Of a stretch of DNA of 64,000 nt, positions 1 to 64,000 are shown piece after piece; positions within the stretch are counted from its first letter, which is position 1, and every line of letters begins with the position of its first letter. The notes under the pieces were generated by a model that saw only the letters and a program-made list of their open reading frames with translations, did no database searches and was not told where the DNA came from. The stretch is from positions 1,488,001 to 1,552,000 of the forward strand of contig LR590468.1 of the NCBI GenBank assembly GCA_901472505.1. Reading direction: 5' to 3'. Source of the stretch: Proteus vulgaris. GTDB lineage: Bacteria; Pseudomonadota; Gammaproteobacteria; Enterobacterales; Enterobacteriaceae. A program made the position numbers and the translations under genes.

Positions 1-2
1 TC

Positions 3-998
3 GCAGTATTTGCTGCCGCCTTCTTTGGTAAAAATGGTGCCAGTGTCGTCTTCTCACTTTACCTTCTGGGTATTGTTGTCGCTATTCTTACCGGATTGTT
101 GCTAAAGCACACCATTATGCGTGGTGAAGCATCACCTTTCGTGATGGAACTGCCGGTTTATCACGTTCCACACCTAAAAACATTATTGATACAAACTTGG
201 CAACGTTTAAAAGGCTTCGTGGTACGTGCAGGTAAAGTCATTATTATTGCCAGTATGTTTATTGGTGCATTAAATAGCTTTACCTTTTCAGGTAAACCCG
301 CAGATAACATCAATGACTCTGCATTAGCATCGGTCAGTAAAGTGATCACGCCATTATTGCAACCTATTGGTGTTCATAATGATAACTGGCAAGCCACTGT
401 AGGTTTAGTCACAGGGGCAATGGCAAAAGAAGTGGTTGTGGGAACATTAAATACCCTTTATACCGCAGAAAGCATTGTGAACGAGCCTTTTGATCCTGAA
501 GAATTCGATCTCTGGGGTGAAATTGGTGACGCCTTTGGTGAAACATGGGATAGCTTAAAAGAGACCTTTACCCTAGCTGCACTTTCTAATCCAATTGAAG
601 CAAGTAAAGGTGATGGTGAAATGGATACCGGCACTATGGGTACCATGGGTGCTAAATTTGGCTCCGGCATTGCCGCATACAGCTACTTAATCTTTGTTTT
701 ACTGTATGTACCTTGTGTTTCAGTAATGGGTGCGATTGCTCGTGAAACAAGCCGTGGCTGGATGACCTTCTCTATTCTTTGGGGATTAAATATTGCTTAC
801 TCACTGGCAGCACTGTTCTATCAAGTAGCAACCTTTAGTGAGCATCCGCAAAGTAGTGGCATAACCATTGCTGCCGTGGTGATCTTTAACTTAATTCTAT
901 TTATCTTGTTGCGTAATGCGCGTAGTCGTCTAACAATTAACTTAAGCAATAAGCCTTCATTGGCTAAACAATGTTGTTCAAAAGGTAGTTGTCACTAA
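3..998 (+). CDS. feoB: FeoB ferrous iron transporter, C-terminal part (5' end outside window)
   Basis: The reading frame is open from the window edge, so only about the last 331 residues of this inner-membrane iron(II) permease are seen. The N-terminal GTPase domain lies outside. Visible are hydrophobic helices, the stretch GAMAKEVVVGTLNTLY typical of the second FeoB Gate core, and a Cys-rich tail (CCSKGSCH), as in enterobacterial FeoB. It is followed 19 bases later by feoC. An internal ATG at 96 is not the true start, because the same frame reads FeoB-like sequence (AVFAAAFFGKNGASVVF) upstream of it. Confidence 0.95.
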   Translation, partial: AVFAAAFFGKNGASVVFSLYLLGIVVAILTGLLLKHTIMRGEASPFVMELPVYHVPHLKTLLIQTWQRLKGFVVRAGKVIIIASMFIGALNSFTFSGKPADNINDSALASVSKVITPLLQPIGVHNDNWQATVGLVTGAMAKEVVVGTLNTLYTAESIVNEPFDPEEFDLWGEIGDAFGETWDSLKETFTLAALSNPIEASKGDGEMDTGTMGTMGAKFGSGIAAYSYLIFVLLYVPCVSVMGAIARETSRGWMTFSILWGLNIAYSLAALFYQVATFSEHPQSSGITIAAVVIFNLILFILLRNARSRLTINLSNKPSLAKQCCSKGSCH

Positions 999-1017
999 GT
1001 AGCAAAGGAAAAGTAAG

Positions 1018-1248
1018 ATGGCCAGTTTGATAGAAGTCCGTGATTGTATCGCCCTTAATGGTCGAGCCGATGCCCGTCTTATCAGCCATCAACTCAATAT
1101 GCCTGAACCTTTGGTACAAGCAATGCTAGAACGGCTCACATTGATGGGTAAGCTTCAAGAAGTCGATGTAGAAGAGTGCTTTACAGGCAGTTGCAAACAT
1201 TGCCCTGAAGCCACTGCCTGCCAGGCAAAACTTTATCAATTAACCTAA
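1018..1248 (+). CDS. feoC: FeoC, Fe-S cluster winged-helix regulator of the Feo system
   Basis: This 76-residue protein has the family's usual length. Residues 1-50 form a small winged-helix domain. The C-terminal part carries four cysteines (CFTGSCKHCPEATAC) that in FeoC proteins bind an oxygen-sensitive iron-sulfur cluster. FeoC is thought to bind FeoB and control its stability or activity. It lies 19 bases after feoB in the same direction, with AAAGGAAAAG as ribosome site, and is closed by a strong hairpin terminator, so it is the last gene of feoABC. Confidence 0.93.
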   Translation: MASLIEVRDCIALNGRADARLISHQLNMPEPLVQAMLERLTLMGKLQEVDVEECFTGSCKHCPEATACQAKLYQLT

Positions 1249-1269
1249 CAAATTGATAAATTCCATCAT

Positions 1270-1298
1270 AAAAACCCTTACTTTATGTAGGGGTTTTT
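1270..1298 (+). terminator. Rho-independent terminator after feoC
   Basis: A 12-base stem (AAAAACCCTTAC pairing with GTAGGGGTTTTT, one G-T pair) closes a TTTAT loop and ends in a T run. It lies 21 bases after the feoC stop. Confidence 0.85.
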
Positions 1299-1381
1299 AT
1301 CTAATGCTTAAGATGAATCATTTTCATCTTCCTATTTAATGATTTACTTTCCTAACTATCACGGCATAATTCTTTAGATAT

Positions 1382-1397
1382 AGACGTAAAGACGTCT
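1382..1397 (+). promoter_or_regulatory. Tandem MetJ boxes upstream of the OsmC-family gene
   Basis: AGACGTAAAGACGTCT contains a perfect 8-base met box (AGACGTCT, 1390-1397) directly preceded by a 6/8 match (AGACGTAA, 1382-1389) in the same register. MetJ binds at least two adjacent boxes cooperatively. The site ends 32 bases before the start codon at 1430, where a repressor would cover or follow the promoter. Regulation by MetJ is inferred. Confidence 0.6.
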
Positions 1398-1429
1398 ATT
1401 GTTACTTCACTCTATAAGAATATGAAATT

Positions 1430-1900
1430 ATGCCAATAACTGAATTTTCATCGACTATTACGACCGGCAAACAAGGTGGATTACAGATGCAATGTGCATC
1501 ACGCCAGTTTCAATTTTTACTTGATGAACCTTTGTCATTAGGTGGAAAAGACAGTGCAATGAATCCTGTTGAAGCATTATTAGGTACATTAGGTGCTTGT
1601 AAGGGAATTGTCGCCAAAAGCTTTGCGCGTATGCATAAAATTAATCTCAACGATATTCGCATTGAAGTTAAAGGCGAATTAGATACCGATGGTTTTACGG
1701 GAAAAAATAAAGAAGCCAAAATCGGCTTTAGTAAAATTACGACGCACTTTTTTATTCAAGCTGATAATAGTGAAGAAGAGATCGCCGCATTTATCGCTTT
1801 TATTGAACGTACTTGCCCTGTTTTTGACACTATTAAAAATCCACCGATTTGTGAAACATCTTATAGTGTCGAAAACCACATTGAAAATATAGAGTTATAA
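1430..1900 (+). CDS. OsmC/Ohr-family protein
   Basis: This 156-residue protein belongs to the OsmC fold family of thiol-dependent hydroperoxide reductases. The two expected cysteines are visible, one in GTLGACKGIVAKSF (about residue 57) and one in ERTCPVFDTI (about residue 129). It has no signal peptide and is expected in the cytoplasm. It is not YhfA, whose sequence is clearly different. The gene is transcribed alone: a terminator precedes it and another follows. The tandem MetJ boxes in its leader suggest a link to methionine or sulfur metabolism. The exact substrate is unknown. Confidence 0.8.
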   Translation: MPITEFSSTITTGKQGGLQMQCASRQFQFLLDEPLSLGGKDSAMNPVEALLGTLGACKGIVAKSFARMHKINLNDIRIEVKGELDTDGFTGKNKEAKIGFSKITTHFFIQADNSEEEIAAFIAFIERTCPVFDTIKNPPICETSYSVENHIENIEL

Positions 1901-1905
1901 ACTCT

Positions 1906-1935
1906 CAAAACTGCCCTCAAGTATGGGCAGTTTTG
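1906..1935. terminator. Bidirectional terminator between the OsmC-family gene and bioH
   Basis: A perfect 11-base inverted repeat (CAAAACTGCCC / GGGCAGTTTTG) with an 8-base loop sits between two convergent genes. The A and T flanks allow it to work on both strands. Confidence 0.8.
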
Positions 1936-1943
1936 GGTGATAA

Positions 1944-2717
1944 CTATGATGCTATTTCACAAGCCTCAATTAACGCTTGAGTAAATTCATCAGGATGTGA
2001 AATAAACGGTGCATGAGCCGCATTACGGAAAATAACAGAAGGTGAATGTAGATAAAGAGTATCTAATAATCCGGCCACTTTTCGAGGAACTAAACCGTCT
2101 AAATAACCGTAAAAACGGATAAAAGGACAACTCAACGTTTTCAATTCTTCTCGTAAATCCTCAGTACGCAGAATTTCTAATCCACCATTAAGCACCTCAA
2201 CAGAAGGGAGTGGTTGCTCTAATACCACTGATTTTAATGCTTTCATATCTTCACGGGCACTTTGTGTGCCCAATGTTTGCAACGCTAAAAAGCGCTCAAC
2301 TGTGCGATGAAAATTCTCATTTAGTTGCTGTTCAAATCCTTTCAAAACCTCAGGTTTGATACCCGGCCAATCCTCATGAGCACCAAAGCAAGGTGAAGAA
2401 GCCACTGTGATCAATGCTTGCACATTGTTGGGGTTATCTAAAACAACACGACTAGCAACTAATCCGCCTAAAGACCATCCTAACCAAATTGCATTATCAG
2501 GGGCTTTTGCAAAAACAATTTCTGCCATCTCCTTTAATGTAAGAGCAGGAAAACCTTGGCTACGACCATAACCCGGTAAATCAACGAGATGAAGTGTAAA
2601 ATGCGAGGTTAATCTCGGTATTAATGATTGCCAGATCTGTGCATTCAGCCCCCATCCGTGCAGCAGCACAAGATCTGTTTTTCCTTCACCGATTGTCTGC
2701 CAATACAATTTATTCAT
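1944..2717 (-). CDS. bioH: BioH, pimeloyl-ACP methyl ester esterase
   Basis: This alpha/beta hydrolase removes the methyl group from pimeloyl-ACP methyl ester, the last step of pimelate synthesis for biotin. It is 257 residues, close to E. coli BioH (256). The catalytic triad falls at the same positions as in E. coli: Ser82 in GWSLGG, Asp207 in GYLDG and His235 in AAHAPF. The oxyanion region LLHGWG is near residue 18. It is divergent from gntX with 36 bases between the start codons, the same arrangement as in E. coli. Confidence 0.95.
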
Positions 2718-2753
2718 TGTTATGCTCTCTTCTCTTTTACAGGGATATTCATT

Positions 2754-3446
2754 ATGTGGATAACAATAGCAGGATATTGTTGGTTATGTCGTCAACCCTT
2801 ACATTATGATACTAAAGGTATTTGTTCGAGTTGCATTCGACATCTACCAACACAACGAAATCGTTGTCCTTGCTGTTTATATCCATCCTCTCATTCTATG
2901 ATTTTATGTGGGCGTTGCTTACAATCCCCCCCTCCATGGAAACAGATGTTGACAGTCACAGATTATCAACCTCCACTAAATAAATTATTACACCTTTATA
3001 AATACGCTCCTCGCCCTCAAATAGCCTTATGTCTCGCACGACTTTTTTTATTGCGATGGCTTTCACATCGGCGAGAAAACCTAGTGCAAAAACCGGATAG
3101 CATTATTAGCGTTCCTTCACATCGCCATCGCCGTTGGTCTAGAGGCTTTGAGCAAGTAGAAGCTATAGCTAAGCCTTTGGCTAAGTGGCTAAATTGTGCT
3201 TATCAACCTGATACCCTGATAAGAACTCGTGCTACACTGGTGCAAACGCATCTTAATGCCAAGCAAAGGCAACAAAATTTAAAACATGCATTTGTATTAA
3301 ATAACACAGTGTCGGTATCAGGGAAAAATCTGGCACTAATTGATGATGTTATCACTACAGGTGCGACATTAAATTCTATCGTACCCTTGTTATTTCGTGC
3401 GGGAGCACGCTCTGTTGAGGTATGGGCGATTTGTCGAACCTTGTAG
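2754..3446 (+). CDS. gntX: GntX/ComF-family phosphoribosyltransferase-like protein
   Basis: The protein has 230 residues when started at the ATG at 2754, which follows AGGGA. The same frame is open upstream, but it then overlaps bioH and looks unlike the family. The N-terminal part has cysteine pairs (C9/C12, C24/C27, C38/C40/C41, C52/C55) suggesting a zinc ribbon. The C-terminal part ends in a type I phosphoribosyltransferase site, [11 protein letters not shown]. ComF relatives help DNA uptake. In enterobacteria the gene is required for use of DNA as nutrient or is of unclear role. It sits between bioH and nfuA as in E. coli. Confidence 0.9.
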
Positions 3447-3506
3447 TTAACCGCCAATTGGGCGTATGATAACCAACCAGAACAGTCAACTATTGAGCAA
3501 GACGAT

Positions 3507-4085
3507 ATGATTACTATTACTGATGCCGCACAGGCGCATTTTGCCAAACTACTGGCTAACCAAGAACCCAACACCCAAATCCGTGTATTCGTTATCAATC
3601 CAGGCACACCTAATGCTGAATGTGGTGTTTCATACTGCCCACCGGATGCTGTAGAACCAAACGATACTGAAATTCAATTTGAGAAACTGTCTGCGTATGT
3701 TGATGATATCAGTGCACCTTTCTTAGAAGATGCTGAAATCGACTTTGTTACTGACCAACTAGGCTCACAATTAACCCTAAAAGCCCCTAACGCAAAAATG
3801 CGTAAAGTTGATGCTGATGCACCGTTAATTGAACGCGTTGAATACGTATTGCAATCACAAATTAACCCTCAATTAGCGGGTCATGGGGGTCGCGTGAGTC
3901 TGATGGAAATCACTGAAGATGGCTATGCTATCTTACAATTCGGTGGTGGTTGTAACGGTTGTTCAATGATTGATGTCACCCTAAAAGATGGCATCGAGAA
4001 AGAACTGTTAAACCTGTTCCCTAATGAATTAAAAGGTGTGAAAGATTTAACTGAACACCAACGTGGTGAACACTCCTACTACTGA
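3507..4085 (+). CDS. nfuA: NfuA, Fe-S cluster carrier protein
   Basis: The 192-residue protein delivers 4Fe-4S clusters to apo-enzymes, especially under oxidative stress or iron limitation. Residues 1-100 form a degenerate A-type carrier domain that lacks the full set of cysteines. The C-terminal Nfu domain carries the CxxC cluster site [10 protein letters not shown] with Cys149 and Cys152, the same positions as in E. coli NfuA. It follows gntX by 60 bases and is closed by a strong terminator. Confidence 0.95.
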
Positions 4086-4097
4086 TCCTTCAGTATC

Positions 4098-4143
4098 AAA
4101 TCCCCTATGATACTCACCTGCATGGATATCATGGGGGATTTTT
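4098..4143 (+). terminator. Rho-independent terminator after nfuA
   Basis: A 15-base stem (AAATCCCCTATGATA with TATCATGGGGGATTT, one G-T pair) is followed by T residues 12 bases after the nfuA stop. Confidence 0.85.
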
Positions 4144-4264
4144 GTATTAAAATAATCATTTACAAAGAGTAACGTCATCTTTACCCATTTGGCGCTATGA
4201 TAAATGTATCGTTCTCTCGCTCAGAACAAATAAATTAATTAACAATATAATAAATAAGACAATT

Positions 4265-4591
4265 ATGGATAAGTTTCAATTTCTAAGCATTGAACAAGCC
4301 TATCAACTTTGGGTATCTCAATCGGCCGTTTTAGTCGATGTGAGAGATCCTCAAAGTTATCGTGCTGGTCATGCGACAAATGCATTTCATCTCACCAATG
4401 AAACGCTAAATCAATTTTTACAAGATGCTGACTTTGATGTTCCTGTTATGGTGATGTGTTATCACGGTCATAGCAGTCAAGGTGCGGCTCAATATCTGGT
4501 TAATATGGGCTTTGAAACCGTTTATAGCATTAATGGTGGTTTTGAAGCATGGCAAAGAGAGTTTCCACAAGCGATAACATCTCTGCAATAA
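4265..4591 (+). CDS. glpE: GlpE thiosulfate sulfurtransferase (rhodanese)
   Basis: This single-domain rhodanese of 108 residues transfers sulfane sulfur from thiosulfate to cyanide or thioredoxin. The active-site cysteine is Cys65 in [10 protein letters not shown], the same position as in E. coli GlpE. The motif [10 protein letters not shown] near residue 23 is the usual rhodanese beginning. It has no export signal and is cytoplasmic. It heads the glpE-glpG-glpR run; the glpG start lies 19 bases after its stop. Confidence 0.95.
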
Positions 4592-4610
4592 CGACGGATG
4601 AGTTTTGTCA

Positions 4611-5450
4611 ATGATCCACATTATTACGCTTTCCAACCCTCAAGCTGCTGATTTATTTGTCAATTATATGGCAACAAAAGGTGTGCGAATTCATGCAAAA
4701 AATGAAAATCAGCAAATCTCACTTTGGTTAGAAGACCAACATCAGTTGGAAATGGTTGAAAAAGAACTTAACACGTTTCTACGTGAGCCTTTTCACCCGC
4801 GCTATCAAGCCGCAAGTTGGCAAACAGGCAATCCACAAAATACGGGTATAAAATATCGCCCTACTTTTTCGATAAAAAATATGGTGCAACAATCAGGCCC
4901 ATTAACCGTACTGGTCATTATTTTATGTATCTTGGTTTTTATCTGGCAACAAGTGGTTGGTGACTATAATGTCATGCTATATCTAGCATGGCCTTATGAA
5001 GAGAGCTTAAACCTTGAAGTCTGGCGCTATATTACTCCGGCATTTATTCATTTTTCACTAATGCATATCGCCTTTAATCTTGCTATGTGGTGGTATCTCG
5101 CAAGTCAAACAGAACAGCAATTGGGCACGGGTAAATTATTTGTGATCATGCTCGTTTCTGCGCTCTTTAGTAATTGGGCACAATCCTTGTTTACAGAGTC
5201 CAACTTTGGCGGGCTATCTGGTGTTGTTTATGCATTAATTGGCTATGTTGGCTTAACGGGAATACGTCATCCCGAAAAAGGTATCGGTGCTCCAACAGGC
5301 TTAATTGTCTTTTCGATTTTGTGGATTATTGCAGGTTATATGGGCGTTTTAGGTGACTCTATTGGAAATGCTGCACATTTTGCAGGCTTCCTTATCGGCT
5401 TATTGATGGCTTTGTGGGATAATCGACATCAATTATCTCGTAGATCATAA
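4611..5450 (+). CDS. glpG: GlpG rhomboid intramembrane serine protease
   Basis: The protein has 279 residues when started at the ATG at 4611; a TTG at 4605 is possible. It has a cytoplasmic N-terminal domain (1-90) and then six membrane helices. The catalytic dyad is Ser203 in GLSGVVYALIGY and His256 in NAAHFAGF. The conserved HFSLMHIAFN of helix 2 and WRYITPAFIH of loop L1 are present. Rhomboids cleave membrane proteins within or near their transmembrane helix. In Morganellaceae the rhomboid AarA of Providencia activates TatA, so a housekeeping role is plausible. Confidence 0.94.
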   Translation: MIHIITLSNPQAADLFVNYMATKGVRIHAKNENQQISLWLEDQHQLEMVEKELNTFLREPFHPRYQAASWQTGNPQNTGIKYRPTFSIKNMVQQSGPLTVLVIILCILVFIWQQVVGDYNVMLYLAWPYEESLNLEVWRYITPAFIHFSLMHIAFNLAMWWYLASQTEQQLGTGKLFVIMLVSALFSNWAQSLFTESNFGGLSGVVYALIGYVGLTGIRHPEKGIGAPTGLIVFSILWIIAGYMGVLGDSIGNAAHFAGFLIGLLMALWDNRHQLSRRS

Positions 5451-5488
5451 TAAAATGAACATGATATTTTTAACATTAGGGGACACCT

Positions 5489-6247
5489 GTGAAGCAAACG
5501 CAACGACATGATGCCATCATTGAACTGGTACGCCTGCAGGGCTATGTCAGCACTGAAGAGTTGGTGGAGCATTTTGAAGTCAGCCCACAGACCATCCGAC
5601 GTGATTTAAATGAATTAGCGGAAAAGAACAAAATCCAACGCCATCACGGTGGTGCTGCATTACCGTCAAGCTCAGTAAATACCGCTTATCATGATCGTAA
5701 AATTATGTGGTCTGATGAAAAATCACGAATTGCACAACGCGTGGCGAGTTTAATTCCTGATGGCGCAACACTGTTTATTGATATTGGCACAACGCCTGAA
5801 GCCGTTGCGCATGCACTTATTAATCATAAAAACCTCCGTATAGTGACTAACAACCTTAATGTAGCAACGTTACTTATGGGTAAAGAAGATTTTCGTTTGA
5901 TCCTTGCGGGTGGTGAAGTACGCACACGAGATGGGGGGATTGTCGGTGAAGCAACACTTGATTTTATCTCTCAATTCCGTCTTGATTACGGTATTTTAGG
6001 GATAAGTGGTATTGATATGGATGGCTCATTGCTTGAGTTTGATTACCACGAAGTTCGCACTAAACGCGCAATTATCGAAAACTCACGCTGTGTTATGTTG
6101 GTCACTGACCATTCTAAATTTGGGCGTAATGCAATGGTGAACTTAGGCAATATGAATCTGATCGATTACTTATTTACCGATCAAGAGCCACCAGCAGGGA
6201 TCCAAAAAATTGTTGAACAGCACAACGTTCAACTCGAATTATGTTAA
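5489..6247 (+). CDS. glpR: GlpR glycerol-3-phosphate regulon repressor (DeoR family)
   Basis: This 252-residue DeoR-type repressor senses sn-glycerol 3-phosphate. The N-terminal helix-turn-helix (VSTEELVEHFEVSPQTIRR, about residues 19-37) is followed by the sugar-phosphate-binding domain with the family's IGTTPEAVAHAL and DYHEVRTKRAII segments. The start is a GTG at 5489 preceded by AGGGGA. It follows glpG by 38 bases. A candidate target operator is found upstream of glpD at 6481-6498. Confidence 0.94.
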   Translation: MKQTQRHDAIIELVRLQGYVSTEELVEHFEVSPQTIRRDLNELAEKNKIQRHHGGAALPSSSVNTAYHDRKIMWSDEKSRIAQRVASLIPDGATLFIDIGTTPEAVAHALINHKNLRIVTNNLNVATLLMGKEDFRLILAGGEVRTRDGGIVGEATLDFISQFRLDYGILGISGIDMDGSLLEFDYHEVRTKRAIIENSRCVMLVTDHSKFGRNAMVNLGNMNLIDYLFTDQEPPAGIQKIVEQHNVQLELC

Positions 6248-6264
6248 TTAAATAAACGCCCTCG

Positions 6265-6292
6265 AAAAGTACCTATCCAGGTACTTTTTTTA
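6265..6292 (+). terminator. Rho-independent terminator after glpR
   Basis: AAAAGTACCT pairs with AGGTACTTTT across the loop ATCC and is followed by further T residues, 18 bases after the glpR stop. It separates glpEGR from glpD. Confidence 0.85.
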
Positions 6293-6407
6293 TCGACTCA
6301 CGGTCAAACTCGATTAACCCCTTCTATTCTCTCTCTTTTCTATTAATACATTAACAATGTTGCTTATTTCCAATAAGCACACAAGTTATGTGGATATGAT
6401 AATAAAT

Positions 6408-6423
6408 TGTTATCCATATCACG
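6408..6423 (+). promoter_or_regulatory. Candidate CRP site upstream of glpD
   Basis: TGTTATCCATATCACG matches TGTGA-N6-TCACA at 8 of 10 defined positions, about 110 bases before glpD. The same stretch lies in an imperfect hairpin (GATATGATAA with TTATCCATATC, one bulged base, 6393-6420). Activation by CRP is expected for glpD in enterobacteria, but this site is only a pattern match. Confidence 0.4.
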
Positions 6424-6480
6424 CGGTTATGTTTTTTATCAGTTATATAGTTGGCATTTTCATCAAACTTCATTACAATT

Positions 6481-6498
6481 ATGAGCGAAAACGAACAT
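6481..6498 (+). promoter_or_regulatory. GlpR operator in front of glpD
   Basis: ATGAGCGAAAACGAACAT matches the palindromic GlpR operator (ATGTTCG-N4-CGAACAT) with a perfect right half and 5/7 in the left half. It lies 36 bases before the glpD start codon. A second weaker copy may overlap TTGTTTCGCGCATTCG at 6507-6522. Confidence 0.65.
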
Positions 6499-6533
6499 TA
6501 AAGAATTGTTTCGCGCATTCGTAGGAGGATGTT

Positions 6534-8027
6534 ATGAAAACTCAAGACTTGATTGTCATCGGCGGCGGAATAAACGGCGCTGGAATTGCGGCGGATGCAG
6601 CTGGCCGAGGCCTTTCAGTACTTATGCTGGAAGCTCAAGACTTAGCAAGTGCGACATCTTCCGCGAGCTCTAAACTGATCCATGGTGGTTTACGTTATTT
6701 AGAACACTACGAATTCCGCTTAGTGAGTGAAGCACTGGCAGAACGTGAAGTGTTATTGCGCTTAGCACCACATATCGCATTTCCTATGCGTTTTCGCCTG
6801 CCACACCAACCACACTTACGCCCAGCTTGGATGATCCGCATTGGTCTATTCCTTTATGATCACCTCGGAAAGCGCGTAAGTTTACCAAGCAGTAAAGGCA
6901 TTAAATTTGGCGCAAACTCTGTTTTAAAACCAGAATTAACGCGCGGTTTTGAATATTCAGACTGCTGGGTTGATGATGCACGTTTAGTGGTATTAAATGC
7001 GCAAGAAATCGCCCGTCGTGGTGGTGAAGTGCGCACACGCACGAAAGTCACCCGCGCTTGGCGTGAAAATGATTTATGGATGGTAGAGGCTCAAGATTTA
7101 CGTACAGGTGAAACATCTCGCTATCAAGCCAAAGCCTTAGTAAACGCGGCTGGCCCTTGGGTTAAAACCTTATTTGATGAAGGTTTAAAACTAAAATCAC
7201 CTTATGGTATCCGTTTAATTAAAGGTAGCCATATTGTCATTCCTCGTGCACATAACGAACCACAAGCATATATCTTACAAAACGAAGATAACCGTATTGT
7301 CTTTGTTATTCCGTGGATGGATGAATTCTCTATCATCGGTACTACCGATGTGGAATATAAAGGAGACCCGAAAGATGTGGCGATTGATGACAATGAAATT
7401 CAGTATTTACTGAAAGTCTACAATGATCACTTTAAGAAACAACTGACGAAAGAAGATATTGTTTGGGATTATTCAGGTGTGCGTCCATTATGTGATGATG
7501 AGTCAGATTCACCACAAGCTATTACGCGTGACTATACATTAGATGTTCATGATGACAATGGTAAAACACCACTGTTATCTGTATTTGGTGGTAAATTAAC
7601 GACTTATCGTAAATTAGGTGAACATGCTGTTGATAAATTAATCACTTATTTCCCTAACATGGGCAAAGCGTGGACTAAAAATGGTCAATTACCCGGTGGT
7701 AATTTAGAAGGCTGTGATCGTGATGGTTATTCACGTTTGATTCGCCAACGTCATCCATGGTTACCAGAAGCCTTAGCGCTACGCTTTGCGCGTACTTATG
7801 GTAGCAACACTGAATTGCTACTTGAAGGCGTTACTGATTTAACAGGAATGGGCGAAAACTTTGGCCATAATCTGTATGAAGCTGAATTACGTTATTTAGT
7901 GAAACATGAATGGGTTATCGAAGTAGATGATGCTATTTGGCGTCGTACTAAACTCGGCATGTGGTTGAATGACGAACAAAAACAACGTATTAGCCAATGG
8001 TTAGTGGAAAATACTCAAAATTCATAA
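6534..8027 (+). CDS. glpD: GlpD aerobic sn-glycerol-3-phosphate dehydrogenase
   Basis: This 497-residue FAD enzyme of the inner-membrane surface oxidises glycerol 3-phosphate to dihydroxyacetone phosphate and passes electrons to ubiquinone. The N-terminal dinucleotide site is GGGINGAGIAADAAGRG (residues 10-26), and SSASSKLIHGGLRYLEHYEF follows, as in all GlpD proteins. A C-terminal helical domain carries RTKLGMWL. The ribosome site is AGGAGG, 5 bases before the ATG. It is transcribed alone, between the glpR terminator and its own terminator, and is probably repressed by the adjacent GlpR. Confidence 0.97.
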   Translation: MKTQDLIVIGGGINGAGIAADAAGRGLSVLMLEAQDLASATSSASSKLIHGGLRYLEHYEFRLVSEALAEREVLLRLAPHIAFPMRFRLPHQPHLRPAWMIRIGLFLYDHLGKRVSLPSSKGIKFGANSVLKPELTRGFEYSDCWVDDARLVVLNAQEIARRGGEVRTRTKVTRAWRENDLWMVEAQDLRTGETSRYQAKALVNAAGPWVKTLFDEGLKLKSPYGIRLIKGSHIVIPRAHNEPQAYILQNEDNRIVFVIPWMDEFSIIGTTDVEYKGDPKDVAIDDNEIQYLLKVYNDHFKKQLTKEDIVWDYSGVRPLCDDESDSPQAITRDYTLDVHDDNGKTPLLSVFGGKLTTYRKLGEHAVDKLITYFPNMGKAWTKNGQLPGGNLEGCDRDGYSRLIRQRHPWLPEALALRFARTYGSNTELLLEGVTDLTGMGENFGHNLYEAELRYLVKHEWVIEVDDAIWRRTKLGMWLNDEQKQRISQWLVENTQNS

Positions 8028-8080
8028 GAGTAGTAATAACTATTCTCTGACTCTGTTCGATGTTTTTATTAGCAATTTTT

Positions 8081-8110
8081 GTGGCGCCGAATACCGCGCC
8101 ACTTTTTTTT
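8081..8110 (+). terminator. Rho-independent terminator after glpD
   Basis: A perfect GC-rich stem GTGGCGC / GCGCCAC with an 8-base loop is followed by eight T residues, 53 bases after the glpD stop. Confidence 0.92.
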
Positions 8111-8153
8111 ACTTTTTTCATAGCAAGAAAATCAATATACAACCCGTTAATGA

Positions 8154-8507
8154 CTATTTAAGTTGTTTTTCTAAAAAAGCTTTTAATACCGTTGCATTAT
8201 TTTGTTGCTTATCTTTGCCTGAATAAAGTAATACCAATGGTTGCTCTTTAGCTATTGCAATAAGCGATTGCCAATGCTCAGGTGTAGCTATTAATTCTTG
8301 CGTATAACGTTGCGTAAATTCAGCAAAATCTCCACCACCGCCATGAAACCATTTTCGCAGTTCAGTCGAAGGCGCAACACCTTTATTCCATTCATCATAA
8401 TGAAAATCTGTCTTTTTCACGCCTCTTGGCCAGAGCCTATCGACTAATACACGATAACCTTCATGCTCACCGTCTTTATCATCATAAACACGTTTACAAG
8501 TGATCAT
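8154..8507 (-). CDS. DUF488-family protein (YeaO-like)
   Basis: This 117-residue cytoplasmic protein of unknown biochemical role resembles E. coli YeaO. The family core is present in order: CKRVYD, GYRVLVDRLWPRG, DEWNKGVAPSTELRKWF, and PLVLLYSGKDKQQNNA. The start was chosen at 8507 because GAGGAG lies 6 bases upstream on that strand; the open frame extends 28 codons further but without family resemblance or a ribosome site. The protein has no cysteine-rich or membrane segments. Function is not established. Confidence 0.82.
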   Translation of the reverse strand: MITCKRVYDDKDGEHEGYRVLVDRLWPRGVKKTDFHYDEWNKGVAPSTELRKWFHGGGGDFAEFTQRYTQELIATPEHWQSLIAIAKEQPLVLLYSGKDKQQNNATVLKAFLEKQLK

Positions 8508-8691
8508 ATTGCTCCTCATCAATACATTAATTAGCTTTATTGTAGAAGAAAAATCAGAAGGCTTACCTCTTAATGTGCTTGTTTTTATCATAAAGCAGAT
8601 TGCAACATGAAGCTTTCTCTCATTCCGATTGAATTATCCTCATCAAAAACAAGGTGAATAATTGTTGACTAAATAACCTAATTAAGAGAAT

Positions 8692-8723
8692 CTACATCTA
8701 GACGTCTAAATGGTTAGATGGGT
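8692..8723 (+). promoter_or_regulatory. MetJ boxes upstream of metF
   Basis: A perfect met box AGACGTCT lies at 8700-8707. It is flanked in register by CTACATCT (5/8, 8692-8699), AAATGGTT (4/8, 8708-8715) and AGATGGGT (5/8, 8716-8723). Such arrays of degenerate boxes around a perfect core are typical of MetJ operators. The array ends about 60 bases before the metF start. Confidence 0.75.
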
Positions 8724-8784
8724 AAGTGAGTAGTAATACTTAAATAAGAATAACAACACAGTAAAAGATTGATGAGGTACAGGT

Positions 8785-9685
<901 letters not shown>

Positions 9686-9732
9686 ATCGGCACAATACCC
9701 CGCCAATAAAGCGGGGGTGACATTCTGATGAG

Positions 9733-10323
9733 TTACTCACCAAAGTGATAGGGTTTTTCTACTGGCAATAGGCTGTATGCAGTATCGAGATCACCATTCG
9801 CAATACACGCATCTATTTTATGTACCTTATCAGTAATATCCGTAATATTTACAATCCACTCTTTACAATATTTTTCAACTGCTTGATTTCGTAAACCAAT
9901 TTGGATAGTACGGTAGCTGAGTCGATTGAGGTAAATATCGCGTTCAGGATCCCACTGAATGCGGATATTACTCGTTTCCGAAGCCTCTTTCCACGCTTCA
10001 GCACTGACATAGCGATCTGGGTCAAAATGACTTACAACGCCTTGTGTCAGCATCTCTTGAAAGCCTTCATGCGTAATATCAACTGCAAGAATAGAAGCTT
10101 GATTAGCGTCTTTACGTCCCCATCCAGAGCGGTACATCATCCAAAGAAAGGAGGGTTTAACCCACGTCATACGGGTCATACTAAAAGGGGGCGAAACAAA
10201 TGTTCCGTTTGCGACTGCGCTCTGAGCAATAGTATTAGAATAGGCTTGGTAAACACGAACAAAATCATCCGTATAATATGCCCTTACTTCACACTCAGGA
10301 CATCGGTCAACATCATCGTTCAT
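9733..10323 (-). CDS. DUF4291-family protein
   Basis: This 196-residue soluble protein belongs to a widespread family without known function. Its signatures are visible: VRAYYTDDFVRVYQAYS near the N-terminus, then MTRMTWVKPSFLWMMYRSGW and the later QWDPERD and LSYRTIQIGLR. It has no signal peptide or membrane helix. It is a single gene on the minus strand, 47 bases from metF in convergent orientation. No neighbour hints at a role. Confidence 0.82.
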   Translation of the reverse strand: MNDDVDRCPECEVRAYYTDDFVRVYQAYSNTIAQSAVANGTFVSPPFSMTRMTWVKPSFLWMMYRSGWGRKDANQASILAVDITHEGFQEMLTQGVVSHFDPDRYVSAEAWKEASETSNIRIQWDPERDIYLNRLSYRTIQIGLRNQAVEKYCKEWIVNITDITDKVHKIDACIANGDLDTAYSLLPVEKPYHFGE

Positions 10324-10579
10324 CTTTCTTTAATATCCTTTTATATTAATAAAATGGAACTATTCGCTTAAATTATGAGCCTCTGATTACAGATAATCAA
10401 GAGCCCTTATTTTTGTTAAGGCGCTATCAATAGAGTAGCGTGCATTTATAAAAGCAAAAAAAAGAATAACAATAAAATGAACAGACTAATGTTCCTATTG
10501 TGTTTTATTTATACAGTGATGAGTCAATTAATCTTGCTATATTACTCACAAAGTGAGGCGAATAAGCAATTTAATTGAC
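10324..10579. other. Intergenic stretch between the DUF4291 gene and the lacI-type gene
   Basis: This AT-rich stretch should hold the promoter of the DUF4291 gene on the minus strand. On the plus strand a 33-codon frame (10477-10578) encodes a mostly hydrophobic peptide, but its ribosome site is weak. No clear terminator for the regulator gene is visible. Confidence 0.4.
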
Positions 10580-11584
10580 TCACTGGGTAGAAATTAGACG
10601 CTCGATAAGCTGTGTTTTTATCAATGCAGGGGATTTAACTGCGGTGCCTGCTATCTTTGCAGACATTATTTCAAAGGCTTTTTCGACCAATAAAGCCTCA
10701 TCTTGCTTCATTGACCACACATTATTAGGTAAAAAACTTAACATCACATGGTCATCGAATGTACCAATATGAAGATATGCCGGAATAACGCCTTCACGTT
10801 GACGAATAACACTTAATAGGCCTTCAAGAATAGGCAGTGATGAGGCAATAAAATGAGACGGTATTTGCTGATGTTGCTCTAAATACTGTTTCATCATCTG
10901 TTCACCATCTTTAGTTGTATTATGTTCAGCATAAGAAACCGTTACACGACTATCATCGCCATAATGCCCTTTTATTGCTTGTACATAACCTCGTAAACGC
11001 GCTGCAATGGTGGGCAGTAGCGCATCTCCCGCAAAAAAATGGATTGGCGCATCTTGCTTTATCATCGCTCTTGTCAGTTGAGCTCCACTGTCGCAGTTAT
11101 CTGATGCCACACAAATAGCATCACTCACAGAAAAGTCTCTATCTAAGAAAACGAGAGGTTTTTGACGATGTTTAACATGGTGTAACTGATTTTTTCGGCT
11201 GGATGAAACAATAAAAATACCATCAACGTTGCGTTCATCCATTGATTTAACAAGTTTATTTTCATTTTTGATATCACCATAAGTACAACTAATGGTGAGT
11301 TGGCAACCAATTTGGTGACAATGCATCTCCAGCTTTTCAGCTAGAGCAGCAAAAAATGGGTTAGAGAGACGAGGGACAACTAATCCATAAGTATCTGTTT
11401 TATTAAGTTTTAAGCTTCTTGCTGCATGATTAACGGTATAACCAAATACCTCAACATAATCCGCTATTTTCTTTTGCGTTTTTGCACTGATCCGGTATTG
11501 ATCACCTTTGCCATTTAATACCAATCTGACTGTGGTAATAGACAAATTCAGGTCATTTGCAATCTGTTCAACTGTTTTTGCCAT
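10580..11584 (-). CDS. LacI-family transcriptional regulator of the adjacent catabolic operon
   Basis: This 334-residue repressor has an N-terminal LacI helix-turn-helix (TVEQIANDLNLSITTVRLVL, residues 4-23) and hinge (NHAARSLKLNKTDTYGLVVP), then a periplasmic-binding-protein-like effector domain. It lies 57 bases behind the tctA-like gene and is probably the last gene of the operon, so it would be autoregulated. The ligand is likely an intermediate or the substrate of the pathway. A 20-base palindrome with central TCGA at 20032-20051, in front of the kinase gene, is the best operator candidate. Confidence 0.85.
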   Translation of the reverse strand: MAKTVEQIANDLNLSITTVRLVLNGKGDQYRISAKTQKKIADYVEVFGYTVNHAARSLKLNKTDTYGLVVPRLSNPFFAALAEKLEMHCHQIGCQLTISCTYGDIKNENKLVKSMDERNVDGIFIVSSSRKNQLHHVKHRQKPLVFLDRDFSVSDAICVASDNCDSGAQLTRAMIKQDAPIHFFAGDALLPTIAARLRGYVQAIKGHYGDDSRVTVSYAEHNTTKDGEQMMKQYLEQHQQIPSHFIASSLPILEGLLSVIRQREGVIPAYLHIGTFDDHVMLSFLPNNVWSMKQDEALLVEKAFEIMSAKIAGTAVKSPALIKTQLIERLISTQ

Positions 11585-11641
11585 TAATATTCCATCATTG
11601 ATATTGTTGCCCTCATCTTAATGATGAGGGCCAGTTAACCT

Positions 11642-13159
11642 TTACTGAGCAGGTTTAGCTCGGCATTTCTTCCACATTGTTTTTAACGAAGGTCCAATAA
11701 TTGGCAGGATCAACGTCAATATTGCAATACCTAAAAATGTCGCAGTAATTGGGCGTGTATAGAGAATGGATAAATCCCCCTGAGACATCATTAAAGCACG
11801 ACGTAAGTTTGATTCTGCCATCGGCCCTAAAATAATCCCGATAACCACCGGAGACATGGAAAAGTCGAGCTTTATCATAATATAAGCTAACAATCCCGCA
11901 CCCATCATTACAAATACATCAATGATGCTATGGTTTACAGAATAAGCACCAACACTACACAATACAAAGATAATAGGCACTAATACACGACGTGGCACAT
12001 CCATCACTCGAACAAAGAGCTTCATACATAAGAAACCTAAGATACCGAGGAAAATATTCGCCACCATTAAACCAATAAAAACGCTGTTTACTTCAACAGG
12101 ATTGTCAGTAAAAAGCTGAGGCCCTAATGCCAATCCTTGAACCATAAATGCCCCCATAATAATGGCAGTTGCGCCATCACCTGGGATACCTAAGGTCATT
12201 AAAGGCACCATGGTTCCACCTGTTACTGAGTTTGCACCCGCTTCTGGCGCTGAAACACCTTCAGGTGAACCGTGACCAAATTCTTCAGGGTGTTTAGACC
12301 AACGTTTCGCTTCGTTATAAGAGATAAATGATGATATATCTCCCCCCGTTCCTGGAATTGCGCCAATCGTTGTACCAATGGCTGATGAGCGGAAGTACGT
12401 TGGTAACACACGTTTAAAATCAGCCCATGTTGGTAATACACGGTGAATACGCGCATTAATTTTTTCACTCTTCTTCTGTTTGCGCTCACGGTACTCTTCT
12501 TCAAAGCTAATCAAACCTTGAGAGAAAGCGAACAAACCAACCAAAATAGGAATAAACGAAACACCCCCCATTAAATAAACGGTATCAAAAGTAAAACGAG
12601 GCCCTGATGTCATCGGATCAAGTCCAATGGTTGCAATCACAAGCCCTATTGCGCCACCCATTAATCCTTTCACAATCGATTGCGATGATACACTGGTAAT
12701 AATACTTATGCCAAATACTGCAAGTGCAAAATACTCAGCTGCAGAGAAACCCGTCGCCACTTTTGCCAATTGAGGGGCTATCACAATTAAGGCAATCGTA
12801 CTAAAGATCCCCCCAAACATAGACCCCATTGTGGATAAGCCCAGTGCTCGTCCTGCTTCTCCTTTTTTCGCCATTGGATAACCGTCTAATACCGTTGCAG
12901 CAGAAGCGGGAGTACCCGGCGTACTAATCAAGATCGCGGTAATTGAGCCACCATACACGGCACCACAATACATTCCTAATAACAGAAGTATTCCTGTCAT
13001 TCCTTGGAAGGAGTAGGTTAATGGGAGTAGCAATGCAATACCCATATTCACTGTTAAACCGGGTAATGCGCCGATAATAATACCCGCGAACACCCCTAAC
13101 AGGATCATCGTTATCGTTTCCAGAGTGAAAACGACCATTAAAGCGTCTAATATTTCCAT
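11642..13159 (-). CDS. TctA-family large permease of a tripartite carboxylate transporter
   Basis: This 505-residue inner-membrane protein has about twelve hydrophobic helices and the TctA signatures GALPGLTVNMGIALLLPLTY near residue 30 and IPGTGGDISSFISYNEAKRW near residue 265. These loops bind the carboxylate substrate in the family. With the TctB- and TctC-like proteins encoded just upstream it forms a secondary transporter driven by an ion gradient. Such systems import organic acids such as citrate, and here more likely a sugar acid, given the neighbouring sugar enzymes. It starts 19 bases after the tctB-like gene. Confidence 0.88.
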   Translation of the reverse strand: MEILDALMVVFTLETITMILLGVFAGIIIGALPGLTVNMGIALLLPLTYSFQGMTGILLLLGMYCGAVYGGSITAILISTPGTPASAATVLDGYPMAKKGEAGRALGLSTMGSMFGGIFSTIALIVIAPQLAKVATGFSAAEYFALAVFGISIITSVSSQSIVKGLMGGAIGLVIATIGLDPMTSGPRFTFDTVYLMGGVSFIPILVGLFAFSQGLISFEEEYRERKQKKSEKINARIHRVLPTWADFKRVLPTYFRSSAIGTTIGAIPGTGGDISSFISYNEAKRWSKHPEEFGHGSPEGVSAPEAGANSVTGGTMVPLMTLGIPGDGATAIIMGAFMVQGLALGPQLFTDNPVEVNSVFIGLMVANIFLGILGFLCMKLFVRVMDVPRRVLVPIIFVLCSVGAYSVNHSIIDVFVMMGAGLLAYIMIKLDFSMSPVVIGIILGPMAESNLRRALMMSQGDLSILYTRPITATFLGIAILTLILPIIGPSLKTMWKKCRAKPAQ

Positions 13160-13178
13160 CTCAAAGCTCCTTTACCGC

Positions 13179-13640
13179 TTATTCAAAAAAGACGGAAGTT
13201 GGCAGAGGTGAATTAAAGATAATGTCAAAGAAGACATAAACGGCAGCAACCATCACAACGGGAATAACAACCAATGCAATAGGTTTTCTTTCATTCATCA
13301 GCCACATAATGACTGGGATAAGAAGCAGTGACGGAACAATAAAACCAAAAAAGTGCAAACCCGTGGCATAGACCAACATAAAGAGGCCTAAACCATAAGC
13401 GCGTTTAACTGCAGTAGAACTTAGATCAACAGACTTATGTACGTGTTTAATTTTATCAACCACAATACTGATCCATTGAAAAATCCCCAGTAAAATAAAT
13501 AAGATGGCTAAACCATAAGGCCAGAAACGTTCCCCTGGTACACCATAATCATCAAACATGCTCATATCACGGGAGAGATAGATAATAAGTGCCCCGAAAG
13601 CCACTGAAATCGCACCGATGATTGTATTGATTTTTGTCAT
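13179..13640 (-). CDS. TctB-family small permease
   Basis: This 153-residue protein has four predicted membrane helices, roughly residues 4-22, 38-60, 84-110 and 118-145. Size, topology and position between the large permease and the binding protein identify it as the small subunit of a tripartite tricarboxylate transporter. Sequence conservation in this subunit family is low, so the call leans on context. A hairpin at 13656-13681 separates it from the binding-protein gene. Confidence 0.8.
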   Translation of the reverse strand: MTKINTIIGAISVAFGALIIYLSRDMSMFDDYGVPGERFWPYGLAILFILLGIFQWISIVVDKIKHVHKSVDLSSTAVKRAYGLGLFMLVYATGLHFFGFIVPSLLLIPVIMWLMNERKPIALVVIPVVMVAAVYVFFDIIFNSPLPTSVFFE

Positions 13641-13655
13641 GTCGGGATCTCCCCG

Positions 13656-13681
13656 ACCCTACCTGCCGTAACAGGTAGGGT
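13656..13681 (-). promoter_or_regulatory. Intercistronic hairpin between tctC- and tctB-like genes
   Basis: A perfect 10-base stem (ACCCTACCTG / CAGGTAGGGT) with a 6-base loop lies just after the stop of the binding-protein gene. No T run follows on the coding strand, so it is unlikely to terminate. It could protect the upstream message from 3' decay, giving more binding protein than permease. Confidence 0.55.
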
Positions 13682-13701
13682 GGTTTATAATAATAGAAAA
13701 G

Positions 13702-14676
13702 TTATTTTTTCAGGGTTGCTGAAATTAACTCAGCATACATCTCGTGGTCTTCTTTCATCATTTGGTAAGCATCATCACCAGTGATAAATACAGGCATAAT
13801 ACCTTGTTTTTTCAGTGCTTCTTGATACTCTGGTTTTTGAACAACTTCAGAGAATGCACCCACTAACTCATTTTTCACGTTATCTGGTACGCCTGCTGTT
13901 GTTGCTAAAACGGCCCAAGCACGCATTTTCACGTTAGTATCTAATTTCAGCGCTTCTTTAAAGGTTGGTACTGCTGGGAATAATGGGAAACGACGCTCAT
14001 CCATTACACCAAGAACGCGTAAAATACCCGCATCAACCTGAGATTTAACCGCACCTGGTGTGGTCAACACGCCATCAATATGGTTACCCACTAATGCTGC
14101 GATTGAAGGGCCTGTCCCTTCGTTATAAGGAATATGATTAAATTTAGTACCTGTAGTACGTTCGATATTCACACCTGCTAGATGGAAAATTGCGCCCATA
14201 CCTGAGTTACCCACTTTTAACTTACCTGGGTTTGCTTTAGCACCATCAATAAACTCTTGTAACGTTTTATAAGGTGAATCGGCATTAACAACTAATACCA
14301 CAGGATCGGCAATTGTTGTTGCAATTGGCGTAAAGTCTTTATAAGTAACCGGTGATTTACCTTGATGTGGGAACATTGCTAATTCAACGGTAGTCATCAC
14401 TAATTTCGTACCATCTGGACGTGCATTTGCAACTTCAATTAGCCCTGTTAAACCATTACCAGCGGGTTTATTGACTGGCACGAAAATACGGCCTGCCGGC
14501 ATCACATCTTTAGCAAATTCAGTAATAGTACGCGCTGAAGTATCAGTACCACCCCCCGGATTTTTCGGGATAATGACATCAATATTTTTTGTAGGATACG
14601 TTAACTGTTGGGCAACTGCATTCCCCATGCCCAGTGTCATCGTAATCGCCAACGCTGCGAGTAGACTCTTTTTCAT
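13702..14676 (-). CDS. TctC/Bug-family periplasmic solute-binding protein
   Basis: This 324-residue receptor has a typical signal peptide (MKKSLLAALAITMTLGMGNAVAQQ), with cleavage expected after AVA. The mature part begins YPTKNIDVIIPKNPGGGTDTSAR, the classic Bug/TctC opening. The start at 14676 follows GGAGAAAGGG; an upstream extension of the frame lacks a ribosome site. These receptors bind carboxylate ligands through water-mediated contacts with two loops. It hands the substrate to the TctB/TctA-like permease encoded next. Confidence 0.9.
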   Translation of the reverse strand: MKKSLLAALAITMTLGMGNAVAQQLTYPTKNIDVIIPKNPGGGTDTSARTITEFAKDVMPAGRIFVPVNKPAGNGLTGLIEVANARPDGTKLVMTTVELAMFPHQGKSPVTYKDFTPIATTIADPVVLVVNADSPYKTLQEFIDGAKANPGKLKVGNSGMGAIFHLAGVNIERTTGTKFNHIPYNEGTGPSIAALVGNHIDGVLTTPGAVKSQVDAGILRVLGVMDERRFPLFPAVPTFKEALKLDTNVKMRAWAVLATTAGVPDNVKNELVGAFSEVVQKPEYQEALKKQGIMPVFITGDDAYQMMKEDHEMYAELISATLKK

Positions 14677-14696
14677 AAAACCCTTTCTCCACATTT

Positions 14697-15749
14697 TTAT
14701 TGAGTAGCCATTAGTTGCTGATAAACAATGTTTTTTCGATTCCAAGTAAAGGTCACGTGTAGGGTATTGTTTTCAGCAACAATAGCCGGATATGAAAATT
14801 CGCCTTCCCCATCGAGTAAATCGAATGGTTCAGACCAAGTACTGCCATTATCGGATGAAAGACTGACAGAGATGGGATAACGACGGCTCCAGTTACCTGA
14901 ATTCGGGTTATACACCAATGCCAGCTGACCATCTGCGAAGGAGACGACATCAATGCCGCTATTATTATTTGGTAATATTGTTGCATAAGCCGGACACCAA
15001 TTGCGTCCATAATCCGTTGAGTCGCTACGATAAATAGTACCGCGCGTACTCCGCATCATGGCATGCACATGCCCAGGCTGGGATTCCCATAGTGTTGGTT
15101 GTATCACGCCATCCCATTGAAAAACACGTTGTAGATCAGTCTCCCATAAGGCATCATCCTTTAAACCTTGCCAGATTTCATGTTCCGTTTGCCCACCTTT
15201 ATGATGTTCAATCGGAATATCCACTCGCAACCAGTGTTGGCCGTTGTCACTCGATATATCGACAAACGCATCCCAGAATTGGTCATCCTCAACCGAACCT
15301 GGTGCCAACCACTCGCCATTCGACATCACTAACACTTTATTTTTCACAGGACCTCTAGGTGCTACATCACCAGAAACCAATTCACTCGGTAAACTCCAGC
15401 TATTTCCGCCATCCTTCGAGATAACGTATTGGGTCGTCCAACTATGTACATCGGGACCCGTTTTATAAAACAGCCAGATATTACCTGTTGATGGGTCAAC
15501 ATGTAAAACTGGATTCCAGTGCGCAACACCCGGATTTTTAACAACAGGTTGAGCGTGTTGCCAATGATCGCCCTCTTTTAGCGCCAGCCAGATAGCGGTA
15601 TTACCGCTACCTTCTTTATCGCCAGCAAAAAAAGCGGTTAACAAACGCTCAGAGTTAGGCACACGCACAATCGTTGAAGCATGGCAGTGATTAAAAAGTG
15701 AATGCGCATTATCAAGCACAAACTGGGTTTCCTTCATCACGAAAGGCAT
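14697..15749 (-). CDS. Sialidase-like six-bladed beta-propeller hydrolase (cytoplasmic)
   Basis: This 350-residue protein carries four Asp-box motifs (SKDGGNSW 111-118, SSDNGQHW 166-173, STDYGRNW 244-251, SSDNGSTW 298-305), which mark a sialidase-type propeller. There is no signal peptide, so it acts inside the cell on imported material. Families of this fold remove sialic acid, Kdn or Kdo from glycosides. The context (carboxylate transporter, pyruvate aldolase of the NanA class) fits release of an ulosonic acid. It starts behind AGGAG, 22 bases after the aldolase gene. The exact specificity is unknown. Confidence 0.75.
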   Translation of the reverse strand: MPFVMKETQFVLDNAHSLFNHCHASTIVRVPNSERLLTAFFAGDKEGSGNTAIWLALKEGDHWQHAQPVVKNPGVAHWNPVLHVDPSTGNIWLFYKTGPDVHSWTTQYVISKDGGNSWSLPSELVSGDVAPRGPVKNKVLVMSNGEWLAPGSVEDDQFWDAFVDISSDNGQHWLRVDIPIEHHKGGQTEHEIWQGLKDDALWETDLQRVFQWDGVIQPTLWESQPGHVHAMMRSTRGTIYRSDSTDYGRNWCPAYATILPNNNSGIDVVSFADGQLALVYNPNSGNWSRRYPISVSLSSDNGSTWSEPFDLLDGEGEFSYPAIVAENNTLHVTFTWNRKNIVYQQLMATQ

Positions 15750-15771
15750 ATTCCTACTCCTGTGTCCTAAA

Positions 15772-16704
15772 TTAATCTAACGAAAGCCACTTCTTCATAT
15801 TTTCACCTAATGCAGTCATGCTATTGACGGCAGAAGGGAAAAATGAGTTTTCAAACTGACTGCTGTTACGGGAACGGCAGACTAGAGTGCTGAAATTACC
15901 AATCAGGCGCTGATGATATTTAGCGCATGCTGGATAATCCAGTGTTTCGGTCATCGCTGCTGTTGATAAATAATCAGCTAATACTGCAGCCTGCTCCGGT
16001 TTATCCTTCCAATTTTCATAAAGCCAAACATAAAGCTCTGGATGGAAGTTAGCCATAACACCGCTATATGCCTGACATCCTGCTTGGAATGAAGCTAATA
16101 GCGTTTGGCTATTGGCGTTTGCAAGGTGCAAGCGAGTTCCTTTTGATAATGCCAAACGACGCTCTATCATGGGTAGAGAACAGCAGGTGTCTTTAATAAA
16201 AGTAAAGCGATTACTTTGCGCACACCACTCTACAATCTCTTCAGATAACAAGCGTTTGTAAGGATGAGGGCATTCATAAATGCCCAAATCAATCTCTTTT
16301 GGTACCACATTGGTTAAGACTTGCAGTGTTTCCAGCGCTTTATCATCTGAATCACCAATAAGCGCTAAGCGATTACTGATCATAATGACGCCATCGACAC
16401 CTGTACCCGCCATTGCCTGCAATTGTTCTTTTTGCTGACTTAATGCGGTTGCAGTATGACCCGAAGCCACTACAGGTACTCTTCCATCTGCTTTTTCAAC
16501 GATAAAGCGGGTAAGTGCTTGAGTTTCCTCATCACTTAAATAAAACATTTCGCTTGATTGGCAGGCGGCGAAGAGTCCATGTACACCAGAATCGATATAC
16601 CAGTCTACAAGGCGCTCTAACGACGCCCAATCAATCTCCCCTTTGGCATCAAAAGGGGTTAGCATAACAGGCCAAACACCGACGTATTTTTGCTGGCTCA
16701 TCAT
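15772..16704 (-). CDS. Dihydrodipicolinate synthase / N-acetylneuraminate lyase family aldolase
   Basis: This 310-residue TIM-barrel class I aldolase forms a Schiff base with pyruvate. The catalytic lysine is in FIKDTC and the catalytic tyrosine in GIYECPHPY. The usual GTTGE carboxylate loop reads CQSSE here, so substrate handling differs from DapA. The start at 16704 or 16701 follows AAGGA; the frame is open 9 codons further without a ribosome site. Members cleave ulosonic acids to pyruvate and an aldose. Between an isomerase and a sialidase-like gene, a catabolic aldolase is more likely than lysine synthesis. Confidence 0.83.
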   Translation of the reverse strand: MMSQQKYVGVWPVMLTPFDAKGEIDWASLERLVDWYIDSGVHGLFAACQSSEMFYLSDEETQALTRFIVEKADGRVPVVASGHTATALSQQKEQLQAMAGTGVDGVIMISNRLALIGDSDDKALETLQVLTNVVPKEIDLGIYECPHPYKRLLSEEIVEWCAQSNRFTFIKDTCCSLPMIERRLALSKGTRLHLANANSQTLLASFQAGCQAYSGVMANFHPELYVWLYENWKDKPEQAAVLADYLSTAAMTETLDYPACAKYHQRLIGNFSTLVCRSRNSSQFENSFFPSAVNSMTALGENMKKWLSLD

Positions 16705-16711
16705 CAATTCC

Positions 16712-18358
16712 TTACAGTAGATTAATGGCATCGCCTGCCACTTTCACTTGAATACCTTGAGTCAATGCTTGAGCAACAAAGGCTTTAAGCACAAACGCCA
16801 ATTTATCTTCATCAATGTAAGCCACAGTAATGTGATTACTTTGATGTCCCGCCATAAGGTCATCACGCGTTACGCCATCTAACGTACAGTTTAATAATGG
16901 CCATTCGTAGTTGGTTGCTCTACGGCGACGTTCAAATTCTGCTTCAGGTAATTCTACCGCCACACCCGTACCGATATGCATAATCACATCAGTGCCTTCA
17001 TAGTGTGCACGAGCCCATAACAAGCGCCCTGCTTTACCTTGACCGGCGATAGTTGATCCCCCTTTAGGGAAGAACATCGGAGGCTGACGATAACCTGTTG
17101 CACCTTTTAAGCCACCTTTGAGGTGTTCAAAAGGAACCGAACCTGAAATTTCCATATCCCAGTAGAATGTTCCTTCGTACTCACTCCCCCAACGGATGTC
17201 ATGCAGTGTGGTTTCTGCCGGTAATCCTAATGATGTTAATAAACGCCATAACATCGTTTGAGGAATAGCCGTCCCCATGTCCACTTCGTTGATACAAGGG
17301 ATTGGCGTGTTAGGGCAGATAATTTCACCGTTTTCATCTGGCAGTGGGAAACGTGCTGTCGAACCAATAGCTCCTTCTGCAAAGTCAGACGCTGGGCAAC
17401 AATCTTTTAAGCCCTGCTGATATTGCACACCTACCGCAGTTAAACCAAAACGTTTTACGAAACGCGCCATTGCAATCATCATGGCGCACTGCTCCATCAC
17501 TTGTTCACGAGTAAGTTCAGTTTTGTCATCTTGACCAAACATAAACGTCATCCCGTTATCCTCGTACCACTGTAAGCACGCCTCTCTTAATTCTGTCGGT
17601 ACTTTCGCCATTTCGACCAGTAACGCAGATTGAGAAAGGGATTCAATTGGCATACCAATATTGATCATGGCCTGTTGTGGGAAGACCCCATTAATCATTC
17701 CCATACAGAATGTATCGAACAAACCTATTATTTCTTTATTTTTAATTATGTATTCGCCGACTTTACGACCCACTTCGCCGGCTTCTGTCGCCATTACCCT
17801 GTGTGTTGGCGCAATATCTGTAAGATAGTTAAGCTTATGATTTACATAACCATATTTTAACCAAGTCGCTAAACCATCTACAAAAAATTCATCATCAAAT
17901 GCTTCTGACCATAAACGTGAATAATTTTTACCTAAACTGGTCATCGTCCCTGCTAAACACAACATCCCCACCAAACCCGGCCATGTACCATCAAAGTTAG
18001 CCAGCAGTAAAATAGGACCGCGATGGTGTGCTAACGAAGAGGCAATATGGTGTGAATATTGCCATGCGGTTAATAACACGATAACCGGTGCATCAGGATC
18101 GATAGCGGCAAACATATCGCAACCTTCACGCTGACTACTGATAAAACCATGACCACGTGCTTCATTAATTTCATGAGCACGCTTCATTTTGTAACCTTGA
18201 GCTTCTAATGCTGCGGCCAGTTTATCTTCAAATTTTTTCTGAACAGGCCAGCACGTTACGTTCGCAGGCTCACGTAAGTCTGCGTTAGTGACCATCAGGA
18301 TCTCTTTCTGACCTGCTGTGATGGTTGTCGGTAATTTCGGTAGATTTAAGTTCAACAT
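16712..18358 (-). CDS. L-fucose / D-arabinose isomerase-family protein
   Basis: This 548-residue protein resembles the FucI family, manganese enzymes that interconvert aldoses (L-fucose, D-arabinose) and ketoses. Metal-ligand regions are visible: INEVDMGTAIPQTML (the Asp) and HQSNHITVAY near residue 520 (the His). It is somewhat shorter than E. coli FucI (591). The start at 18358 follows AGGGA. It ends 8 bases before the aldolase start and lies 50 bases behind the pentulose kinase. FucI proteins also accept D-arabinose, which fits the kinase next to it. Confidence 0.8.
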   Translation of the reverse strand: MLNLNLPKLPTTITAGQKEILMVTNADLREPANVTCWPVQKKFEDKLAAALEAQGYKMKRAHEINEARGHGFISSQREGCDMFAAIDPDAPVIVLLTAWQYSHHIASSLAHHRGPILLLANFDGTWPGLVGMLCLAGTMTSLGKNYSRLWSEAFDDEFFVDGLATWLKYGYVNHKLNYLTDIAPTHRVMATEAGEVGRKVGEYIIKNKEIIGLFDTFCMGMINGVFPQQAMINIGMPIESLSQSALLVEMAKVPTELREACLQWYEDNGMTFMFGQDDKTELTREQVMEQCAMMIAMARFVKRFGLTAVGVQYQQGLKDCCPASDFAEGAIGSTARFPLPDENGEIICPNTPIPCINEVDMGTAIPQTMLWRLLTSLGLPAETTLHDIRWGSEYEGTFYWDMEISGSVPFEHLKGGLKGATGYRQPPMFFPKGGSTIAGQGKAGRLLWARAHYEGTDVIMHIGTGVAVELPEAEFERRRRATNYEWPLLNCTLDGVTRDDLMAGHQSNHITVAYIDEDKLAFVLKAFVAQALTQGIQVKVAGDAINLL

Positions 18359-18408
18359 AAGATATCCCTGGTAAGGTAAACTCGGTTCATAATCGGAAAA
18401 ACAGGTGG

Positions 18409-19995
18409 TCAGCAATCTGACATCATTTCGTTATAACGCTGCTGATCTTGATACATCTGCAAGTAAACTTGGTATTTAGCTTGATGGAAGGCGAATGTGT
18501 CGCTATCGGGTGTGATAATGCCACCTTCTCGTACCATCGCGCTGGCTGCTTTTGAGAAATCATCAAAGGCTTTGCAAGCAACCGCACCTAATAATGCAGC
18601 CCCTAAATTCACCGCATCCTCTTCTTGTGCTAAATGAATTTCACGACCTGTCGCATTGGCGTATTCGCGTAGCCACAATGGATTTTTCGTCGCGCCACCA
18701 CACATCACAATGCGATTAATTTGATGTCCTGCATCTTCAAGCGTATCGATAATATGACGTGTACCGTAAGCAATAGATTGCAGTGTGGCCAGATAATAGC
18801 GCGCTAATGCAACTCGGCCACTTTCAAGCGTTAATCCACTCACCATGCCTTTTGCTGCAGGATTGGCGCGTGGAGAACGATTACCATGATGATCAGCTAA
18901 AACATGGAACTGTGCGGTTGGGTATTGTTCAATTTCTTCTAATTCAGCCACCGCTTCGTTCAATAAGACATAGTAATTAACGCCTTTTTCTTTTGCTTCT
19001 TGTTCTAAGTCAGCCCATGACTCATGACGGCGGATAGACCATTCAACTAACGCACCAGCAGCACTTTGACCGCCTTCGTTTAGCCATAAATCGGGTAACA
19101 TCGCGCCAAAGTAAGGCCCCCAAACACCGGGTACCATAATGGGATATTGGCTTATAATCATATGACAGTTAGACGTACCACTGATAATCGCCAAACTCCC
19201 TTCAGGTTGTGATGCCGTTAATGCCAAACCACCCGCATGCGCGTCAATAATGCCTGAAGCGACAATCACCCCCTTGTGCAGGCCAAATGCATTGGCAACA
19301 GACTCATTTAAACAACCCGCTTGTTCACCTAATGCCAGAATGGTTTGAGGTACTTTTTCTAATAATTCATCCAACCCTACATCGGCTAACAAACTTTCAC
19401 TAAATTGCCCCTGATGTGCTAAATAGTTCCATTTACAGGTTAATGTGCAGGTGCTTGCCACATCCCCTGTTGTTGCTTTCCACACTAAAAAGTCAGCTAA
19501 ATCAAAGAATCGCCATACGTTTTGATAACGCTCTGGGTAATGATTTTTTAACCACAGAATTTTGGGCAATTCCATTTCAATACTCACTTCACCACCGACA
19601 TATCGTAGCGAAGGATCATTAGTCAGGTTGATAGTTACCGTTTCTTGTACAGCTCGGTGATCCATCCACATGATGATATCTTGCTCTGCCTTTCCACTTG
19701 GTGAAACGGAAAGTCCTTTGCCGTCTTTACCCACTGCAACCAAAGAACAAGTGGCATCAAAACCAATAGATTTCACATGGATAGGATCAATAGCAGATAA
19801 CGTCACCGACTCTTTTACGGTCGTGCAAACCTGCTGCCAAATATCGGTGGACGATTGCTCAACGAAATCCGTTTTCGGACGGAATTGAGCAATAGGGCGA
19901 ACCGAAAAGCCTAAACGCTTTCCATTGCTATCAAATACCGCTGCACGGACACTGGCTGAGCCAACATCAACGCCAATAAAATATTGTTGTTCCAT
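18409..19995 (-). CDS. FGGY-family pentulose kinase, probable D-ribulokinase
   Basis: This 528-residue sugar kinase phosphorylates a ketopentose. The ATPase fold begins with YFIGVDVGSASVRAAVFD; WMDHRA, GGATKNPLW and the C-terminal NLGAALLGA are kinase landmarks. Residues 82-86 read TCSLV, a motif I recall as diagnostic of D-ribulokinases among FGGY proteins. The protein follows that subfamily closely along its length (DFVEQSSTDIW, CTLTCKWNYLAH). The start at 19995 follows GAGGG. It is the first gene of the operon; D-ribulose 5-phosphate would enter the pentose phosphate pathway. Confidence 0.82.
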   Translation of the reverse strand: MEQQYFIGVDVGSASVRAAVFDSNGKRLGFSVRPIAQFRPKTDFVEQSSTDIWQQVCTTVKESVTLSAIDPIHVKSIGFDATCSLVAVGKDGKGLSVSPSGKAEQDIIMWMDHRAVQETVTINLTNDPSLRYVGGEVSIEMELPKILWLKNHYPERYQNVWRFFDLADFLVWKATTGDVASTCTLTCKWNYLAHQGQFSESLLADVGLDELLEKVPQTILALGEQAGCLNESVANAFGLHKGVIVASGIIDAHAGGLALTASQPEGSLAIISGTSNCHMIISQYPIMVPGVWGPYFGAMLPDLWLNEGGQSAAGALVEWSIRRHESWADLEQEAKEKGVNYYVLLNEAVAELEEIEQYPTAQFHVLADHHGNRSPRANPAAKGMVSGLTLESGRVALARYYLATLQSIAYGTRHIIDTLEDAGHQINRIVMCGGATKNPLWLREYANATGREIHLAQEEDAVNLGAALLGAVACKAFDDFSKAASAMVREGGIITPDSDTFAFHQAKYQVYLQMYQDQQRYNEMMSDC

Positions 19996-20031
19996 GCGAA
20001 CCCTCATCATTTGCTAACGCTATGCTAATTT

Positions 20032-20051
20032 TTGCTACTTCGAGTTAGCAA
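20032..20051 (-). promoter_or_regulatory. Candidate LacI-family operator of the kinase-led operon
   Basis: TTGCTACTTCGAGTTAGCAA is a 20-base palindrome with 16 of 20 symmetric positions and a central TCGA, the usual style of LacI-family operators. It lies 36 bases before the kinase start. A further TTGCTAAC at 20011-20018 forms a second inverted pair with GTTAGCAA at 20044-20051. Confidence 0.6.
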
Positions 20052-20095
20052 GTTAATTCGAGCATGATGAAAAAACAATCACAATAAGATTAGTT

Positions 20096-20111
20096 TGTGA
20101 TGCAGATCTAC
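20096..20111 (-). promoter_or_regulatory. Candidate CRP site upstream of the catabolic operon
   Basis: TGTGATGCAGATCTAC matches the left half of the CRP site perfectly (TGTGAT) and keeps ATC of the right half (ATCACA). It lies about 100 bases before the kinase start. Catabolite control would be expected for a sugar operon, but the right half is weak. Confidence 0.35.
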
Positions 20112-20429
20112 ATCAATAATATAAGTTATTGATTTTAATGGTAATTTATTTATTCCACTTTATTGGTAATTGAAGTGTAGAACTGAATCGATTATATTCG
20201 TTATAAATATAACGAACATTTAATGAATGATTGAGTGAAAATACTTATTAGAATATTAATAGGATTATCATAAAATGATTTTATTAAAAGATATCTCACT
20301 AATAATTAAAAATATTATTTAAAAAAGAATCAGACACTAAAAATAATCATCTTCCTATTGTTATAACTTCCCATTGTTTTATTTTTAATAAGTTAATTTA
20401 AATTTATACATTCATTTTTGGAGCATTTG
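20112..20429. other. AT-rich intergenic stretch between the kinase operon and the small secreted protein gene
   Basis: This stretch is very AT-rich and presumably contains the divergent promoters. I see no open frame of note, no RNA structure and no repeat that can be supported. Confidence 0.5.
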
Positions 20430-20861
20430 ATGATGTTGAAAAATATTGCTGTCAGTCTCTCTCTACTGCTTATTTCCTCTTCTGCTTTTTCAGTGTCATT
20501 AGCAGAAAAAGAATTATATAAAAAATTTGAAGAGAATATTCAATCTCGTGTTGTCGATTTAAATAAAAGCTGCGATACCAATATAAAAGTGGCTTTTGAT
20601 TGGTCTGCATTTACTGCTGATGATTTAAAAACAATAGGGATTGATAGTTATTGTAGCGAGGGGCTAAAAGGTGTAATAAATACCTGTGGAAGCTCAAAAG
20701 TCGCACAAGAGACAGTAAAAGAAAAAATACAAAACATTACCTGCTCTAAAGCCACGCCTCGCAGTATTGAACTTAAAGAAGGTACACTGGATTTTGGTAT
20801 TGATTTTAATGCCTCAAATGATGCAAAAGCCGTACAAGAACACTTAATGAATAATCTCTAA
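20430..20861 (+). CDS. Small secreted protein of unknown function
   Basis: The protein has 143 residues. Residues 1-22 (MMLKNIAVSLSLLLISSSAFS) are a clear signal peptide, so the mature protein of about 120 residues is periplasmic or secreted. Four cysteines (SCDTN, YCSEG, TCGSS, ITCSK) could make two disulfides. The start at 20430 has GGAG upstream at 7 bases; an in-frame TTG at 20418 is less likely. I do not recognise a family. It is a single gene, divergent from the sugar operon and convergent with the nickel importer. Confidence 0.7.
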   Translation: MMLKNIAVSLSLLLISSSAFSVSLAEKELYKKFEENIQSRVVDLNKSCDTNIKVAFDWSAFTADDLKTIGIDSYCSEGLKGVINTCGSSKVAQETVKEKIQNITCSKATPRSIELKEGTLDFGIDFNASNDAKAVQEHLMNNL

Positions 20862-20877
20862 ATAGATTAAATTCAGC

Positions 20878-20907
20878 AAACAGCAATGCTTAAAGGTATT
20901 GCTGTTT
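20878..20907. terminator. Bidirectional terminator between the small secreted protein gene and nikE
   Basis: AAACAGCAAT pairs perfectly with ATTGCTGTTT across a 10-base loop, between two convergent genes. Confidence 0.75.
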
Positions 20908-20912
20908 ATGAA

Positions 20913-21665
20913 TTAGATAACAGACTGAATAAGTTTTTTAGAATAGTCATGTGTAACATTACCTAATTTATTTATCTCACATAATTCCATCTTTTTTCCT
21001 TGTAAAAAAAACATTACTTTATCGCAAAAATAAGCGACTGTTTGAATATCATGACTAATAAAAAGATAAGATAATTGGAATTCATCTTTTAATTGTTTTA
21101 ATAAATCTAATATCTGCACTTGCGTAGGAATATCTAACGAGCTCAATGCCTCATCTAATACAATCAATTTAGGGTAAGAGGCTAATGCGCGACATAAACA
21201 TACACGTTGCGCCTGCCCTCCTGACAGCTCATAAATATAACGTTGATAACAATTTTTAGGTAATCCCACTTTATCTAAAAAAGAAAAAATAAGGTTTTCT
21301 AACGCCTGACGATGAATACTTGGATAGTGTATTTTTACTGGCTCAGCAATAATTTCGCCAACCGTTAATGTAGGATTAACCGATGTTGTATAATCTTGGA
21401 AAACAATGCTAATAATACCTTGGCGATGGAGTCGTTTTGTCACCGATTTATTATTCAAATAAATAGCACCACAATCTGGTAATTCTAATCCACAAATTAA
21501 ACGTGCCAAGGTGCTTTTACCACTGCCACTCTCTCCCACTAAACCAAAAGCTTCACTCGCATTAATATTAAAAGAGAGTGTGTCGATAACCTTCACTTTC
21601 TCACCTAATAGGGTGTTATTTTTTTGAATATAAAATTTACTAATATTCTCAACGTTTAATAACAT
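20913..21665 (-). CDS. nikE: NikE-like ATPase of the nickel/peptide-type ABC importer
   Basis: This 250-residue ABC ATPase of the oligopeptide/nickel group has Walker A GESGSGKST near residue 44, signature LSGGQAQRV near residue 150 and Walker B LIVLDEALSSLD. It forms a heterodimer with the NikD-like ATPase and powers import through the NikB/NikC-like permeases. It is the last gene of the operon, 24 bases behind nikD, and ends at the shared terminator. Nickel specificity is inferred from the binding protein. Confidence 0.8.
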   Translation of the reverse strand: MLLNVENISKFYIQKNNTLLGEKVKVIDTLSFNINASEAFGLVGESGSGKSTLARLICGLELPDCGAIYLNNKSVTKRLHRQGIISIVFQDYTTSVNPTLTVGEIIAEPVKIHYPSIHRQALENLIFSFLDKVGLPKNCYQRYIYELSGGQAQRVCLCRALASYPKLIVLDEALSSLDIPTQVQILDLLKQLKDEFQLSYLFISHDIQTVAYFCDKVMFFLQGKKMELCEINKLGNVTHDYSKKLIQSVI

Positions 21666-21689
21666 AACAACTCTTTTATAATGATGATA

Positions 21690-22505
21690 TTAAAATGTTT
21701 TTTTATTAATCAATTGCGCAAAACGTAATGAAAGCTGTTTTCTAGCATTAATTAAATAACGCGTATATGCTTGTGTTGGTGAGGTTAAAACGCTTATTTT
21801 CTCACCATATTCAACCATTCTCCCCTCTTGCATCACGACGATATCATCGGCAATTTCATTAACTAGCCCTAAATCATGAGAAATAAACATGAGTGTTGAA
21901 TGACGTGTTGTCACCACATATTGCAAGAGCTTTAAAATATCTCGACGAAGAGGCGCATCAAGCGCCGTTGTTGGTTCATCTGCAATTAATAATTTAGGTG
22001 ACAAGGCGAGTGCAATCGCAATCATCACACGCTGTAACTGCCCACCACTTAGTTGATGAGGAAAAGCCTGCATAATAGATTGAAATTGAGTAGGAAAAAC
22101 ATGAGATAGTGCCAACTGGGTTTCTTCCAGTGCTTGTTTTTTAGTATAGGAAAAATGGTAGATTAAAGTTTGGCTCATTTGCTTTCCTATTTTCATCAAA
22201 GGATCAAACGCACTCATACCATTTTGGACAATCACACCTAAAGAGGTTCCCAATAAAGCTCGATGTTGAAAATGTATCTCATCACTTATCTTCTGTCCCT
22301 CAAAGAAAATACGCCCAGACATCGCCAATGACTCTGGTAGTAATCCCATAATGGCTTTACTGATCACACTTTTCCCACTACCACTTTCACCAACAATAGC
22401 CAATGTACGCCCTTGCTGTATTGAGAAAGAAATATCCTCAATCAGTGTCTTTCCACTTTCTTTATGATAAATAGAAACATGCTCAAGCGTCAGTAAGTTG
22501 TTCAT
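21690..22505 (-). CDS. nikD: NikD-like ATPase of the nickel/peptide-type ABC importer
   Basis: This 271-residue ABC ATPase has Walker A GESGSGKSV near residue 38, signature LSGGQLQRV and Walker B LLIADEPTTALD. The C-terminal tail with EYGEKISVLTSPTQAYTRYL is the usual extension in the Opp/Nik ATPases. The start overlaps the end of the nikC-like gene by 23 bases, which indicates coupled translation. Confidence 0.8.
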   Translation of the reverse strand: MNNLLTLEHVSIYHKESGKTLIEDISFSIQQGRTLAIVGESGSGKSVISKAIMGLLPESLAMSGRIFFEGQKISDEIHFQHRALLGTSLGVIVQNGMSAFDPLMKIGKQMSQTLIYHFSYTKKQALEETQLALSHVFPTQFQSIMQAFPHQLSGGQLQRVMIAIALALSPKLLIADEPTTALDAPLRRDILKLLQYVVTTRHSTLMFISHDLGLVNEIADDIVVMQEGRMVEYGEKISVLTSPTQAYTRYLINARKQLSLRFAQLINKKTF

Positions 22506-23355
22506 GCTTTTCTCCTACTGACTGACGATTATCGGGATCAAACACATCACGTAAAAAATCCCCCCAAAAGTTAAAAGCGGTGACAACAAGAGTGATAGCA
22601 ATCCCCGCAGGTAGCATTTGCTCTGGGTGTAATACCATGACATTTTTTGCTTCACTAAGCATATTTCCCCATTCGGGGGTCGGTGGTTGTACTCCTAATC
22701 CTAAAAAAGAGAGCGCAGAAATCATTAAAATAACACTGCCAATATCGGTGGATGCTAAGACGATAGTTTCAGCGAAAGTCACAGGTAATAAGTGGCGTCG
22801 TAAAATATGGTGAGAAGGTGCACCAATCACGCGAGCGTAAGCAATATAATTACGGTGCGAATATTGACGAACAACCCCTCTGATCATTCTGGCGTACCAT
22901 GCCCATTTCACTAAAATAACGGCAATTAAAATATTACCAATGCCCGGCCCCATTATTCCCACTAGCGCTAAAATCATAATTTCTGCTGGAAATGACAAAA
23001 CAACATCACATAATCGCATAATTAATGTGTCTGTTTTGCCATGAAAAAAACCAGCTAACATGCCCATTAGCCAACCAATGATTAATGTCACACTCATGGC
23101 TAATAAGGCGTAAAATACCGTAGTCCTTACACCAAATAATAACCTTGAGAAGATACAGCGCCCTAAATTATCCGTACCTAACGGATAATCAAAACTCATA
23201 GGCTTAAATTTCAAACGTATTGAAGTTAAAGTGGGATCATGCGGTGCTAACCAAGGCGCGAATATTCCTGCAATAACCACAATCGTGATCACCAATAAAC
23301 ACCATTGTGCACTTTTGTCTTTTGCAAGTCGTTGCCAAAACAGTTGCCACATCAT
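22483..23355 (-). CDS. nikC: NikC-like inner-membrane permease
   Basis: The permease has 290 residues with about six membrane helices. The N-terminal OppC-type segment (LAPHDPTLTSIRLKFKPMSF then PLGTDNLGRCIFSRLLFGVR) and the loop that meets the ATPases (YIAYARVIGAPSHHILRRHL) are clear. It pairs with the NikB-like permease, whose gene overlaps its start by one base. It belongs to the dipeptide/nickel importer class. Confidence 0.82.
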   Translation of the reverse strand: MMWQLFWQRLAKDKSAQWCLLVITIVVIAGIFAPWLAPHDPTLTSIRLKFKPMSFDYPLGTDNLGRCIFSRLLFGVRTTVFYALLAMSVTLIIGWLMGMLAGFFHGKTDTLIMRLCDVVLSFPAEIMILALVGIMGPGIGNILIAVILVKWAWYARMIRGVVRQYSHRNYIAYARVIGAPSHHILRRHLLPVTFAETIVLASTDIGSVILMISALSFLGLGVQPPTPEWGNMLSEAKNVMVLHPEQMLPAGIAITLVVTAFNFWGDFLRDVFDPDNRQSVGEKHEQLTDA

Positions 23356-24281
23356 TATCTCCTTAACCGTGGATCGGCCATCATTTGAATAACGTCCATC
23401 AGAAAGTTAAAAAAGAGAAATAACAGTGACATCAGCAAAATATAGGCCTGTATCATTGGATAATCACGACCAAATATAGCGCTAATACAAAGTCGTCCAA
23501 TGCCTGGCCATGCAAAAATATTCTCAATCACGACTGTACCGGCAATGAGTTTTGGAATACTCATGCCCAACGCCGTTAAACTGGAATAGAGTGAATTACG
23601 TAAAATATGGCGACGTAAAATAAGGTTATCGGGTAATCCACGCGCTTTGGCATAAAAGACATAAGGCTGATGCCATTGATTTAACATCGTCCCTCTTAAC
23701 AGCCGTAAATAAGTACCGATATACCCTAGAGAGAGTGCCAATGCAGGCAAAATAACAGATTGAGGCGATAACATTCCACTGACAGGAAGCCAATCTAAAT
23801 GAACAGCAACACCCCAAATCAATAGTAATCCCAACCAATAATTAGGAATAGCCGTTAGAATAAAGACAACAAAACGAATGCTTTTATCTGTAAAACCTTG
23901 AGGTTTAGCCACACACCATAATGCTAAAGGCAGTGCTAATATAATCGTAAAGAATAAAGCCGTAGAAGCCAACCAAAGCGTTGGTGGCAACGCTCTTAAC
24001 ATTTCTTGAATAACGGGCGTTCTGGTGAGAAAAGAAGTCCCAAAATCAAGCTGAAACCCAGCTATTAACCATAAAAAATAACGCGTAAAAAAAGGTTTAT
24101 CTAACCCTAATTCATGGCGCATTCCTTCAATGGCTTCGGGAGTGGGAACAATTTCATTGACACGTAATGCCACTTCCGCGGGATCAGACGGTGCTAATTC
24201 CAACAGAATAAAAGCAATAAATGAAATCATCAGCGCCAGCGGAAATATCGCCAATATTCGCCAGATTATATAACGTAGCAT
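23355..24281 (-). CDS. nikB: NikB-like inner-membrane permease
   Basis: This 308-residue OppB-type permease has an N-terminal helix (YIIWRILAIFPLALMISFIAF), the periplasmic segment ELAPSDPAEVALR and the ATPase-contact loop PYVFYAKARGLPDNLILRRH. It is preceded by the binding-protein gene with a 71-base gap that holds a hairpin, and is followed immediately by the nikC-like gene. Confidence 0.82.
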   Translation of the reverse strand: MLRYIIWRILAIFPLALMISFIAFILLELAPSDPAEVALRVNEIVPTPEAIEGMRHELGLDKPFFTRYFLWLIAGFQLDFGTSFLTRTPVIQEMLRALPPTLWLASTALFFTIILALPLALWCVAKPQGFTDKSIRFVVFILTAIPNYWLGLLLIWGVAVHLDWLPVSGMLSPQSVILPALALSLGYIGTYLRLLRGTMLNQWHQPYVFYAKARGLPDNLILRRHILRNSLYSSLTALGMSIPKLIAGTVVIENIFAWPGIGRLCISAIFGRDYPMIQAYILLMSLLFLFFNFLMDVIQMMADPRLRR

Positions 24282-24293
24282 AAAGTTTAATCA

Positions 24294-24322
24294 GTGTGGC
24301 ACCTTTATGTAAACTGCCACAC
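24294..24322 (-). promoter_or_regulatory. Intercistronic hairpin between nikA and nikB
   Basis: GTGTGGCA pairs with TGCCACAC across a 13-base loop, shortly after the nikA stop. No T run follows. It may limit read-through or stabilise the nikA message, as often seen behind binding-protein genes. Confidence 0.5.
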
Positions 24323-24352
24323 CTATCTGAGTGAATGTTATTAACACTTTAA

Positions 24353-25927
24353 TTACGGCTTAAAGTGCATTTTTTCAAACGGTATTTCATATTGAGACGG
24401 ATTAAAGCCAACATTTTCTAATTCACTGCGATGGATAGCCTTAGTACGTGAATAGGTTAATGGGATATAAACCGCTTGATCGGCTAATGACGTAAACAAG
24501 GTTTTATATAATTCCTGACGACGCGCTTCATTAGGTGTAATTAATAACTCACCAATCATGGCATCCAATTGAGCTTTATTTGCCAATCCTTTTTGCCCTT
24601 GATAATCCGCGTGAGCAGGTATTCTAAATGATGAAACAAAAGAAGCCGGATCGTAAGGTGTTCCCCATGAGAGCGAATATTGCAAATCGAAATCACCATT
24701 TTTTTGTCTATCTAAATAGGCTTGTTTTTCTTCACCTAAAATAGTCAAACCAACACCAATCTTTTTAAAATCATCTTGAATGAGTTCAGCAATTTCTTTT
24801 TCTACTGCGTTATTCACGTTGTAAGAGAGTAATAGTTGTAATTTTTGGCCTCCCTTTTCGCGGATTGTTTTACCTTTTGGCAATACCCAACCTTCTGCTT
24901 CTAATAGCTCAATCGCTTTTATTGGCTGGTAACGATACGTTGGAGAGGTAAAGTCACAATAAGGTACACTACGAGCCATTAAGGTATTCGCGACTTTTTC
25001 ACTGCCCGCTAAAATACCTTGTGCAATCCCCTCTTTATCAACCGCATATTGCAACGCTTGACGTACCTTTTGGCTCGATGTCATTTCGCGACTACTATTG
25101 AGAACAATAGCACGAGACGCAATTGGCGCACTCATTTCCGTTTTAAATTTATCTGACGCCATAAGGGCCTCAAATGAATCCATATCTAACATGTCGCCAT
25201 CAGCACCAAAAATAAGCTGAATATCTCCCTTTTGTAGAGAAAGCAACATAGTTTGTCGATCTGGGATCACTCGCCACATGACCCCATTTAATAAGGGCTT
25301 TTCTCCCCAATAATTCGGGTTCGCTTTAAATTCTGCGTATTGGTCTTTTTTATGTTCAGTTAATACCCAAGGTCCCGTACCGATATAGTTCGCAACCCCG
25401 GTTTTTGTTTTACCATTAATAAATGAATTTGGCGAAATAAAACGGAATGGTCGTGTTAAACCCAATTCAGTTAATGTTGGATAGTAAGGATTTTTTAAAT
25501 TTAATTTAACGGTAAATTCATCAACAATTTCAACACTATCAATTTGGCGAACTAACTCTAACCATGCATGACGTTCGTAGTTATCTAGTATGGCATCAAT
25601 ATTTAGTTTTACGGCACTAGCATTAAAGGGCTCACCATCGCTAAAAGTCACATCATGGCGTAAATAAAAAGTATAACTTTTGCCGTCAGGGGAAATATCC
25701 CAACGTTGTGCTAAATAAGGAGCAACACCTTTTTCGGTATTTAATACAAGAGATTCAAATACCATGTTTTGTGCTGCCATCTCGCCAGAATAGAGATGGG
25801 GATTTATATCACGAATATCTTTTGTACTGGCATAATCCAGTATGTTATTGCTTTTATCTGCGAGGACTGGAAATGCACATGCCAGAGTTAATAACAGGGT
25901 TGGGAACACTGAAAATAAAGGTTTCAC
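24353..25927 (-). CDS. nikA: NikA-like nickel-binding periplasmic protein
   Basis: This 524-residue solute-binding protein has a signal peptide ending AFPVLADK. It aligns with E. coli NikA over its length: INPHLYS, RHAWLELVRQIDSV, RPFRFISPNSF, IGTGPWVLTE, SWGTPYDP and IPLTYS are shared. The arginine of RPFRF, near the metal complex in NikA, is kept. The nickel-coordinating histidine in the YDPH segment of E. coli NikA is alanine here (YDPASF), so the bound nickel complex probably differs. Import supplies nickel, for instance for urease and hydrogenase in this type of organism. Confidence 0.82.
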   Translation of the reverse strand: MKPLFSVFPTLLLTLACAFPVLADKSNNILDYASTKDIRDINPHLYSGEMAAQNMVFESLVLNTEKGVAPYLAQRWDISPDGKSYTFYLRHDVTFSDGEPFNASAVKLNIDAILDNYERHAWLELVRQIDSVEIVDEFTVKLNLKNPYYPTLTELGLTRPFRFISPNSFINGKTKTGVANYIGTGPWVLTEHKKDQYAEFKANPNYWGEKPLLNGVMWRVIPDRQTMLLSLQKGDIQLIFGADGDMLDMDSFEALMASDKFKTEMSAPIASRAIVLNSSREMTSSQKVRQALQYAVDKEGIAQGILAGSEKVANTLMARSVPYCDFTSPTYRYQPIKAIELLEAEGWVLPKGKTIREKGGQKLQLLLSYNVNNAVEKEIAELIQDDFKKIGVGLTILGEEKQAYLDRQKNGDFDLQYSLSWGTPYDPASFVSSFRIPAHADYQGQKGLANKAQLDAMIGELLITPNEARRQELYKTLFTSLADQAVYIPLTYSRTKAIHRSELENVGFNPSQYEIPFEKMHFKP

Positions 25928-25946
25928 GTTATTCTCCTTTCATGAT

Positions 25947-26726
25947 TTATGCGTTGTTTTTCTGTGCGTGGATCATAAACATCGGCGTTGACCCATAATT
26001 AATTTTTTCTTCTTCGTTCCACACAAAATCGCCAATACGGGTATCTATCATATATCGACTAAAACCAACATCTAACAACGTATTGATATCCCACTGCGGG
26101 CGTTTTATTTGGCTTAATGGAAGTTGACGCGCAATTCGTTCCATCTCTTTTGTATCTGTATTCACATAATGATCTTCAACTTGTTTTTCGGCAGAACGCG
26201 CCCTATCTGCCAAAAAACCTTGCCAGTAAGCGTCATCAAAAAGGTGTAAATACCAGTTAGCATCAAAATTGATTAAACTGCCACCCGGCTTTAACACACG
26301 AAACCATTCTGAATAAGCCACTTGTGGTGCTTTTAAATTCCAAGTGACATTACGACTGACAACAAGATCAAACTGCTCACTAGCCAAAGGTAGCTGATGC
26401 ACATCACCACGAATAAACTGAATATTTGCCTGGTGTGTTTGTGCATTCTGTCTAGCTTCAAGTAACATACCTTCGGTTGCGTCAATTGCCGTGACATCAT
26501 GTCCTGATAACGCTAATAAAATGGCAAAGAAACCAGGCCCTGTGCCAATATCAAGAACTCTTAAGGTTTCGCCCTTTTTAACGTGTCCCAATAATAAATG
26601 GCGCCATTTCTGTTGTTTCTCACTTAATAATTCCTGTTGATTAGACTCGCTATAACTTTCTGCTCTTATATTCCAGTAACGCGTTACATCATTAAGTAAT
26701 GGGTTATTATTTATTTTATTTATCAT
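25947..26726 (-). CDS. Class I SAM-dependent methyltransferase linked to the nickel importer
   Basis: This 259-residue methyltransferase has the SAM site LRVLDIGTGPGFFAILLA (motif I, about residues 58-75), then VTAIDATEGML and the post-motif FDLVVSRNVTWNL. It lies 19 bases upstream of nikA on the same strand and is the first gene of the operon. The substrate cannot be told from the sequence. Linkage to a nickel importer with an altered ligand site suggests it may modify a metal-binding small molecule or a component of uptake; that is inference. Confidence 0.75.
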   Translation of the reverse strand: MINKINNNPLLNDVTRYWNIRAESYSESNQQELLSEKQQKWRHLLLGHVKKGETLRVLDIGTGPGFFAILLALSGHDVTAIDATEGMLLEARQNAQTHQANIQFIRGDVHQLPLASEQFDLVVSRNVTWNLKAPQVAYSEWFRVLKPGGSLINFDANWYLHLFDDAYWQGFLADRARSAEKQVEDHYVNTDTKEMERIARQLPLSQIKRPQWDINTLLDVGFSRYMIDTRIGDFVWNEEEKINYGSTPMFMIHAQKNNA

Positions 26727-27151
26727 CAGAAACCTGCTGTTGGATCAACGTAAAAAGAGGAATAAATTCCCCTAAAAGCGAATGATATGGCTATTTTGTA
26801 GTGCGGGTAACATACCTTGTAACCCTGCAATGCTCTATGTGCTATATCAATATTCATCCGTACTCAATAGTGCGAATGACTGATTTGCGATCTTTGCCTT
26901 TAACACAAATACGTCATCCTAACGGGTGAAAAGATAAATAAGCAAATAGATTATTTTGCCTGTTAAAATAGAGAAATAAATTGAGCGAATTTAGCAATAA
27001 GCTGACGTCAAAGCGTCATAAAAATTTATTTTGTCTTATATTAAAAAAGTGAACGCTTTAATTTCACCTTTTTAATAAAACCGTTATAGTCAGTAATATT
27101 GATATTTTAATTTTTTAAACCCATATTGCCGTCATCAAGGCTCTCTAAAAT
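26727..27151. other. Divergent regulatory region between the nik operon and the VWA protein gene
   Basis: This 425-base stretch holds the start signals for both directions. I see a short inverted repeat AGAGGAAT / ATTCCCCT (26757-26774) just upstream of the methyltransferase gene, and TGACG-N6-CGTCA at 27003-27018 on the VWA side. A clear NikR site (GTATGA-N16-TCATAC) was looked for and not found. Confidence 0.4.
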
Positions 27152-28675
27152 ATGAATCGAATTTCACGATTAACGACTGATATTACCCGCGCAGATTTTG
27201 CCTTAACCCATCAACAGCAATTACTTCAATTGCTGACACAACATTTTCCGGCTAAGTACCGTGTACTGTTTGCCACACCTGAAAAAAAATCGAATGATGT
27301 CATTGAATGGTATTCTGCTGTTTCAGGTAACCCTATTGCCTTGGCCTCCTTACAAGACCAAGAACAACAAGAAATAAGACGTATTTTAGATGAACGCCTT
27401 AACGATATTAAAACTCAAACGGCGTTATTAGCCTCGCAAAACAGAATTACAGATGAAGAGCGACATCTTTTAGATACCGCATCAACACTGCCTGATAGCG
27501 AAAGTGTTTATGTCATCAATGGACAACCTGTTATTACATGGTGGCCAAGAACAACCCCATTACCCCCACCAATTGCACAAGTTACCGCAGGGGCAAGTGC
27601 CGCAGCTGCCGGCGCAGCACTTGCCGATGTACCAGCCAAAACACGTAATCGCTGGTTACGTTGGCTATTACTCTTCTTGTTTTTGCTTTTTTTAATTTTA
27701 TTGGCATCTTGGCTAAAAGGGTGCTTTGATCCCAAAGCGATTCCCCCAGTTGTGGAAGAAAAACCTGCCGTCGTAATCCCCCCCAAACCAGAACCCACAC
27801 CTGAGCCAACGCCTATTCCAGAGCCCGTACCTGAGCCAGAACCCATTCCAGCACCACCGCCTGAACCTGTGCCAGTACCTACCCCCGAGCCAAAACCGGT
27901 ACCCAAACCTGTGCCGGTGAAAAAGCTCACACCTCTAGAAGCATGTGTACAAGAGGAATTAAAAAAAGCAGGTGTGACAGAAAAAACAGCTAATGCAACC
28001 TGTGAAAATCGCTTAGCCAGTAAGATCAAGCAAATGTGTCCCGCCGATCGCCCGCCAGAATTGGCACCACAAGTGATTATTATCTTTGATGCTTCTGGCT
28101 CAATGGCGCTTAGTATGAATTTAACGGACAGTGATTTAGATTATATCGCGTCTACAGGACAACTTTTTCCTGGCTATGATGCTGAACCAAGACGTATTAC
28201 TGTAGCCAGAAATGCAGCAACAAAAATTATTAGTAATATTCCATCAGATATGAAAATCACCACTGTCGTTGCCTCAGATTGTGGTGTCGTAAAATCAAGT
28301 CCTACTTATGGTGGTAATGAAAGAACAAAATTACTCAGTTATATCAAACACATTGAACCTGATAGCGGTACGCCTTTAGCAGAGTCCATTAAACGTGCAA
28401 GTAACTTAATTAAGAGTAATAATCGCGATACGATTATTGTATTACTCTCTGATGGTTTAGAATCTTGTGACGAAGATCCATGTGCAGCAGCCAGAACCTT
28501 AAAACGTGCTCACCCTCGTGCCATTATTAATGTTGTTGATATTTTAGGTACGGGTGCAGGTAACTGTGTTGCGAATGCAACAGGTGGAAAAGTCTTCACT
28601 GCGCGCAATGCTAATGAAGTCAGTTTAATGACTCGAAAAGCGATTGAAGATTATATTCCGAAAAACTGTAAATAA
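27152..28675 (+). CDS. Membrane-anchored VWA-domain protein of the srf cluster
   Basis: The protein has 507 residues. Residues 1-135 form a soluble N-terminal domain (WYSAVSGNPI, SVYVINGQPVITWW) that recurs in the SrfA-like protein encoded next. A membrane helix follows at 168-187, then a Pro-rich spacer of PEP/PVP repeats (199-257). A von Willebrand A domain spans about 307-500 with a complete MIDAS (DASGS, Asp313) and LLSDGLESC. Six cysteines in the C-terminal part suggest disulfides, so the VWA domain is likely periplasmic. A 570-base gap separates it from srfA. Function is unknown. Confidence 0.75.
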   Translation: MNRISRLTTDITRADFALTHQQQLLQLLTQHFPAKYRVLFATPEKKSNDVIEWYSAVSGNPIALASLQDQEQQEIRRILDERLNDIKTQTALLASQNRITDEERHLLDTASTLPDSESVYVINGQPVITWWPRTTPLPPPIAQVTAGASAAAAGAALADVPAKTRNRWLRWLLLFLFLLFLILLASWLKGCFDPKAIPPVVEEKPAVVIPPKPEPTPEPTPIPEPVPEPEPIPAPPPEPVPVPTPEPKPVPKPVPVKKLTPLEACVQEELKKAGVTEKTANATCENRLASKIKQMCPADRPPELAPQVIIIFDASGSMALSMNLTDSDLDYIASTGQLFPGYDAEPRRITVARNAATKIISNIPSDMKITTVVASDCGVVKSSPTYGGNERTKLLSYIKHIEPDSGTPLAESIKRASNLIKSNNRDTIIVLLSDGLESCDEDPCAAARTLKRAHPRAIINVVDILGTGAGNCVANATGGKVFTARNANEVSLMTRKAIEDYIPKNCK

Positions 28676-29248
28676 TGATTGATTACTGTTTCTAATATTT
28701 AATTCATCCTCTTTGTTTCAACATTGAGGGTGAGTTTTATCTCTTATTACGTGTATTTCATTTTTATATTGGAACTTATCCGCATTCTATTCTATCCATT
28801 TAAGACTATTCCTTAGTTGAGTATTTTGCTTCCTTTTTTTATTCTCTTATTATTCGAAATAACTCTATTTTGTGATTATTATCACAATCATTTAATGTTA
28901 TCTGATAGTTTGCTCTTTTATATTTTATCTTTTTTTCCTTCTATTTCATTATTTTTTAATGTAAAAACAAATATATCGGTGATTTTATCCATATATTTAA
29001 GAAAATATAGCGCAACCTGTAATGTCATTATTTTATTATCATGGTTGTTATCTCAATATTCTCTCTTTCACTCAAGAAAAATAAAAAAGCCTTTAATAAT
29101 AATTAGTTAATTAACCCAAAATAATCCGCTAGATAGACACCTAATTTCTGATAATATAAAATGTATATAAATTTTATATCTTTATTTTTAGTCTTAAAGC
29201 CTATTTACGGATAAGCCAACTTACCCATAGATACTCTTGCCTAGCGGA
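28676..29248. other. AT-rich gap before srfA
   Basis: This 573-base stretch is strongly AT-rich. CATCCTC / GAGGGTG (28705-28732) followed by T residues may be a weak terminator for the VWA gene. A hydrophobic 97-codon frame (28817-29110) starts with TTG and lacks a ribosome site, so I do not call it. The srfA promoter should lie in the last 150 bases. Confidence 0.45.
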
Positions 29249-30733
29249 ATGATCGTCGTGAATAAAGCATTCTTACGAAGTGGTAAATTAGAAAATTATC
29301 TCCCGATGGGAGAAAATGGACAGGCTGTTTATATCTCTGCATTGCAGCTACGTGAAACACTACGTTTAAGAGGAAAGGCGCATATTTCTCAATGCCTTGC
29401 TATTCCTCAGCCAAATGAAACTGGCGAACGTATCGATTGGTATTCACCGATTGACGGCTCTGTTATCCCTTGGTCTGCGGCTTCTGAAGAAGAACGTACT
29501 GCCGCTTATGCTGTGCTGAAAAAAAATCAAGACGATTTAATTGCTTTTAGTGAACAAGAACAGCAACGGACTGGAAATAAAGAAAGTCAGCTTTTTGGCG
29601 CACTCCTCAGCAAAACAATCCAATTTCCTGACGAAAGCCATATTTTTATTGTTGATGGCCAGCCTATTATGACTTTTTGGGGATTTGTGAATGCGAATCA
29701 ACAACTGAGAGTTGATCCTGTCGCTTGTTTAAAACCCGTTGTTACACCAATCGCACCGACATCAACAGCCGTTCCGCCCGTACAAGAAAAAGTTATTATT
29801 ACTGACACGAAACGCCCTTGGTGGCGTTTTTTATGGTGGCTGTTACCTTTATTATTACTTCTACTCGCTATTTTCTTCTTAAGAGGCTGTTTCTCAACGC
29901 CCTCATTACCAACAGTCGATATTAAAACACCAGATATTGAAGCGCCTAAATTATCCGAACCTACGCTTGAAAAACCAAAAGTCCCCACGGTGGTTACTCA
30001 TGGTCATACAGTTGGTGTACCAACAGGTACAGTTCATACAGGAACCTTAGGCACCATAGATACAAATGGAAATGTAATTAATGGCACTGATGGGAACGGT
30101 GCAGTCGTTGATCCTAATACTGGTTTACCGATGGTTGATCCTCAAATAGATAATAATCAAGGTGCTTTACCTGAAGGAGCTACGCCCGACGATGCGCAAC
30201 AACTGAGTGTACCTCCAGTTGATCCTGCAACACAAAATGAGCAACCAAAAACAGATACTCCTCAAAATGCAGGAAATGAGAATAATACCGCTACCCCTCC
30301 AGTTGATCCTAATACACCACCGGATGTCACGCCACCCGCCACTGCTGATAACACAACACCACTGACTATTCCTGCAAATGCATTAGCCAATGGCTCAACC
30401 CAATTCCTTAATGGCCAATGGAAAGCAGGTGCAGGTATTCAAGATCAAAAAACAGGTAAACCACTTAGCCTGAACTATCAATTAGATAATGGCAAAGGAC
30501 AAGTCGTCATGACACGCAGTGATGGCGTGACCTGTAAAGCGCCAGTTAACGCAGCGGTCAATCAAGGCGGATTAAATATTAATAACCAAGGTCAGGCTCT
30601 GTGTAGTGATGGCTCAAACTATTTGATGCCAAATATTATTTGTCAACCAGGAAGCCAAAATATTGCTGATTGCCAAGGAAAATATGAAAACAGTCAGCCA
30701 TTCCCATTATCAATGAAGCGGGAGAATAATTAA
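29249..30733 (+). CDS. srfA: SrfA-family protein
   Basis: The protein has 494 residues from the ATG at 29249; TTG 29237 and GTG 29258 are alternatives. The N-terminal domain (FLRSGKLENYLPMGENG, ALQLRETLRLRGK, RIDWYSPIDGSVI, IFIVDGQPIMTFWGF) is shared in part with the preceding VWA protein. A membrane helix lies at about 193-211, followed by a Thr/Pro/Asn-rich linker (residues 220-380) and a small C-terminal domain with four cysteines. It heads the srfABC run; srfB starts 4 bases later. SrfABC were described as SsrB-regulated factors in Salmonella, with no settled mechanism. Confidence 0.75.
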   Translation: MIVVNKAFLRSGKLENYLPMGENGQAVYISALQLRETLRLRGKAHISQCLAIPQPNETGERIDWYSPIDGSVIPWSAASEEERTAAYAVLKKNQDDLIAFSEQEQQRTGNKESQLFGALLSKTIQFPDESHIFIVDGQPIMTFWGFVNANQQLRVDPVACLKPVVTPIAPTSTAVPPVQEKVIITDTKRPWWRFLWWLLPLLLLLLAIFFLRGCFSTPSLPTVDIKTPDIEAPKLSEPTLEKPKVPTVVTHGHTVGVPTGTVHTGTLGTIDTNGNVINGTDGNGAVVDPNTGLPMVDPQIDNNQGALPEGATPDDAQQLSVPPVDPATQNEQPKTDTPQNAGNENNTATPPVDPNTPPDVTPPATADNTTPLTIPANALANGSTQFLNGQWKAGAGIQDQKTGKPLSLNYQLDNGKGQVVMTRSDGVTCKAPVNAAVNQGGLNINNQGQALCSDGSNYLMPNIICQPGSQNIADCQGKYENSQPFPLSMKRENN

Positions 30734-30736
30734 TTC

Positions 30737-33721
30737 ATGTTAGCGCCACTGACCGATTATAAAGATAAAATTACCCTTATCCGTGACAGCAATATTCAGT
30801 TTCTGGATTTTGGTTTTACGCTACCCCAGCGCAAAGAGTACGGTGAATTTGTTAAAAAAGGCGAAAACGGCCCGTTAATGCGACTCATCTACAATGAGCG
30901 AGACGATAACTATCTTTATCCAGCGCCCAAAAACCAACCTCAGACCCCAAGAGAAGCAGAATTTAGTTTCTCTCTTGATGAGTCATTAAATTTACTCAAT
31001 GACACTTGGTTGCCAGTACCGTTTTTCCGCTTTAATCCACCACGTTCATTTTCTCAAGGCCCTGATAACTGGGTGAGAATGATGTTCCATCAACTGCCAG
31101 AACCTGATGAAGATGGACATACGCATCGTATTGTAGTGGCTTTTGATACCCGCATTGAACCCAATCGCACTAATACGGCTTATCTGGCACCAAACGAAGA
31201 AGATGTGCGCTCTGGTGTTGCTTTTGCGCTGGCCTATTTAGGCTATGAAGTTGAGAATTTCCTTGAAACACCATGGATTGATGGCTGGTTAAAGGAAGTT
31301 TTTAGTGAAAGAGCACTGGCTGTTACTAAAATATACCACGATGAACTTGAGGAAGCGCTTAAAGAGTTTCAACATCAAGCACATTATCTCAATTTGCTCA
31401 ATATATTAGGCGAGAAACTCCACTTACCTGAAATCAAAATCAACGAAACCAAACCACAAGAACCCGCCATTGAAGTTGACCTTATCCTTGATGTCGGCAA
31501 CTCGCGCACATGTGGGATCTTAATTGAAGATCACATCAATGATAATAAAGGGTTAACTCAACTTTATGAAATGACATTGCGGGATTTAAGCCACCCTTAT
31601 CAAATCTACAACGAGCCTTTTGAAAGCCGTGTTGAATTTGCGCAAGCGGAATTTGGTAAACAAGACTTTTCCGTCAGTAGTGGCCGTAATAATGCCTTTA
31701 TGTGGCCCACTATTGGTCGTGTTGGCCCTGAAGCTAACCGCATGGCAGCACAACGCTTAGGAACCGAAGGCTCAACAGGTATTTCAAGCCCTAAACGTTA
31801 TTTATGGGATGATTCGCCGTATTCTCCAGGTTGGCGCTTTAGTCGCTCTTTTGGTCAAACAGACAGAGAGCCATTGGCAACTGCTGTACCTATGACCTAT
31901 CTGCTTAACGATCACGGCGAACCGTTATTCCGTTTAGAGCCTGACTTGCGCATGCCTGTCTTTACGCCAAACTACACGCGCAGTTCATTAATGACCATGA
32001 TGTTAACCGAAGTGTTAGCTCAGGCATTAACGCAAATGAACAGCCCAGCTCAGCGTCTTAAAATGAGTCACGCAAGTGCGCCTCGCCAATTACGCAATAT
32101 CATTTTAACGATCCCCCCCGCAATGCCAAAACCCGAGCGTGCTATTTTTGAAACATGCATGGAAAACGCATTAGGGCTAATTTGGAAAGCAATGAATTGG
32201 GATCCGACTGATGAAAAACTGAATTTTGATGGTAAAGATGCCCAATGTCGTATACCGATGCCAAACATTCATGTGAAATGGGATGAAGCCACTTGTGGTC
32301 AGTTAGTTTATCTTTATAACGAGACTCAAATTAAATTTGGTGAACGCACTGAAGCCTTTTTTGCTAGCCAAGTGCGTGAAGATAACCGCGCATTAACGGG
32401 AGATAGCACACTAAAAATTGCCTCCATTGATATTGGTGGTGGCACCACGGATCTCGTTATCACACGCTATAAACTGGATACGGGAACAGGAAGCAACGTC
32501 AAAATTATTCCAACGCAATTATTCCGCGAAGGATTCAAAATTGCGGGTGATGATATTTTACTCGATATTATCCAGATTTGTGTTTTGCCTGCATTACGTA
32601 CAGCATTAACTGACGCTGGCATTTCTGATGCCGATGCATTGATGTCTTCTCTTTTTGGTAGTGAGGGTTTAGATGCTGGGCAACAAGTATTGCGCCAACA
32701 ACTTACCCTACAAATTTTTAATCCGATTGGGTTAAAGATTTTAAGCCAATACGAAAACTACGATCCATTAGTTCCACATGAAGGCATTAACAGCACCTTT
32801 GGTGAATTACTGAGTGTTCAACCGACAGAGCATGTGCGTCGTTATATTGACGATGCCGCCAATAAAGAGCTGGGTGGCGGAGATAGCTTCTCCATCTTGA
32901 ATGTGCCCGTACAGATTAATTTTGCGCAACTGCACGCTGAATTTATTTCAGGTGAGCGCATTAACATCACCCGTAGTTTAAAAGCGCTGTGTGAAGTACT
33001 TTATTATTATTCTTGTGATGTTTTACTGCTCACTGGTCGCCCTTCACGCTTACCCGGTATTCAAGCACTGTTAAAAGTCTTACAACCTGTACCACCTTCT
33101 CGTATATTGCCATTACATGGCTATAAAACGGGGGGTTGGTATCCATTTAACAAAAAAGGCCGTATTGACGATCCAAAATCAACCGCAGCAGTCGGTGCCA
33201 TGCTGTGTTTAATGGCTGAAAATGCACGTTTGCTCAACTTCTACTTCTCGACAGGCAACTTTAAAACTTACTCAACGGTACGTTATTTAGGGATGTTAGA
33301 TAATAACAACACCATTTCTGATAATGACGTTTATTACCGCGATATTCAGGATAAGTTTGAGCCAGATCCAGATACCTATTTTGAAGTCAGAGGCGGGATA
33401 CGTTTAGGTTTTCGCCAATTAGATAATGCCCGTTGGCCCGCCTCACCACTCTATACATTACGCATTAAAAATCCGAAGTTGGCACAACAATTAAGCCAAG
33501 AAGACAGCGTATTGCATATCAAACTAGGAGAAGAGCGTGGCGCTTCTAGCCATAATAATGACAATAAATCTGAAAAATTACGAATTGAAGAAATGGAGCT
33601 CATTAATGGTAAAGGTGGCGTTAATAAGAGTGGTTTAAGCTTCAAACTCAATACGTTAGCAGACAGTGGTATTGGCGAAACATCCTATTGGCTGGATAGC
33701 GGGAGTGTACTAGGTAAATGA
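30737..33721 (+). CDS. srfB: SrfB, actin/Hsp70-like ATPase-family virulence factor
   Basis: This 994-residue protein has SrfB hallmarks from the start (DSNIQFLDFGFTLP, FFRFNPPRSF, VARSGVAFAL-type segment). Actin-fold nucleotide motifs are visible: VDLILDVGNSRTCGILIED (about 247-265) as phosphate 1 and SIDIGGGTTDLVI (about 562-574) as phosphate 2. That suggests an ATP-driven switch. No signal peptide or membrane helix is seen, so it is cytoplasmic. Its stop overlaps the srfC start by four bases (ATGA). It probably acts together with SrfC beneath the membrane proteins of the cluster. Confidence 0.85.
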   Translation: MLAPLTDYKDKITLIRDSNIQFLDFGFTLPQRKEYGEFVKKGENGPLMRLIYNERDDNYLYPAPKNQPQTPREAEFSFSLDESLNLLNDTWLPVPFFRFNPPRSFSQGPDNWVRMMFHQLPEPDEDGHTHRIVVAFDTRIEPNRTNTAYLAPNEEDVRSGVAFALAYLGYEVENFLETPWIDGWLKEVFSERALAVTKIYHDELEEALKEFQHQAHYLNLLNILGEKLHLPEIKINETKPQEPAIEVDLILDVGNSRTCGILIEDHINDNKGLTQLYEMTLRDLSHPYQIYNEPFESRVEFAQAEFGKQDFSVSSGRNNAFMWPTIGRVGPEANRMAAQRLGTEGSTGISSPKRYLWDDSPYSPGWRFSRSFGQTDREPLATAVPMTYLLNDHGEPLFRLEPDLRMPVFTPNYTRSSLMTMMLTEVLAQALTQMNSPAQRLKMSHASAPRQLRNIILTIPPAMPKPERAIFETCMENALGLIWKAMNWDPTDEKLNFDGKDAQCRIPMPNIHVKWDEATCGQLVYLYNETQIKFGERTEAFFASQVREDNRALTGDSTLKIASIDIGGGTTDLVITRYKLDTGTGSNVKIIPTQLFREGFKIAGDDILLDIIQICVLPALRTALTDAGISDADALMSSLFGSEGLDAGQQVLRQQLTLQIFNPIGLKILSQYENYDPLVPHEGINSTFGELLSVQPTEHVRRYIDDAANKELGGGDSFSILNVPVQINFAQLHAEFISGERINITRSLKALCEVLYYYSCDVLLLTGRPSRLPGIQALLKVLQPVPPSRILPLHGYKTGGWYPFNKKGRIDDPKSTAAVGAMLCLMAENARLLNFYFSTGNFKTYSTVRYLGMLDNNNTISDNDVYYRDIQDKFEPDPDTYFEVRGGIRLGFRQLDNARWPASPLYTLRIKNPKLAQQLSQEDSVLHIKLGEERGASSHNNDNKSEKLRIEEMELINGKGGVNKSGLSFKLNTLADSGIGETSYWLDSGSVLGK

Positions 33722-36432
33722 ATATGATGGATGAAAAACAGTTAACAGCTAAATGGGATGCCATTTATCAAGGCGCAGGCAAAGCTATTGATTGGGTGAA
33801 TACAGTAAGAGGTAATGCGCCTCGTTTAAATACGGAAGCAGATAGCCTTATTTATCGTCTGCGTCGTAGCCGTAATATGGCAAAAAATCTCAGTTTAGCG
33901 ACCCAGCGCCCAATGTCGGTTGGCTTTTTTGGTCTCTCTCAGGCGGGAAAATCATACCTGATTTCAGCCCTTGCCGCAGGGCAAGAAGGCCGTTTAAGAA
34001 CCAGTATGTCGGGTAAAACCCTGGATTTTATTGACCATATCAATCCTCCTGGTGGTGGTAAAGAGGCCACGGGTTTAGTGACTCGCTTTAGTCGCAAAGC
34101 GACGAAAGGTACACAAGCGTTTCCTGTAGAGCTACACCTTTTTAGCGAAATTGAAATTGTTAAAATCCTTGCTAACGCTTACCTTTATGACTTTAATCAG
34201 GAGAAAATTGATTTTGAATTAGATGAAGAGAAAATCTCTCGTTTAATCAATTCATTAAGCTCACAACGTAGTGCTACCGCTGTCGCAGGTATTACGCACG
34301 ACGATGTCGTATCATTATGGGATTACCTGCAACGTCACGCAGAAAAAAGTCAGAAAAAATTAGCAACAACCTATTGGCCTAAAGCGATTGAGTTAGCACC
34401 TTATCTCAGTATTGCGCAACGCGCTAAGCTATTTTCTGTGTTATGGGGCGATATTGCAGAACTGACATCCGCTTATCAGCGTTTTAGTACCACTCTCGCG
34501 ACCTTGGGTAATGCCCCACTGGTTTTGGCTCCGCTTTCTTCTTTAGTCAAAGAACAAGACGGTGTGTTAGTACAAAACGACAGTATTATGAACGTAGATA
34601 TGTTAGAGCGTCTCAATACTACCAATGATAGCCAGATCAGCATTTGCCCTGTTCATGGTGATCGTATTGATGCCCCTGTTACCCTTTCTTTAGCGGAACT
34701 GACCGCACTCACCGTTGAATTAGTCGTACCGTTATTAGATGCACCAAGCAAAACACTGTTTGAACAGGTTGAGCTACTGGATTTTCCGGGTTATCGCGGA
34801 CGTTTAGGTGCTGAAACCATGGCGGATGTGCGTCGTCAGGTCAATGATGATAGCGCAAACCCACTCGCTCAGCTTATTCTCCGGGGTAAAGTCGCCTACC
34901 TGTTTGAGCGTTATACCGATAACCAAGAGATGAATGTGCTGGTGGTATGTACCGCATCAAACAAGCAATCTGATGTAAAAGAAGTCGGTGCAGTACTCAC
35001 AGAGTGGATCAATAACACGCAAGGTAAAGATGCACAAACTCGTGCTAAACGTCCTTCTGGCTTGATTTGGGCGATGACGATGTTTGATATGCGTATTACC
35101 AACTCATTAACCATGAATGAAGCACTATTACGCCAATCATGGGGTAAAGGTGGCATGATAAAAATGGCCATGTTAGAGCGCTTTGGTCAATACGAATGGA
35201 TGTCATCGGATTGGGTCAATGGTGAAGCATTTAATAACACCTTTTTAGTACGTAAGCCTGGCGTACCCACACCGTTTATTCAAATTAGTAATGGCAAAGA
35301 GACATTTCTAAATGAAGACAGTGTTTCTCAGCTACATCTGATGAAAAAAACCTTTGCTGAAGATGATACGGTCCAACGTTATATCCGTGAACCAGACCAA
35401 GCATGGGATGCCATGTTGTCGCTTAACGATGGTGGAATGCAACGCCTTGCTGATTATCTGGAAACGGTTGCCTTAAAATCACTAAAACTTGAACGTATCA
35501 ATGAGCAATTACAAGAAATTCAACGTGATTTAATCGGTCATCATCTTGAAAAATGGTATCAATCTGGCGGTGAAGAGGAGTTACAGGTAAAACGCCGTAA
35601 TGCCGCGACTATTTTGCGTTTTATGCAAAGTCGCCCTTATTTACAAGGTGCATTACTGGATTACCTGTTGCCTTCTCGTAAATCACTCTACGACCTGTAT
35701 ATGCAGGAAAAAGAAGTGATTGAAACACTTTCAGATAACAAAAAAACGACGCAAGCCCCTATTTCTGCCTTTGCAGCAATGGAACAACCTACATTTGATC
35801 TTTTTAGCGATGCGCCAATTTCTCTGGTATCAGAAGAAGATGAAGTACCTAAAGGCCACGGCAATGAAGTGACTTATCCTAAAAAAGTCATGGCGTTATG
35901 GATAAATCATCTGCGTAGTCTGCCTGATAACAATACGTTATTAACCTATTTAGGCATTGATCAAGAAATTATGGTGTTGTTAGTTGATGAACTTATTACT
36001 GCTATCAATCGTCTTGGTGTTGAACAACGTATGTTGAAAACCCTAGCAGGCACAGAAGCCATTGCCCGTCGTGATGATTTAGCCGAACAGCAATCATCTC
36101 GCGTTTATAATGTTCTGGGTGATTTTATTACTTGGTTTAATTTCAAAGATAACGGCGTTGAGAAGCCAGAGAGCAAAATCAATGTCGGTCATAAGATCTT
36201 TGAAAGACCAGATAACACTAGCGTGCAATGGGGTGATGATGAGCGTTTAGTCCGCTTACCCACCAACCCTGTTAACTATACCCTTTTATTTGTAATTGAT
36301 TGGCTTATCGCTTTATCAGCGATTATTACTGAGAATGCAGGGCATTCTGCAGGAAGAGAAATTAGTGCTGAACAAAACGCACAGTTAGGCCAAATCATTC
36401 AAACCATGAAATCATCCGTTGTGGAGTCATAA
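33718..36432 (+). CDS. srfC: SrfC, dynamin-like GTPase-family virulence factor
   Basis: This 904-residue protein has a P-loop GFFGLSQAGKSYL (about residues 68-80) and a G3-like DFPGYRGR (about 354-361), the arrangement of large dynamin-like GTPases. Long helical regions follow. It has no signal peptide. The ATG overlaps the srfB stop, and the next gene starts three bases after its stop. The protein could use GTP to remodel or clamp the inner-membrane partners of the cluster; that is inference. Confidence 0.83.
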   Translation: MNMMDEKQLTAKWDAIYQGAGKAIDWVNTVRGNAPRLNTEADSLIYRLRRSRNMAKNLSLATQRPMSVGFFGLSQAGKSYLISALAAGQEGRLRTSMSGKTLDFIDHINPPGGGKEATGLVTRFSRKATKGTQAFPVELHLFSEIEIVKILANAYLYDFNQEKIDFELDEEKISRLINSLSSQRSATAVAGITHDDVVSLWDYLQRHAEKSQKKLATTYWPKAIELAPYLSIAQRAKLFSVLWGDIAELTSAYQRFSTTLATLGNAPLVLAPLSSLVKEQDGVLVQNDSIMNVDMLERLNTTNDSQISICPVHGDRIDAPVTLSLAELTALTVELVVPLLDAPSKTLFEQVELLDFPGYRGRLGAETMADVRRQVNDDSANPLAQLILRGKVAYLFERYTDNQEMNVLVVCTASNKQSDVKEVGAVLTEWINNTQGKDAQTRAKRPSGLIWAMTMFDMRITNSLTMNEALLRQSWGKGGMIKMAMLERFGQYEWMSSDWVNGEAFNNTFLVRKPGVPTPFIQISNGKETFLNEDSVSQLHLMKKTFAEDDTVQRYIREPDQAWDAMLSLNDGGMQRLADYLETVALKSLKLERINEQLQEIQRDLIGHHLEKWYQSGGEEELQVKRRNAATILRFMQSRPYLQGALLDYLLPSRKSLYDLYMQEKEVIETLSDNKKTTQAPISAFAAMEQPTFDLFSDAPISLVSEEDEVPKGHGNEVTYPKKVMALWINHLRSLPDNNTLLTYLGIDQEIMVLLVDELITAINRLGVEQRMLKTLAGTEAIARRDDLAEQQSSRVYNVLGDFITWFNFKDNGVEKPESKINVGHKIFERPDNTSVQWGDDERLVRLPTNPVNYTLLFVIDWLIALSAIITENAGHSAGREISAEQNAQLGQIIQTMKSSVVES

Positions 36433-36435
36433 TTC

Positions 36436-37452
36436 GTGTTTAATCCAGAATTAAAACCCGTACAACCTGCTCGTCCCGGCTTTGCGGTATTAAGTATTCG
36501 TAATTGGGAAGGTGACGCTTCCCCTGTTTATTTAAGCATTCAGCGTAACCAAGATCGCTACTTCTTAAATGATAAAGGGGAATGGGTAGGTAATGCCTTT
36601 TTCCACCAGCTTTCACTTGAAGAGGCTGATGATGGTTATCAAATTGTTCTTGATAAAACGCTCGTTGACCCCCTCGTTAGCAACTTACAGATGGCGTATC
36701 AATTTACGTTAAAAGACGATAACGAAACACAAGATATCGGGCGATTACGTATTCGTGATGGCGTATTAGCCTCACAAGCACAAGGCCAAAGTGAAGCATT
36801 AAAATCAACGGCGACATTAGATAATCAGTCAATTCCGCCTGCTCCTATTATTGAAGAAACAGCACCGGAGCCAGAGCCAGAACCACTCAAAACTGAGCCT
36901 GAAGAAGTAGAGCCGATCATCCCTGAAATCAAGGTAGATGAACCGCCACAACGACCAACACCACCTGCGCCGAAAAAATCAAAAATTGGCTTAATTTTAG
37001 CCATTATCTTGATCTTAATTTTAGCGGGTATCTTAACATGGTTCTTTTTACTAAGAGGTAATCCTGCTGGCGAACCTGCCCCACAACCAACACCAGAACG
37101 CACAACACCAAGTGTGTGCAGTGTTGAAAATATGAAATCGGGTACAGCATTGGCCTTTGTACAAAGTTGCATACAGAGCCAACCGGATAGCAAAACTATT
37201 CTTGCAACCATTGAACAAGCGAAACAGAACAATCAATGCGATGTTGCTCAGCGTTTATATGCTTATAAAGCACAATCAGGTGATGTTGATATCGCACTGA
37301 ATTACGCTCGTGAATACGATCCTGAAACCGCATCAGCACAAGGCTGCTTTAGTGCAGACAAAGAAACGGCCATTTATTGGTACGAAGCGGTTCTTAATCA
37401 CGACTCACAAAACAGTGACGCAAAAGCGCGTCTTGAAGCTTTGAAAAAATAG
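36436..37452 (+). CDS. Single-pass membrane protein of the srf cluster
   Basis: The 338-residue protein begins with GTG after GTGGAG. Residues 1-110 form a soluble domain (FAVLSIRNWEGDASPVYLSI). A Glu/Pro-rich linker follows, with a membrane helix at about 187-208. A C-terminal helical domain of Sel1/TPR style follows (CDVAQRLYAYKAQSGDVDIALNYA in part) with four cysteines. The topology mirrors the SrfA-like and VWA proteins: cytoplasmic N-terminus, periplasmic C-terminus. The family is not recognised; the role is likely structural in the same complex. Confidence 0.72.
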   Translation: MFNPELKPVQPARPGFAVLSIRNWEGDASPVYLSIQRNQDRYFLNDKGEWVGNAFFHQLSLEEADDGYQIVLDKTLVDPLVSNLQMAYQFTLKDDNETQDIGRLRIRDGVLASQAQGQSEALKSTATLDNQSIPPAPIIEETAPEPEPEPLKTEPEEVEPIIPEIKVDEPPQRPTPPAPKKSKIGLILAIILILILAGILTWFFLLRGNPAGEPAPQPTPERTTPSVCSVENMKSGTALAFVQSCIQSQPDSKTILATIEQAKQNNQCDVAQRLYAYKAQSGDVDIALNYAREYDPETASAQGCFSADKETAIYWYEAVLNHDSQNSDAKARLEALKK

Positions 37453-37461
37453 GAAAGTCGC

Positions 37462-39465
37462 ATGAAAAAGGCGCATTGGCTTACTCTTATTCTCAGCGGT
37501 TTAATTCTGACAGCGCCAGCAAGTGCTGAAGAGAAAAAGCCGTTACTACAAGAGGGTAAAAAGACTCTCTATCAACGTGTATTAACTTATCCGGGTTGCC
37601 AAGTGGCTGACACTGTTGGCGCAAAAGGTAAAGAGCAACCTGCATTTAGCCGTTTTTATGTTTATCAACGCCAAAAACAAGGTGCCAACGAGTGGTTACA
37701 AGTTGGCCCTGATAGCTTAGGTCATATCAGTGGTTGGATGAATGCAAGTTGTACATCAGAATGGAAAATGCAGCTAACACTCGCATTTACTAACCCTGCT
37801 GGTCGTAACCCAATGCTGTTTTTCAAAGATAAGCAAACGGTTGAAAGCTTACTTGAAAGCCCAACGCCTGAAAAACAGTACAAACCCTTTTTAGCAGATA
37901 TCAAAAATCAGAAAGTGAATCCGGCTGTGTTAGCGAAAGAGCCAGATTATATGATTGATCAGAAAAATAATTTCTATTTGCTACCAGTATTAGGCTCAGA
38001 TGAAGTCTTTACTGATGCAGGCTATAAAGTGCGAGTACTCAATGTGGCGTCTGTCTCTTCGCAAACCAAAGACAGCAAAGACGCACAGAATGCGAATGCA
38101 ACTCCAAACAATACAAAACCGGCAACGCCTGACAGCAAAAATGCTGACAATATGATGCAAGGTTTTTCTGCTGCAGTGGTATTTGTTATCGACTCAACAA
38201 TATCAATGGATCCTTACATTGATAGAACCAAAGAAGCGATTCAGAAGGTTTATGCTCAAGTCGAAAAAGACAATATGTTGGATAAGGTAAAATTTGGTTT
38301 AGTGGCATTTCGCTCGAATATCAAAGCCGTCCCCGCATTGGAATACGATAGCAAAATGTTTGTAAACCCCAATGACGTAAAAGATGGTCCTGATTTCCTG
38401 AATAAAGTCAAAGAATTGCGCCAAGCAAAAGTCTCCAGTAGTCGTTTTGATGAAGATGCTTATGCAGGTGTAATGCAAGCCCTTGATGATGTTGATTGGA
38501 CTCGTTTTGGTGCACGTTACGTTATTTTAATTACGGATGCTGGAGCATTAACAGGAGATGATCCTCTGTCATCAACTAAACTCGATGCTGAACAAATTCG
38601 TCAAGAAGCCGCTTATCGTGGTGTTGCACTTTATACCCTGCATTTAAAAACTCCATCAGGGACAAAAAATCATGCTTCGGCACAAGCGCAATATGAAGCA
38701 CTAACGCTTAATCCGTTCTTACACAAATCGCTTTACTACCCTATTAACTCAGGAGATGTAAATAGTTTTGGTCGTATGGTAGATAGTTTAGCCACTGCGG
38801 TAACAACACAAATTCAAACTGCTTATCGTGGTGAAGCCACCGTAGGCAGTGCATTGAATGCCGATCCTGCTTATAGCCAAAATAAAGAAACGGATACCTT
38901 ACTAAGTGATGCACATGATCTAGGCTATGCCATGCGTTTAGCGTATTTAGGTGAAAAACAGGGTACAAAAGCCCCCCCTGTTTTTAAAGCATGGATAAGT
39001 GACCGTGATTTATTACAGCAAAATATCCCAACGACAGAAGTACAAGTATTACTCACCAAAAGTGAGCTTAGCGATTTAAGTGATGTCATGAAAAAAATCG
39101 TTAATGCCGCTAACGAAGGCTTGATCTCACCTGACAATATGTTTGCTGATTTGCGCTCGATTGCAGCAACAATGGGCAACGATCCCAATCAAATAAAACA
39201 AGGCTCAGCAACCAAATTAGGTGAAATGGGCTTACTGGGTGAATATGTCGAAAACCTCCCTTATTTAAGTGAAGTCTTAGGCTTAGATGAAGAGACATGG
39301 AAAAGCTGGGATGGTCTTGAACAAGAGAAATTTATCCGCCGTTTAAATACAAAATTACAATATTATCAACGTTATAACGAAGATGTTGATCGTTGGATAT
39401 CTCTTGCACCACAAAGCGATCCTCGCGATCACGTTTATCCTGTTCCACTGGAAAACTTGCCTTAA
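37462..39465 (+). CDS. Periplasmic VWA-domain protein of the srf cluster
   Basis: This 667-residue protein has a signal peptide (MKKAHWLTLILSGLILTAPASA). Residues 24-200 form an SH3-like or surface-binding region with two cysteines. A VWA domain begins near residue 238. Its MIDAS reads DSTIS rather than DxSxS, with threonine in place of the first serine, and VILITDAG follows. A helical C-terminal domain of about 170 residues completes it. It is the second VWA protein of the cluster and is exported. The next gene starts within its stop codon (TAATG). Confidence 0.78.
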   Translation: MKKAHWLTLILSGLILTAPASAEEKKPLLQEGKKTLYQRVLTYPGCQVADTVGAKGKEQPAFSRFYVYQRQKQGANEWLQVGPDSLGHISGWMNASCTSEWKMQLTLAFTNPAGRNPMLFFKDKQTVESLLESPTPEKQYKPFLADIKNQKVNPAVLAKEPDYMIDQKNNFYLLPVLGSDEVFTDAGYKVRVLNVASVSSQTKDSKDAQNANATPNNTKPATPDSKNADNMMQGFSAAVVFVIDSTISMDPYIDRTKEAIQKVYAQVEKDNMLDKVKFGLVAFRSNIKAVPALEYDSKMFVNPNDVKDGPDFLNKVKELRQAKVSSSRFDEDAYAGVMQALDDVDWTRFGARYVILITDAGALTGDDPLSSTKLDAEQIRQEAAYRGVALYTLHLKTPSGTKNHASAQAQYEALTLNPFLHKSLYYPINSGDVNSFGRMVDSLATAVTTQIQTAYRGEATVGSALNADPAYSQNKETDTLLSDAHDLGYAMRLAYLGEKQGTKAPPVFKAWISDRDLLQQNIPTTEVQVLLTKSELSDLSDVMKKIVNAANEGLISPDNMFADLRSIAATMGNDPNQIKQGSATKLGEMGLLGEYVENLPYLSEVLGLDEETWKSWDGLEQEKFIRRLNTKLQYYQRYNEDVDRWISLAPQSDPRDHVYPVPLENLP

Positions 39466-40157
39466 TGATCCAGATTGAAGGTATGGCAATTACGCGTGGT
39501 GATGCGCAACAGGGTTTTCGTGTTGCGCTTCCTTCATTGGCCCTTAAAAAAGGTGAAATTGGCGCGCTAACTGGATTAAGTGGCTGTGGAAAAAGCACCT
39601 TATTGGAAATGATCGGACTCATCTTACGCCCTGATGAATTAACCCATTTTCAACTTGATGATGAATTAACGCTCACACAAGCAGTATTAAATAATGAACA
39701 AGCACAACTCGCATCATTACGTGCTGAGAAATTGGGCTTTATGCTTCAAAGTGGGGGGTTACTTCCTTTTTTAACCGTGATGCAAAATATTCAATTACCT
39801 CGCAAAATGCTGGGATTAACACCACATTCTTCTTGGCTTGCTCACGCAATTGATCATTTGCAATTACGCCCTTTACTTAATCGCCTACCTCGCCAACTCT
39901 CTATTGGTGAACGTCAACGTGCGGCATTTATTCGCGCTATTGCTCATGAGCCCACATTATTACTCGCTGATGAACCCACAGCAGCCCTTGATCCCCATAA
40001 TGCACAAGTACTGTATACACTGATTGTTGAGATGGTGAAACAGTTAGAGATCTCCGCATTGGTTGTTAGCCACGATTGGTCTTTAGTTGAGCGTTTTGAA
40101 TTTAGCCACTATCACGCACAATTAGAAGGAGGCGGTAGTGTCTTTATCAAACAATAA
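39465..40157 (+). CDS. ABC transporter ATPase (LolD/MacB class) of the srf cluster
   Basis: The protein has 230 residues from the ATG at 39465, which overlaps the preceding stop. Walker A is GLSGCGKST (about residue 36), the signature is LSIGERQRA (about 145), and Walker B is LLLADEPTAALD (about 164). This matches ATPases that drive FtsX-type permeases such as LolCDE and MacB, which move lipoproteins or substrates in the periplasm rather than across the membrane. The next gene, an FtsX-type permease, overlaps its end by 20 bases. Confidence 0.85.
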   Translation: MIQIEGMAITRGDAQQGFRVALPSLALKKGEIGALTGLSGCGKSTLLEMIGLILRPDELTHFQLDDELTLTQAVLNNEQAQLASLRAEKLGFMLQSGGLLPFLTVMQNIQLPRKMLGLTPHSSWLAHAIDHLQLRPLLNRLPRQLSIGERQRAAFIRAIAHEPTLLLADEPTAALDPHNAQVLYTLIVEMVKQLEISALVVSHDWSLVERFEFSHYHAQLEGGGSVFIKQ

Positions 40158-41373
40158 CGCCAATCCTAATCGCCTTGGCTTACTCAGCTCACTCGCTTGG
40201 CGTGACTTAATTTACGATCGCAAAGTCGCATTATGTATTGTGTTCTCTTTAGTCTCAGTTATTGCACCACTGTTACTGCTGTTTGGATTAAAAAACGGCA
40301 TTGTGACACAACTTCATAACCAACTACTTAACGATCCTCGTAATCTTGAAATACGTATGCTAGGCAATGGCAATTACCCACAAAGTTGGTTTCATGAGAT
40401 TGCGCAAAAAGAAGAGGTACGTTTTGTTATCCCATTAACACGTAGCTTAAATACCCAAGCGGATATTGTGATTGATGGACAACGTTTTATCGATAACGCT
40501 GAAGTTATCCCGACAGCAGAAAACGATCCTTTATTAGAGGGCGTTATTATTCCCCAAAATGCAGACACCTTAGTACTCTCTGCTAATGCCGCACAAAAAT
40601 TACAGGCTAATGTCGGTGATAGCATCCGATTATTTATCAGCCGCAAACTTAATGGCATCAATGAACGTGCAAAACGTACCTTTACTGTTGGTGCCATTAT
40701 CAGTGATAGCAAATTTTCAAGAGCTGCGGCCTTTGTTTCTCTTGATGTTTTAGTGGCAATGGAAGATTACCGTGATGGTTATCAAGCCCCTCTTTTTGGT
40801 ATTACACAAGGTGTTGAGGCAAAACCAAGAACCCAGTTTGCTAAAGCTCGCCTTTATGCCAAAAATTTAGATACCATCGCACCATTAGATGATTGGTTTC
40901 GGCAACAACACATTGATGTAATAACACAAAAAAGCCAAATAGACTCTGTAAAAGCCATCAGCTATGTCCTTAACGTTATTTTTTCCGTGATTGCTTGGGT
41001 CTCACTATTAGGTTGTATTGCCTCATTAATTGGCGCATTCCTCGCCAATATTGACCGCAAACGTAAAGACATGGCGGTACTACGTCTATTGGGTTTTCGT
41101 CAATTTGCCGTTTCTTTATATATTGTGTTGCAAGCACTGTTATTAACCTGCGTTGCTTTTATTTTAGCCCTTGGGCTTTATGGTATTGGTAGCACCTTAT
41201 TTACTACATTATTAGGCACACACTTACCTGAACAAGCCTTTGTTTGTCAGTTAACGTTTTGGGATTTATTGATTGCCATGTGCAGTGCCTTACTGGTGGC
41301 CTTAGTTGTGGCCAGTATTGGCGCATTACGTGCCGTTTCGATTGAACCTGCGGAGAGCTTACGTGAAATTTAA
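40138..41373 (+). CDS. FtsX-type ABC permease of the srf cluster
   Basis: The permease has 411 residues with a GTG start behind GGAGGCGG. There are four membrane helices: one near residues 32-50, then a large periplasmic domain (about 55-265), then three helices in the last 140 residues. The conserved cytoplasmic loop RKRKDMAVLRLLGF and the C-terminal RAVSIEPAESLREI are FtsX/MacB hallmarks. Together with the ATPase it may use ATP to drive movements in periplasmic partners of the cluster, such as the SUMF1 protein or lipoproteins. Confidence 0.85.
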   Translation: MSLSNNNANPNRLGLLSSLAWRDLIYDRKVALCIVFSLVSVIAPLLLLFGLKNGIVTQLHNQLLNDPRNLEIRMLGNGNYPQSWFHEIAQKEEVRFVIPLTRSLNTQADIVIDGQRFIDNAEVIPTAENDPLLEGVIIPQNADTLVLSANAAQKLQANVGDSIRLFISRKLNGINERAKRTFTVGAIISDSKFSRAAAFVSLDVLVAMEDYRDGYQAPLFGITQGVEAKPRTQFAKARLYAKNLDTIAPLDDWFRQQHIDVITQKSQIDSVKAISYVLNVIFSVIAWVSLLGCIASLIGAFLANIDRKRKDMAVLRLLGFRQFAVSLYIVLQALLLTCVAFILALGLYGIGSTLFTTLLGTHLPEQAFVCQLTFWDLLIAMCSALLVALVVASIGALRAVSIEPAESLREI

Positions 41374-42919
41374 TTTATCGCTTTTAACTTTATCATTCGC
41401 GCTGTTATCTAGCAGTTTTACGACATCAGCCCAATGGGATGATAAATTTGTTAATCCAAAAGCCTTACCTGATGATGTGATATTGCCATTTCCTTGCGAA
41501 GGTTCGATGGTCTTTCGCCAAGTGGCCGTGCCATTAAGCCAACCATTACAAGACTACAGTGTTACTTTAGGGCAAGAAGGCGATGAATGGGGTTATTTAG
41601 AGCAATCACGAGCTGAACATATTGCGGGTAGCTTCCCACTCAAAGGTAAAGAAAAAGGCCGATATTACCTTATGGCGAAATATCCCGTCACTGATCTGCA
41701 ATATAACGCCATGCAAAGCACCATTAATGGTAAAGCGTGCCCTGTTCCCTCGAATAAATTACGTTTACCGAAAGTGAATATTAGCTGGTACGAAGCGATG
41801 CAATTTGCCGATCAATATAATCAATGGCTAAGAAGCCACCATCCAGAAGCATTACCCGTTGAAGATGGCGCAAAAGGCTTTGCACGATTACCGACTGAAA
41901 CTGAATGGGAATTTGCGGTGCGGGGTGGCCTAAAAGTTTCAGCATCCGAATTTCGTGATACTCGTTTTCCTATGCCGGAAGGCACCAAAAACTATATTTG
42001 GTCAGCAGGTAGCCAATCCTCTAATGGCTCATTACAACTCACCGGTTTGTTATCACCCAATCCATTAGGCTTACATGACATGTTAGGTAATGTCGCTGAA
42101 ATGATGTTTGAGCCTTTTCGATTAAACAAGCTTGATCGCTTACACGGACAAGCGGGTGGATTTATTGTACGTGGTGGTAGTTATTTAACCCCAGAAAGTG
42201 ATATACGCAGTTCATGGCGTCAAGAAGAGCCTTACTACACCAATACCGAGGTAAATAAAAATAAATACACAGGCTTTCGGTTAGCCATTGTTGCACCGAC
42301 ATTGACATCGCGCGATAAAATCAAAGAGATAGAAAAAGAGTGGCAACAATTAGGCAATGAGAAAACCACTCACAATAACTCAAAAACCAATAGCGATAAT
42401 TCCATTAATAGCCTCAATACGCTCTCAACCCAAGTACAAGATGAAGCACTGAAAAAACAGTTAGCTGAATTGAAAAATACATTACGAGCAAATGCACAAC
42501 TGCGTGATGAGCAACGAGATCAAGCTATCCGTACCTCACTGCAATTAGGTGCTTTTTTATGTACAAAGTTAAAAGATGATGGCGAATTCTATGACCGATT
42601 AATCGCATTACATGAAAAAAATTGTCCTGCAGGCACTAAAGATACCACTTGTGAACGACGTCAAGAGCAAGTCAATGAACATAAGAAAACACTCGACTTC
42701 GTTGTAAGCTATTACGCAGATACCTTAGTGGATATGGCGACCACATATGACGCCTCTTTAGTTAAACCGCAAATTGACGTTGTACGCCAATTGATGGAAG
42801 CCAGAGGTAAATCAAATTTAAATACGTACCTTTCAACATATATGCAGGGACTCCAAGGATATTGGGCTAACGGTAAAGTTTCACGGAAAGAATGGCTTGA
42901 AGCGTGCAAAAAACAATAA
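41363..42919 (+). CDS. Exported SUMF1/FGE-sulfatase-domain protein of the srf cluster
   Basis: The 518-residue protein begins at GTG 41363, with GGAG upstream, overlapping the permease gene by 11 bases. A signal peptide (KFNLSLLTLSFALLSSSFTTSA) precedes a formylglycine-generating-enzyme-like fold. Hallmarks are YLMAKYPVTDLQYNAM, LPTETEWEFAVRGG (about 176), GLHDMLGNVAEM, IVRGGSYLT and TGFRLAIV (about 302). The two catalytic cysteines of true FGEs near the fold end are not evident, so it is probably a binding module. A helical, Cys-containing C-terminal part of about 200 residues follows. Confidence 0.8.
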   Translation: MKFNLSLLTLSFALLSSSFTTSAQWDDKFVNPKALPDDVILPFPCEGSMVFRQVAVPLSQPLQDYSVTLGQEGDEWGYLEQSRAEHIAGSFPLKGKEKGRYYLMAKYPVTDLQYNAMQSTINGKACPVPSNKLRLPKVNISWYEAMQFADQYNQWLRSHHPEALPVEDGAKGFARLPTETEWEFAVRGGLKVSASEFRDTRFPMPEGTKNYIWSAGSQSSNGSLQLTGLLSPNPLGLHDMLGNVAEMMFEPFRLNKLDRLHGQAGGFIVRGGSYLTPESDIRSSWRQEEPYYTNTEVNKNKYTGFRLAIVAPTLTSRDKIKEIEKEWQQLGNEKTTHNNSKTNSDNSINSLNTLSTQVQDEALKKQLAELKNTLRANAQLRDEQRDQAIRTSLQLGAFLCTKLKDDGEFYDRLIALHEKNCPAGTKDTTCERRQEQVNEHKKTLDFVVSYYADTLVDMATTYDASLVKPQIDVVRQLMEARGKSNLNTYLSTYMQGLQGYWANGKVSRKEWLEACKKQ

Positions 42920-42943
42920 CAGAGACTTTGGGATAGGTGTGGT

Positions 42944-43628
42944 ATGAATAAACGACTTATGGCGGTACTTAGCATTAGTGCCGTACTTGCGTTATCAGGA
43001 TGTCAAAGTAACAGTGGGGCTGATCCCCGTTTGAAAAATAACAGCGATATGGAATTTTTCAGTAAATCAGGTATTACAGCTTGTGCAGGAGGGGGCGGCT
43101 ATCGGTGCATTAGGCTGTTTAGTCTCAAATTCGAGCAATAAAGGCGCATGTATGCTCATTGCGGCAGTCGCTGGTTGTGGTGTCGGTATTGGCGCCAATG
43201 CCTATTTAGACAATAAACGTCAAAATTATGCAACCAAAGAAGAGATGCTCAATTCAATGATTGCTGATATTCAAAATGAAAATCAGCGCTTACAGAGCGC
43301 CTCTAATACAGCGAAAGCGGTTATTGCTGACGATAAAAAAACGATTGCAAAAATTGAGCAAGATATGAAGCAACAACGTATCAATAAAGTTGCTGCTGAG
43401 AAACAACTGAAAGGTATTGATGCCAATATCGCCACACTACGCTCTCGCTTAGCCGATATGAAAAAACGTGAAGCTGAATGGCGTGATATTGCAACACAAA
43501 GCCGTCAAGATGGCCTAAAAACAGCACAACTAGATAAACAAATCAATGGGATGAAACAACAAGTAACCTCGTTACAAGAAGAACTTGATAGCCTTTATAC
43601 CCAACGTACTGCAATAAAACTGAGTTAA
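42944..43628 (+). pseudogene. Lipoprotein of the srf cluster with glycine-zipper segment, +1 frameshift
   Basis: The N-terminal part has a lipobox (LALSGC, cysteine near residue 20). After about 50 codons the frame breaks in the G5 run at 43091-43095. Removing one G joins ITACAGG to AAIGALGCLVSNSSNKG and gives 227 residues: lipid anchor, a Gly/Ala/Cys-rich hydrophobic segment like glycine zippers, then a long coiled coil (about residues 90-225). The joined protein is so natural that the extra G is likely an error or a slippage variant. No family name is recognised. It lies between the SUMF1 gene and a second lipoprotein gene. Confidence 0.72.
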
Positions 43629-43645
43629 CGTTAAAAAGGATGATA

Positions 43646-44134
43646 ATGAAATTTTTACCTCTTTCCCTTGCTGGCATAACCTTACTATTAAGCGGTTGTG
43701 TCACCAATCCCGCTGATTGTGATCCAACAGCGGGTGATGTCAGTATAATTACTAAATTTAACTGTAATTATTCAGGGACTTATGACAATCGTATTGAACA
43801 AAAAAAAGCAATTTTAGGTAATGAACAAGCATTAAACACCGAGTTTAAAGCCGTTCTTGCTGCCATTGAGAAAGAAAAACAACAGACCAATGCAGATTTA
43901 AAAAGTAAACAAGCTAGTCAGCGAGCATTAAGCCAATCAATGAATAATCTGTTAAATCAAATTCGCCAAAAAACCAAAGGGCAAAATGATATTCAAAAGC
44001 AGATCAATGAAATTGATAAGCAAATGAAGGCGGCACAAAACAACCCATCAAAATCAGTGATGGAAAAACAGCTTGAATTAGAGAACTTACAAAATCAAGT
44101 CATTAGTCTACAAAGTGACCTAGGACTTAAATAA
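43646..44134 (+). CDS. Coiled-coil lipoprotein of the srf cluster
   Basis: The 162-residue protein begins at ATG 43646, with AAGGA at 5 bases; ATG 43640 overlaps that ribosome site. The lipobox is LLLSGCVTNP, so it is a lipoprotein. Three further cysteines occur in the first 60 residues. The rest is Lys/Gln-rich coiled coil (about 50-160) resembling the tail of the preceding lipoprotein, which suggests that the two form a pair. It is the last gene before a strong terminator. Confidence 0.75.
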   Translation: MKFLPLSLAGITLLLSGCVTNPADCDPTAGDVSIITKFNCNYSGTYDNRIEQKKAILGNEQALNTEFKAVLAAIEKEKQQTNADLKSKQASQRALSQSMNNLLNQIRQKTKGQNDIQKQINEIDKQMKAAQNNPSKSVMEKQLELENLQNQVISLQSDLGLK

Positions 44135-44140
44135 AGCCTC

Positions 44141-44176
44141 AAAGGCTCTCTAGATAATAGAGAGCCTTTCTCTTTT
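44141..44176 (+). terminator. Rho-independent terminator closing the srf cluster
   Basis: A perfect 12-base stem AAAGGCTCTCTA / TAGAGAGCCTTT with a 5-base loop is followed by TCTCTTTTAT. It lies 6 bases after the last lipoprotein stop. Confidence 0.9.
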
Positions 44177-44393
44177 ATATCTACTTCTTCATTTTATTAT
44201 TGATTTCTATTACTAATTAGAACTAATTTATATTAATTATTTAATAGTGTTATTAATAATTAAATAGGCACTTTAATAAAATAACCTTATTTAAATACAT
44301 GTACTCTTTTTTATTCCATTAAAAACAAACTCATTATTATAATTCCCCCGCTTCATAATACGTTCTCCGTTTTTTATTTATGGGATACAACTA

Positions 44394-44945
44394 ATGAAAA
44401 CAAAATTATTATCAACTTTATTTATTAGTGGCTTATTAGCTACCTCTTCTGTTTATGCGCAAAATGATTTTAAATTAGATAAAACCACACTTTCAGCGGG
44501 TTATGCACAGGTCAAAATGGCGGGTCAGAATATAATGCACGGTGGTGTCTTTTCTATTCGTCAAGAAATCAATTCCCAATTTGGTATTTTAGCAACAGCT
44601 ACTTATGCTCAAAATGAATATGATTTAAATAAGCCTATTAATACTTTCTTTAAAGATGTGAATGCTCGTTATTACTCTGTAATGGCAGGTCCTACATTAC
44701 GTCTCAATGATTTTATTAGTGTTTATGGCACCGCGGGTATGAGCCAAATTCAATTTAAATCTGAAAGTTCAGAAGTAAAAAAATTAAAGAAAAATGCATT
44801 TAGTTGGGGAGCGGGTTTAATCGTGAATCCTGCAGAAATGGTTTCTATTTCTCTTGGATATGAGAATAGCCGTTTTAAATTTAAAGATACCGACAGCAAA
44901 ATTATTTTAGATGGTTTCGTAGCGAATATCGGTTACCGTTTCTAA
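44394..44945 (+). CDS. Ail/OmpX-like outer membrane beta-barrel protein
   Basis: The 183-residue protein has a signal peptide (MKTKLLSTLFISGLLATSSVYA). The mature part shows alternating strands of an eight-stranded barrel, with TTLSAGYAQVKM at the start, RYYSVMAGPTLRLNDFISVYGTAGMS in the middle and a C-terminal ANIGYRF ending in aromatic Phe for BamA recognition. Ail/OmpX proteins serve in adhesion, serum resistance or stability of the envelope. A second copy follows 66 bases later. Confidence 0.88.
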   Translation: MKTKLLSTLFISGLLATSSVYAQNDFKLDKTTLSAGYAQVKMAGQNIMHGGVFSIRQEINSQFGILATATYAQNEYDLNKPINTFFKDVNARYYSVMAGPTLRLNDFISVYGTAGMSQIQFKSESSEVKKLKKNAFSWGAGLIVNPAEMVSISLGYENSRFKFKDTDSKIILDGFVANIGYRF

Positions 44946-44953
44946 ATAATTTT

Positions 44954-44984
44954 AAGCACATATTATTTTATAGTATGTGCTTTC
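44954..44984 (+). terminator. Hairpin between the two Ail-like genes
   Basis: AAGCACATA pairs with TATGTGCTT across an 11-base loop, 8 bases after the stop of the first porin gene, with T residues behind it. Confidence 0.65.
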
Positions 44985-45011
44985 TATTTACTTATAATTA
45001 AAAACTATATT

Positions 45012-45524
45012 ATGAAAAACATTTTATTATTAGCTTGCTTACCTTTTTCTTTATTTTTCACCACATCAATTTATGCAAAAAACAGTAACACTCTAGTTTC
45101 TATTGGCTACGCTCATATCAAAATAAAAGATTTACCCACAGCTAATGGGATAAATATGAAATATCAGTTTAATCCCAATACGAATAAAAAAACCTCTCTA
45201 CGACTTTCAGGAACAATAGCACACAGATCGTTATCCCATAGTGGAAGATTACGTTATATCTCACTTGCAATGGGTCCTGCCTATGCATTAACACCTTTTG
45301 TTGAACTATACGGCGTTATTGGGGTAAGTGGTATGAGTTATCAAACACCAGAAAATATAAATAAAGACCATTCATCTAAATCAGTAAGTTGGGGAACGGG
45401 TATCACGTTAACATCACCACAAAATATTACACTTACTTTAGGCTATGAGGGTAGTCATTTCAAAATGGAAGGAAAAAACCATCCAAGCAAGACACTTATC
45501 GCCAGTATTGGTTATCGGTTTTGA
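45012..45524 (+). CDS. Second Ail/OmpX-like outer membrane protein
   Basis: The 170-residue protein has a signal peptide (MKNILLLACLPFSLFFTTSIYA) and the same barrel plan as its neighbour: LVSIGYAHIKI, LRYISLAMGPAYALTPFVELYGVIGVSGMS and the final IASIGYRF. The two mature sequences are clearly related but diverged, which points to an old tandem duplication. The extracellular loops differ most, so the surface roles may differ. No clear ribosome site precedes its ATG. Confidence 0.85.
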   Translation: MKNILLLACLPFSLFFTTSIYAKNSNTLVSIGYAHIKIKDLPTANGINMKYQFNPNTNKKTSLRLSGTIAHRSLSHSGRLRYISLAMGPAYALTPFVELYGVIGVSGMSYQTPENINKDHSSKSVSWGTGITLTSPQNITLTLGYEGSHFKMEGKNHPSKTLIASIGYRF

Positions 45525-45542
45525 TTTTATTCAAAACAAAAA

Positions 45543-45569
45543 TGCCTCTACTTTATAAAAATAGAGGCA
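45543..45569. terminator. Terminator between the second Ail-like gene and chbG
   Basis: TGCCTCTA pairs with TAGAGGCA across an 11-base loop. On the minus strand it is followed by TTTTTGTTTT, so it ends the chb operon; it can also stop the porin transcript. Confidence 0.75.
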
Positions 45570-45629
45570 AAATAATTCAAAAAGACCCACACTAGGGAAT
45601 AAACACAGACACCGATTGTCTAAAACCCA

Positions 45630-46394
45630 CTACATTAATAAATCTTGATATGTTCCTAGCCGATAACCTCTTTCCAAAATAGCGCGTTTTAATGCACTAT
45701 CTGTTAATACTTCAAGTTCCATTAAGCGCTGGAAACAATAGCCACTTGCACGCAATGGATTATCCACAAAAGCAGGATGTGTCATCACTTCAATAGAGTG
45801 CTCATGACGCGCTTTTGATTCATCAAGTACCTTTAAAAATAAAGCTTGAGTGATTTCATCGCCATAAAATTGACTATCAAAACCATCACTACTGATCACA
45901 CCTTGAGTATCAATGCCTTCTTGACATGCTAGTGGCCTATCAACTCGCATTGGCAATGACTTTTCTTTAGCAAACTCCGCCACAATAGGAAAGATTTGCT
46001 TAAACATATGCACATGGTGGTGACTATCAATATGGTCGGGTGCACAACCAAAAATCTCAATAAAACGCTGATATTGAGCTTGAAGCTCAATACGAATTTC
46101 ATTAAGCGGTAAATCACCCTCTTCTGCCATTTGCCATACCCATTTTCCGAGTACACCTTCACGCGTTAAAGAAGGTAAAGGAGACAGTGGTTTCCCCATC
46201 GTCAAAGTAAAGTGAAGCCCAACACCTAAGCCAGGCAACTCATGACGCAATTGTGCAGCGTGTTCAATTCCCTCAGCATTGACAAGTGCCGTTGTTGAGC
46301 TAACAACACCATGACGAAAACACTCTACAATACCGTAGTTTTGACCTTTACTAAGCCCAAAATCATCCGCATTCACAATTAATAAACCAGCCAT
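45630..46394 (-). CDS. chbG: ChbG, chitooligosaccharide monodeacetylase (YdjC family)
   Basis: This 254-residue metal-dependent deacetylase removes one acetyl group from imported, phosphorylated chitobiose or chitotriose so that ChbR and ChbF can act. Family residues are visible: [15 protein letters not shown] near residue 6 (metal Asp), [15 protein letters not shown] (His) and [14 protein letters not shown] (His cluster). The length equals E. coli ChbG. It is the last gene of chbBCARFG, 36 bases after chbF. Confidence 0.92.
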
Positions 46395-46430
46395 TCTGTC
46401 TCCTTATCACTTATATTTATCTGCCGACAA

Positions 46431-47786
46431 TTAATGAGAGGCTTTTTCTAACTCAGCAATTACTTTAGCAAAATGCGGTAGATGTGCTTTATGCGCTAAT
46501 AACAGCTCACGTGTAAGCACTTCTGCATCTCTGTCGGAAAGTACTAATGGCGTTAAATTCATGGCTAATAAAGCGTCATTTAATTCACCGCTAATAGCCG
46601 CTTTACTGGCCGCAATTTCAAAGGCTTTAATGGTATGAATTAATCCCATCACTTTTTCATCAAAATGTGTTAATCGAGGATGAGGTTTAGCGCCATCTCG
46701 ACCTAAAATTGCAGTCACTTCAATCGACCAATCTGCGGGAATATTATCAATATGACCATAATGTGGAATATTCACATAATGCTCAGCTTGTTTATCATTA
46801 TAAATAGCGTTAATCACTTCACAGGCTGCATCAGAATAATAAGCCCCACCGCGCAATTCCAACTCTTTGGGCTTAATGTTTAAATCGGGATCCTTATACA
46901 ATTCAAACAATTGTTTTTCGACTTTTTGTACCACTTTAGCACGAGCACCACCTTTGTAATATTCGCCCATTTCAATGGCTAACATCTCTTTTTGCTTGAA
47001 GTAATACAGTAAATAAGAGCACGGTAACATATTAAGAGAACGAATTAGCCCTTCACTAAACGGTAAATCAAAAATATTCTTCACTGAACCTGCAGTTAAT
47101 GTTCCTGAAGCGACGCCATCTAATAATTCAGGAAAACGAGACTGACCATTTACAATGACATCTTTAATAAACACCATGTGATTTAAACCAAATAAATCAA
47201 TGGAGAGTTCATCTTTATCTGTTAACTTCAGAACATCTGTAATAAACATCTTCATGCCAATTGGGATATTACAAACGCCAATAAATTTCTTAAAGTTGGT
47301 ATGACGATAAACTGCTTCAGTTACCATACCTGCTGGATTCGTAAAATTGATGATCCACGCATTAGGGCAAATTTCTTCAACATCTTTAATAATATCGAAA
47401 ATAACGGGGATAGTACGTAAGCCTTTAAATAATCCACCCGCACCATTAGTTTCTTGACCTAAATAGCCATGGCTTAAAGGAATAGACTCATCAAGCTCTC
47501 TTGCTTTTAATTGACCAACACGCAATTGTGTTGTCACAAAATCTGCATCTTTTAATGCTTCACGGCGATTAAGTGTTTTATAAATAGTTAAAGGAATACC
47601 CGCTTTTTTGACCATACGTTGGCAAAGTTCAAAAATAATATCAAGCTTCTCTTTACCTTCTTCAACATCCACTAACCATAATTCTGTAATCGGTAGTTCA
47701 TGGTAACGCTTAATAAAACCTTCTAATAATTCAGGCGTATAACTGCTTCCACCACCAATGGTAACGATTTTTAATTTATGACTCAT
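46431..47786 (-). CDS. chbF: ChbF, 6-phospho-beta-glucosidase (GH4)
   Basis: This 451-residue GH4 hydrolase cleaves phosphorylated diacetylchitobiose by an NAD- and metal-dependent redox mechanism. The N-terminal NAD site is KIVTIGGGSSYTPELLEGF. The metal-binding cysteine is in GVCNIPIG and the histidine in LFGLNHM. INFTNPAGMVTEA is also typical of GH4. There is a 161-base gap behind chbR that contains only a small hairpin (ACAGCA / TGCTGT, 47800-47817). Confidence 0.93.
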   Translation of the reverse strand: MSHKLKIVTIGGGSSYTPELLEGFIKRYHELPITELWLVDVEEGKEKLDIIFELCQRMVKKAGIPLTIYKTLNRREALKDADFVTTQLRVGQLKARELDESIPLSHGYLGQETNGAGGLFKGLRTIPVIFDIIKDVEEICPNAWIINFTNPAGMVTEAVYRHTNFKKFIGVCNIPIGMKMFITDVLKLTDKDELSIDLFGLNHMVFIKDVIVNGQSRFPELLDGVASGTLTAGSVKNIFDLPFSEGLIRSLNMLPCSYLLYYFKQKEMLAIEMGEYYKGGARAKVVQKVEKQLFELYKDPDLNIKPKELELRGGAYYSDAACEVINAIYNDKQAEHYVNIPHYGHIDNIPADWSIEVTAILGRDGAKPHPRLTHFDEKVMGLIHTIKAFEIAASKAAISGELNDALLAMNLTPLVLSDRDAEVLTRELLLAHKAHLPHFAKVIAELEKASH

Positions 47787-47947
47787 AAAATACTCCCATA
47801 CAGCACAATAATGCTGTTATTTGTGTATTAATGGCGAAATTAAGCCGTAAAGAGTCCTTGAAGAAAATAGACTTATTTTCTTCTTTCTCTCTATTTCAAA
47901 TAAAATCAATCTTTGTTATTGATTAATTTCTTACGCTTAATAATGAA

Positions 47948-48805
47948 TTAATTTGTCTCTTTAATACTGCATAAGTTTTTCCGATAACTATTGGGTGTCA
48001 GCGATGTTATTTTCTTAAATGTCTTAATAAATAAACTCGGGCTACTGTAACCTGCATCAAAGGCTATATCAGTTATCGAATAGTTTGTTATTTCTAACTG
48101 TTTTTTGGCAAAATTTATTCGAATATCATGAATGATTTGCATGGGTGTTTTATCGTAATAACGCCGAGTTGCTCGGGTTAAATACTCTTGTGATTTCCCA
48201 GATAACATAACCATATTAACAAGTGCATTCTCACCAAATTTTTGTTTGTCATGCATCTCGCCTACGGTATCTCTTAGCCATAAAGGAATATCATCTTGTG
48301 TTCTATTTTCTCGATGGTGTCGTAATCTATTCACCACATTAAAGGTGACAATTTCAATAAATTCATTAAATTCCGTATGGCGGAAATTTAATGAGCCAAT
48401 AACGGATTCTATATAGGAAAGAAACTCATTTTTTAATTCATAAACTTGTGAGGCAATAAAATAAGAAGGTAATAACGAGAGATAATGTTTATCAAAAAAA
48501 GCTTTACTGATCCCAACATTTAAAATACGTGTCGCACCAAACTCATAAAAACTCTGATGATGAGAGCCTATGGGAATAAAAACAAAATCACCACGCTCTA
48601 ATAAAATCTTTTTACCATTAATCTCTTGATAATAACGCCCTGTTAAAACAATGGTGAATTCGTAATAATCATGTTGATGCAGTCCGCTGACACTTTCTGT
48701 TTTATTATAAATAAAAACATGAAAATTTTTGCCATTAAATAGCTGATCTTCATAGACCATACGTATTTCGCTTTGTGCTCTCAATGACTCCACCACAGTA
48801 TTCAC
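47948..48805 (-). CDS. chbR: ChbR, AraC-family regulator of chitobiose use
   Basis: This 285-residue regulator has an N-terminal cupin domain ([35 protein letters not shown]) and a C-terminal pair of helix-turn-helix motifs ([35 protein letters not shown]). In E. coli ChbR represses chb without substrate and activates it with deacetylated chitobiose phosphate. The start is GTG 48805, one base after the chbA stop, so it is coupled to chbA. Confidence 0.9.
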
Positions 48806-48806
48806 C

Positions 48807-49157
48807 TTATTTTATCTTTTCATGTAACTCAATTAACTCTGTCACTAACTCTCTAGCTAACATTGACGTCATTAAATGATCTTGAGCATGAACTAAGACT
48901 AAACTGACTTTCGTTTTTCCCACACCTTGGTCATCACCAATTAAACGTGTCTGTATTTTATGAGCTTCATTTAAAGCTTCACGAGATTGCTCCATTAACT
49001 TTCTCGCGCCATCAAAATCACCTTCTTTGGCTTTTTTTAATGCACCATAAGCCACACTGCGAGCTTGACCTGAATTAATAATAAGCCCCATGATGATCTC
49101 TTCAAATTCATCATCGGTTGCACTGCTATCAACGGTATTTTCAATATCTAACATCAT
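48807..49157 (-). CDS. chbA: ChbA, PTS IIA component for chitobiose
   Basis: This 116-residue lactose-family IIA protein accepts phosphate from HPr on the histidine in [18 protein letters not shown] and passes it to ChbB. The helical bundle shows [20 protein letters not shown] near residue 27. The start at 49157 (or 49154) follows AGAGGAAA; the open frame continues upstream without a ribosome site. It lies 58 bases behind chbC. Confidence 0.92.
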
Positions 49158-49215
49158 ATTTCCTCTTTGATACTGACAAGTGCAGAGAAAACTCTGCACT
49201 TGTGTTTTCTATCAC

Positions 49216-50574
49216 TTAAAATTTCAACGCATTGGCAATATCTTCTTCACTTTCTTCTTTCTCAATTTCAGTTTGAGCTTTATTTGAAATGATGACAAAA
49301 GGAAGATAAATCAGTGTTGCTACACCTAAGTTAAATAGAGCTAATAATAGTGCTGCAATACTGCCGTTAGTGTTAAAAAATGCGCCTAATCCCGTTGGCA
49401 TCGTCCACGGTGCAATGTTTGTGACCGGAGGGATGATCCCTAAGTAATAAGCCGTTACGGTAATTGCAGCAAGAATTGGCTGAATAAGAATAAACGGAAT
49501 AAACATCACGGGATTCATAATGACAGGCAAACCAAAAATAATCGGTTCATTAATTTGGAATAAACCTGCTGGCAATGCCAGTTTTGCTACTTGGCGATGA
49601 TCTGCGCGACGAGATGCGATAAAGATAGCAATAATAAGCCCCAGAGTTGCCCCGGTTCCCCCTAAGAAGATGAAGGAATCTAACATTGGTTTCGCCCAGA
49701 GATGGAACGTCTTACCAGCAGCCAATGCGGCTTCTACTGAGCCATATTCAGTATAAATAGAGACGTTTTCTAGTGCCCATGGCGTCATAATACCACTATC
49801 GAGTGCAGCAAGTGCTAGTGATCCATGAATACCAAAGAACCACAATAGAGAAGTAAAGATGACATAAGCCCAACCAACAACAGAACCCATCGATGCTAAT
49901 GGTGTTGAGATTGAATCTAAAATAATTTGGTGGAAGTTTGTCTCATACGTCGCTAATCCCCACGAAATAATCCCCATAATCGATAAAATAATAAAACCTG
50001 GAATTAATGCCGAGAAAGAACGTGAAACAGAAGCCGGTACACTATCTGGTAAACGAATAACCCAATTACGGCGCACAATAAAGGTGAACATTTCCGCCAC
50101 AACAAGACCAATAATGATACCTGAAATAATATTTGCGCCACCTAACCAGTTAGCACCAACGGCATAAGCACCAGCTGCGTTGTAAGGTGTTACCGTCATA
50201 AAGGCAGCAATAGAGAGTAAACCAGCCGCAATCGGGTCAACTTTTCGCTCTTCTGCTAATGCCATTCCGATAAAAAATGGCGCCATCAACGACATGATAC
50301 CTAATGTACCGTTATAGACGTTCCCCCCGATAGCTTTAAAACCATTGAGTGTTTCTATTGTTGATGCATCAAGGCGGATACCTAGAGAATAAAAGAAGGA
50401 GCCATCACCAAAACTAAGAAAAACGTTATTGATAAGTACAAACATTGCTCCTGCGAGGGTTAATGGCATTAAACGGATAAAACCATTTTTGATAGCATTA
50501 ACGTGAGGTTGCTTTCCAATTTTAACCGCAAAAGGAAGGAGTACCTTTTCAAGTGAACCAATGACCTTACTCAT
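49216..50574 (-). CDS. chbC: ChbC, PTS IIC permease for chitobiose
   Basis: This 452-residue inner-membrane IIC protein of the lactose/cellobiose group has about ten helices. Landmarks are [21 protein letters not shown] near the N-terminus, [23 protein letters not shown] and [17 protein letters not shown], the last containing the glutamate that binds the sugar. It moves diacetylchitobiose while ChbB phosphorylates it. Confidence 0.94.
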
Positions 50575-50668
50575 AGAAAAATACCCTTAAAATGCCGCTA
50601 ATTGCTCGGCTTGCTGAAAAATTCGCTCTTTGACTGGAATAGAAATAATAAAAAAATAAAAAATAAAA

Positions 50669-50995
50669 CTAATTTGTTGTTGCAGATGCTTTTTTAATAG
50701 AGGCGACAGCGGCTTTTAACACCCCTAAACCATCTACTTTTCCGTATAGCAAAGAATCGATCACTTCGACCGGTTTATGAGGCAATAATTTTTGGATATC
50801 AGGTAACATCCAACCAATTTGTGGACCTAGCAAAATCAAATCAGCATCCTGTCCTTTTTGTGCCGCTAATGTTTCAGGAAATGCTTCAATAACCACAGGC
50901 ACATCATATTTTTCTGCTTGTGCTCGCATTTTGGTCACGAGAAGGGATGTTGACATGCCAGCAGAACAAAATAAGTAAATATATTTCTTTTGCAT
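50669..50995 (-). CDS. chbB: ChbB, PTS IIB component for chitobiose
   Basis: This 108-residue IIB protein is phosphorylated on Cys10 in [33 protein letters not shown] is the other conserved segment. The start at 50995 follows GAGGG; an upstream extension of the frame is unlikely. It is the first gene of the operon, with a 94-base gap before chbC. Confidence 0.93.
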
Positions 50996-51448
50996 AAAAC
51001 CCTCTTGAGTTGGCAACGATTTACCCTAGAGAATAACCAGGCTTTCTCTTGTGCATTCATTACTGTGTCAGTACAGAAACCGAAGTAAGATTAAAACATG
51101 GATTGTTTCTGCTTGAATGAAGTATACGCAATGATACTAGTTAACGATATTTCTTATAGGTTAATAATTGTCTCTCCTTGACCTACTCTTTTGACACTCT
51201 TCACAAATTGAGCAAATAATCTTAAGCGTTCTTTCACGTCACAAAATTTGTTCTTCATTTTCCTTTAATGATCTCTCGCAAAATTTCGCCATTTTAGTCA
51301 AGTTAATCCTTTATTATTATGAGAATGTGAATTAGTATCATTACTCTTTATGCTTTTGGTGGTATTATCATCTTCTTTGTGGATCGACATTTAAGCCACT
51401 GCTGTAAAGATCCGTCTTATTTCGTGTTGCAACAATATGGGAAAGAAA
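50996..51448. other. Divergent control region between chbB and the siderophore importer
   Basis: This region of about 450 bases holds the chb promoter on the minus strand and the iron-regulated promoter on the plus strand. A TGTGA half-site on the minus strand near 51240 and an AT-rich TCTCGCAAAATTTCGCCA near 51274 could serve CRP and NagC as in E. coli chb, but neither match is full. The Fur box is listed separately. Confidence 0.4.
51321..51339 (+). promoter_or_regulatory. Fur box upstream of the siderophore importer
   Basis: GAGAATGTGAATTAGTATC matches the 19-base Fur consensus GATAATGATAATCATTATC at 14 positions. It lies about 110-130 bases before the first gene of an iron-uptake operon, where a Fur site is expected. 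Confidence 0.6.
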
Positions 51449-52408
51449 ATGTTTAAAAAGTCATTAAGCCCACTGTTTTTACTGCTTTCTTCACTTGTTA
51501 TCGCCGGTTGCGATAATGCTCAAGACACATCAACAGCACAATCAGCAGAGAAGCAAACTCTCACGATTGAACATTTTCAAGGGACAACTGAAATCCCAGC
51601 ACACCCACAAAAAGTGGTTGTGATGAATATGGAAACCCTCGATATTATTGATGCATTAGGTGCTCCTATTGTTGGTCTTCCACAAACCAATGTTCATTTA
51701 CCTAAATTTTTAGAAAAATACACCAATCCGAACGACTATATCAATGAAGGTGCGTTATTCGAGCCAAACTATGAAAAACTCAGCGCAACCGCACCTGATT
51801 TAATTTTAAGTGGTAGCCGTGCTCGTGATGCGTATGCGAAATTAAGTGAAATTGCGCCTGCGATTTCAATGGATATCGATCCGAAACGTTTTGTCGAAAG
51901 CCTTGCTGAACGCACAACAACATTAGGTCAGATTTTTGGCAAAGAAGAACAAGCTAAAAAATTACTGGCTGATTTCAATACTAAAATTGATACTGTAAAA
52001 GCCAAAACACCCGATGCAGGTAAAGCAATGGTTGTATTAGTCAGTGGTGGTAAAATCTCAGCGTATGGTCCTGGTTCTCGCTTTGGCTTTATCTACGATG
52101 TATTAGGTTTTGAGCCCGCTTATGTATTTGATAGCCCAGGCTCACACGGCAACATCGTCAACTCTGAATTACTGTTAAAACTTAACCCTGATTGGATGTT
52201 TGTTATTGACCGTGATGCAGCGATTGGTCGTGAAGATTCACAACCCGCTCAACAAGTCCTTGATAATGCATTGGTAAGAAAAGTGAATGCTTGGAATAAA
52301 GACCAAATCATCTATCTTGATGCAAGCTCTATTTATATCTCTGGCGGGATCCAAACCTACTCTCGCTTAATGGATACGATTAATCAGGCTTTGGATCAAA
52401 AAAAATAA
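51449..52408 (+). CDS. Siderophore-binding lipoprotein of an ABC importer (YclQ/FatB/CeuE-like)
   Basis: The protein has 319 residues from ATG 51449, which follows GGGAAAG; ATG 51437 is an alternative but has no ribosome site. The lipobox is VIAGCDN. The mature protein is a class III metal-chelate receptor with two lobes joined by a helix. Segments such as HPQKVVVMNMETLDIIDALG, YGPGSRFGFIYDVLGFEPA and SHGNIVNSELLLKLNPDWMF are close to receptors for petrobactin-type and other catecholate siderophores. The exact siderophore is unknown. It is followed by two permease genes and an ATPase gene. Confidence 0.87.
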   Translation: MFKKSLSPLFLLLSSLVIAGCDNAQDTSTAQSAEKQTLTIEHFQGTTEIPAHPQKVVVMNMETLDIIDALGAPIVGLPQTNVHLPKFLEKYTNPNDYINEGALFEPNYEKLSATAPDLILSGSRARDAYAKLSEIAPAISMDIDPKRFVESLAERTTTLGQIFGKEEQAKKLLADFNTKIDTVKAKTPDAGKAMVVLVSGGKISAYGPGSRFGFIYDVLGFEPAYVFDSPGSHGNIVNSELLLKLNPDWMFVIDRDAAIGREDSQPAQQVLDNALVRKVNAWNKDQIIYLDASSIYISGGIQTYSRLMDTINQALDQKK

Positions 52409-52417
52409 AGTAACTGA

Positions 52418-53353
52418 ATGAAAACGTTCCATTTATCATTGGGGATAGGACTTGTTGCTATCCTCTCAATGATCAGTTTATTTATCGGCGCAGGAGATAT
52501 CACTCCTGCTTCGCTTTTTACTGATCCTGATATGCGCGATATCTTCTTTATCAGCCGTGTGCCAAGAACCCTGTCATTATTACTTGCCGGTGGTGCCATC
52601 AGTGTTGCAGGCTTAATTATGCAACTGCTAACTCAAAATCGCTTTGTCGAGCCCTCTCTTGCAGGAACAACTCAATCTGCAAGCCTCGGGTTGTTAGTCG
52701 TCATGTTGCTCTTTCCTGCGGCGGGCATCTTTACCAAAATGGTAGTGGCTACTGTTTTCGCCCTTCTTGGTACGTTGTTATTTATGTTACTCCTGCAAAG
52801 GATCACGTTAAAAACAACACTGATTGTGCCTTTAGTGGGAATTATGCTTAGCGCAGTTATCGGTGCATTGACTATCTTCTTAGCCGTTTATTTCGATTTA
52901 TTGCAATCCTTAGATGCATGGACAAGTGGCGATTTTTCAAGTGTATTACAAGGCCGTTATGAGTTGTTATGGCTTGTAGGTGCACTTGCATTAATGGCGT
53001 GTTGGGTCGCTGATAGCTTTACTGTTGCTGGTATGGGACGTGAGTTTTCAATTAATGTGGGCCTAAATTACCGTAAAGTGATGATCATCGGATTATCGAT
53101 TATCGCTCTAATTAGTGGCGTCGTTGTTTCTGTTGTAGGTGCATTACCTTTTCTCGGCTTGATTGTGCCAAATCTGGTGAGCTTAGTGATGGGGGATAAT
53201 ATTCGTAAAACCATCCCTTGGGTTTGCTTAAGTGGCGGCGCTATCGTTTTATTATGTGACATCATTGGTCGCCTTATCCGTTATCCATTTGAGATCCCAG
53301 CTAGCGTTATTTTAGGGGCTGTAGGGCTGTCATTTTCCTTTTCTTATTATTAA
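52418..53353 (+). CDS. Siderophore ABC permease 1 (FecCD family)
   Basis: This 311-residue permease has about eight to ten helices. FecCD signatures are FISRVPRTLSLLLAGGAISV, GLNYRKVMIIGLSIIALISG and GALPFLGLIVPNLVSL. It pairs with the next permease. The gene starts 9 bases after the binding-protein stop and resembles the YclN/FatD subgroup. Confidence 0.88.
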   Translation: MKTFHLSLGIGLVAILSMISLFIGAGDITPASLFTDPDMRDIFFISRVPRTLSLLLAGGAISVAGLIMQLLTQNRFVEPSLAGTTQSASLGLLVVMLLFPAAGIFTKMVVATVFALLGTLLFMLLLQRITLKTTLIVPLVGIMLSAVIGALTIFLAVYFDLLQSLDAWTSGDFSSVLQGRYELLWLVGALALMACWVADSFTVAGMGREFSINVGLNYRKVMIIGLSIIALISGVVVSVVGALPFLGLIVPNLVSLVMGDNIRKTIPWVCLSGGAIVLLCDIIGRLIRYPFEIPASVILGAVGLSFSFSYY

Positions 53354-53365
53354 AGCAACAACGTT

Positions 53366-54373
53366 ATGCAAAAAGTTAATTCATCTATAATTAGCACATG
53401 TACTGGCGCTGTTAAAGATAAGAAAAAGCGCCTATCTCCGATGGCACGTATTGGGTTATTGCTTGGTGCCTCGTTATTAGCCATTGTGTTATTTATGACA
53501 ATAAACCTAAATGGCAATATCTCTTATATTCTGACTCATCGTGCTTATATCGTTCTCACCATGATTGTAGTGGCGTTCGCGGCCGGTGTTTCCACCATAT
53601 TGTTCCAAACTATCGCGAATAACCGTATCTTGACACCGTCGCTGATGGGATTAGAGGCTCTGTTTGTTTTGCTACAAACCGTGTTTGTCTTCTTTGAAGG
53701 TGATATGCCTGTATCGTGGATGTTGAACCTATCAAAGTTTTTCCTAGAATCAACATTGCTGGTACTGTTTTCGGTTGTACTCTATCGTTGGTTATTCAGC
53801 TCTGTGCGTTTTAACATTAATTTAGTCCTGATGATTGGAATTATCTTAGGCACGTTATTTCGCAGTTCAGCGACTCTATTACAACGTTTGATGGATCCCA
53901 ATGAGTTCTCCATTTTACAAGGGCGCATGTTTGCCACTTTCACCCGTGCAACCCCTGATCTTATCTTTTGTGCTTTAGCGATTATTGTGGTTGTTGGCAT
54001 CTTACTTTGGCGTATGCGCTACAGCTTTGATGTCATGGCATTAGGTCAAGCAAATGCCATTAACCTTGGTATAAATTACCGCAAACAAACCACTTATATT
54101 TTATTACTGATTTCTGTTTTAGTGGCTGTTTCAACTGCCTTAGTTGGTCCATTAACCTTTTTAGGTTTAATTGTGGCTAACCTTGCTTACCATATCAGTG
54201 GCAGTAGCCAACACCGTTTCTTAATGCCTGTTGCCTTTTTACTGGGCACTATCGCCTTAATCGGCGGGCAACTGGTTTTAGAATATGGTTTAAAAATGAC
54301 AGGAACACTTTCTGTTGTAATTGAGTTTGTCGGTGGAATGTTCTTTATCTATTTGGTGTTAAGAAGACTTTAA
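53366..54373 (+). CDS. Siderophore ABC permease 2 (FecCD family)
   Basis: This 335-residue permease has a longer N-terminal tail (about 30 residues), then FecCD helices with AFAAGVSTILFQTIANNRILTP, GINYRKQTTYILLLISVLVA and GPLTFLGLIVANLAYHISGS. It resembles YclO/FatC. It starts 12 bases after the first permease gene, and its stop is 1 base from the ATPase start. Confidence 0.88.
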   Translation: MQKVNSSIISTCTGAVKDKKKRLSPMARIGLLLGASLLAIVLFMTINLNGNISYILTHRAYIVLTMIVVAFAAGVSTILFQTIANNRILTPSLMGLEALFVLLQTVFVFFEGDMPVSWMLNLSKFFLESTLLVLFSVVLYRWLFSSVRFNINLVLMIGIILGTLFRSSATLLQRLMDPNEFSILQGRMFATFTRATPDLIFCALAIIVVVGILLWRMRYSFDVMALGQANAINLGINYRKQTTYILLLISVLVAVSTALVGPLTFLGLIVANLAYHISGSSQHRFLMPVAFLLGTIALIGGQLVLEYGLKMTGTLSVVIEFVGGMFFIYLVLRRL

Positions 54374-54374
54374 T

Positions 54375-55130
54375 ATGATTGAAATCAACAAAATATCAAA
54401 GCATTATCAAGATATAACCGTTCTCGATAATATTACAACAACAATTCAACGTGGCGGTATTACTTCGATCATTGGCCCTAATGGTGCGGGTAAATCCACA
54501 CTGCTTTCTGTTATTGGACGTTTATTAATTCCTGAAAGTGGCATGGTCAGTGTTAACGGTATGGACGTTGCAGCAACAGATAGCGATGTGCTTGCAAAAA
54601 ACCTTTCAATACTGCGCCAAGAAAACCAGTTCGTCAGTCGTTTAACCGTAGAAGAATTAGTGGGATTCGGCCGTTATCCTTACAGCAAAGGCCGTTTAAC
54701 GCTTGATGATAAAAAAGTCATTGATGAGTCATTAGCTTTTTTAAATTTAACTGAATTTCGTCATCGCTATCTCGATGAATTGTCTGGTGGGCAACGTCAA
54801 CGCACCTATGTGGCGATGGTGCTATGCCAAGACACAGAATATGTCATGCTTGATGAACCACTCAATAATCTTGATATGAAACATGCGGTGATCATGATGA
54901 AACTTCTGCGAAAAGCCGCAGATGAATTAGGAAAAACTATTATTATTGTTATTCATGATATCAATTTTGCCTCTGTTTATTCTGACTATATTTTAGCCAT
55001 GCGTAATGGACAATTGTATTATCATGGCTCCCCAAAAGAGATAATGAAAGCGGACATTATCGAAGATATTTTCGACACCCCCGTTGACGTTAAAGAGCTC
55101 GATAATAAATTAATTGCTATGTATTACTAA
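54375..55130 (+). CDS. Siderophore ABC ATPase
   Basis: This 251-residue FepC-type ATPase has Walker A IGPNGAGKSTLL near residue 34, signature LSGGQRQRTYVA near residue 137 and Walker B VMLDEPLNNLD. The switch histidine follows in IVIHDINF. It energises import through the two FecCD permeases. It is the last gene of the operon, and a strong terminator follows. Confidence 0.9.
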   Translation: MIEINKISKHYQDITVLDNITTTIQRGGITSIIGPNGAGKSTLLSVIGRLLIPESGMVSVNGMDVAATDSDVLAKNLSILRQENQFVSRLTVEELVGFGRYPYSKGRLTLDDKKVIDESLAFLNLTEFRHRYLDELSGGQRQRTYVAMVLCQDTEYVMLDEPLNNLDMKHAVIMMKLLRKAADELGKTIIIVIHDINFASVYSDYILAMRNGQLYYHGSPKEIMKADIIEDIFDTPVDVKELDNKLIAMYY

Positions 55131-55156
55131 TTCTATTTATCCCGATTATCGTCAAT

Positions 55157-55197
55157 AAAAAGCATGTTGTTCTTCTTATTAACAACATGCTTTTTTA
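55157..55197. terminator. Terminator after the siderophore operon, shared with the convergent TetR gene
   Basis: AAAAGCATGTTGTT pairs with AACAACATGCTTTT and is followed by T residues. It overlaps the repaired stop codon of the convergent TetR gene and probably serves both strands. Confidence 0.85.
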
Positions 55198-55750
55198 TTG
55201 TCTTTTTTCTTTTGAGATCAGCGCCGAATCAATATCTTCAAAGATAGATTGCCATTCATTATCATCAATATCCATCAACCCAAAATAGCGTAACAAAAAA
55301 GTGCCTTCTGCTGCTAAAAAATGCCAATCGCGCACGTTTTCCTGCTTCTGTTTTCGTATCTACACCTGCTAATCGTTGCTGATACCACTCTTTTGTACTT
55401 TGTAAATATTCTGGCGTTTGTAGCAAAGCGGCCATCAAACTGGCACCTTTAGCAAAAGCGACCTTATCATGTGTATGAATGGCACGAATATGTGCGGTTA
55501 CCCGATTTTCAGGCGAATTATCGTTTTCAACGATCGCGTTAAATTTAGCTTCGTAACTACCTTCCCAGTGTTCAAACATTGCGTCAATCATCGCTTCTTT
55601 GCTACTAAAACAGTATTGAACACCACCTTTTGAAATTCCCATTTTTTTCGCCACAGTGTCAATAGTCAGAGCCGCAGCACCTTGCTCCATGACAATATCA
55701 AAAATGGCTTCGAGTAGCTTTTCTCTATCAATCGTTCTTTGGCGTCCCAT
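55195..55750 (-). pseudogene. smvR: SmvR-like TetR repressor, broken by a +1 frameshift
   Basis: The N-terminal half is an intact TetR helix-turn-helix (LTIDTVAKKMGISKGGVQYCF) from a start at 55750 behind AGAGG. The frame breaks at a run of six A (55316-55321; T6 on the coding strand). As written the protein ends in FFSSRRHFFVTLFWVDGY. With one base removed it reads FLAAEGTFLLRYFGLMDIDD and continues to 55195, giving 184 residues, usual for the family. The gene is divergent from an SmvA-type pump, an arrangement I recall for smvR-smvA in Proteus. The break would remove part of the ligand and dimer domain. Confidence 0.75.
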
Positions 55751-55767
55751 GAAAAAACCTCTTTTCA

Positions 55768-55779
55768 ATACGTTCGTAT
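55768..55779. promoter_or_regulatory. Candidate TetR operator in the smvR-smvA gap
   Basis: ATACGTTCGTAT is a near-perfect palindrome (all but the central pair) in the 87-base gap between the two divergent start codons, a usual place for a TetR-family repressor site. Confidence 0.5.
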
Positions 55780-55837
55780 GGATTTATATTATACCCGCTA
55801 GTAAAAATAATACTCATAAAAATAACCGAGATTCTCT

Positions 55838-57337
55838 ATGATAAAAGATTATAAGCGTTGGATAGTATTACTTTTGGTATCTAGCATGCTGTTTCTCATT
55901 GTTGTTGATGTAACGGTGCTTTATACCGCATTACCTCGTTTAACCCATGATTTAAATGCAAGTGCTTCAGAAAAGCTTTGGATAATGAATGCTTATCCAT
56001 TAATTGTTGCTGGATTATTACCTGCAGCAGGAATGCTCACAGACAGAATAGGCCATAAAACACTCTTTATTTGTGGGTTACCATTATTCGCGTTCGCCTC
56101 TTTGTGTGCGGCTTTTTCTCCCACTGCGACAACCTTAATTGCGTCTCGTGGCTTTTTGGCTGTGGGAGCAGCAATGAGTATGCCTGCCACCCTATCGATA
56201 GTGCGACAAGTCTTTAGTGACTCGCAAGAGCGTGCTATTGCGATTGGCATTTGGTCTGCAGTTGCTTCAGGCGGTGCGGCTTTGGGGCCTTTAATTGGTG
56301 GGATGTTACTTGAACATTTTTGGTGGGGCTCAGTCTTCTTAATTAATGTCCCGATTGTTCTTTTAGTATTACCATTCTCTCTTTGGCTTATTCCTAAGTT
56401 CGCAGGACAGGGTAACCACAAAATCGATTATTTAAGTTCAGTGCTTATCTTAATCGGTTTGATCAGTGCCATTTATGCTTTAAAAGAGCTAGGCAAACCT
56501 TATACACAGTGGAATGAAGTCGCTATTGCGGGCGTCATTGCAGTCATTTTTCTCACCTTATTTACTTTGCGCCAGCGTAAACAAGCTCACCCAATGATTG
56601 ATTTTAGGTTATTTAAAAACCGTTTTTTTAGTATCGGTATTTTAATGGCTGTTCTTTCAATGGTGATTATTGTGGGGATTGAATTGTTGCTTAGTCAACG
56701 CTTACAACTGGTTGCTGGTTTTACCCCCTTAAATGCAGCATTAGTGATCTTACCTATTCCAGTTGGCTCTGTATTAGCCTCTCCTCTAGCAGGCTATTTT
56801 TTAACACGATTAGGTGAAATCCGCCTGATTATTTGCGGATTCTTGCTCACTTTAATCGGAAATATATGGTTAATCGCTATCTATCAAACAACCTCTCCAA
56901 TCGTGTTAATCGGTAGCTTATTTTTCATTGGCTTTGGCTTAGGTATTATTTTTACGACAGCATCGACATCTATTATGTTAAGTGTTGCCGATAAACAAGC
57001 TGGCATGGCGGCTTCTATCGAAGATGTCGCTTACGAACTTGGGAGTGTGATTGGTGTGACGTTTATGGGCAGTTTAATGAGTACGGTCTATACCTTAAAA
57101 CTCGTACTACCTGACGCATTAGCTATCAATAATGCTGTCTATGACAGTTTAGATGAAGCGCTAATTGTGGCGGAAAAATTACCTAATGACACCGCATTTC
57201 TTGTCATTTCCCAAGCAAATATCGCTTTTGAAAATGCCTTTTTCGTGGTGTTAGTTACCACCGCAATTATTACTGGGGTAAGTTTGATTTTCTTACCCTA
57301 TTACTTGCACAATTCTATAAGAAAAAAGGTAGCTTAA
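55838..57337 (+). CDS. smvA: SmvA-like MFS efflux pump (DHA2 family, 14 helices)
   Basis: This 499-residue drug/proton antiporter has 14 predicted membrane helices. Motif A reads GMLTDRIGHKTLF, motif C is GAALGPLIGGMLLEHFWWGSVFLINVP and motif D1 DVTVLYTALP starts the protein. It resembles SmvA and QacA, which expel cationic biocides such as methyl viologen and chlorhexidine. It is divergent from the TetR gene, which is frameshifted here, so the pump may be derepressed. Assignment to SmvA rather than a close relative is moderately sure. Confidence 0.75.
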   Translation: MIKDYKRWIVLLLVSSMLFLIVVDVTVLYTALPRLTHDLNASASEKLWIMNAYPLIVAGLLPAAGMLTDRIGHKTLFICGLPLFAFASLCAAFSPTATTLIASRGFLAVGAAMSMPATLSIVRQVFSDSQERAIAIGIWSAVASGGAALGPLIGGMLLEHFWWGSVFLINVPIVLLVLPFSLWLIPKFAGQGNHKIDYLSSVLILIGLISAIYALKELGKPYTQWNEVAIAGVIAVIFLTLFTLRQRKQAHPMIDFRLFKNRFFSIGILMAVLSMVIIVGIELLLSQRLQLVAGFTPLNAALVILPIPVGSVLASPLAGYFLTRLGEIRLIICGFLLTLIGNIWLIAIYQTTSPIVLIGSLFFIGFGLGIIFTTASTSIMLSVADKQAGMAASIEDVAYELGSVIGVTFMGSLMSTVYTLKLVLPDALAINNAVYDSLDEALIVAEKLPNDTAFLVISQANIAFENAFFVVLVTTAIITGVSLIFLPYYLHNSIRKKVA

Positions 57338-57348
57338 TCTTCAAAAGA

Positions 57349-57377
57349 AAGAAACGTGCCTATAAGGCACGTTTCTT
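57349..57377. terminator. Terminator between smvA and the AraC-family gene
   Basis: AAGAAACGTGCC pairs perfectly with GGCACGTTTCTT across a 5-base loop in the gap between two convergent genes. Confidence 0.85.
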
Positions 57378-57389
57378 AACCATCGAAGA

Positions 57390-58240
57390 CTAAAACCGAT
57401 CTATATCTAACGCATCCATACTAAAGTGAGAAGGCGATTGCCCCATCTGTTTTTTAAACATTGTCGAAAATGAGCCGGCACTGTTATAACCTAAGTCAAA
57501 GGCAATGTCGGTAATGCCGCGTCCTGATAAGATTTGTGTTAATGAATTCAATAAACAGACTTGTTGTCGCCATTGTGAAAATGACATTCCTGTTTGTTGG
57601 CGGAAAAAACGGCTAAAAGAACGTTCACTTTTATGTAATTTATCCGCCCACTGTTGCGGTAAAGAATCAATTTTAGGATGACGAATAAAATCACGACATA
57701 ATTTAGCTAATTTACTATCTTGTGGAATAGGCGCAAAAAACGGTAACGGTTTTGCTTTCCCTAGTTCACATAAGATTAACTGCATTAAAAGACCATCTCG
57801 CCCTTTTTTATCATATTCTGCAGGCACATCTACAGCTTCAAGTAAAAGTTGACGAAAAAGAGGGGAAACACTGACAACTTCACATTGTTTGCTATCACGA
57901 GGGCTGCAGAAGGCTCGATATATAAGCTTCGCGTACTCACTTCTAACATACGAGTTTCATGCCCAGTTTCTGGTGGGATCCACACACCACAAGATGGTGG
58001 AATAACCCATTCCCCCTCATCTGTACTCACTTCAATTAATCCCGTAGCCGGGTATAAAAATTGGGCTCGGCGATGTTGGTGCGTTTCTAACAGCGTATTG
58101 GGTAAATAGTCTGTACCCAGCGCAATAACATCTCGATCAAGTGAATCAACGCTTTTTAACGGTACATTTCTCACTGTTTGGATCACTCTCTTTTTATCTT
58201 CGTCCTTTTTAATATAGCAGTTATCCCATACTCCACGCAT
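57390..58240 (-). pseudogene. AraC-family regulator (NimR-like), broken by a -1 frameshift
   Basis: Two adjacent frames together make one AraC protein. The upstream part (58240 to about 57903) is a cupin domain (TLLETHQHRRAQFLYPATGLIEV, CGVWIPPETGHE). The downstream part has RDSKQCEVVSVSPLFRQLL and the helix-turn-helix pair (RSFSRFFRQQTGMSF, ITDIAFDLGYNSAGSFSTMF). They join if one base is added in the G3 run at 57901-57903 (C3 on the coding strand), giving 283 residues. As written the cupin half ends early in LFFVNFYLKL. Its target is unknown; it is convergent with smvA. Confidence 0.75.
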
Positions 58241-58621
58241 TGGCAAATAATGAGCTATATAATTAAAATAGTTATATATTTAAATAAACAACAAAAGTAT
58301 CTTACGTGAAATTTCAACCTTCTTGATATCTATTTAATAAACCTTATTAACAATCAAAAAACGAGCTATTAACACCCTTCGTAAATAGGCTGAAATTCAA
58401 ATGTCATTGTCTGGTTTTAGAATGTTGGCAAAAGATTAATCAACTACTATCCCTCTCGTAGATGTTATTTCGAACATGCTGCAATTATCTATGCATTCAA
58501 TAATAATGCAGCGGATACCAGACATTCCCTTTATTCATAGCCTAGAAAAATCATGCACATTCTTTATATCAAGTATCGGGTATATCGGCATCCGCCTATT
58601 ATGTTTAAGGTAGAGTTCATT
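58241..58621. other. Control region upstream of the dmsA-like gene
   Basis: This 381-base stretch lies between two divergent genes. TTGATATCTATTTA at 58323-58336 matches the FNR site (TTGAT-N4-ATCAA) at 8 of 10 positions, but it lies almost 290 bases before the start codon. No other regulatory signal can be supported. Confidence 0.35.
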
Positions 58622-61042
58622 ATGAGCAATCAGTCCGATCACGATAGTGATACAAAGAGCATTCTTAACGATGTTAGTCGCCGTCACTTTATTCAAGCGA
58701 GCTCAGCATTAGTCACCCTCCCGTTCCTCGCTTCACACTCTTTTGCCACGACCACAGACAATGCTATACCCGTAAAACCAATAACAACTGAAGCTGATGA
58801 ACGCGTTGTTTCAACTTGCAGTAGCTTTGACTGTGGCGGTAAATGTGATATTCGAGCCCATGTAAAAGATGGCAAAGTCACCCGTATTAGCACACGTCCC
58901 GATGCTGATCTAGATGAAGAAATGCCTATTATGCGTGCCTGCGTTCGAGGTCGCGGTTATCGAAAATTTGTCTATCATCCAGACCGTTTAAAATACCCAA
59001 TGAAACGCGTTGGCAAACGTGGTGAAGGCAAATTTGAACGTATCACTTGGGAAGAAGCGACCACTCTTATTGCGCAAAATATGCAGCGTATGAACCAGCA
59101 ATATGGCCCCGCATCACGCTTTATCAGCTTAAGTACGGGGGTTACTGGTGGTATTTTCTCTGGTGCGAATATGTTACGTCGCCTATTTAATATCACTGGG
59201 GGTTTTCTGGAAAACTATCACTCCGTTAGTAATGGAAATACCCTTGCGGTCACTCCTTATACTTACGGTACAGCTGCCAGTGGTAGCACACTTGATACGT
59301 TAGAAAATACCCCTCTTGTGATTTTATGGGGCCATAACCCTAACGAAACGATTTTTGGTCATTCAAACCATTTTTTCCAAAAAATGAAGAAAAACGGCAC
59401 TAAATTTATTGTCGTTGATCCTCGTTATTCTGATACTGCCTCTTCTTTGGCTGATCAATGGATCCCGTTACTCCCCACAACAGATAACGCCATGATGGAT
59501 GCGATGATGTATATCATCGTAAGCGAAAATCTGCATGATCAAGCTTTTATTGATAAATATACTGTTGGCTTTGATGAGCACCAAATGCCTGAAGGTGTGG
59601 ATGAAAATGAATCTTTAGTTGCCTATTTAATGGGTAAAAAAGATGGCATTAAGAAAACCCCTGAATGGGCTGAAACCATCACTAAAGTACCAGCAGATAC
59701 TATTAAACAATTGGCTCGCGAATATGCATCCACAAAACCAGCTACATTGATGCAAGGTTGGGGGCCTCAGCGCCATATTTGTGGTGAACGGACGGCACGC
59801 GGTGCAACATTACTTGCAACTATTACCGGTAATGTGGGTGTTCGTGGTGGTTGGGCTGCCGGCTATGGTATGGCTTTAAACTCTGAGTTGCGTAAAACCA
59901 TTGCAGGACCAAGCCTATTAACCAACCCAGTAAAAGCGAAAATTAATATCACCAACTGGGTGCAAGCGTGTGAAGACAAAAATTTAGTCACACCACAAAA
60001 TGGGTTACTGAACGCCGAGAAACTTGATACTGAAATCAAGATGATTTTCTCAATGGCGGGTAACTACATGACAAACCAAAATACCGATATTCTTCATGCT
60101 GCGAAAGTACTTGAAGATGAATCGAAAGTAGAATTTATCGTCTGTAGTGATCTGTATCTGACACCTAGTGCAAAATATGCCGATATTTTACTACCTGAAA
60201 CCAGTTTCTTAGAACGCTGGAATATCGGTGGTACATGGAGTTATGGCGACTATATTATTCTTTCTGAAAAAGTCATCGAGCCTGAATTTGAACGTCGTAC
60301 TGACTACGATTGGTTACGTGAAGTTGCCGATAAATTAGGTGTGGGTAAACAATTTAGCGAAGGCAAAGAGACTGATCGCGATTGGATTGAATATTTAGTC
60401 AATGACGCAAGTGTTAAGCGTCCTGAAGACGGTATTCCAACCTTTAAAGAACTATTGGTTAAACGCCGTCATCTCTTAAAACATCGTCCACATACCCAAA
60501 ATGTGGCATTTGAGAAAAATATCCAAGATATCAAGAATAATCCATTCCCAACGCCATCGGGCAAAATTGAGATTTTCTCTAAGCGCTTATATGACATGAA
60601 TAATGTCGATATTCCGGCACTCTCTCATTATGTGCCTGCCATTGAAGGGCCTGAAGATGCGCTAACGGATAAATTCCCATTACAACTGATCACATGGAAA
60701 GGGCGTAATCGCGCAAACTCAACACAATTTGCCAACCCTTGGTTACAAGAAGTACAGCGTCAAGAACTCTGGATTAACCCATTAGATGCCCAAGATAGAA
60801 ACATTAAAGAGGGCGAAAAAGTCAAAGTGTATAACGATCGTGGGGTAACGATGGTTCCCGTCAAATTAACACAACGAATTATGCCTGGTGTCGTGGCCTT
60901 GCAAGCAGGAGCTTGGTGGCAACCTGATGCAAAAGGCATAGATCAAGGTGGATGTGCCAACGTATTAACATCATCCCGTAGCACCGCAATGGCACACGGC
61001 AATGCTCACCAAACATTATTGGTCGAGGTAGCAAAAGCATGA
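58622..61042 (+). CDS. dmsA: DmsA-type molybdopterin oxidoreductase catalytic subunit
   Basis: The protein has 806 residues from ATG 58622; AAGG lies upstream, and a longer frame from 58553 is unlikely. A twin-arginine signal (SRRHFIQASSALVTLPFLA, from about residue 19) sends it across the membrane folded. The 4Fe-4S cluster site is CSSFDCGGKC with ACVRGRGYRKF later. Molybdopterin segments VILWGHNPNETIFG, VDPRYSDTAS and LMQGWGPQRHICGE are present. It belongs to the DMSO reductase group (DmsA/YnfE). The true substrate may be DMSO, TMAO, selenate or another oxide. Confidence 0.82.
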   Translation: MSNQSDHDSDTKSILNDVSRRHFIQASSALVTLPFLASHSFATTTDNAIPVKPITTEADERVVSTCSSFDCGGKCDIRAHVKDGKVTRISTRPDADLDEEMPIMRACVRGRGYRKFVYHPDRLKYPMKRVGKRGEGKFERITWEEATTLIAQNMQRMNQQYGPASRFISLSTGVTGGIFSGANMLRRLFNITGGFLENYHSVSNGNTLAVTPYTYGTAASGSTLDTLENTPLVILWGHNPNETIFGHSNHFFQKMKKNGTKFIVVDPRYSDTASSLADQWIPLLPTTDNAMMDAMMYIIVSENLHDQAFIDKYTVGFDEHQMPEGVDENESLVAYLMGKKDGIKKTPEWAETITKVPADTIKQLAREYASTKPATLMQGWGPQRHICGERTARGATLLATITGNVGVRGGWAAGYGMALNSELRKTIAGPSLLTNPVKAKINITNWVQACEDKNLVTPQNGLLNAEKLDTEIKMIFSMAGNYMTNQNTDILHAAKVLEDESKVEFIVCSDLYLTPSAKYADILLPETSFLERWNIGGTWSYGDYIILSEKVIEPEFERRTDYDWLREVADKLGVGKQFSEGKETDRDWIEYLVNDASVKRPEDGIPTFKELLVKRRHLLKHRPHTQNVAFEKNIQDIKNNPFPTPSGKIEIFSKRLYDMNNVDIPALSHYVPAIEGPEDALTDKFPLQLITWKGRNRANSTQFANPWLQEVQRQELWINPLDAQDRNIKEGEKVKVYNDRGVTMVPVKLTQRIMPGVVALQAGAWWQPDAKGIDQGGCANVLTSSRSTAMAHGNAHQTLLVEVAKA

Positions 61043-61680
61043 GTCAATTTATCGTTTATCCCGCTGTGAGCAACAAACAGTTAGGGTTTTATATCGACAA
61101 CGCTCGCTGTTCAGGTTGTAAGGCGTGTCAGGTTGCGTGTAAAGATAAAAACAATCTTGATGTTGGACGTAAATTTCGTCGGGTCTATGAAATCACTGGA
61201 GGCGGTTATACTCGCAATCCTAAAGGCGCGCTAGTCAATAATGTCTTTGCTTACACGCTGTCTATCTCTTGTAACCACTGTGACGACCCTATTTGCGTTA
61301 AAAACTGCCCAACAACAGCAATGCATAAGCGTGAAGGTGATGGCATTGTCATGGTAGATACAGACAAATGTGTCGGTTGCGGTGCTTGTGCGTGGTCTTG
61401 CCCTTATGGCGCGCCACAAATGGATCCAGAAACCAAACAGATGTCGAAATGCGACTTTTGTATTGATTTACAGCAAAAAGGTGAACAACCGGTTTGTGTT
61501 GCAACTTGCCCTTTAGGTGCAATCCAATTTGGTCCTATTGATGAACTACGTGAACGTTATGGTGATTTAGATTATGTCACGGGTTTACCTTCCCCTGAAA
61601 TAACGCATCCAAACCTTGTTATTAACCCACATCAGGGTGCCAATAATGACGGAATTAATAATAAGGGAGAAAGAAAATGA
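61039..61680 (+). CDS. dmsB: DmsB-type iron-sulfur electron transfer subunit
   Basis: This 213-residue ferredoxin-like subunit has four cysteine clusters: CSGCKACQVACKDKNN, CNHCDDPICVKNCP, CVGCGACAWSCPYGAP and CDFCIDLQQKGEQPVCVATCP (the last is split by a longer spacer). They bind four 4Fe-4S clusters that carry electrons from the membrane anchor to the catalytic subunit. It overlaps the dmsA stop by four bases and its own stop overlaps dmsC by four. Confidence 0.92.
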   Translation: MSQFIVYPAVSNKQLGFYIDNARCSGCKACQVACKDKNNLDVGRKFRRVYEITGGGYTRNPKGALVNNVFAYTLSISCNHCDDPICVKNCPTTAMHKREGDGIVMVDTDKCVGCGACAWSCPYGAPQMDPETKQMSKCDFCIDLQQKGEQPVCVATCPLGAIQFGPIDELRERYGDLDYVTGLPSPEITHPNLVINPHQGANNDGINNKGERK

Positions 61681-62576
61681 ATGAATGGTCATTGTTAATC
61701 TTCACATTTATGATGAATGCGACCATTGGTCTTGCGCTAACAACAGGGCTTTTTGCGCGTCGCCTTTCTCATTATCTCAATGCAGAAAGCGACTATCGCT
61801 TTATGCTGTTAGCCTTATTTGTTATTTGTGGGTTAGCTGGTTTAGGCTCTATCGCTTCAATTACTCACTTAGGCGTACCGTTAAATGCACCGAATGCGAT
61901 TAGAAATGTGTTTTCTGCTTGGTTAAGTCGTGAAGTTGCCGTCACGGCCATTTTTGTCGGTTGCCTAGGATTAACCTTTTTATGGCTCTGGCGCACTCGC
62001 AAACTCTCAATGCTTCTATTAAGTATCAGTATTCTGATTGGGTTATTTGATATCTATTGCATGGCGTCGATTTATCGCCATACCTCTATTTTAACCTGGA
62101 TGGATCCTAACACTTACGTCATGTTCTTCGGGGCAATGTTAACGCTTGGCGTCGCTCTTTTCTTTTTGCTGACCAAAGTATTACAACGTATAGGCAGTAA
62201 GTTAGGTATTGAAATACCACAAGACTCTTTACCCATGCGCTGGAAATGGCAATTATGGGGAATAATGGCATTTAGCTTAATCGGTCGATTACTGTATCAA
62301 CCTTTTTATGAGCAATATTTAACTAGCACACTCTATAGCCAAAAATCGGTGACATTCCCGTTATCGCCTATTCAAGTGTATTACTCCATTGGTTCGTTAC
62401 GTACTACCTGTTGGATATTAGCCACCATTGCAGTATTAGCTTGTGGCTATAGTTTAGTGAAATTTCTAGCTCCTAAAAATCAAGGTAAATCAACTGAGTC
62501 TATTTTTGCACTTGGCTGTGTTGTCGCAATTATCGCTGACTTTATGTTGCGCTATGTTTTCTACTCAATTCACTAA
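61677..62576 (+). CDS. dmsC: DmsC-type membrane anchor subunit
   Basis: This 299-residue membrane protein has about eight helices, as in E. coli DmsC (287). It oxidises menaquinol and anchors DmsAB on the periplasmic face. Conserved features include FMMNATIGLALTTGL near the N-terminus, SITHLGVPLNAPNAIRN in the first loop and the REVAVTAIF segment. The gene overlaps the dmsB stop. Confidence 0.88.
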   Translation: MNEWSLLIFTFMMNATIGLALTTGLFARRLSHYLNAESDYRFMLLALFVICGLAGLGSIASITHLGVPLNAPNAIRNVFSAWLSREVAVTAIFVGCLGLTFLWLWRTRKLSMLLLSISILIGLFDIYCMASIYRHTSILTWMDPNTYVMFFGAMLTLGVALFFLLTKVLQRIGSKLGIEIPQDSLPMRWKWQLWGIMAFSLIGRLLYQPFYEQYLTSTLYSQKSVTFPLSPIQVYYSIGSLRTTCWILATIAVLACGYSLVKFLAPKNQGKSTESIFALGCVVAIIADFMLRYVFYSIH

Positions 62577-62607
62577 TTATCATTGAGCAAATCGTTTAAA
62601 TAATAAA

Positions 62608-62637
62608 AAAACAAACCCCATTATTGGGGTTTGTTTT
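62608..62637 (+). terminator. Hairpin between dmsC and the chaperone gene
   Basis: AAAACAAACCCCA pairs perfectly with TGGGGTTTGTTTT across the loop TTAT, with AAGGA right behind. It looks like a terminator inside the operon, lying 18 bases before the chaperone start, so it may lower chaperone expression instead of ending all transcription. Confidence 0.75.
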
Positions 62638-62655
62638 AAGGAAATATTAAAAATT

Positions 62656-63225
62656 ATGAGCAGGCTTTCTTATTACGCGGCTGCATTTAATTTATTGGGA
62701 ATTTGTTATTTATTCTCACCAGATGATGAAACCAATAAAATTGCACTCAATTTTTTTAAAACAGGGGATTTTGTAGCACAGTGGCCTTGTAAGATTGAAA
62801 ATCACCTTTGTGAACGTCTAATTAATTCTGTTTCTATCGATACTGCGCAACTAAAAACCCAATGGCAAAATCTTTTTATTGGCCCTCATGCCTTACCCGC
62901 ACCGCCTTGGGGGTCGGTTTATTTAGATCCTGAAGGCTTATTACAAGGGGATTCTACCCTTGCTCTCAGTGAGTTTTTAAAACGGGAACGTTTAAAAATA
63001 AACACGTCTTTTCCAGAGCCTGTTGATCATATCGGTTTAATGTTATTTCAAGCGGCGGTATTAGCATCGGAAAAAAGAGAAGGCGCAGTTAATGAATTAC
63101 TTTCCCTTCATTTAACCACATGGCTACCTCACTATTTAAATAAATTAAAAATGAGTGGGTATAGCCAATTTTATAGCACATTAACAGAACTGGTAACCAT
63201 CACGGTGAAAGCATTCAGAAAATAG
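62656..63225 (+). CDS. TorD/DmsD-family chaperone for the DmsA-like enzyme
   Basis: This 189-residue helical protein has the TorD/DmsD core WQNLFIGPHALPAPPWGSVYLDPEG (residues 75-99), the segment that in the family binds twin-arginine leaders. It would hold the DmsA-like protein until its cofactor is loaded. It is the last gene after dmsABC. The AAGGA site lies 13 bases before the ATG, which is long, so translation may be modest. It is related to DmsD but may serve this enzyme only. Confidence 0.8.
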   Translation: MSRLSYYAAAFNLLGICYLFSPDDETNKIALNFFKTGDFVAQWPCKIENHLCERLINSVSIDTAQLKTQWQNLFIGPHALPAPPWGSVYLDPEGLLQGDSTLALSEFLKRERLKINTSFPEPVDHIGLMLFQAAVLASEKREGAVNELLSLHLTTWLPHYLNKLKMSGYSQFYSTLTELVTITVKAFRK

Positions 63226-63263
63226 AAATTAATTAACAGCTCATCATCCTAACATAATTATTT

Positions 63264-63300
63264 AAGGTAATTTGGATCACGCACCCAAATTACCTTTTTT
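63264..63300. terminator. Terminator between the chaperone gene and norR
   Basis: AAGGTAATTTGG pairs perfectly with CCAAATTACCTT across a 9-base loop and is followed by T residues on the plus strand; it lies between convergent genes. Confidence 0.88.
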
Positions 63301-63325
63301 CGTTTAGGGTATTTTCCTTTTTAAA

Positions 63326-64000
63326 TCATGACGACTTTAATCCTAAACGCTTTGTTAAACGACGTAAGTTAGCCGGATCAAGTGATAATTCTCGCGCAGT
63401 TGCCGCCCAATTTTGGTTATTACGTAGCAATGCTTGTTTAATTAAGTCTCGCTGAAACTCATCCGTTGCTTCTTTTAAATTTTTGTCTTCAGAAGGTAAC
63501 GTTTGAGGGGAAGGGTGAAGCGAGTTTTCAGTTCCCAAAGCAAAATGGTTAACTTGTAAAATAAGGCTATCAGTTTTATTTCCAGCCCTCGCTAATACAA
63601 TTGCTCGGTGAATAGTATGCTCTAATTCACGCACATTACCCGGCCAAGAATAGTGTAACAAATAAAGGCGTAACTCAGGGCTAATAATCACTTGAGTCAG
63701 ATTAAAACGCTGACGATATTGCTCGCAGAAATAACCCACTAATAACAAAATATCTTCCCCCCTTTCTCGCAATGGCGGGACATGCAGAGGAAAAATACTT
63801 AACCGATGGAAAAGGTCAGCACGGAAATTCCCTGCTAACACTTCTTCCCATAAATCACGATTGGTTGCTGCCAATACACGCACATTAACGCGTAAATTAC
63901 GATCATCACCAATCCGTTGAATATCCCCATATTGTAAAACACGCAGTAACTTGGCTTGAAGTGATAATGAAAGTTCCCCTATTTCATCAAGAAACAAGGT
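63326..64000 (-). CDS. norR: NorR, nitric oxide-responsive sigma-54 activator, C-terminal part (5' end outside window)
   Basis: The visible 224 residues cover the second half of the AAA+ domain ([20 protein letters not shown] as Walker B region, then [13 protein letters not shown] and [19 protein letters not shown]). A Fis-type helix-turn-helix ends the protein ([20 protein letters not shown], then KRLGLKSS). This C-terminus is characteristic of NorR, which senses NO with a non-heme iron GAF domain and turns on norVW. The sensor domain and the GAFTGA loop lie beyond the window. Confidence 0.9.

Follow-up and report, generated by a model that had tools for sequence, protein, structure and literature searches.

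The window analysed (64,000 nucleotides of Proteus vulgaris contig LR590468.1) carries between positions 10580 and 19995 eight genes, all on the minus strand and confirmed at the coordinates given earlier, together with an operator-type site upstream of the first of them (Table 1). When each gene is taken to begin at its likely Met, the intergenic gaps measure 50, 10, 34, 20, 61, 19, and 57 bp, and the claim of an earlier note that the genes form a single operon held, given that all eight were recovered with gaps of 10–61 bp and that the set is conserved beyond Proteus. Domain calls for the operon proteins were made using Pfam and NCBIfam models with their cut-offs. The TctCBA transporter named in the same note was borne out, as all three subunits of this tripartite tricarboxylate transporter (Pfam) exceeded their model cut-offs, and the regulator was placed in the LacI family, as previously claimed, by Pfam/NCBIfam, scoring 229.7 bits against TIGR02417 (under the cut-off of 389.55). 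The listed start of TctC is a TTG at 14745, overlapping the propeller gene; a start at 14676 is likelier, as it is followed by a signal-peptide-like stretch.

Table 1 Genes and putative operator of the operon, with the evidence for each assignment
Feature	Position	Strand	Evidence
FGGY pentulose kinase, probable D-ribulokinase	18409..19995	-	TIGR01315, TCSLV, best PDB match 3gg4
Remote FucI-like aldose isomerase, probable D-arabinose isomerase	16712..18358	-	Predicted fold and context
DHDPS-superfamily aldolase with QSSE motif, proposed Kdo aldolase	15772..16701	-	PF00701 and residues
Sialidase-fold propeller, probably cytoplasmic	14697..15737	-	BNR_2 229.9 bits; no signal peptide by eye
TctC solute-binding protein (carboxylate uptake)	13702..14676	-	PF03401 164.2 bits, cut-off 27
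TctB small membrane subunit	13179..13640	-	PF07331 61.8 bits, cut-off 29.1
TctA large membrane subunit	11642..13159	-	PF01970 527 bits, cut-off 28.9
LacI-family regulator	10580..11584	-	Peripla_BP_4 48.6 bits, cut-off 35.1
Putative LacI operator GCTAACTCGAAGTAGC	20034..20049	-	38 bp upstream of kinase start

The first gene had been proposed to encode a pentulose kinase, which agrees with its score of 540.6 bits against TIGR01315 (cut-off 408.7) and the presence of both FGGY_N and FGGY_C. It is the sole TIGR01315 match over the cut-off in its genome, and its best PDB match was obtained with 505.5 bits. The motif TCSLV, which we take from work on YDR109C/FGGY to be the D-ribulokinase signature, was found in the window kinase and in 49 of 49 relatives; it was also present in all four relatives of 40–45% identity and in none of four FGGY kinases of 25–29% identity. 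No paper giving this signature was found in the literature search. Judging from TIGR01315 and TCSLV, the kinase is probably a D-ribulokinase.

For the isomerase, the term "FucI-like" used in the earlier note found no support in curated sequence models, with 27.4 bits against Fucose_iso_C (PF02952; cut-off 29.3), and was supported by the predicted structure, which has the FucI fold and FucI/D-arabinose isomerase as its closest match, and by genomic context. Sequence searches returned neither an NCBIfam match (E ≤ 0.001) nor a PDB relative (E ≤ 0.01), and the match between the isomerase and FucI profiles was weak (hhalign probability 4.8, E 0.0083). In this low-probability alignment, D387 and H509 fall on D366 and H534 of the L084 FucI, and the Glu agrees within two residues only; Glu, Asp, and His are the metal ligands of E. 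coli FucI. With regard to context, the isomerase is accompanied in one locus (L055) by a class II aldolase, FucK (540 bits, cut-off 470.9), and FucU (206.5 bits, cut-off 141). In three of the four f89 genomes the aldolase shares its stretch with a true FucI, a FucU relative, and a propeller relative (40%); in the fourth genome the contig ends early and FucI lies on another contig. The f89 FucI proteins scored 886–966 bits to TIGR01089 (cut-off 850), and the best PDB match of the one in L084 was a D-arabinose isomerase (854 bits, vs. 825 for E. coli FucI). The FucU relative of L084 reached 125.5 bits (cut-off 141), the copies in L082 and L086 are 43–45% identical to it, and TctCBA is found in L084 and L086 as well. 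Another genome (G199) holds both a window-type operon and a true FucI. Judging from predicted fold and context, the isomerase is a remote FucI relative and a probable D-arabinose isomerase; FucI-type enzymes accept both L-fucose and D-arabinose. Two annotated records name it "signal transduction protein", a product name that would need correcting if the proposed route is true.

The aldolase matched the DHDPS model PF00701 with 82.3 bits (cut-off 22.1), and its Schiff-base lysine K170, Y142, and the motif Q48-S49-S50-E51 are present in 27 of 27 rows, K170 and Y142 aligning with IKD and LYNVP in DHDPS chains. The earlier assignment to a DHDPS/NanA class is upheld by the domain, the Lys, and the Tyr; the scores against the N-acetylneuraminate lyase models were below their cut-offs, with 38.7 bits for nanA (cut-off 382) and 42.5 bits for PRK04147 (cut-off 281). 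QSSE was found in all 35 aldolase relatives and in neither of the outgroup rows; there were only two of the latter in the aldolase tree, which therefore gives no test of how separate the QSSE set is from other DHDPS families. According to one study, N-acetylneuraminate lyases can condense pyruvate with D-arabinose to Kdo in vitro, at 1–1.5% of the ManNAc rate (PMC4016182), so the DHDPS/NAL fold is capable of the Kdo reaction. Of the 17 loci of a sister branch of the aldolase, 11 have a ribokinase-type kinase, L124 included (tblastn); no ribokinase-type gene was seen nearby in the other six, five of them having none and one a PfkB matching no NCBIfam model (E ≤ 1e−20). Members of YhcH/YjgK/YiaL, a family that includes sialic-acid anomerase, occur in two of the 17 sister-branch loci.

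The propeller has the sialidase fold, as in GH33 hydrolases. In HMMER alignments its R229, R286, and Y316 coincide with two Arg and a Tyr of sialidases, and all 20 of 20 rows keep them unchanged; these are presumably Arg2, Arg3, and the Tyr nucleophile of a catalytic set that also includes Glu, Arg1, and Asp. Unlike in GH33 sialidases, Q213 appears to stand at the Glu and H19 at Arg1, with E42 near the Asp, all three placed by eye from the expected spacing, outside the HMMER alignments; at these positions the Gln and the His each occur in 20 of 20 rows, and the propeller seems to be without two standard catalytic residues. Another difference is that no signal peptide was seen by eye, for which reason the protein is probably cytoplasmic. 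Thus, fold and missing signal peptide were as described in the earlier note, while a GH33-type activity is unsupported because the Glu and the first Arg appear replaced.

Gene neighborhoods were compared in 60 loci found with the isomerase, ten of which are Proteus and some of which are clipped by contig ends. Within 9 kb of the isomerase, a related LacI is encoded in 51 loci, the kinase in 49, the same aldolase in 40, and the propeller in 32, all 32 having the aldolase too. Six of the 11 loci in which the kinase is absent from this distance (some clipped by contig ends) are among the ten of layout D, in which the QSSE aldolase is replaced by an SDR, an enolase-superfamily dehydratase, and a NanA-like aldolase. 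The check for the same neighborhood in other genomes, suggested earlier, therefore found an operon conserved far beyond Proteus, and chance grouping is excluded because the gene set is conserved across the 60 loci. A class-wide search with the isomerase (E ≤ 1e−20) returned its own genome only, among 369, and a phylum-wide search with the propeller (E ≤ 1e−15) returned two of 398 genomes, its own included; the aldolase was found in ten of 295 genomes of the order (E ≤ 1e−30) and in eight of 398 of the phylum (E ≤ 1e−40).

A site of this operator type accompanies the first gene of the operon in 44 of the 60 loci (many of these being related), tying most layouts into one regulon. Its count within the window was not above chance (two strand matches of one palindrome, reached by 42 of 100 shuffles), and 11 sites per strand were found genome-wide vs. 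8 for the reversed pattern; only the fixed place at the first gene carries weight. The LacI protein would repress through the putative upstream site GCTAAnnCGnnTTAGC. Near 20 kb, promoter-like sites did not exceed the number seen in shuffles, and no terminator turned up.

We read the operon, with a probability of about 0.7, as serving the catabolism of a C8 3-deoxy-2-ulosonic acid, for which Kdo is the most likely candidate. Uptake of the acid, or of one of its small glycosides, would fall to TctCBA, and in the cytoplasm the propeller probably acts on a glycosidic or anomeric form, which is the weakest step. The aldolase, to judge by its residues, would cleave the free acid to pyruvate and D-arabinose by a Schiff-base retro-aldol reaction, after which, as family, motif, and context suggest, the FucI-like isomerase would yield D-ribulose and the kinase D-ribulose 5-phosphate for the pentose phosphate pathway. 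The isomerase model and FucI context, the TCSLV kinase, and the aldolase residues together with the ribokinase partners of the sister branch make it very probable that a pentose is released, with D-arabinose as the likeliest one, and that the substrate is a C8 3-deoxy-2-ulosonic acid. The core route, as put forward earlier, is supported because its downstream genes are swapped for equivalents in other genomes, i.e., a true FucI with a FucU relative in place of the isomerase, the ribokinase-type kinases of the sister branch, and, in the L054 operon, another TIGR01315 kinase. Its identification of Kdo did not gain in this way: Kdo is the most likely substrate by elimination, and the same evidence would fit an epimer at C4 or a different C8 3-deoxyulosonate. 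Several observations count against the reading as a whole: the closeness of the aldolase profile to dehydratases of the superfamily, the 11 isomerase loci with no kinase within 9 kb, the f89 genomes with no close D-ribulokinase, the six sister-branch loci with no ribokinase-type gene nearby, the true FucI that G199 has in addition to the operon, and the weak match of the isomerase and FucI profiles.

The route may also hold with a propeller that is no hydrolase and instead handles the ulosonic acid after import as an anomerase, a lactonase, or an intramolecular lyase, a serious possibility to which we would nevertheless give less than even odds. The apparent Gln and His replacements point in this direction, as do four B-layout loci from which the propeller is missing and the YhcH or FucU relatives in layouts L147, L166, and L051, none of which showed a propeller; against it stand the two Arg and the Tyr nucleophile position, kept in a fold of GH33 hydrolases, and the f89 stretches that hold both a propeller and a FucU relative. 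The same enzyme logic could further serve a different 3-deoxy-2-ulosonic acid, either a Kdo epimer or a C9 acid giving L-fucose. The double specificity of FucI-type enzymes, FucK beside the isomerase in L055, and the f89 genomes, with FucI and a FucU relative and no close D-ribulokinase (best 27% identity), would suit this, but the TCSLV pentulose kinase and the ribokinase-type kinases of the sister branch point to a pentose; we know of no abundant C9 acid yielding L-fucose and consider this alternative unlikely.

It is still less probable that the DHDPS-family protein is a sugar-acid dehydratase, with isomerase and kinase handling free D-arabinose alongside. KdgD (65.8 bits) and PRK03620 (66.4 bits) do outscore nanA, and L-2-keto-3-deoxyarabonate dehydratase is among the PDB matches; however, these scores are all far under the family cut-offs, dapA is close behind with 62.0 bits, the 27-row profile had DHDPS chains as its top PDB matches and dehydratases lower (best 60 of 87), and most aldolase loci also hold an aldose isomerase or kinase, as a retro-aldol reaction requires. 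Neu5Ac as the substrate, which the sialidase fold and an aldolase of the NanA/DapA superfamily could suggest, was rejected as very improbable, in line with the earlier note: the operon is without NanE or NanK, a pentulose kinase has no place in the Neu5Ac route, and NanE (292.5 bits) and another DHDPS-family gene lie ~4 kb apart elsewhere in the genome.

Like the nan operon (NanA, NanE, NanK, NanT; sialidase), the proposed Kdo operon combines a carboxylate importer and a sialidase-fold partner with an aldolase of the same superfamily, which in nan frees pyruvate from an ulosonic acid; it differs in that NanK/NanE give way to an aldose isomerase and a pentulose kinase for handling the product, in its QSSE aldolase far under the nanA cut-off, and in its altered propeller without signal peptide. 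D-arabinose use through FucI and a D-ribulokinase (DarK, PMC12307932) shares the isomerase and D-ribulokinase chemistry, whereas D-arabinose would here arise inside the cell from an ulosonic acid and the isomerase is a distant FucI relative. The Rbl D-ribulose system of Citrobacter rodentium likewise has a dedicated FGGY D-ribulokinase, but it uses an ABC transporter and a KpsF-like isomerase, and no aldolase is named in the passages that describe it (PMC12307932). Our literature search, with most subscription journals outside its scope, returned no gene cluster described for Kdo catabolism, Kdo aldolase, or the window gene set.

Nearly all lipopolysaccharide of Gram-negative bacteria contains Kdo, as does plant rhamnogalacturonan II, and to our knowledge there is no gene set for its catabolism. 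The reaction proposed for the window aldolase is that of EC 4.1.2.23, which we take to be 3-deoxy-D-manno-octulosonate aldolase and for which we know of no gene. The activity stands in a 2007 table of orphan activities, ranked difficult (PMC1940265). If our reading is true, the operon would lead to the genes of an enzyme that cleaves Kdo and has for long been known by its activity alone, and with a candidate orphan aldolase, a conserved operator, and interchangeable downstream modules the question is testable with one purified enzyme. A wider scheme, tentative and rather doubtful as a whole, would make the QSSE aldolases the missing EC 4.1.2.23 genes within a whole set of regulons for C8 sugar acids, in which layouts A–C serve Kdo and its glycosides, layout D serves Ko (D-glycero-D-talo-oct-2-ulosonic acid, reduced to octonate, dehydrated to 3-deoxyoctulosonate, and cleaved), the ribokinase branch leads to D-arabinose 5-phosphate, the precursor of Kdo synthesis, and the propeller represents a new family of cytoplasmic Kdo-glycosidases that arose from sialidases. 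In E. coli, matches were found in 82 of 5426 genomes, none spanning 80% of the query; they fall on the isomerase part in the ten rows listed, and the one example inspected has layout D.

The operon lies in a single-contig genome of 3.92 Mb and has intergenic gaps of 10 to 61 bp. Its isomerase, a remote FucI-like protein, is 92–99% identical between the window and copies from 10 named Proteus records, and the remaining operon genes are 76–99% identical in the same comparison.

Features of the operon and its surroundings in the window
Feature	Position	Strand	Basis
DUF4291 protein adjoining the operon	9733-10323	minus	245.1 bits
Kinase-isomerase-aldolase-propeller-TctC-TctB-TctA-LacI regulator (transcription order)	10580-19995	minus	gene calls and family models
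Putative operator palindrome	20034-20049		one mismatch to GCTAACTCGAGTTAGC
Small protein, N-terminus signal-peptide-like	20418-20861	plus	no Pfam match
Dipeptide/nickel-type ABC transporter operon (two ATPases, two permeases, solute-binding protein)	20913-25927	minus	sequence inspection
SAM methyltransferase-like gene accompanying the ABC operon	25947-26726		sequence inspection

A contig scan with the window isomerase as query returned 60 loci, which were sorted by their neighbours within 9 kb. The window arrangement (layout A) was found in 28, 10 of them Proteus. The propeller is absent from layout B (4/60), where an MHS-like symporter, scoring under the TIGR00883 cut-off, replaces the Tct carboxylate transporter, and occurs together with such a symporter in layout C (4/60). 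In layout D (10/60), with protein families assigned from one locus (L035), the isomerase is accompanied by an enolase-superfamily protein, an SDR, an HbpS-like protein, an MFS transporter and a NanA-like aldolase, which scores 271.6 bits against PRK04147 (cut-off 281). The aldolase has different neighbours in four loci, and ten were classed as other. Within the same distance, the kinase was present in 49 loci, the window-type aldolase in 40 and the propeller, always accompanied by the aldolase, in 32. A Klebsiella plasmid carries layout C, a Martelella plasmid carries an aldolase-propeller-Tct set, and E. coli C11 has layout D. Among L063, L064 and L067, those from Candidatus Symbiopectobacterium endolongispinus and Pseudovibrio denitrificans have the isomerase broken into two frames, and in the one from Hafnia psychrotolerans a piece of the isomerase adjoins a TctA fragment; these are either decayed copies or assembly errors. 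The records of L142 and L143 label the isomerase 'signal transduction protein', which looks like a misannotation.

Of the 60 loci, 44, spanning layouts A to D and five Pseudovibrio loci, have a palindrome within one mismatch of GCTAACTCGAGTTAGC at their first operon gene; at this threshold it was not found in 9 of the 28 layout-A loci and seven others, including L054 and L055. In 8/10 layout-D loci a further palindrome precedes the MHS-like symporter, and another (one mismatch) lies near the LacI gene.

The window kinase scores over the TIGR01315 cut-off. Its TCSLV motif is kept in all 49 relatives and in 4/4 kinases of 40–45% identity taken from other genomes, and is found in 0/4 FGGY kinases of 25–29% identity. 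L054 carries a different TIGR01315 kinase (686 bits, 48% identity to that of the window) in the same operon. Growth of Citrobacter rodentium on D-ribulose is described as requiring the D-ribulokinase RblK (PMC12307932).

The aldolase retains the superfamily Lys and Tyr, and its QSSE motif occupies the position of GxxGE in other superfamily members. A tree of 37 rows (35 QSSE proteins and only two outgroup rows) contained an isomerase-linked set (n = 14; 80/94), which includes L144 without an isomerase in the stretch seen, a set from the four f89 genomes (n = 4; 97/93) and a third set (n = 17; 92/100). In 11 of the 17 third-set loci a ribokinase-type kinase is close to the aldolase: those of L087 and L081 score over a ribokinase cut-off, those of L085 (295.4), L088 (239.0, 3 kb from the aldolase, beyond the Tct genes), L120 (292.5) and L147 (287.7) fall under the cut-off of 299.65, and those of L124, L165, L166, L167 and L169 share 33–85% identity (BLAST) with the L087 or L081 kinase. 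Five of the 17 had none within the stretches seen, and in the remaining locus, L053, the PfkB protein matched no NCBIfam model at E ≤ 1e-20. HTH_DeoR-PfkB fusions (402–432 aa; regulator plus ribokinase-like kinase) occur near the aldolase in L081, L085, L088, L029 and L147.

Both kinds of kinase partner, ribokinase-type and pentulose kinase, suggest a five-carbon product, and thus an eight-carbon acid; together with a FucI-type isomerase, this product would be D-arabinose. Kdo is the abundant 3-deoxyulosonate yielding D-arabinose, and on these grounds it is the most likely substrate, which would be cleaved to pyruvate and D-arabinose. The 11/17 ribokinase partners, together with the propeller and FucU relatives in 3/3 f89 stretches, lean slightly towards this reading. 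Counting against it are the uniformly low scores of the window aldolase to known families, dehydratases among them, the lack of a nearby kinase (≤ 9 kb) in 6/10 layout-D loci, and the f89 genomes, in which a close D-ribulokinase was looked for and not found; their final step is perhaps FucK-like. Ulosonic-acid catabolism via an aldolase is already known in kind, and this system would be a variant of it; no gene cluster for Kdo catabolism was found in the literature searched. A 2007 survey (PMC1940265) tabulates Kdo aldolase (EC 4.1.2.23) as an orphan activity, and the operon offers a testable claim on that activity. An FGGY kinase with a fused C-terminal DUF4867 domain (211.8 bits) is encoded at 1474-3681 of L132 (genome G416), and three further f89 genomes have long FGGY frames of 719–748 aa.
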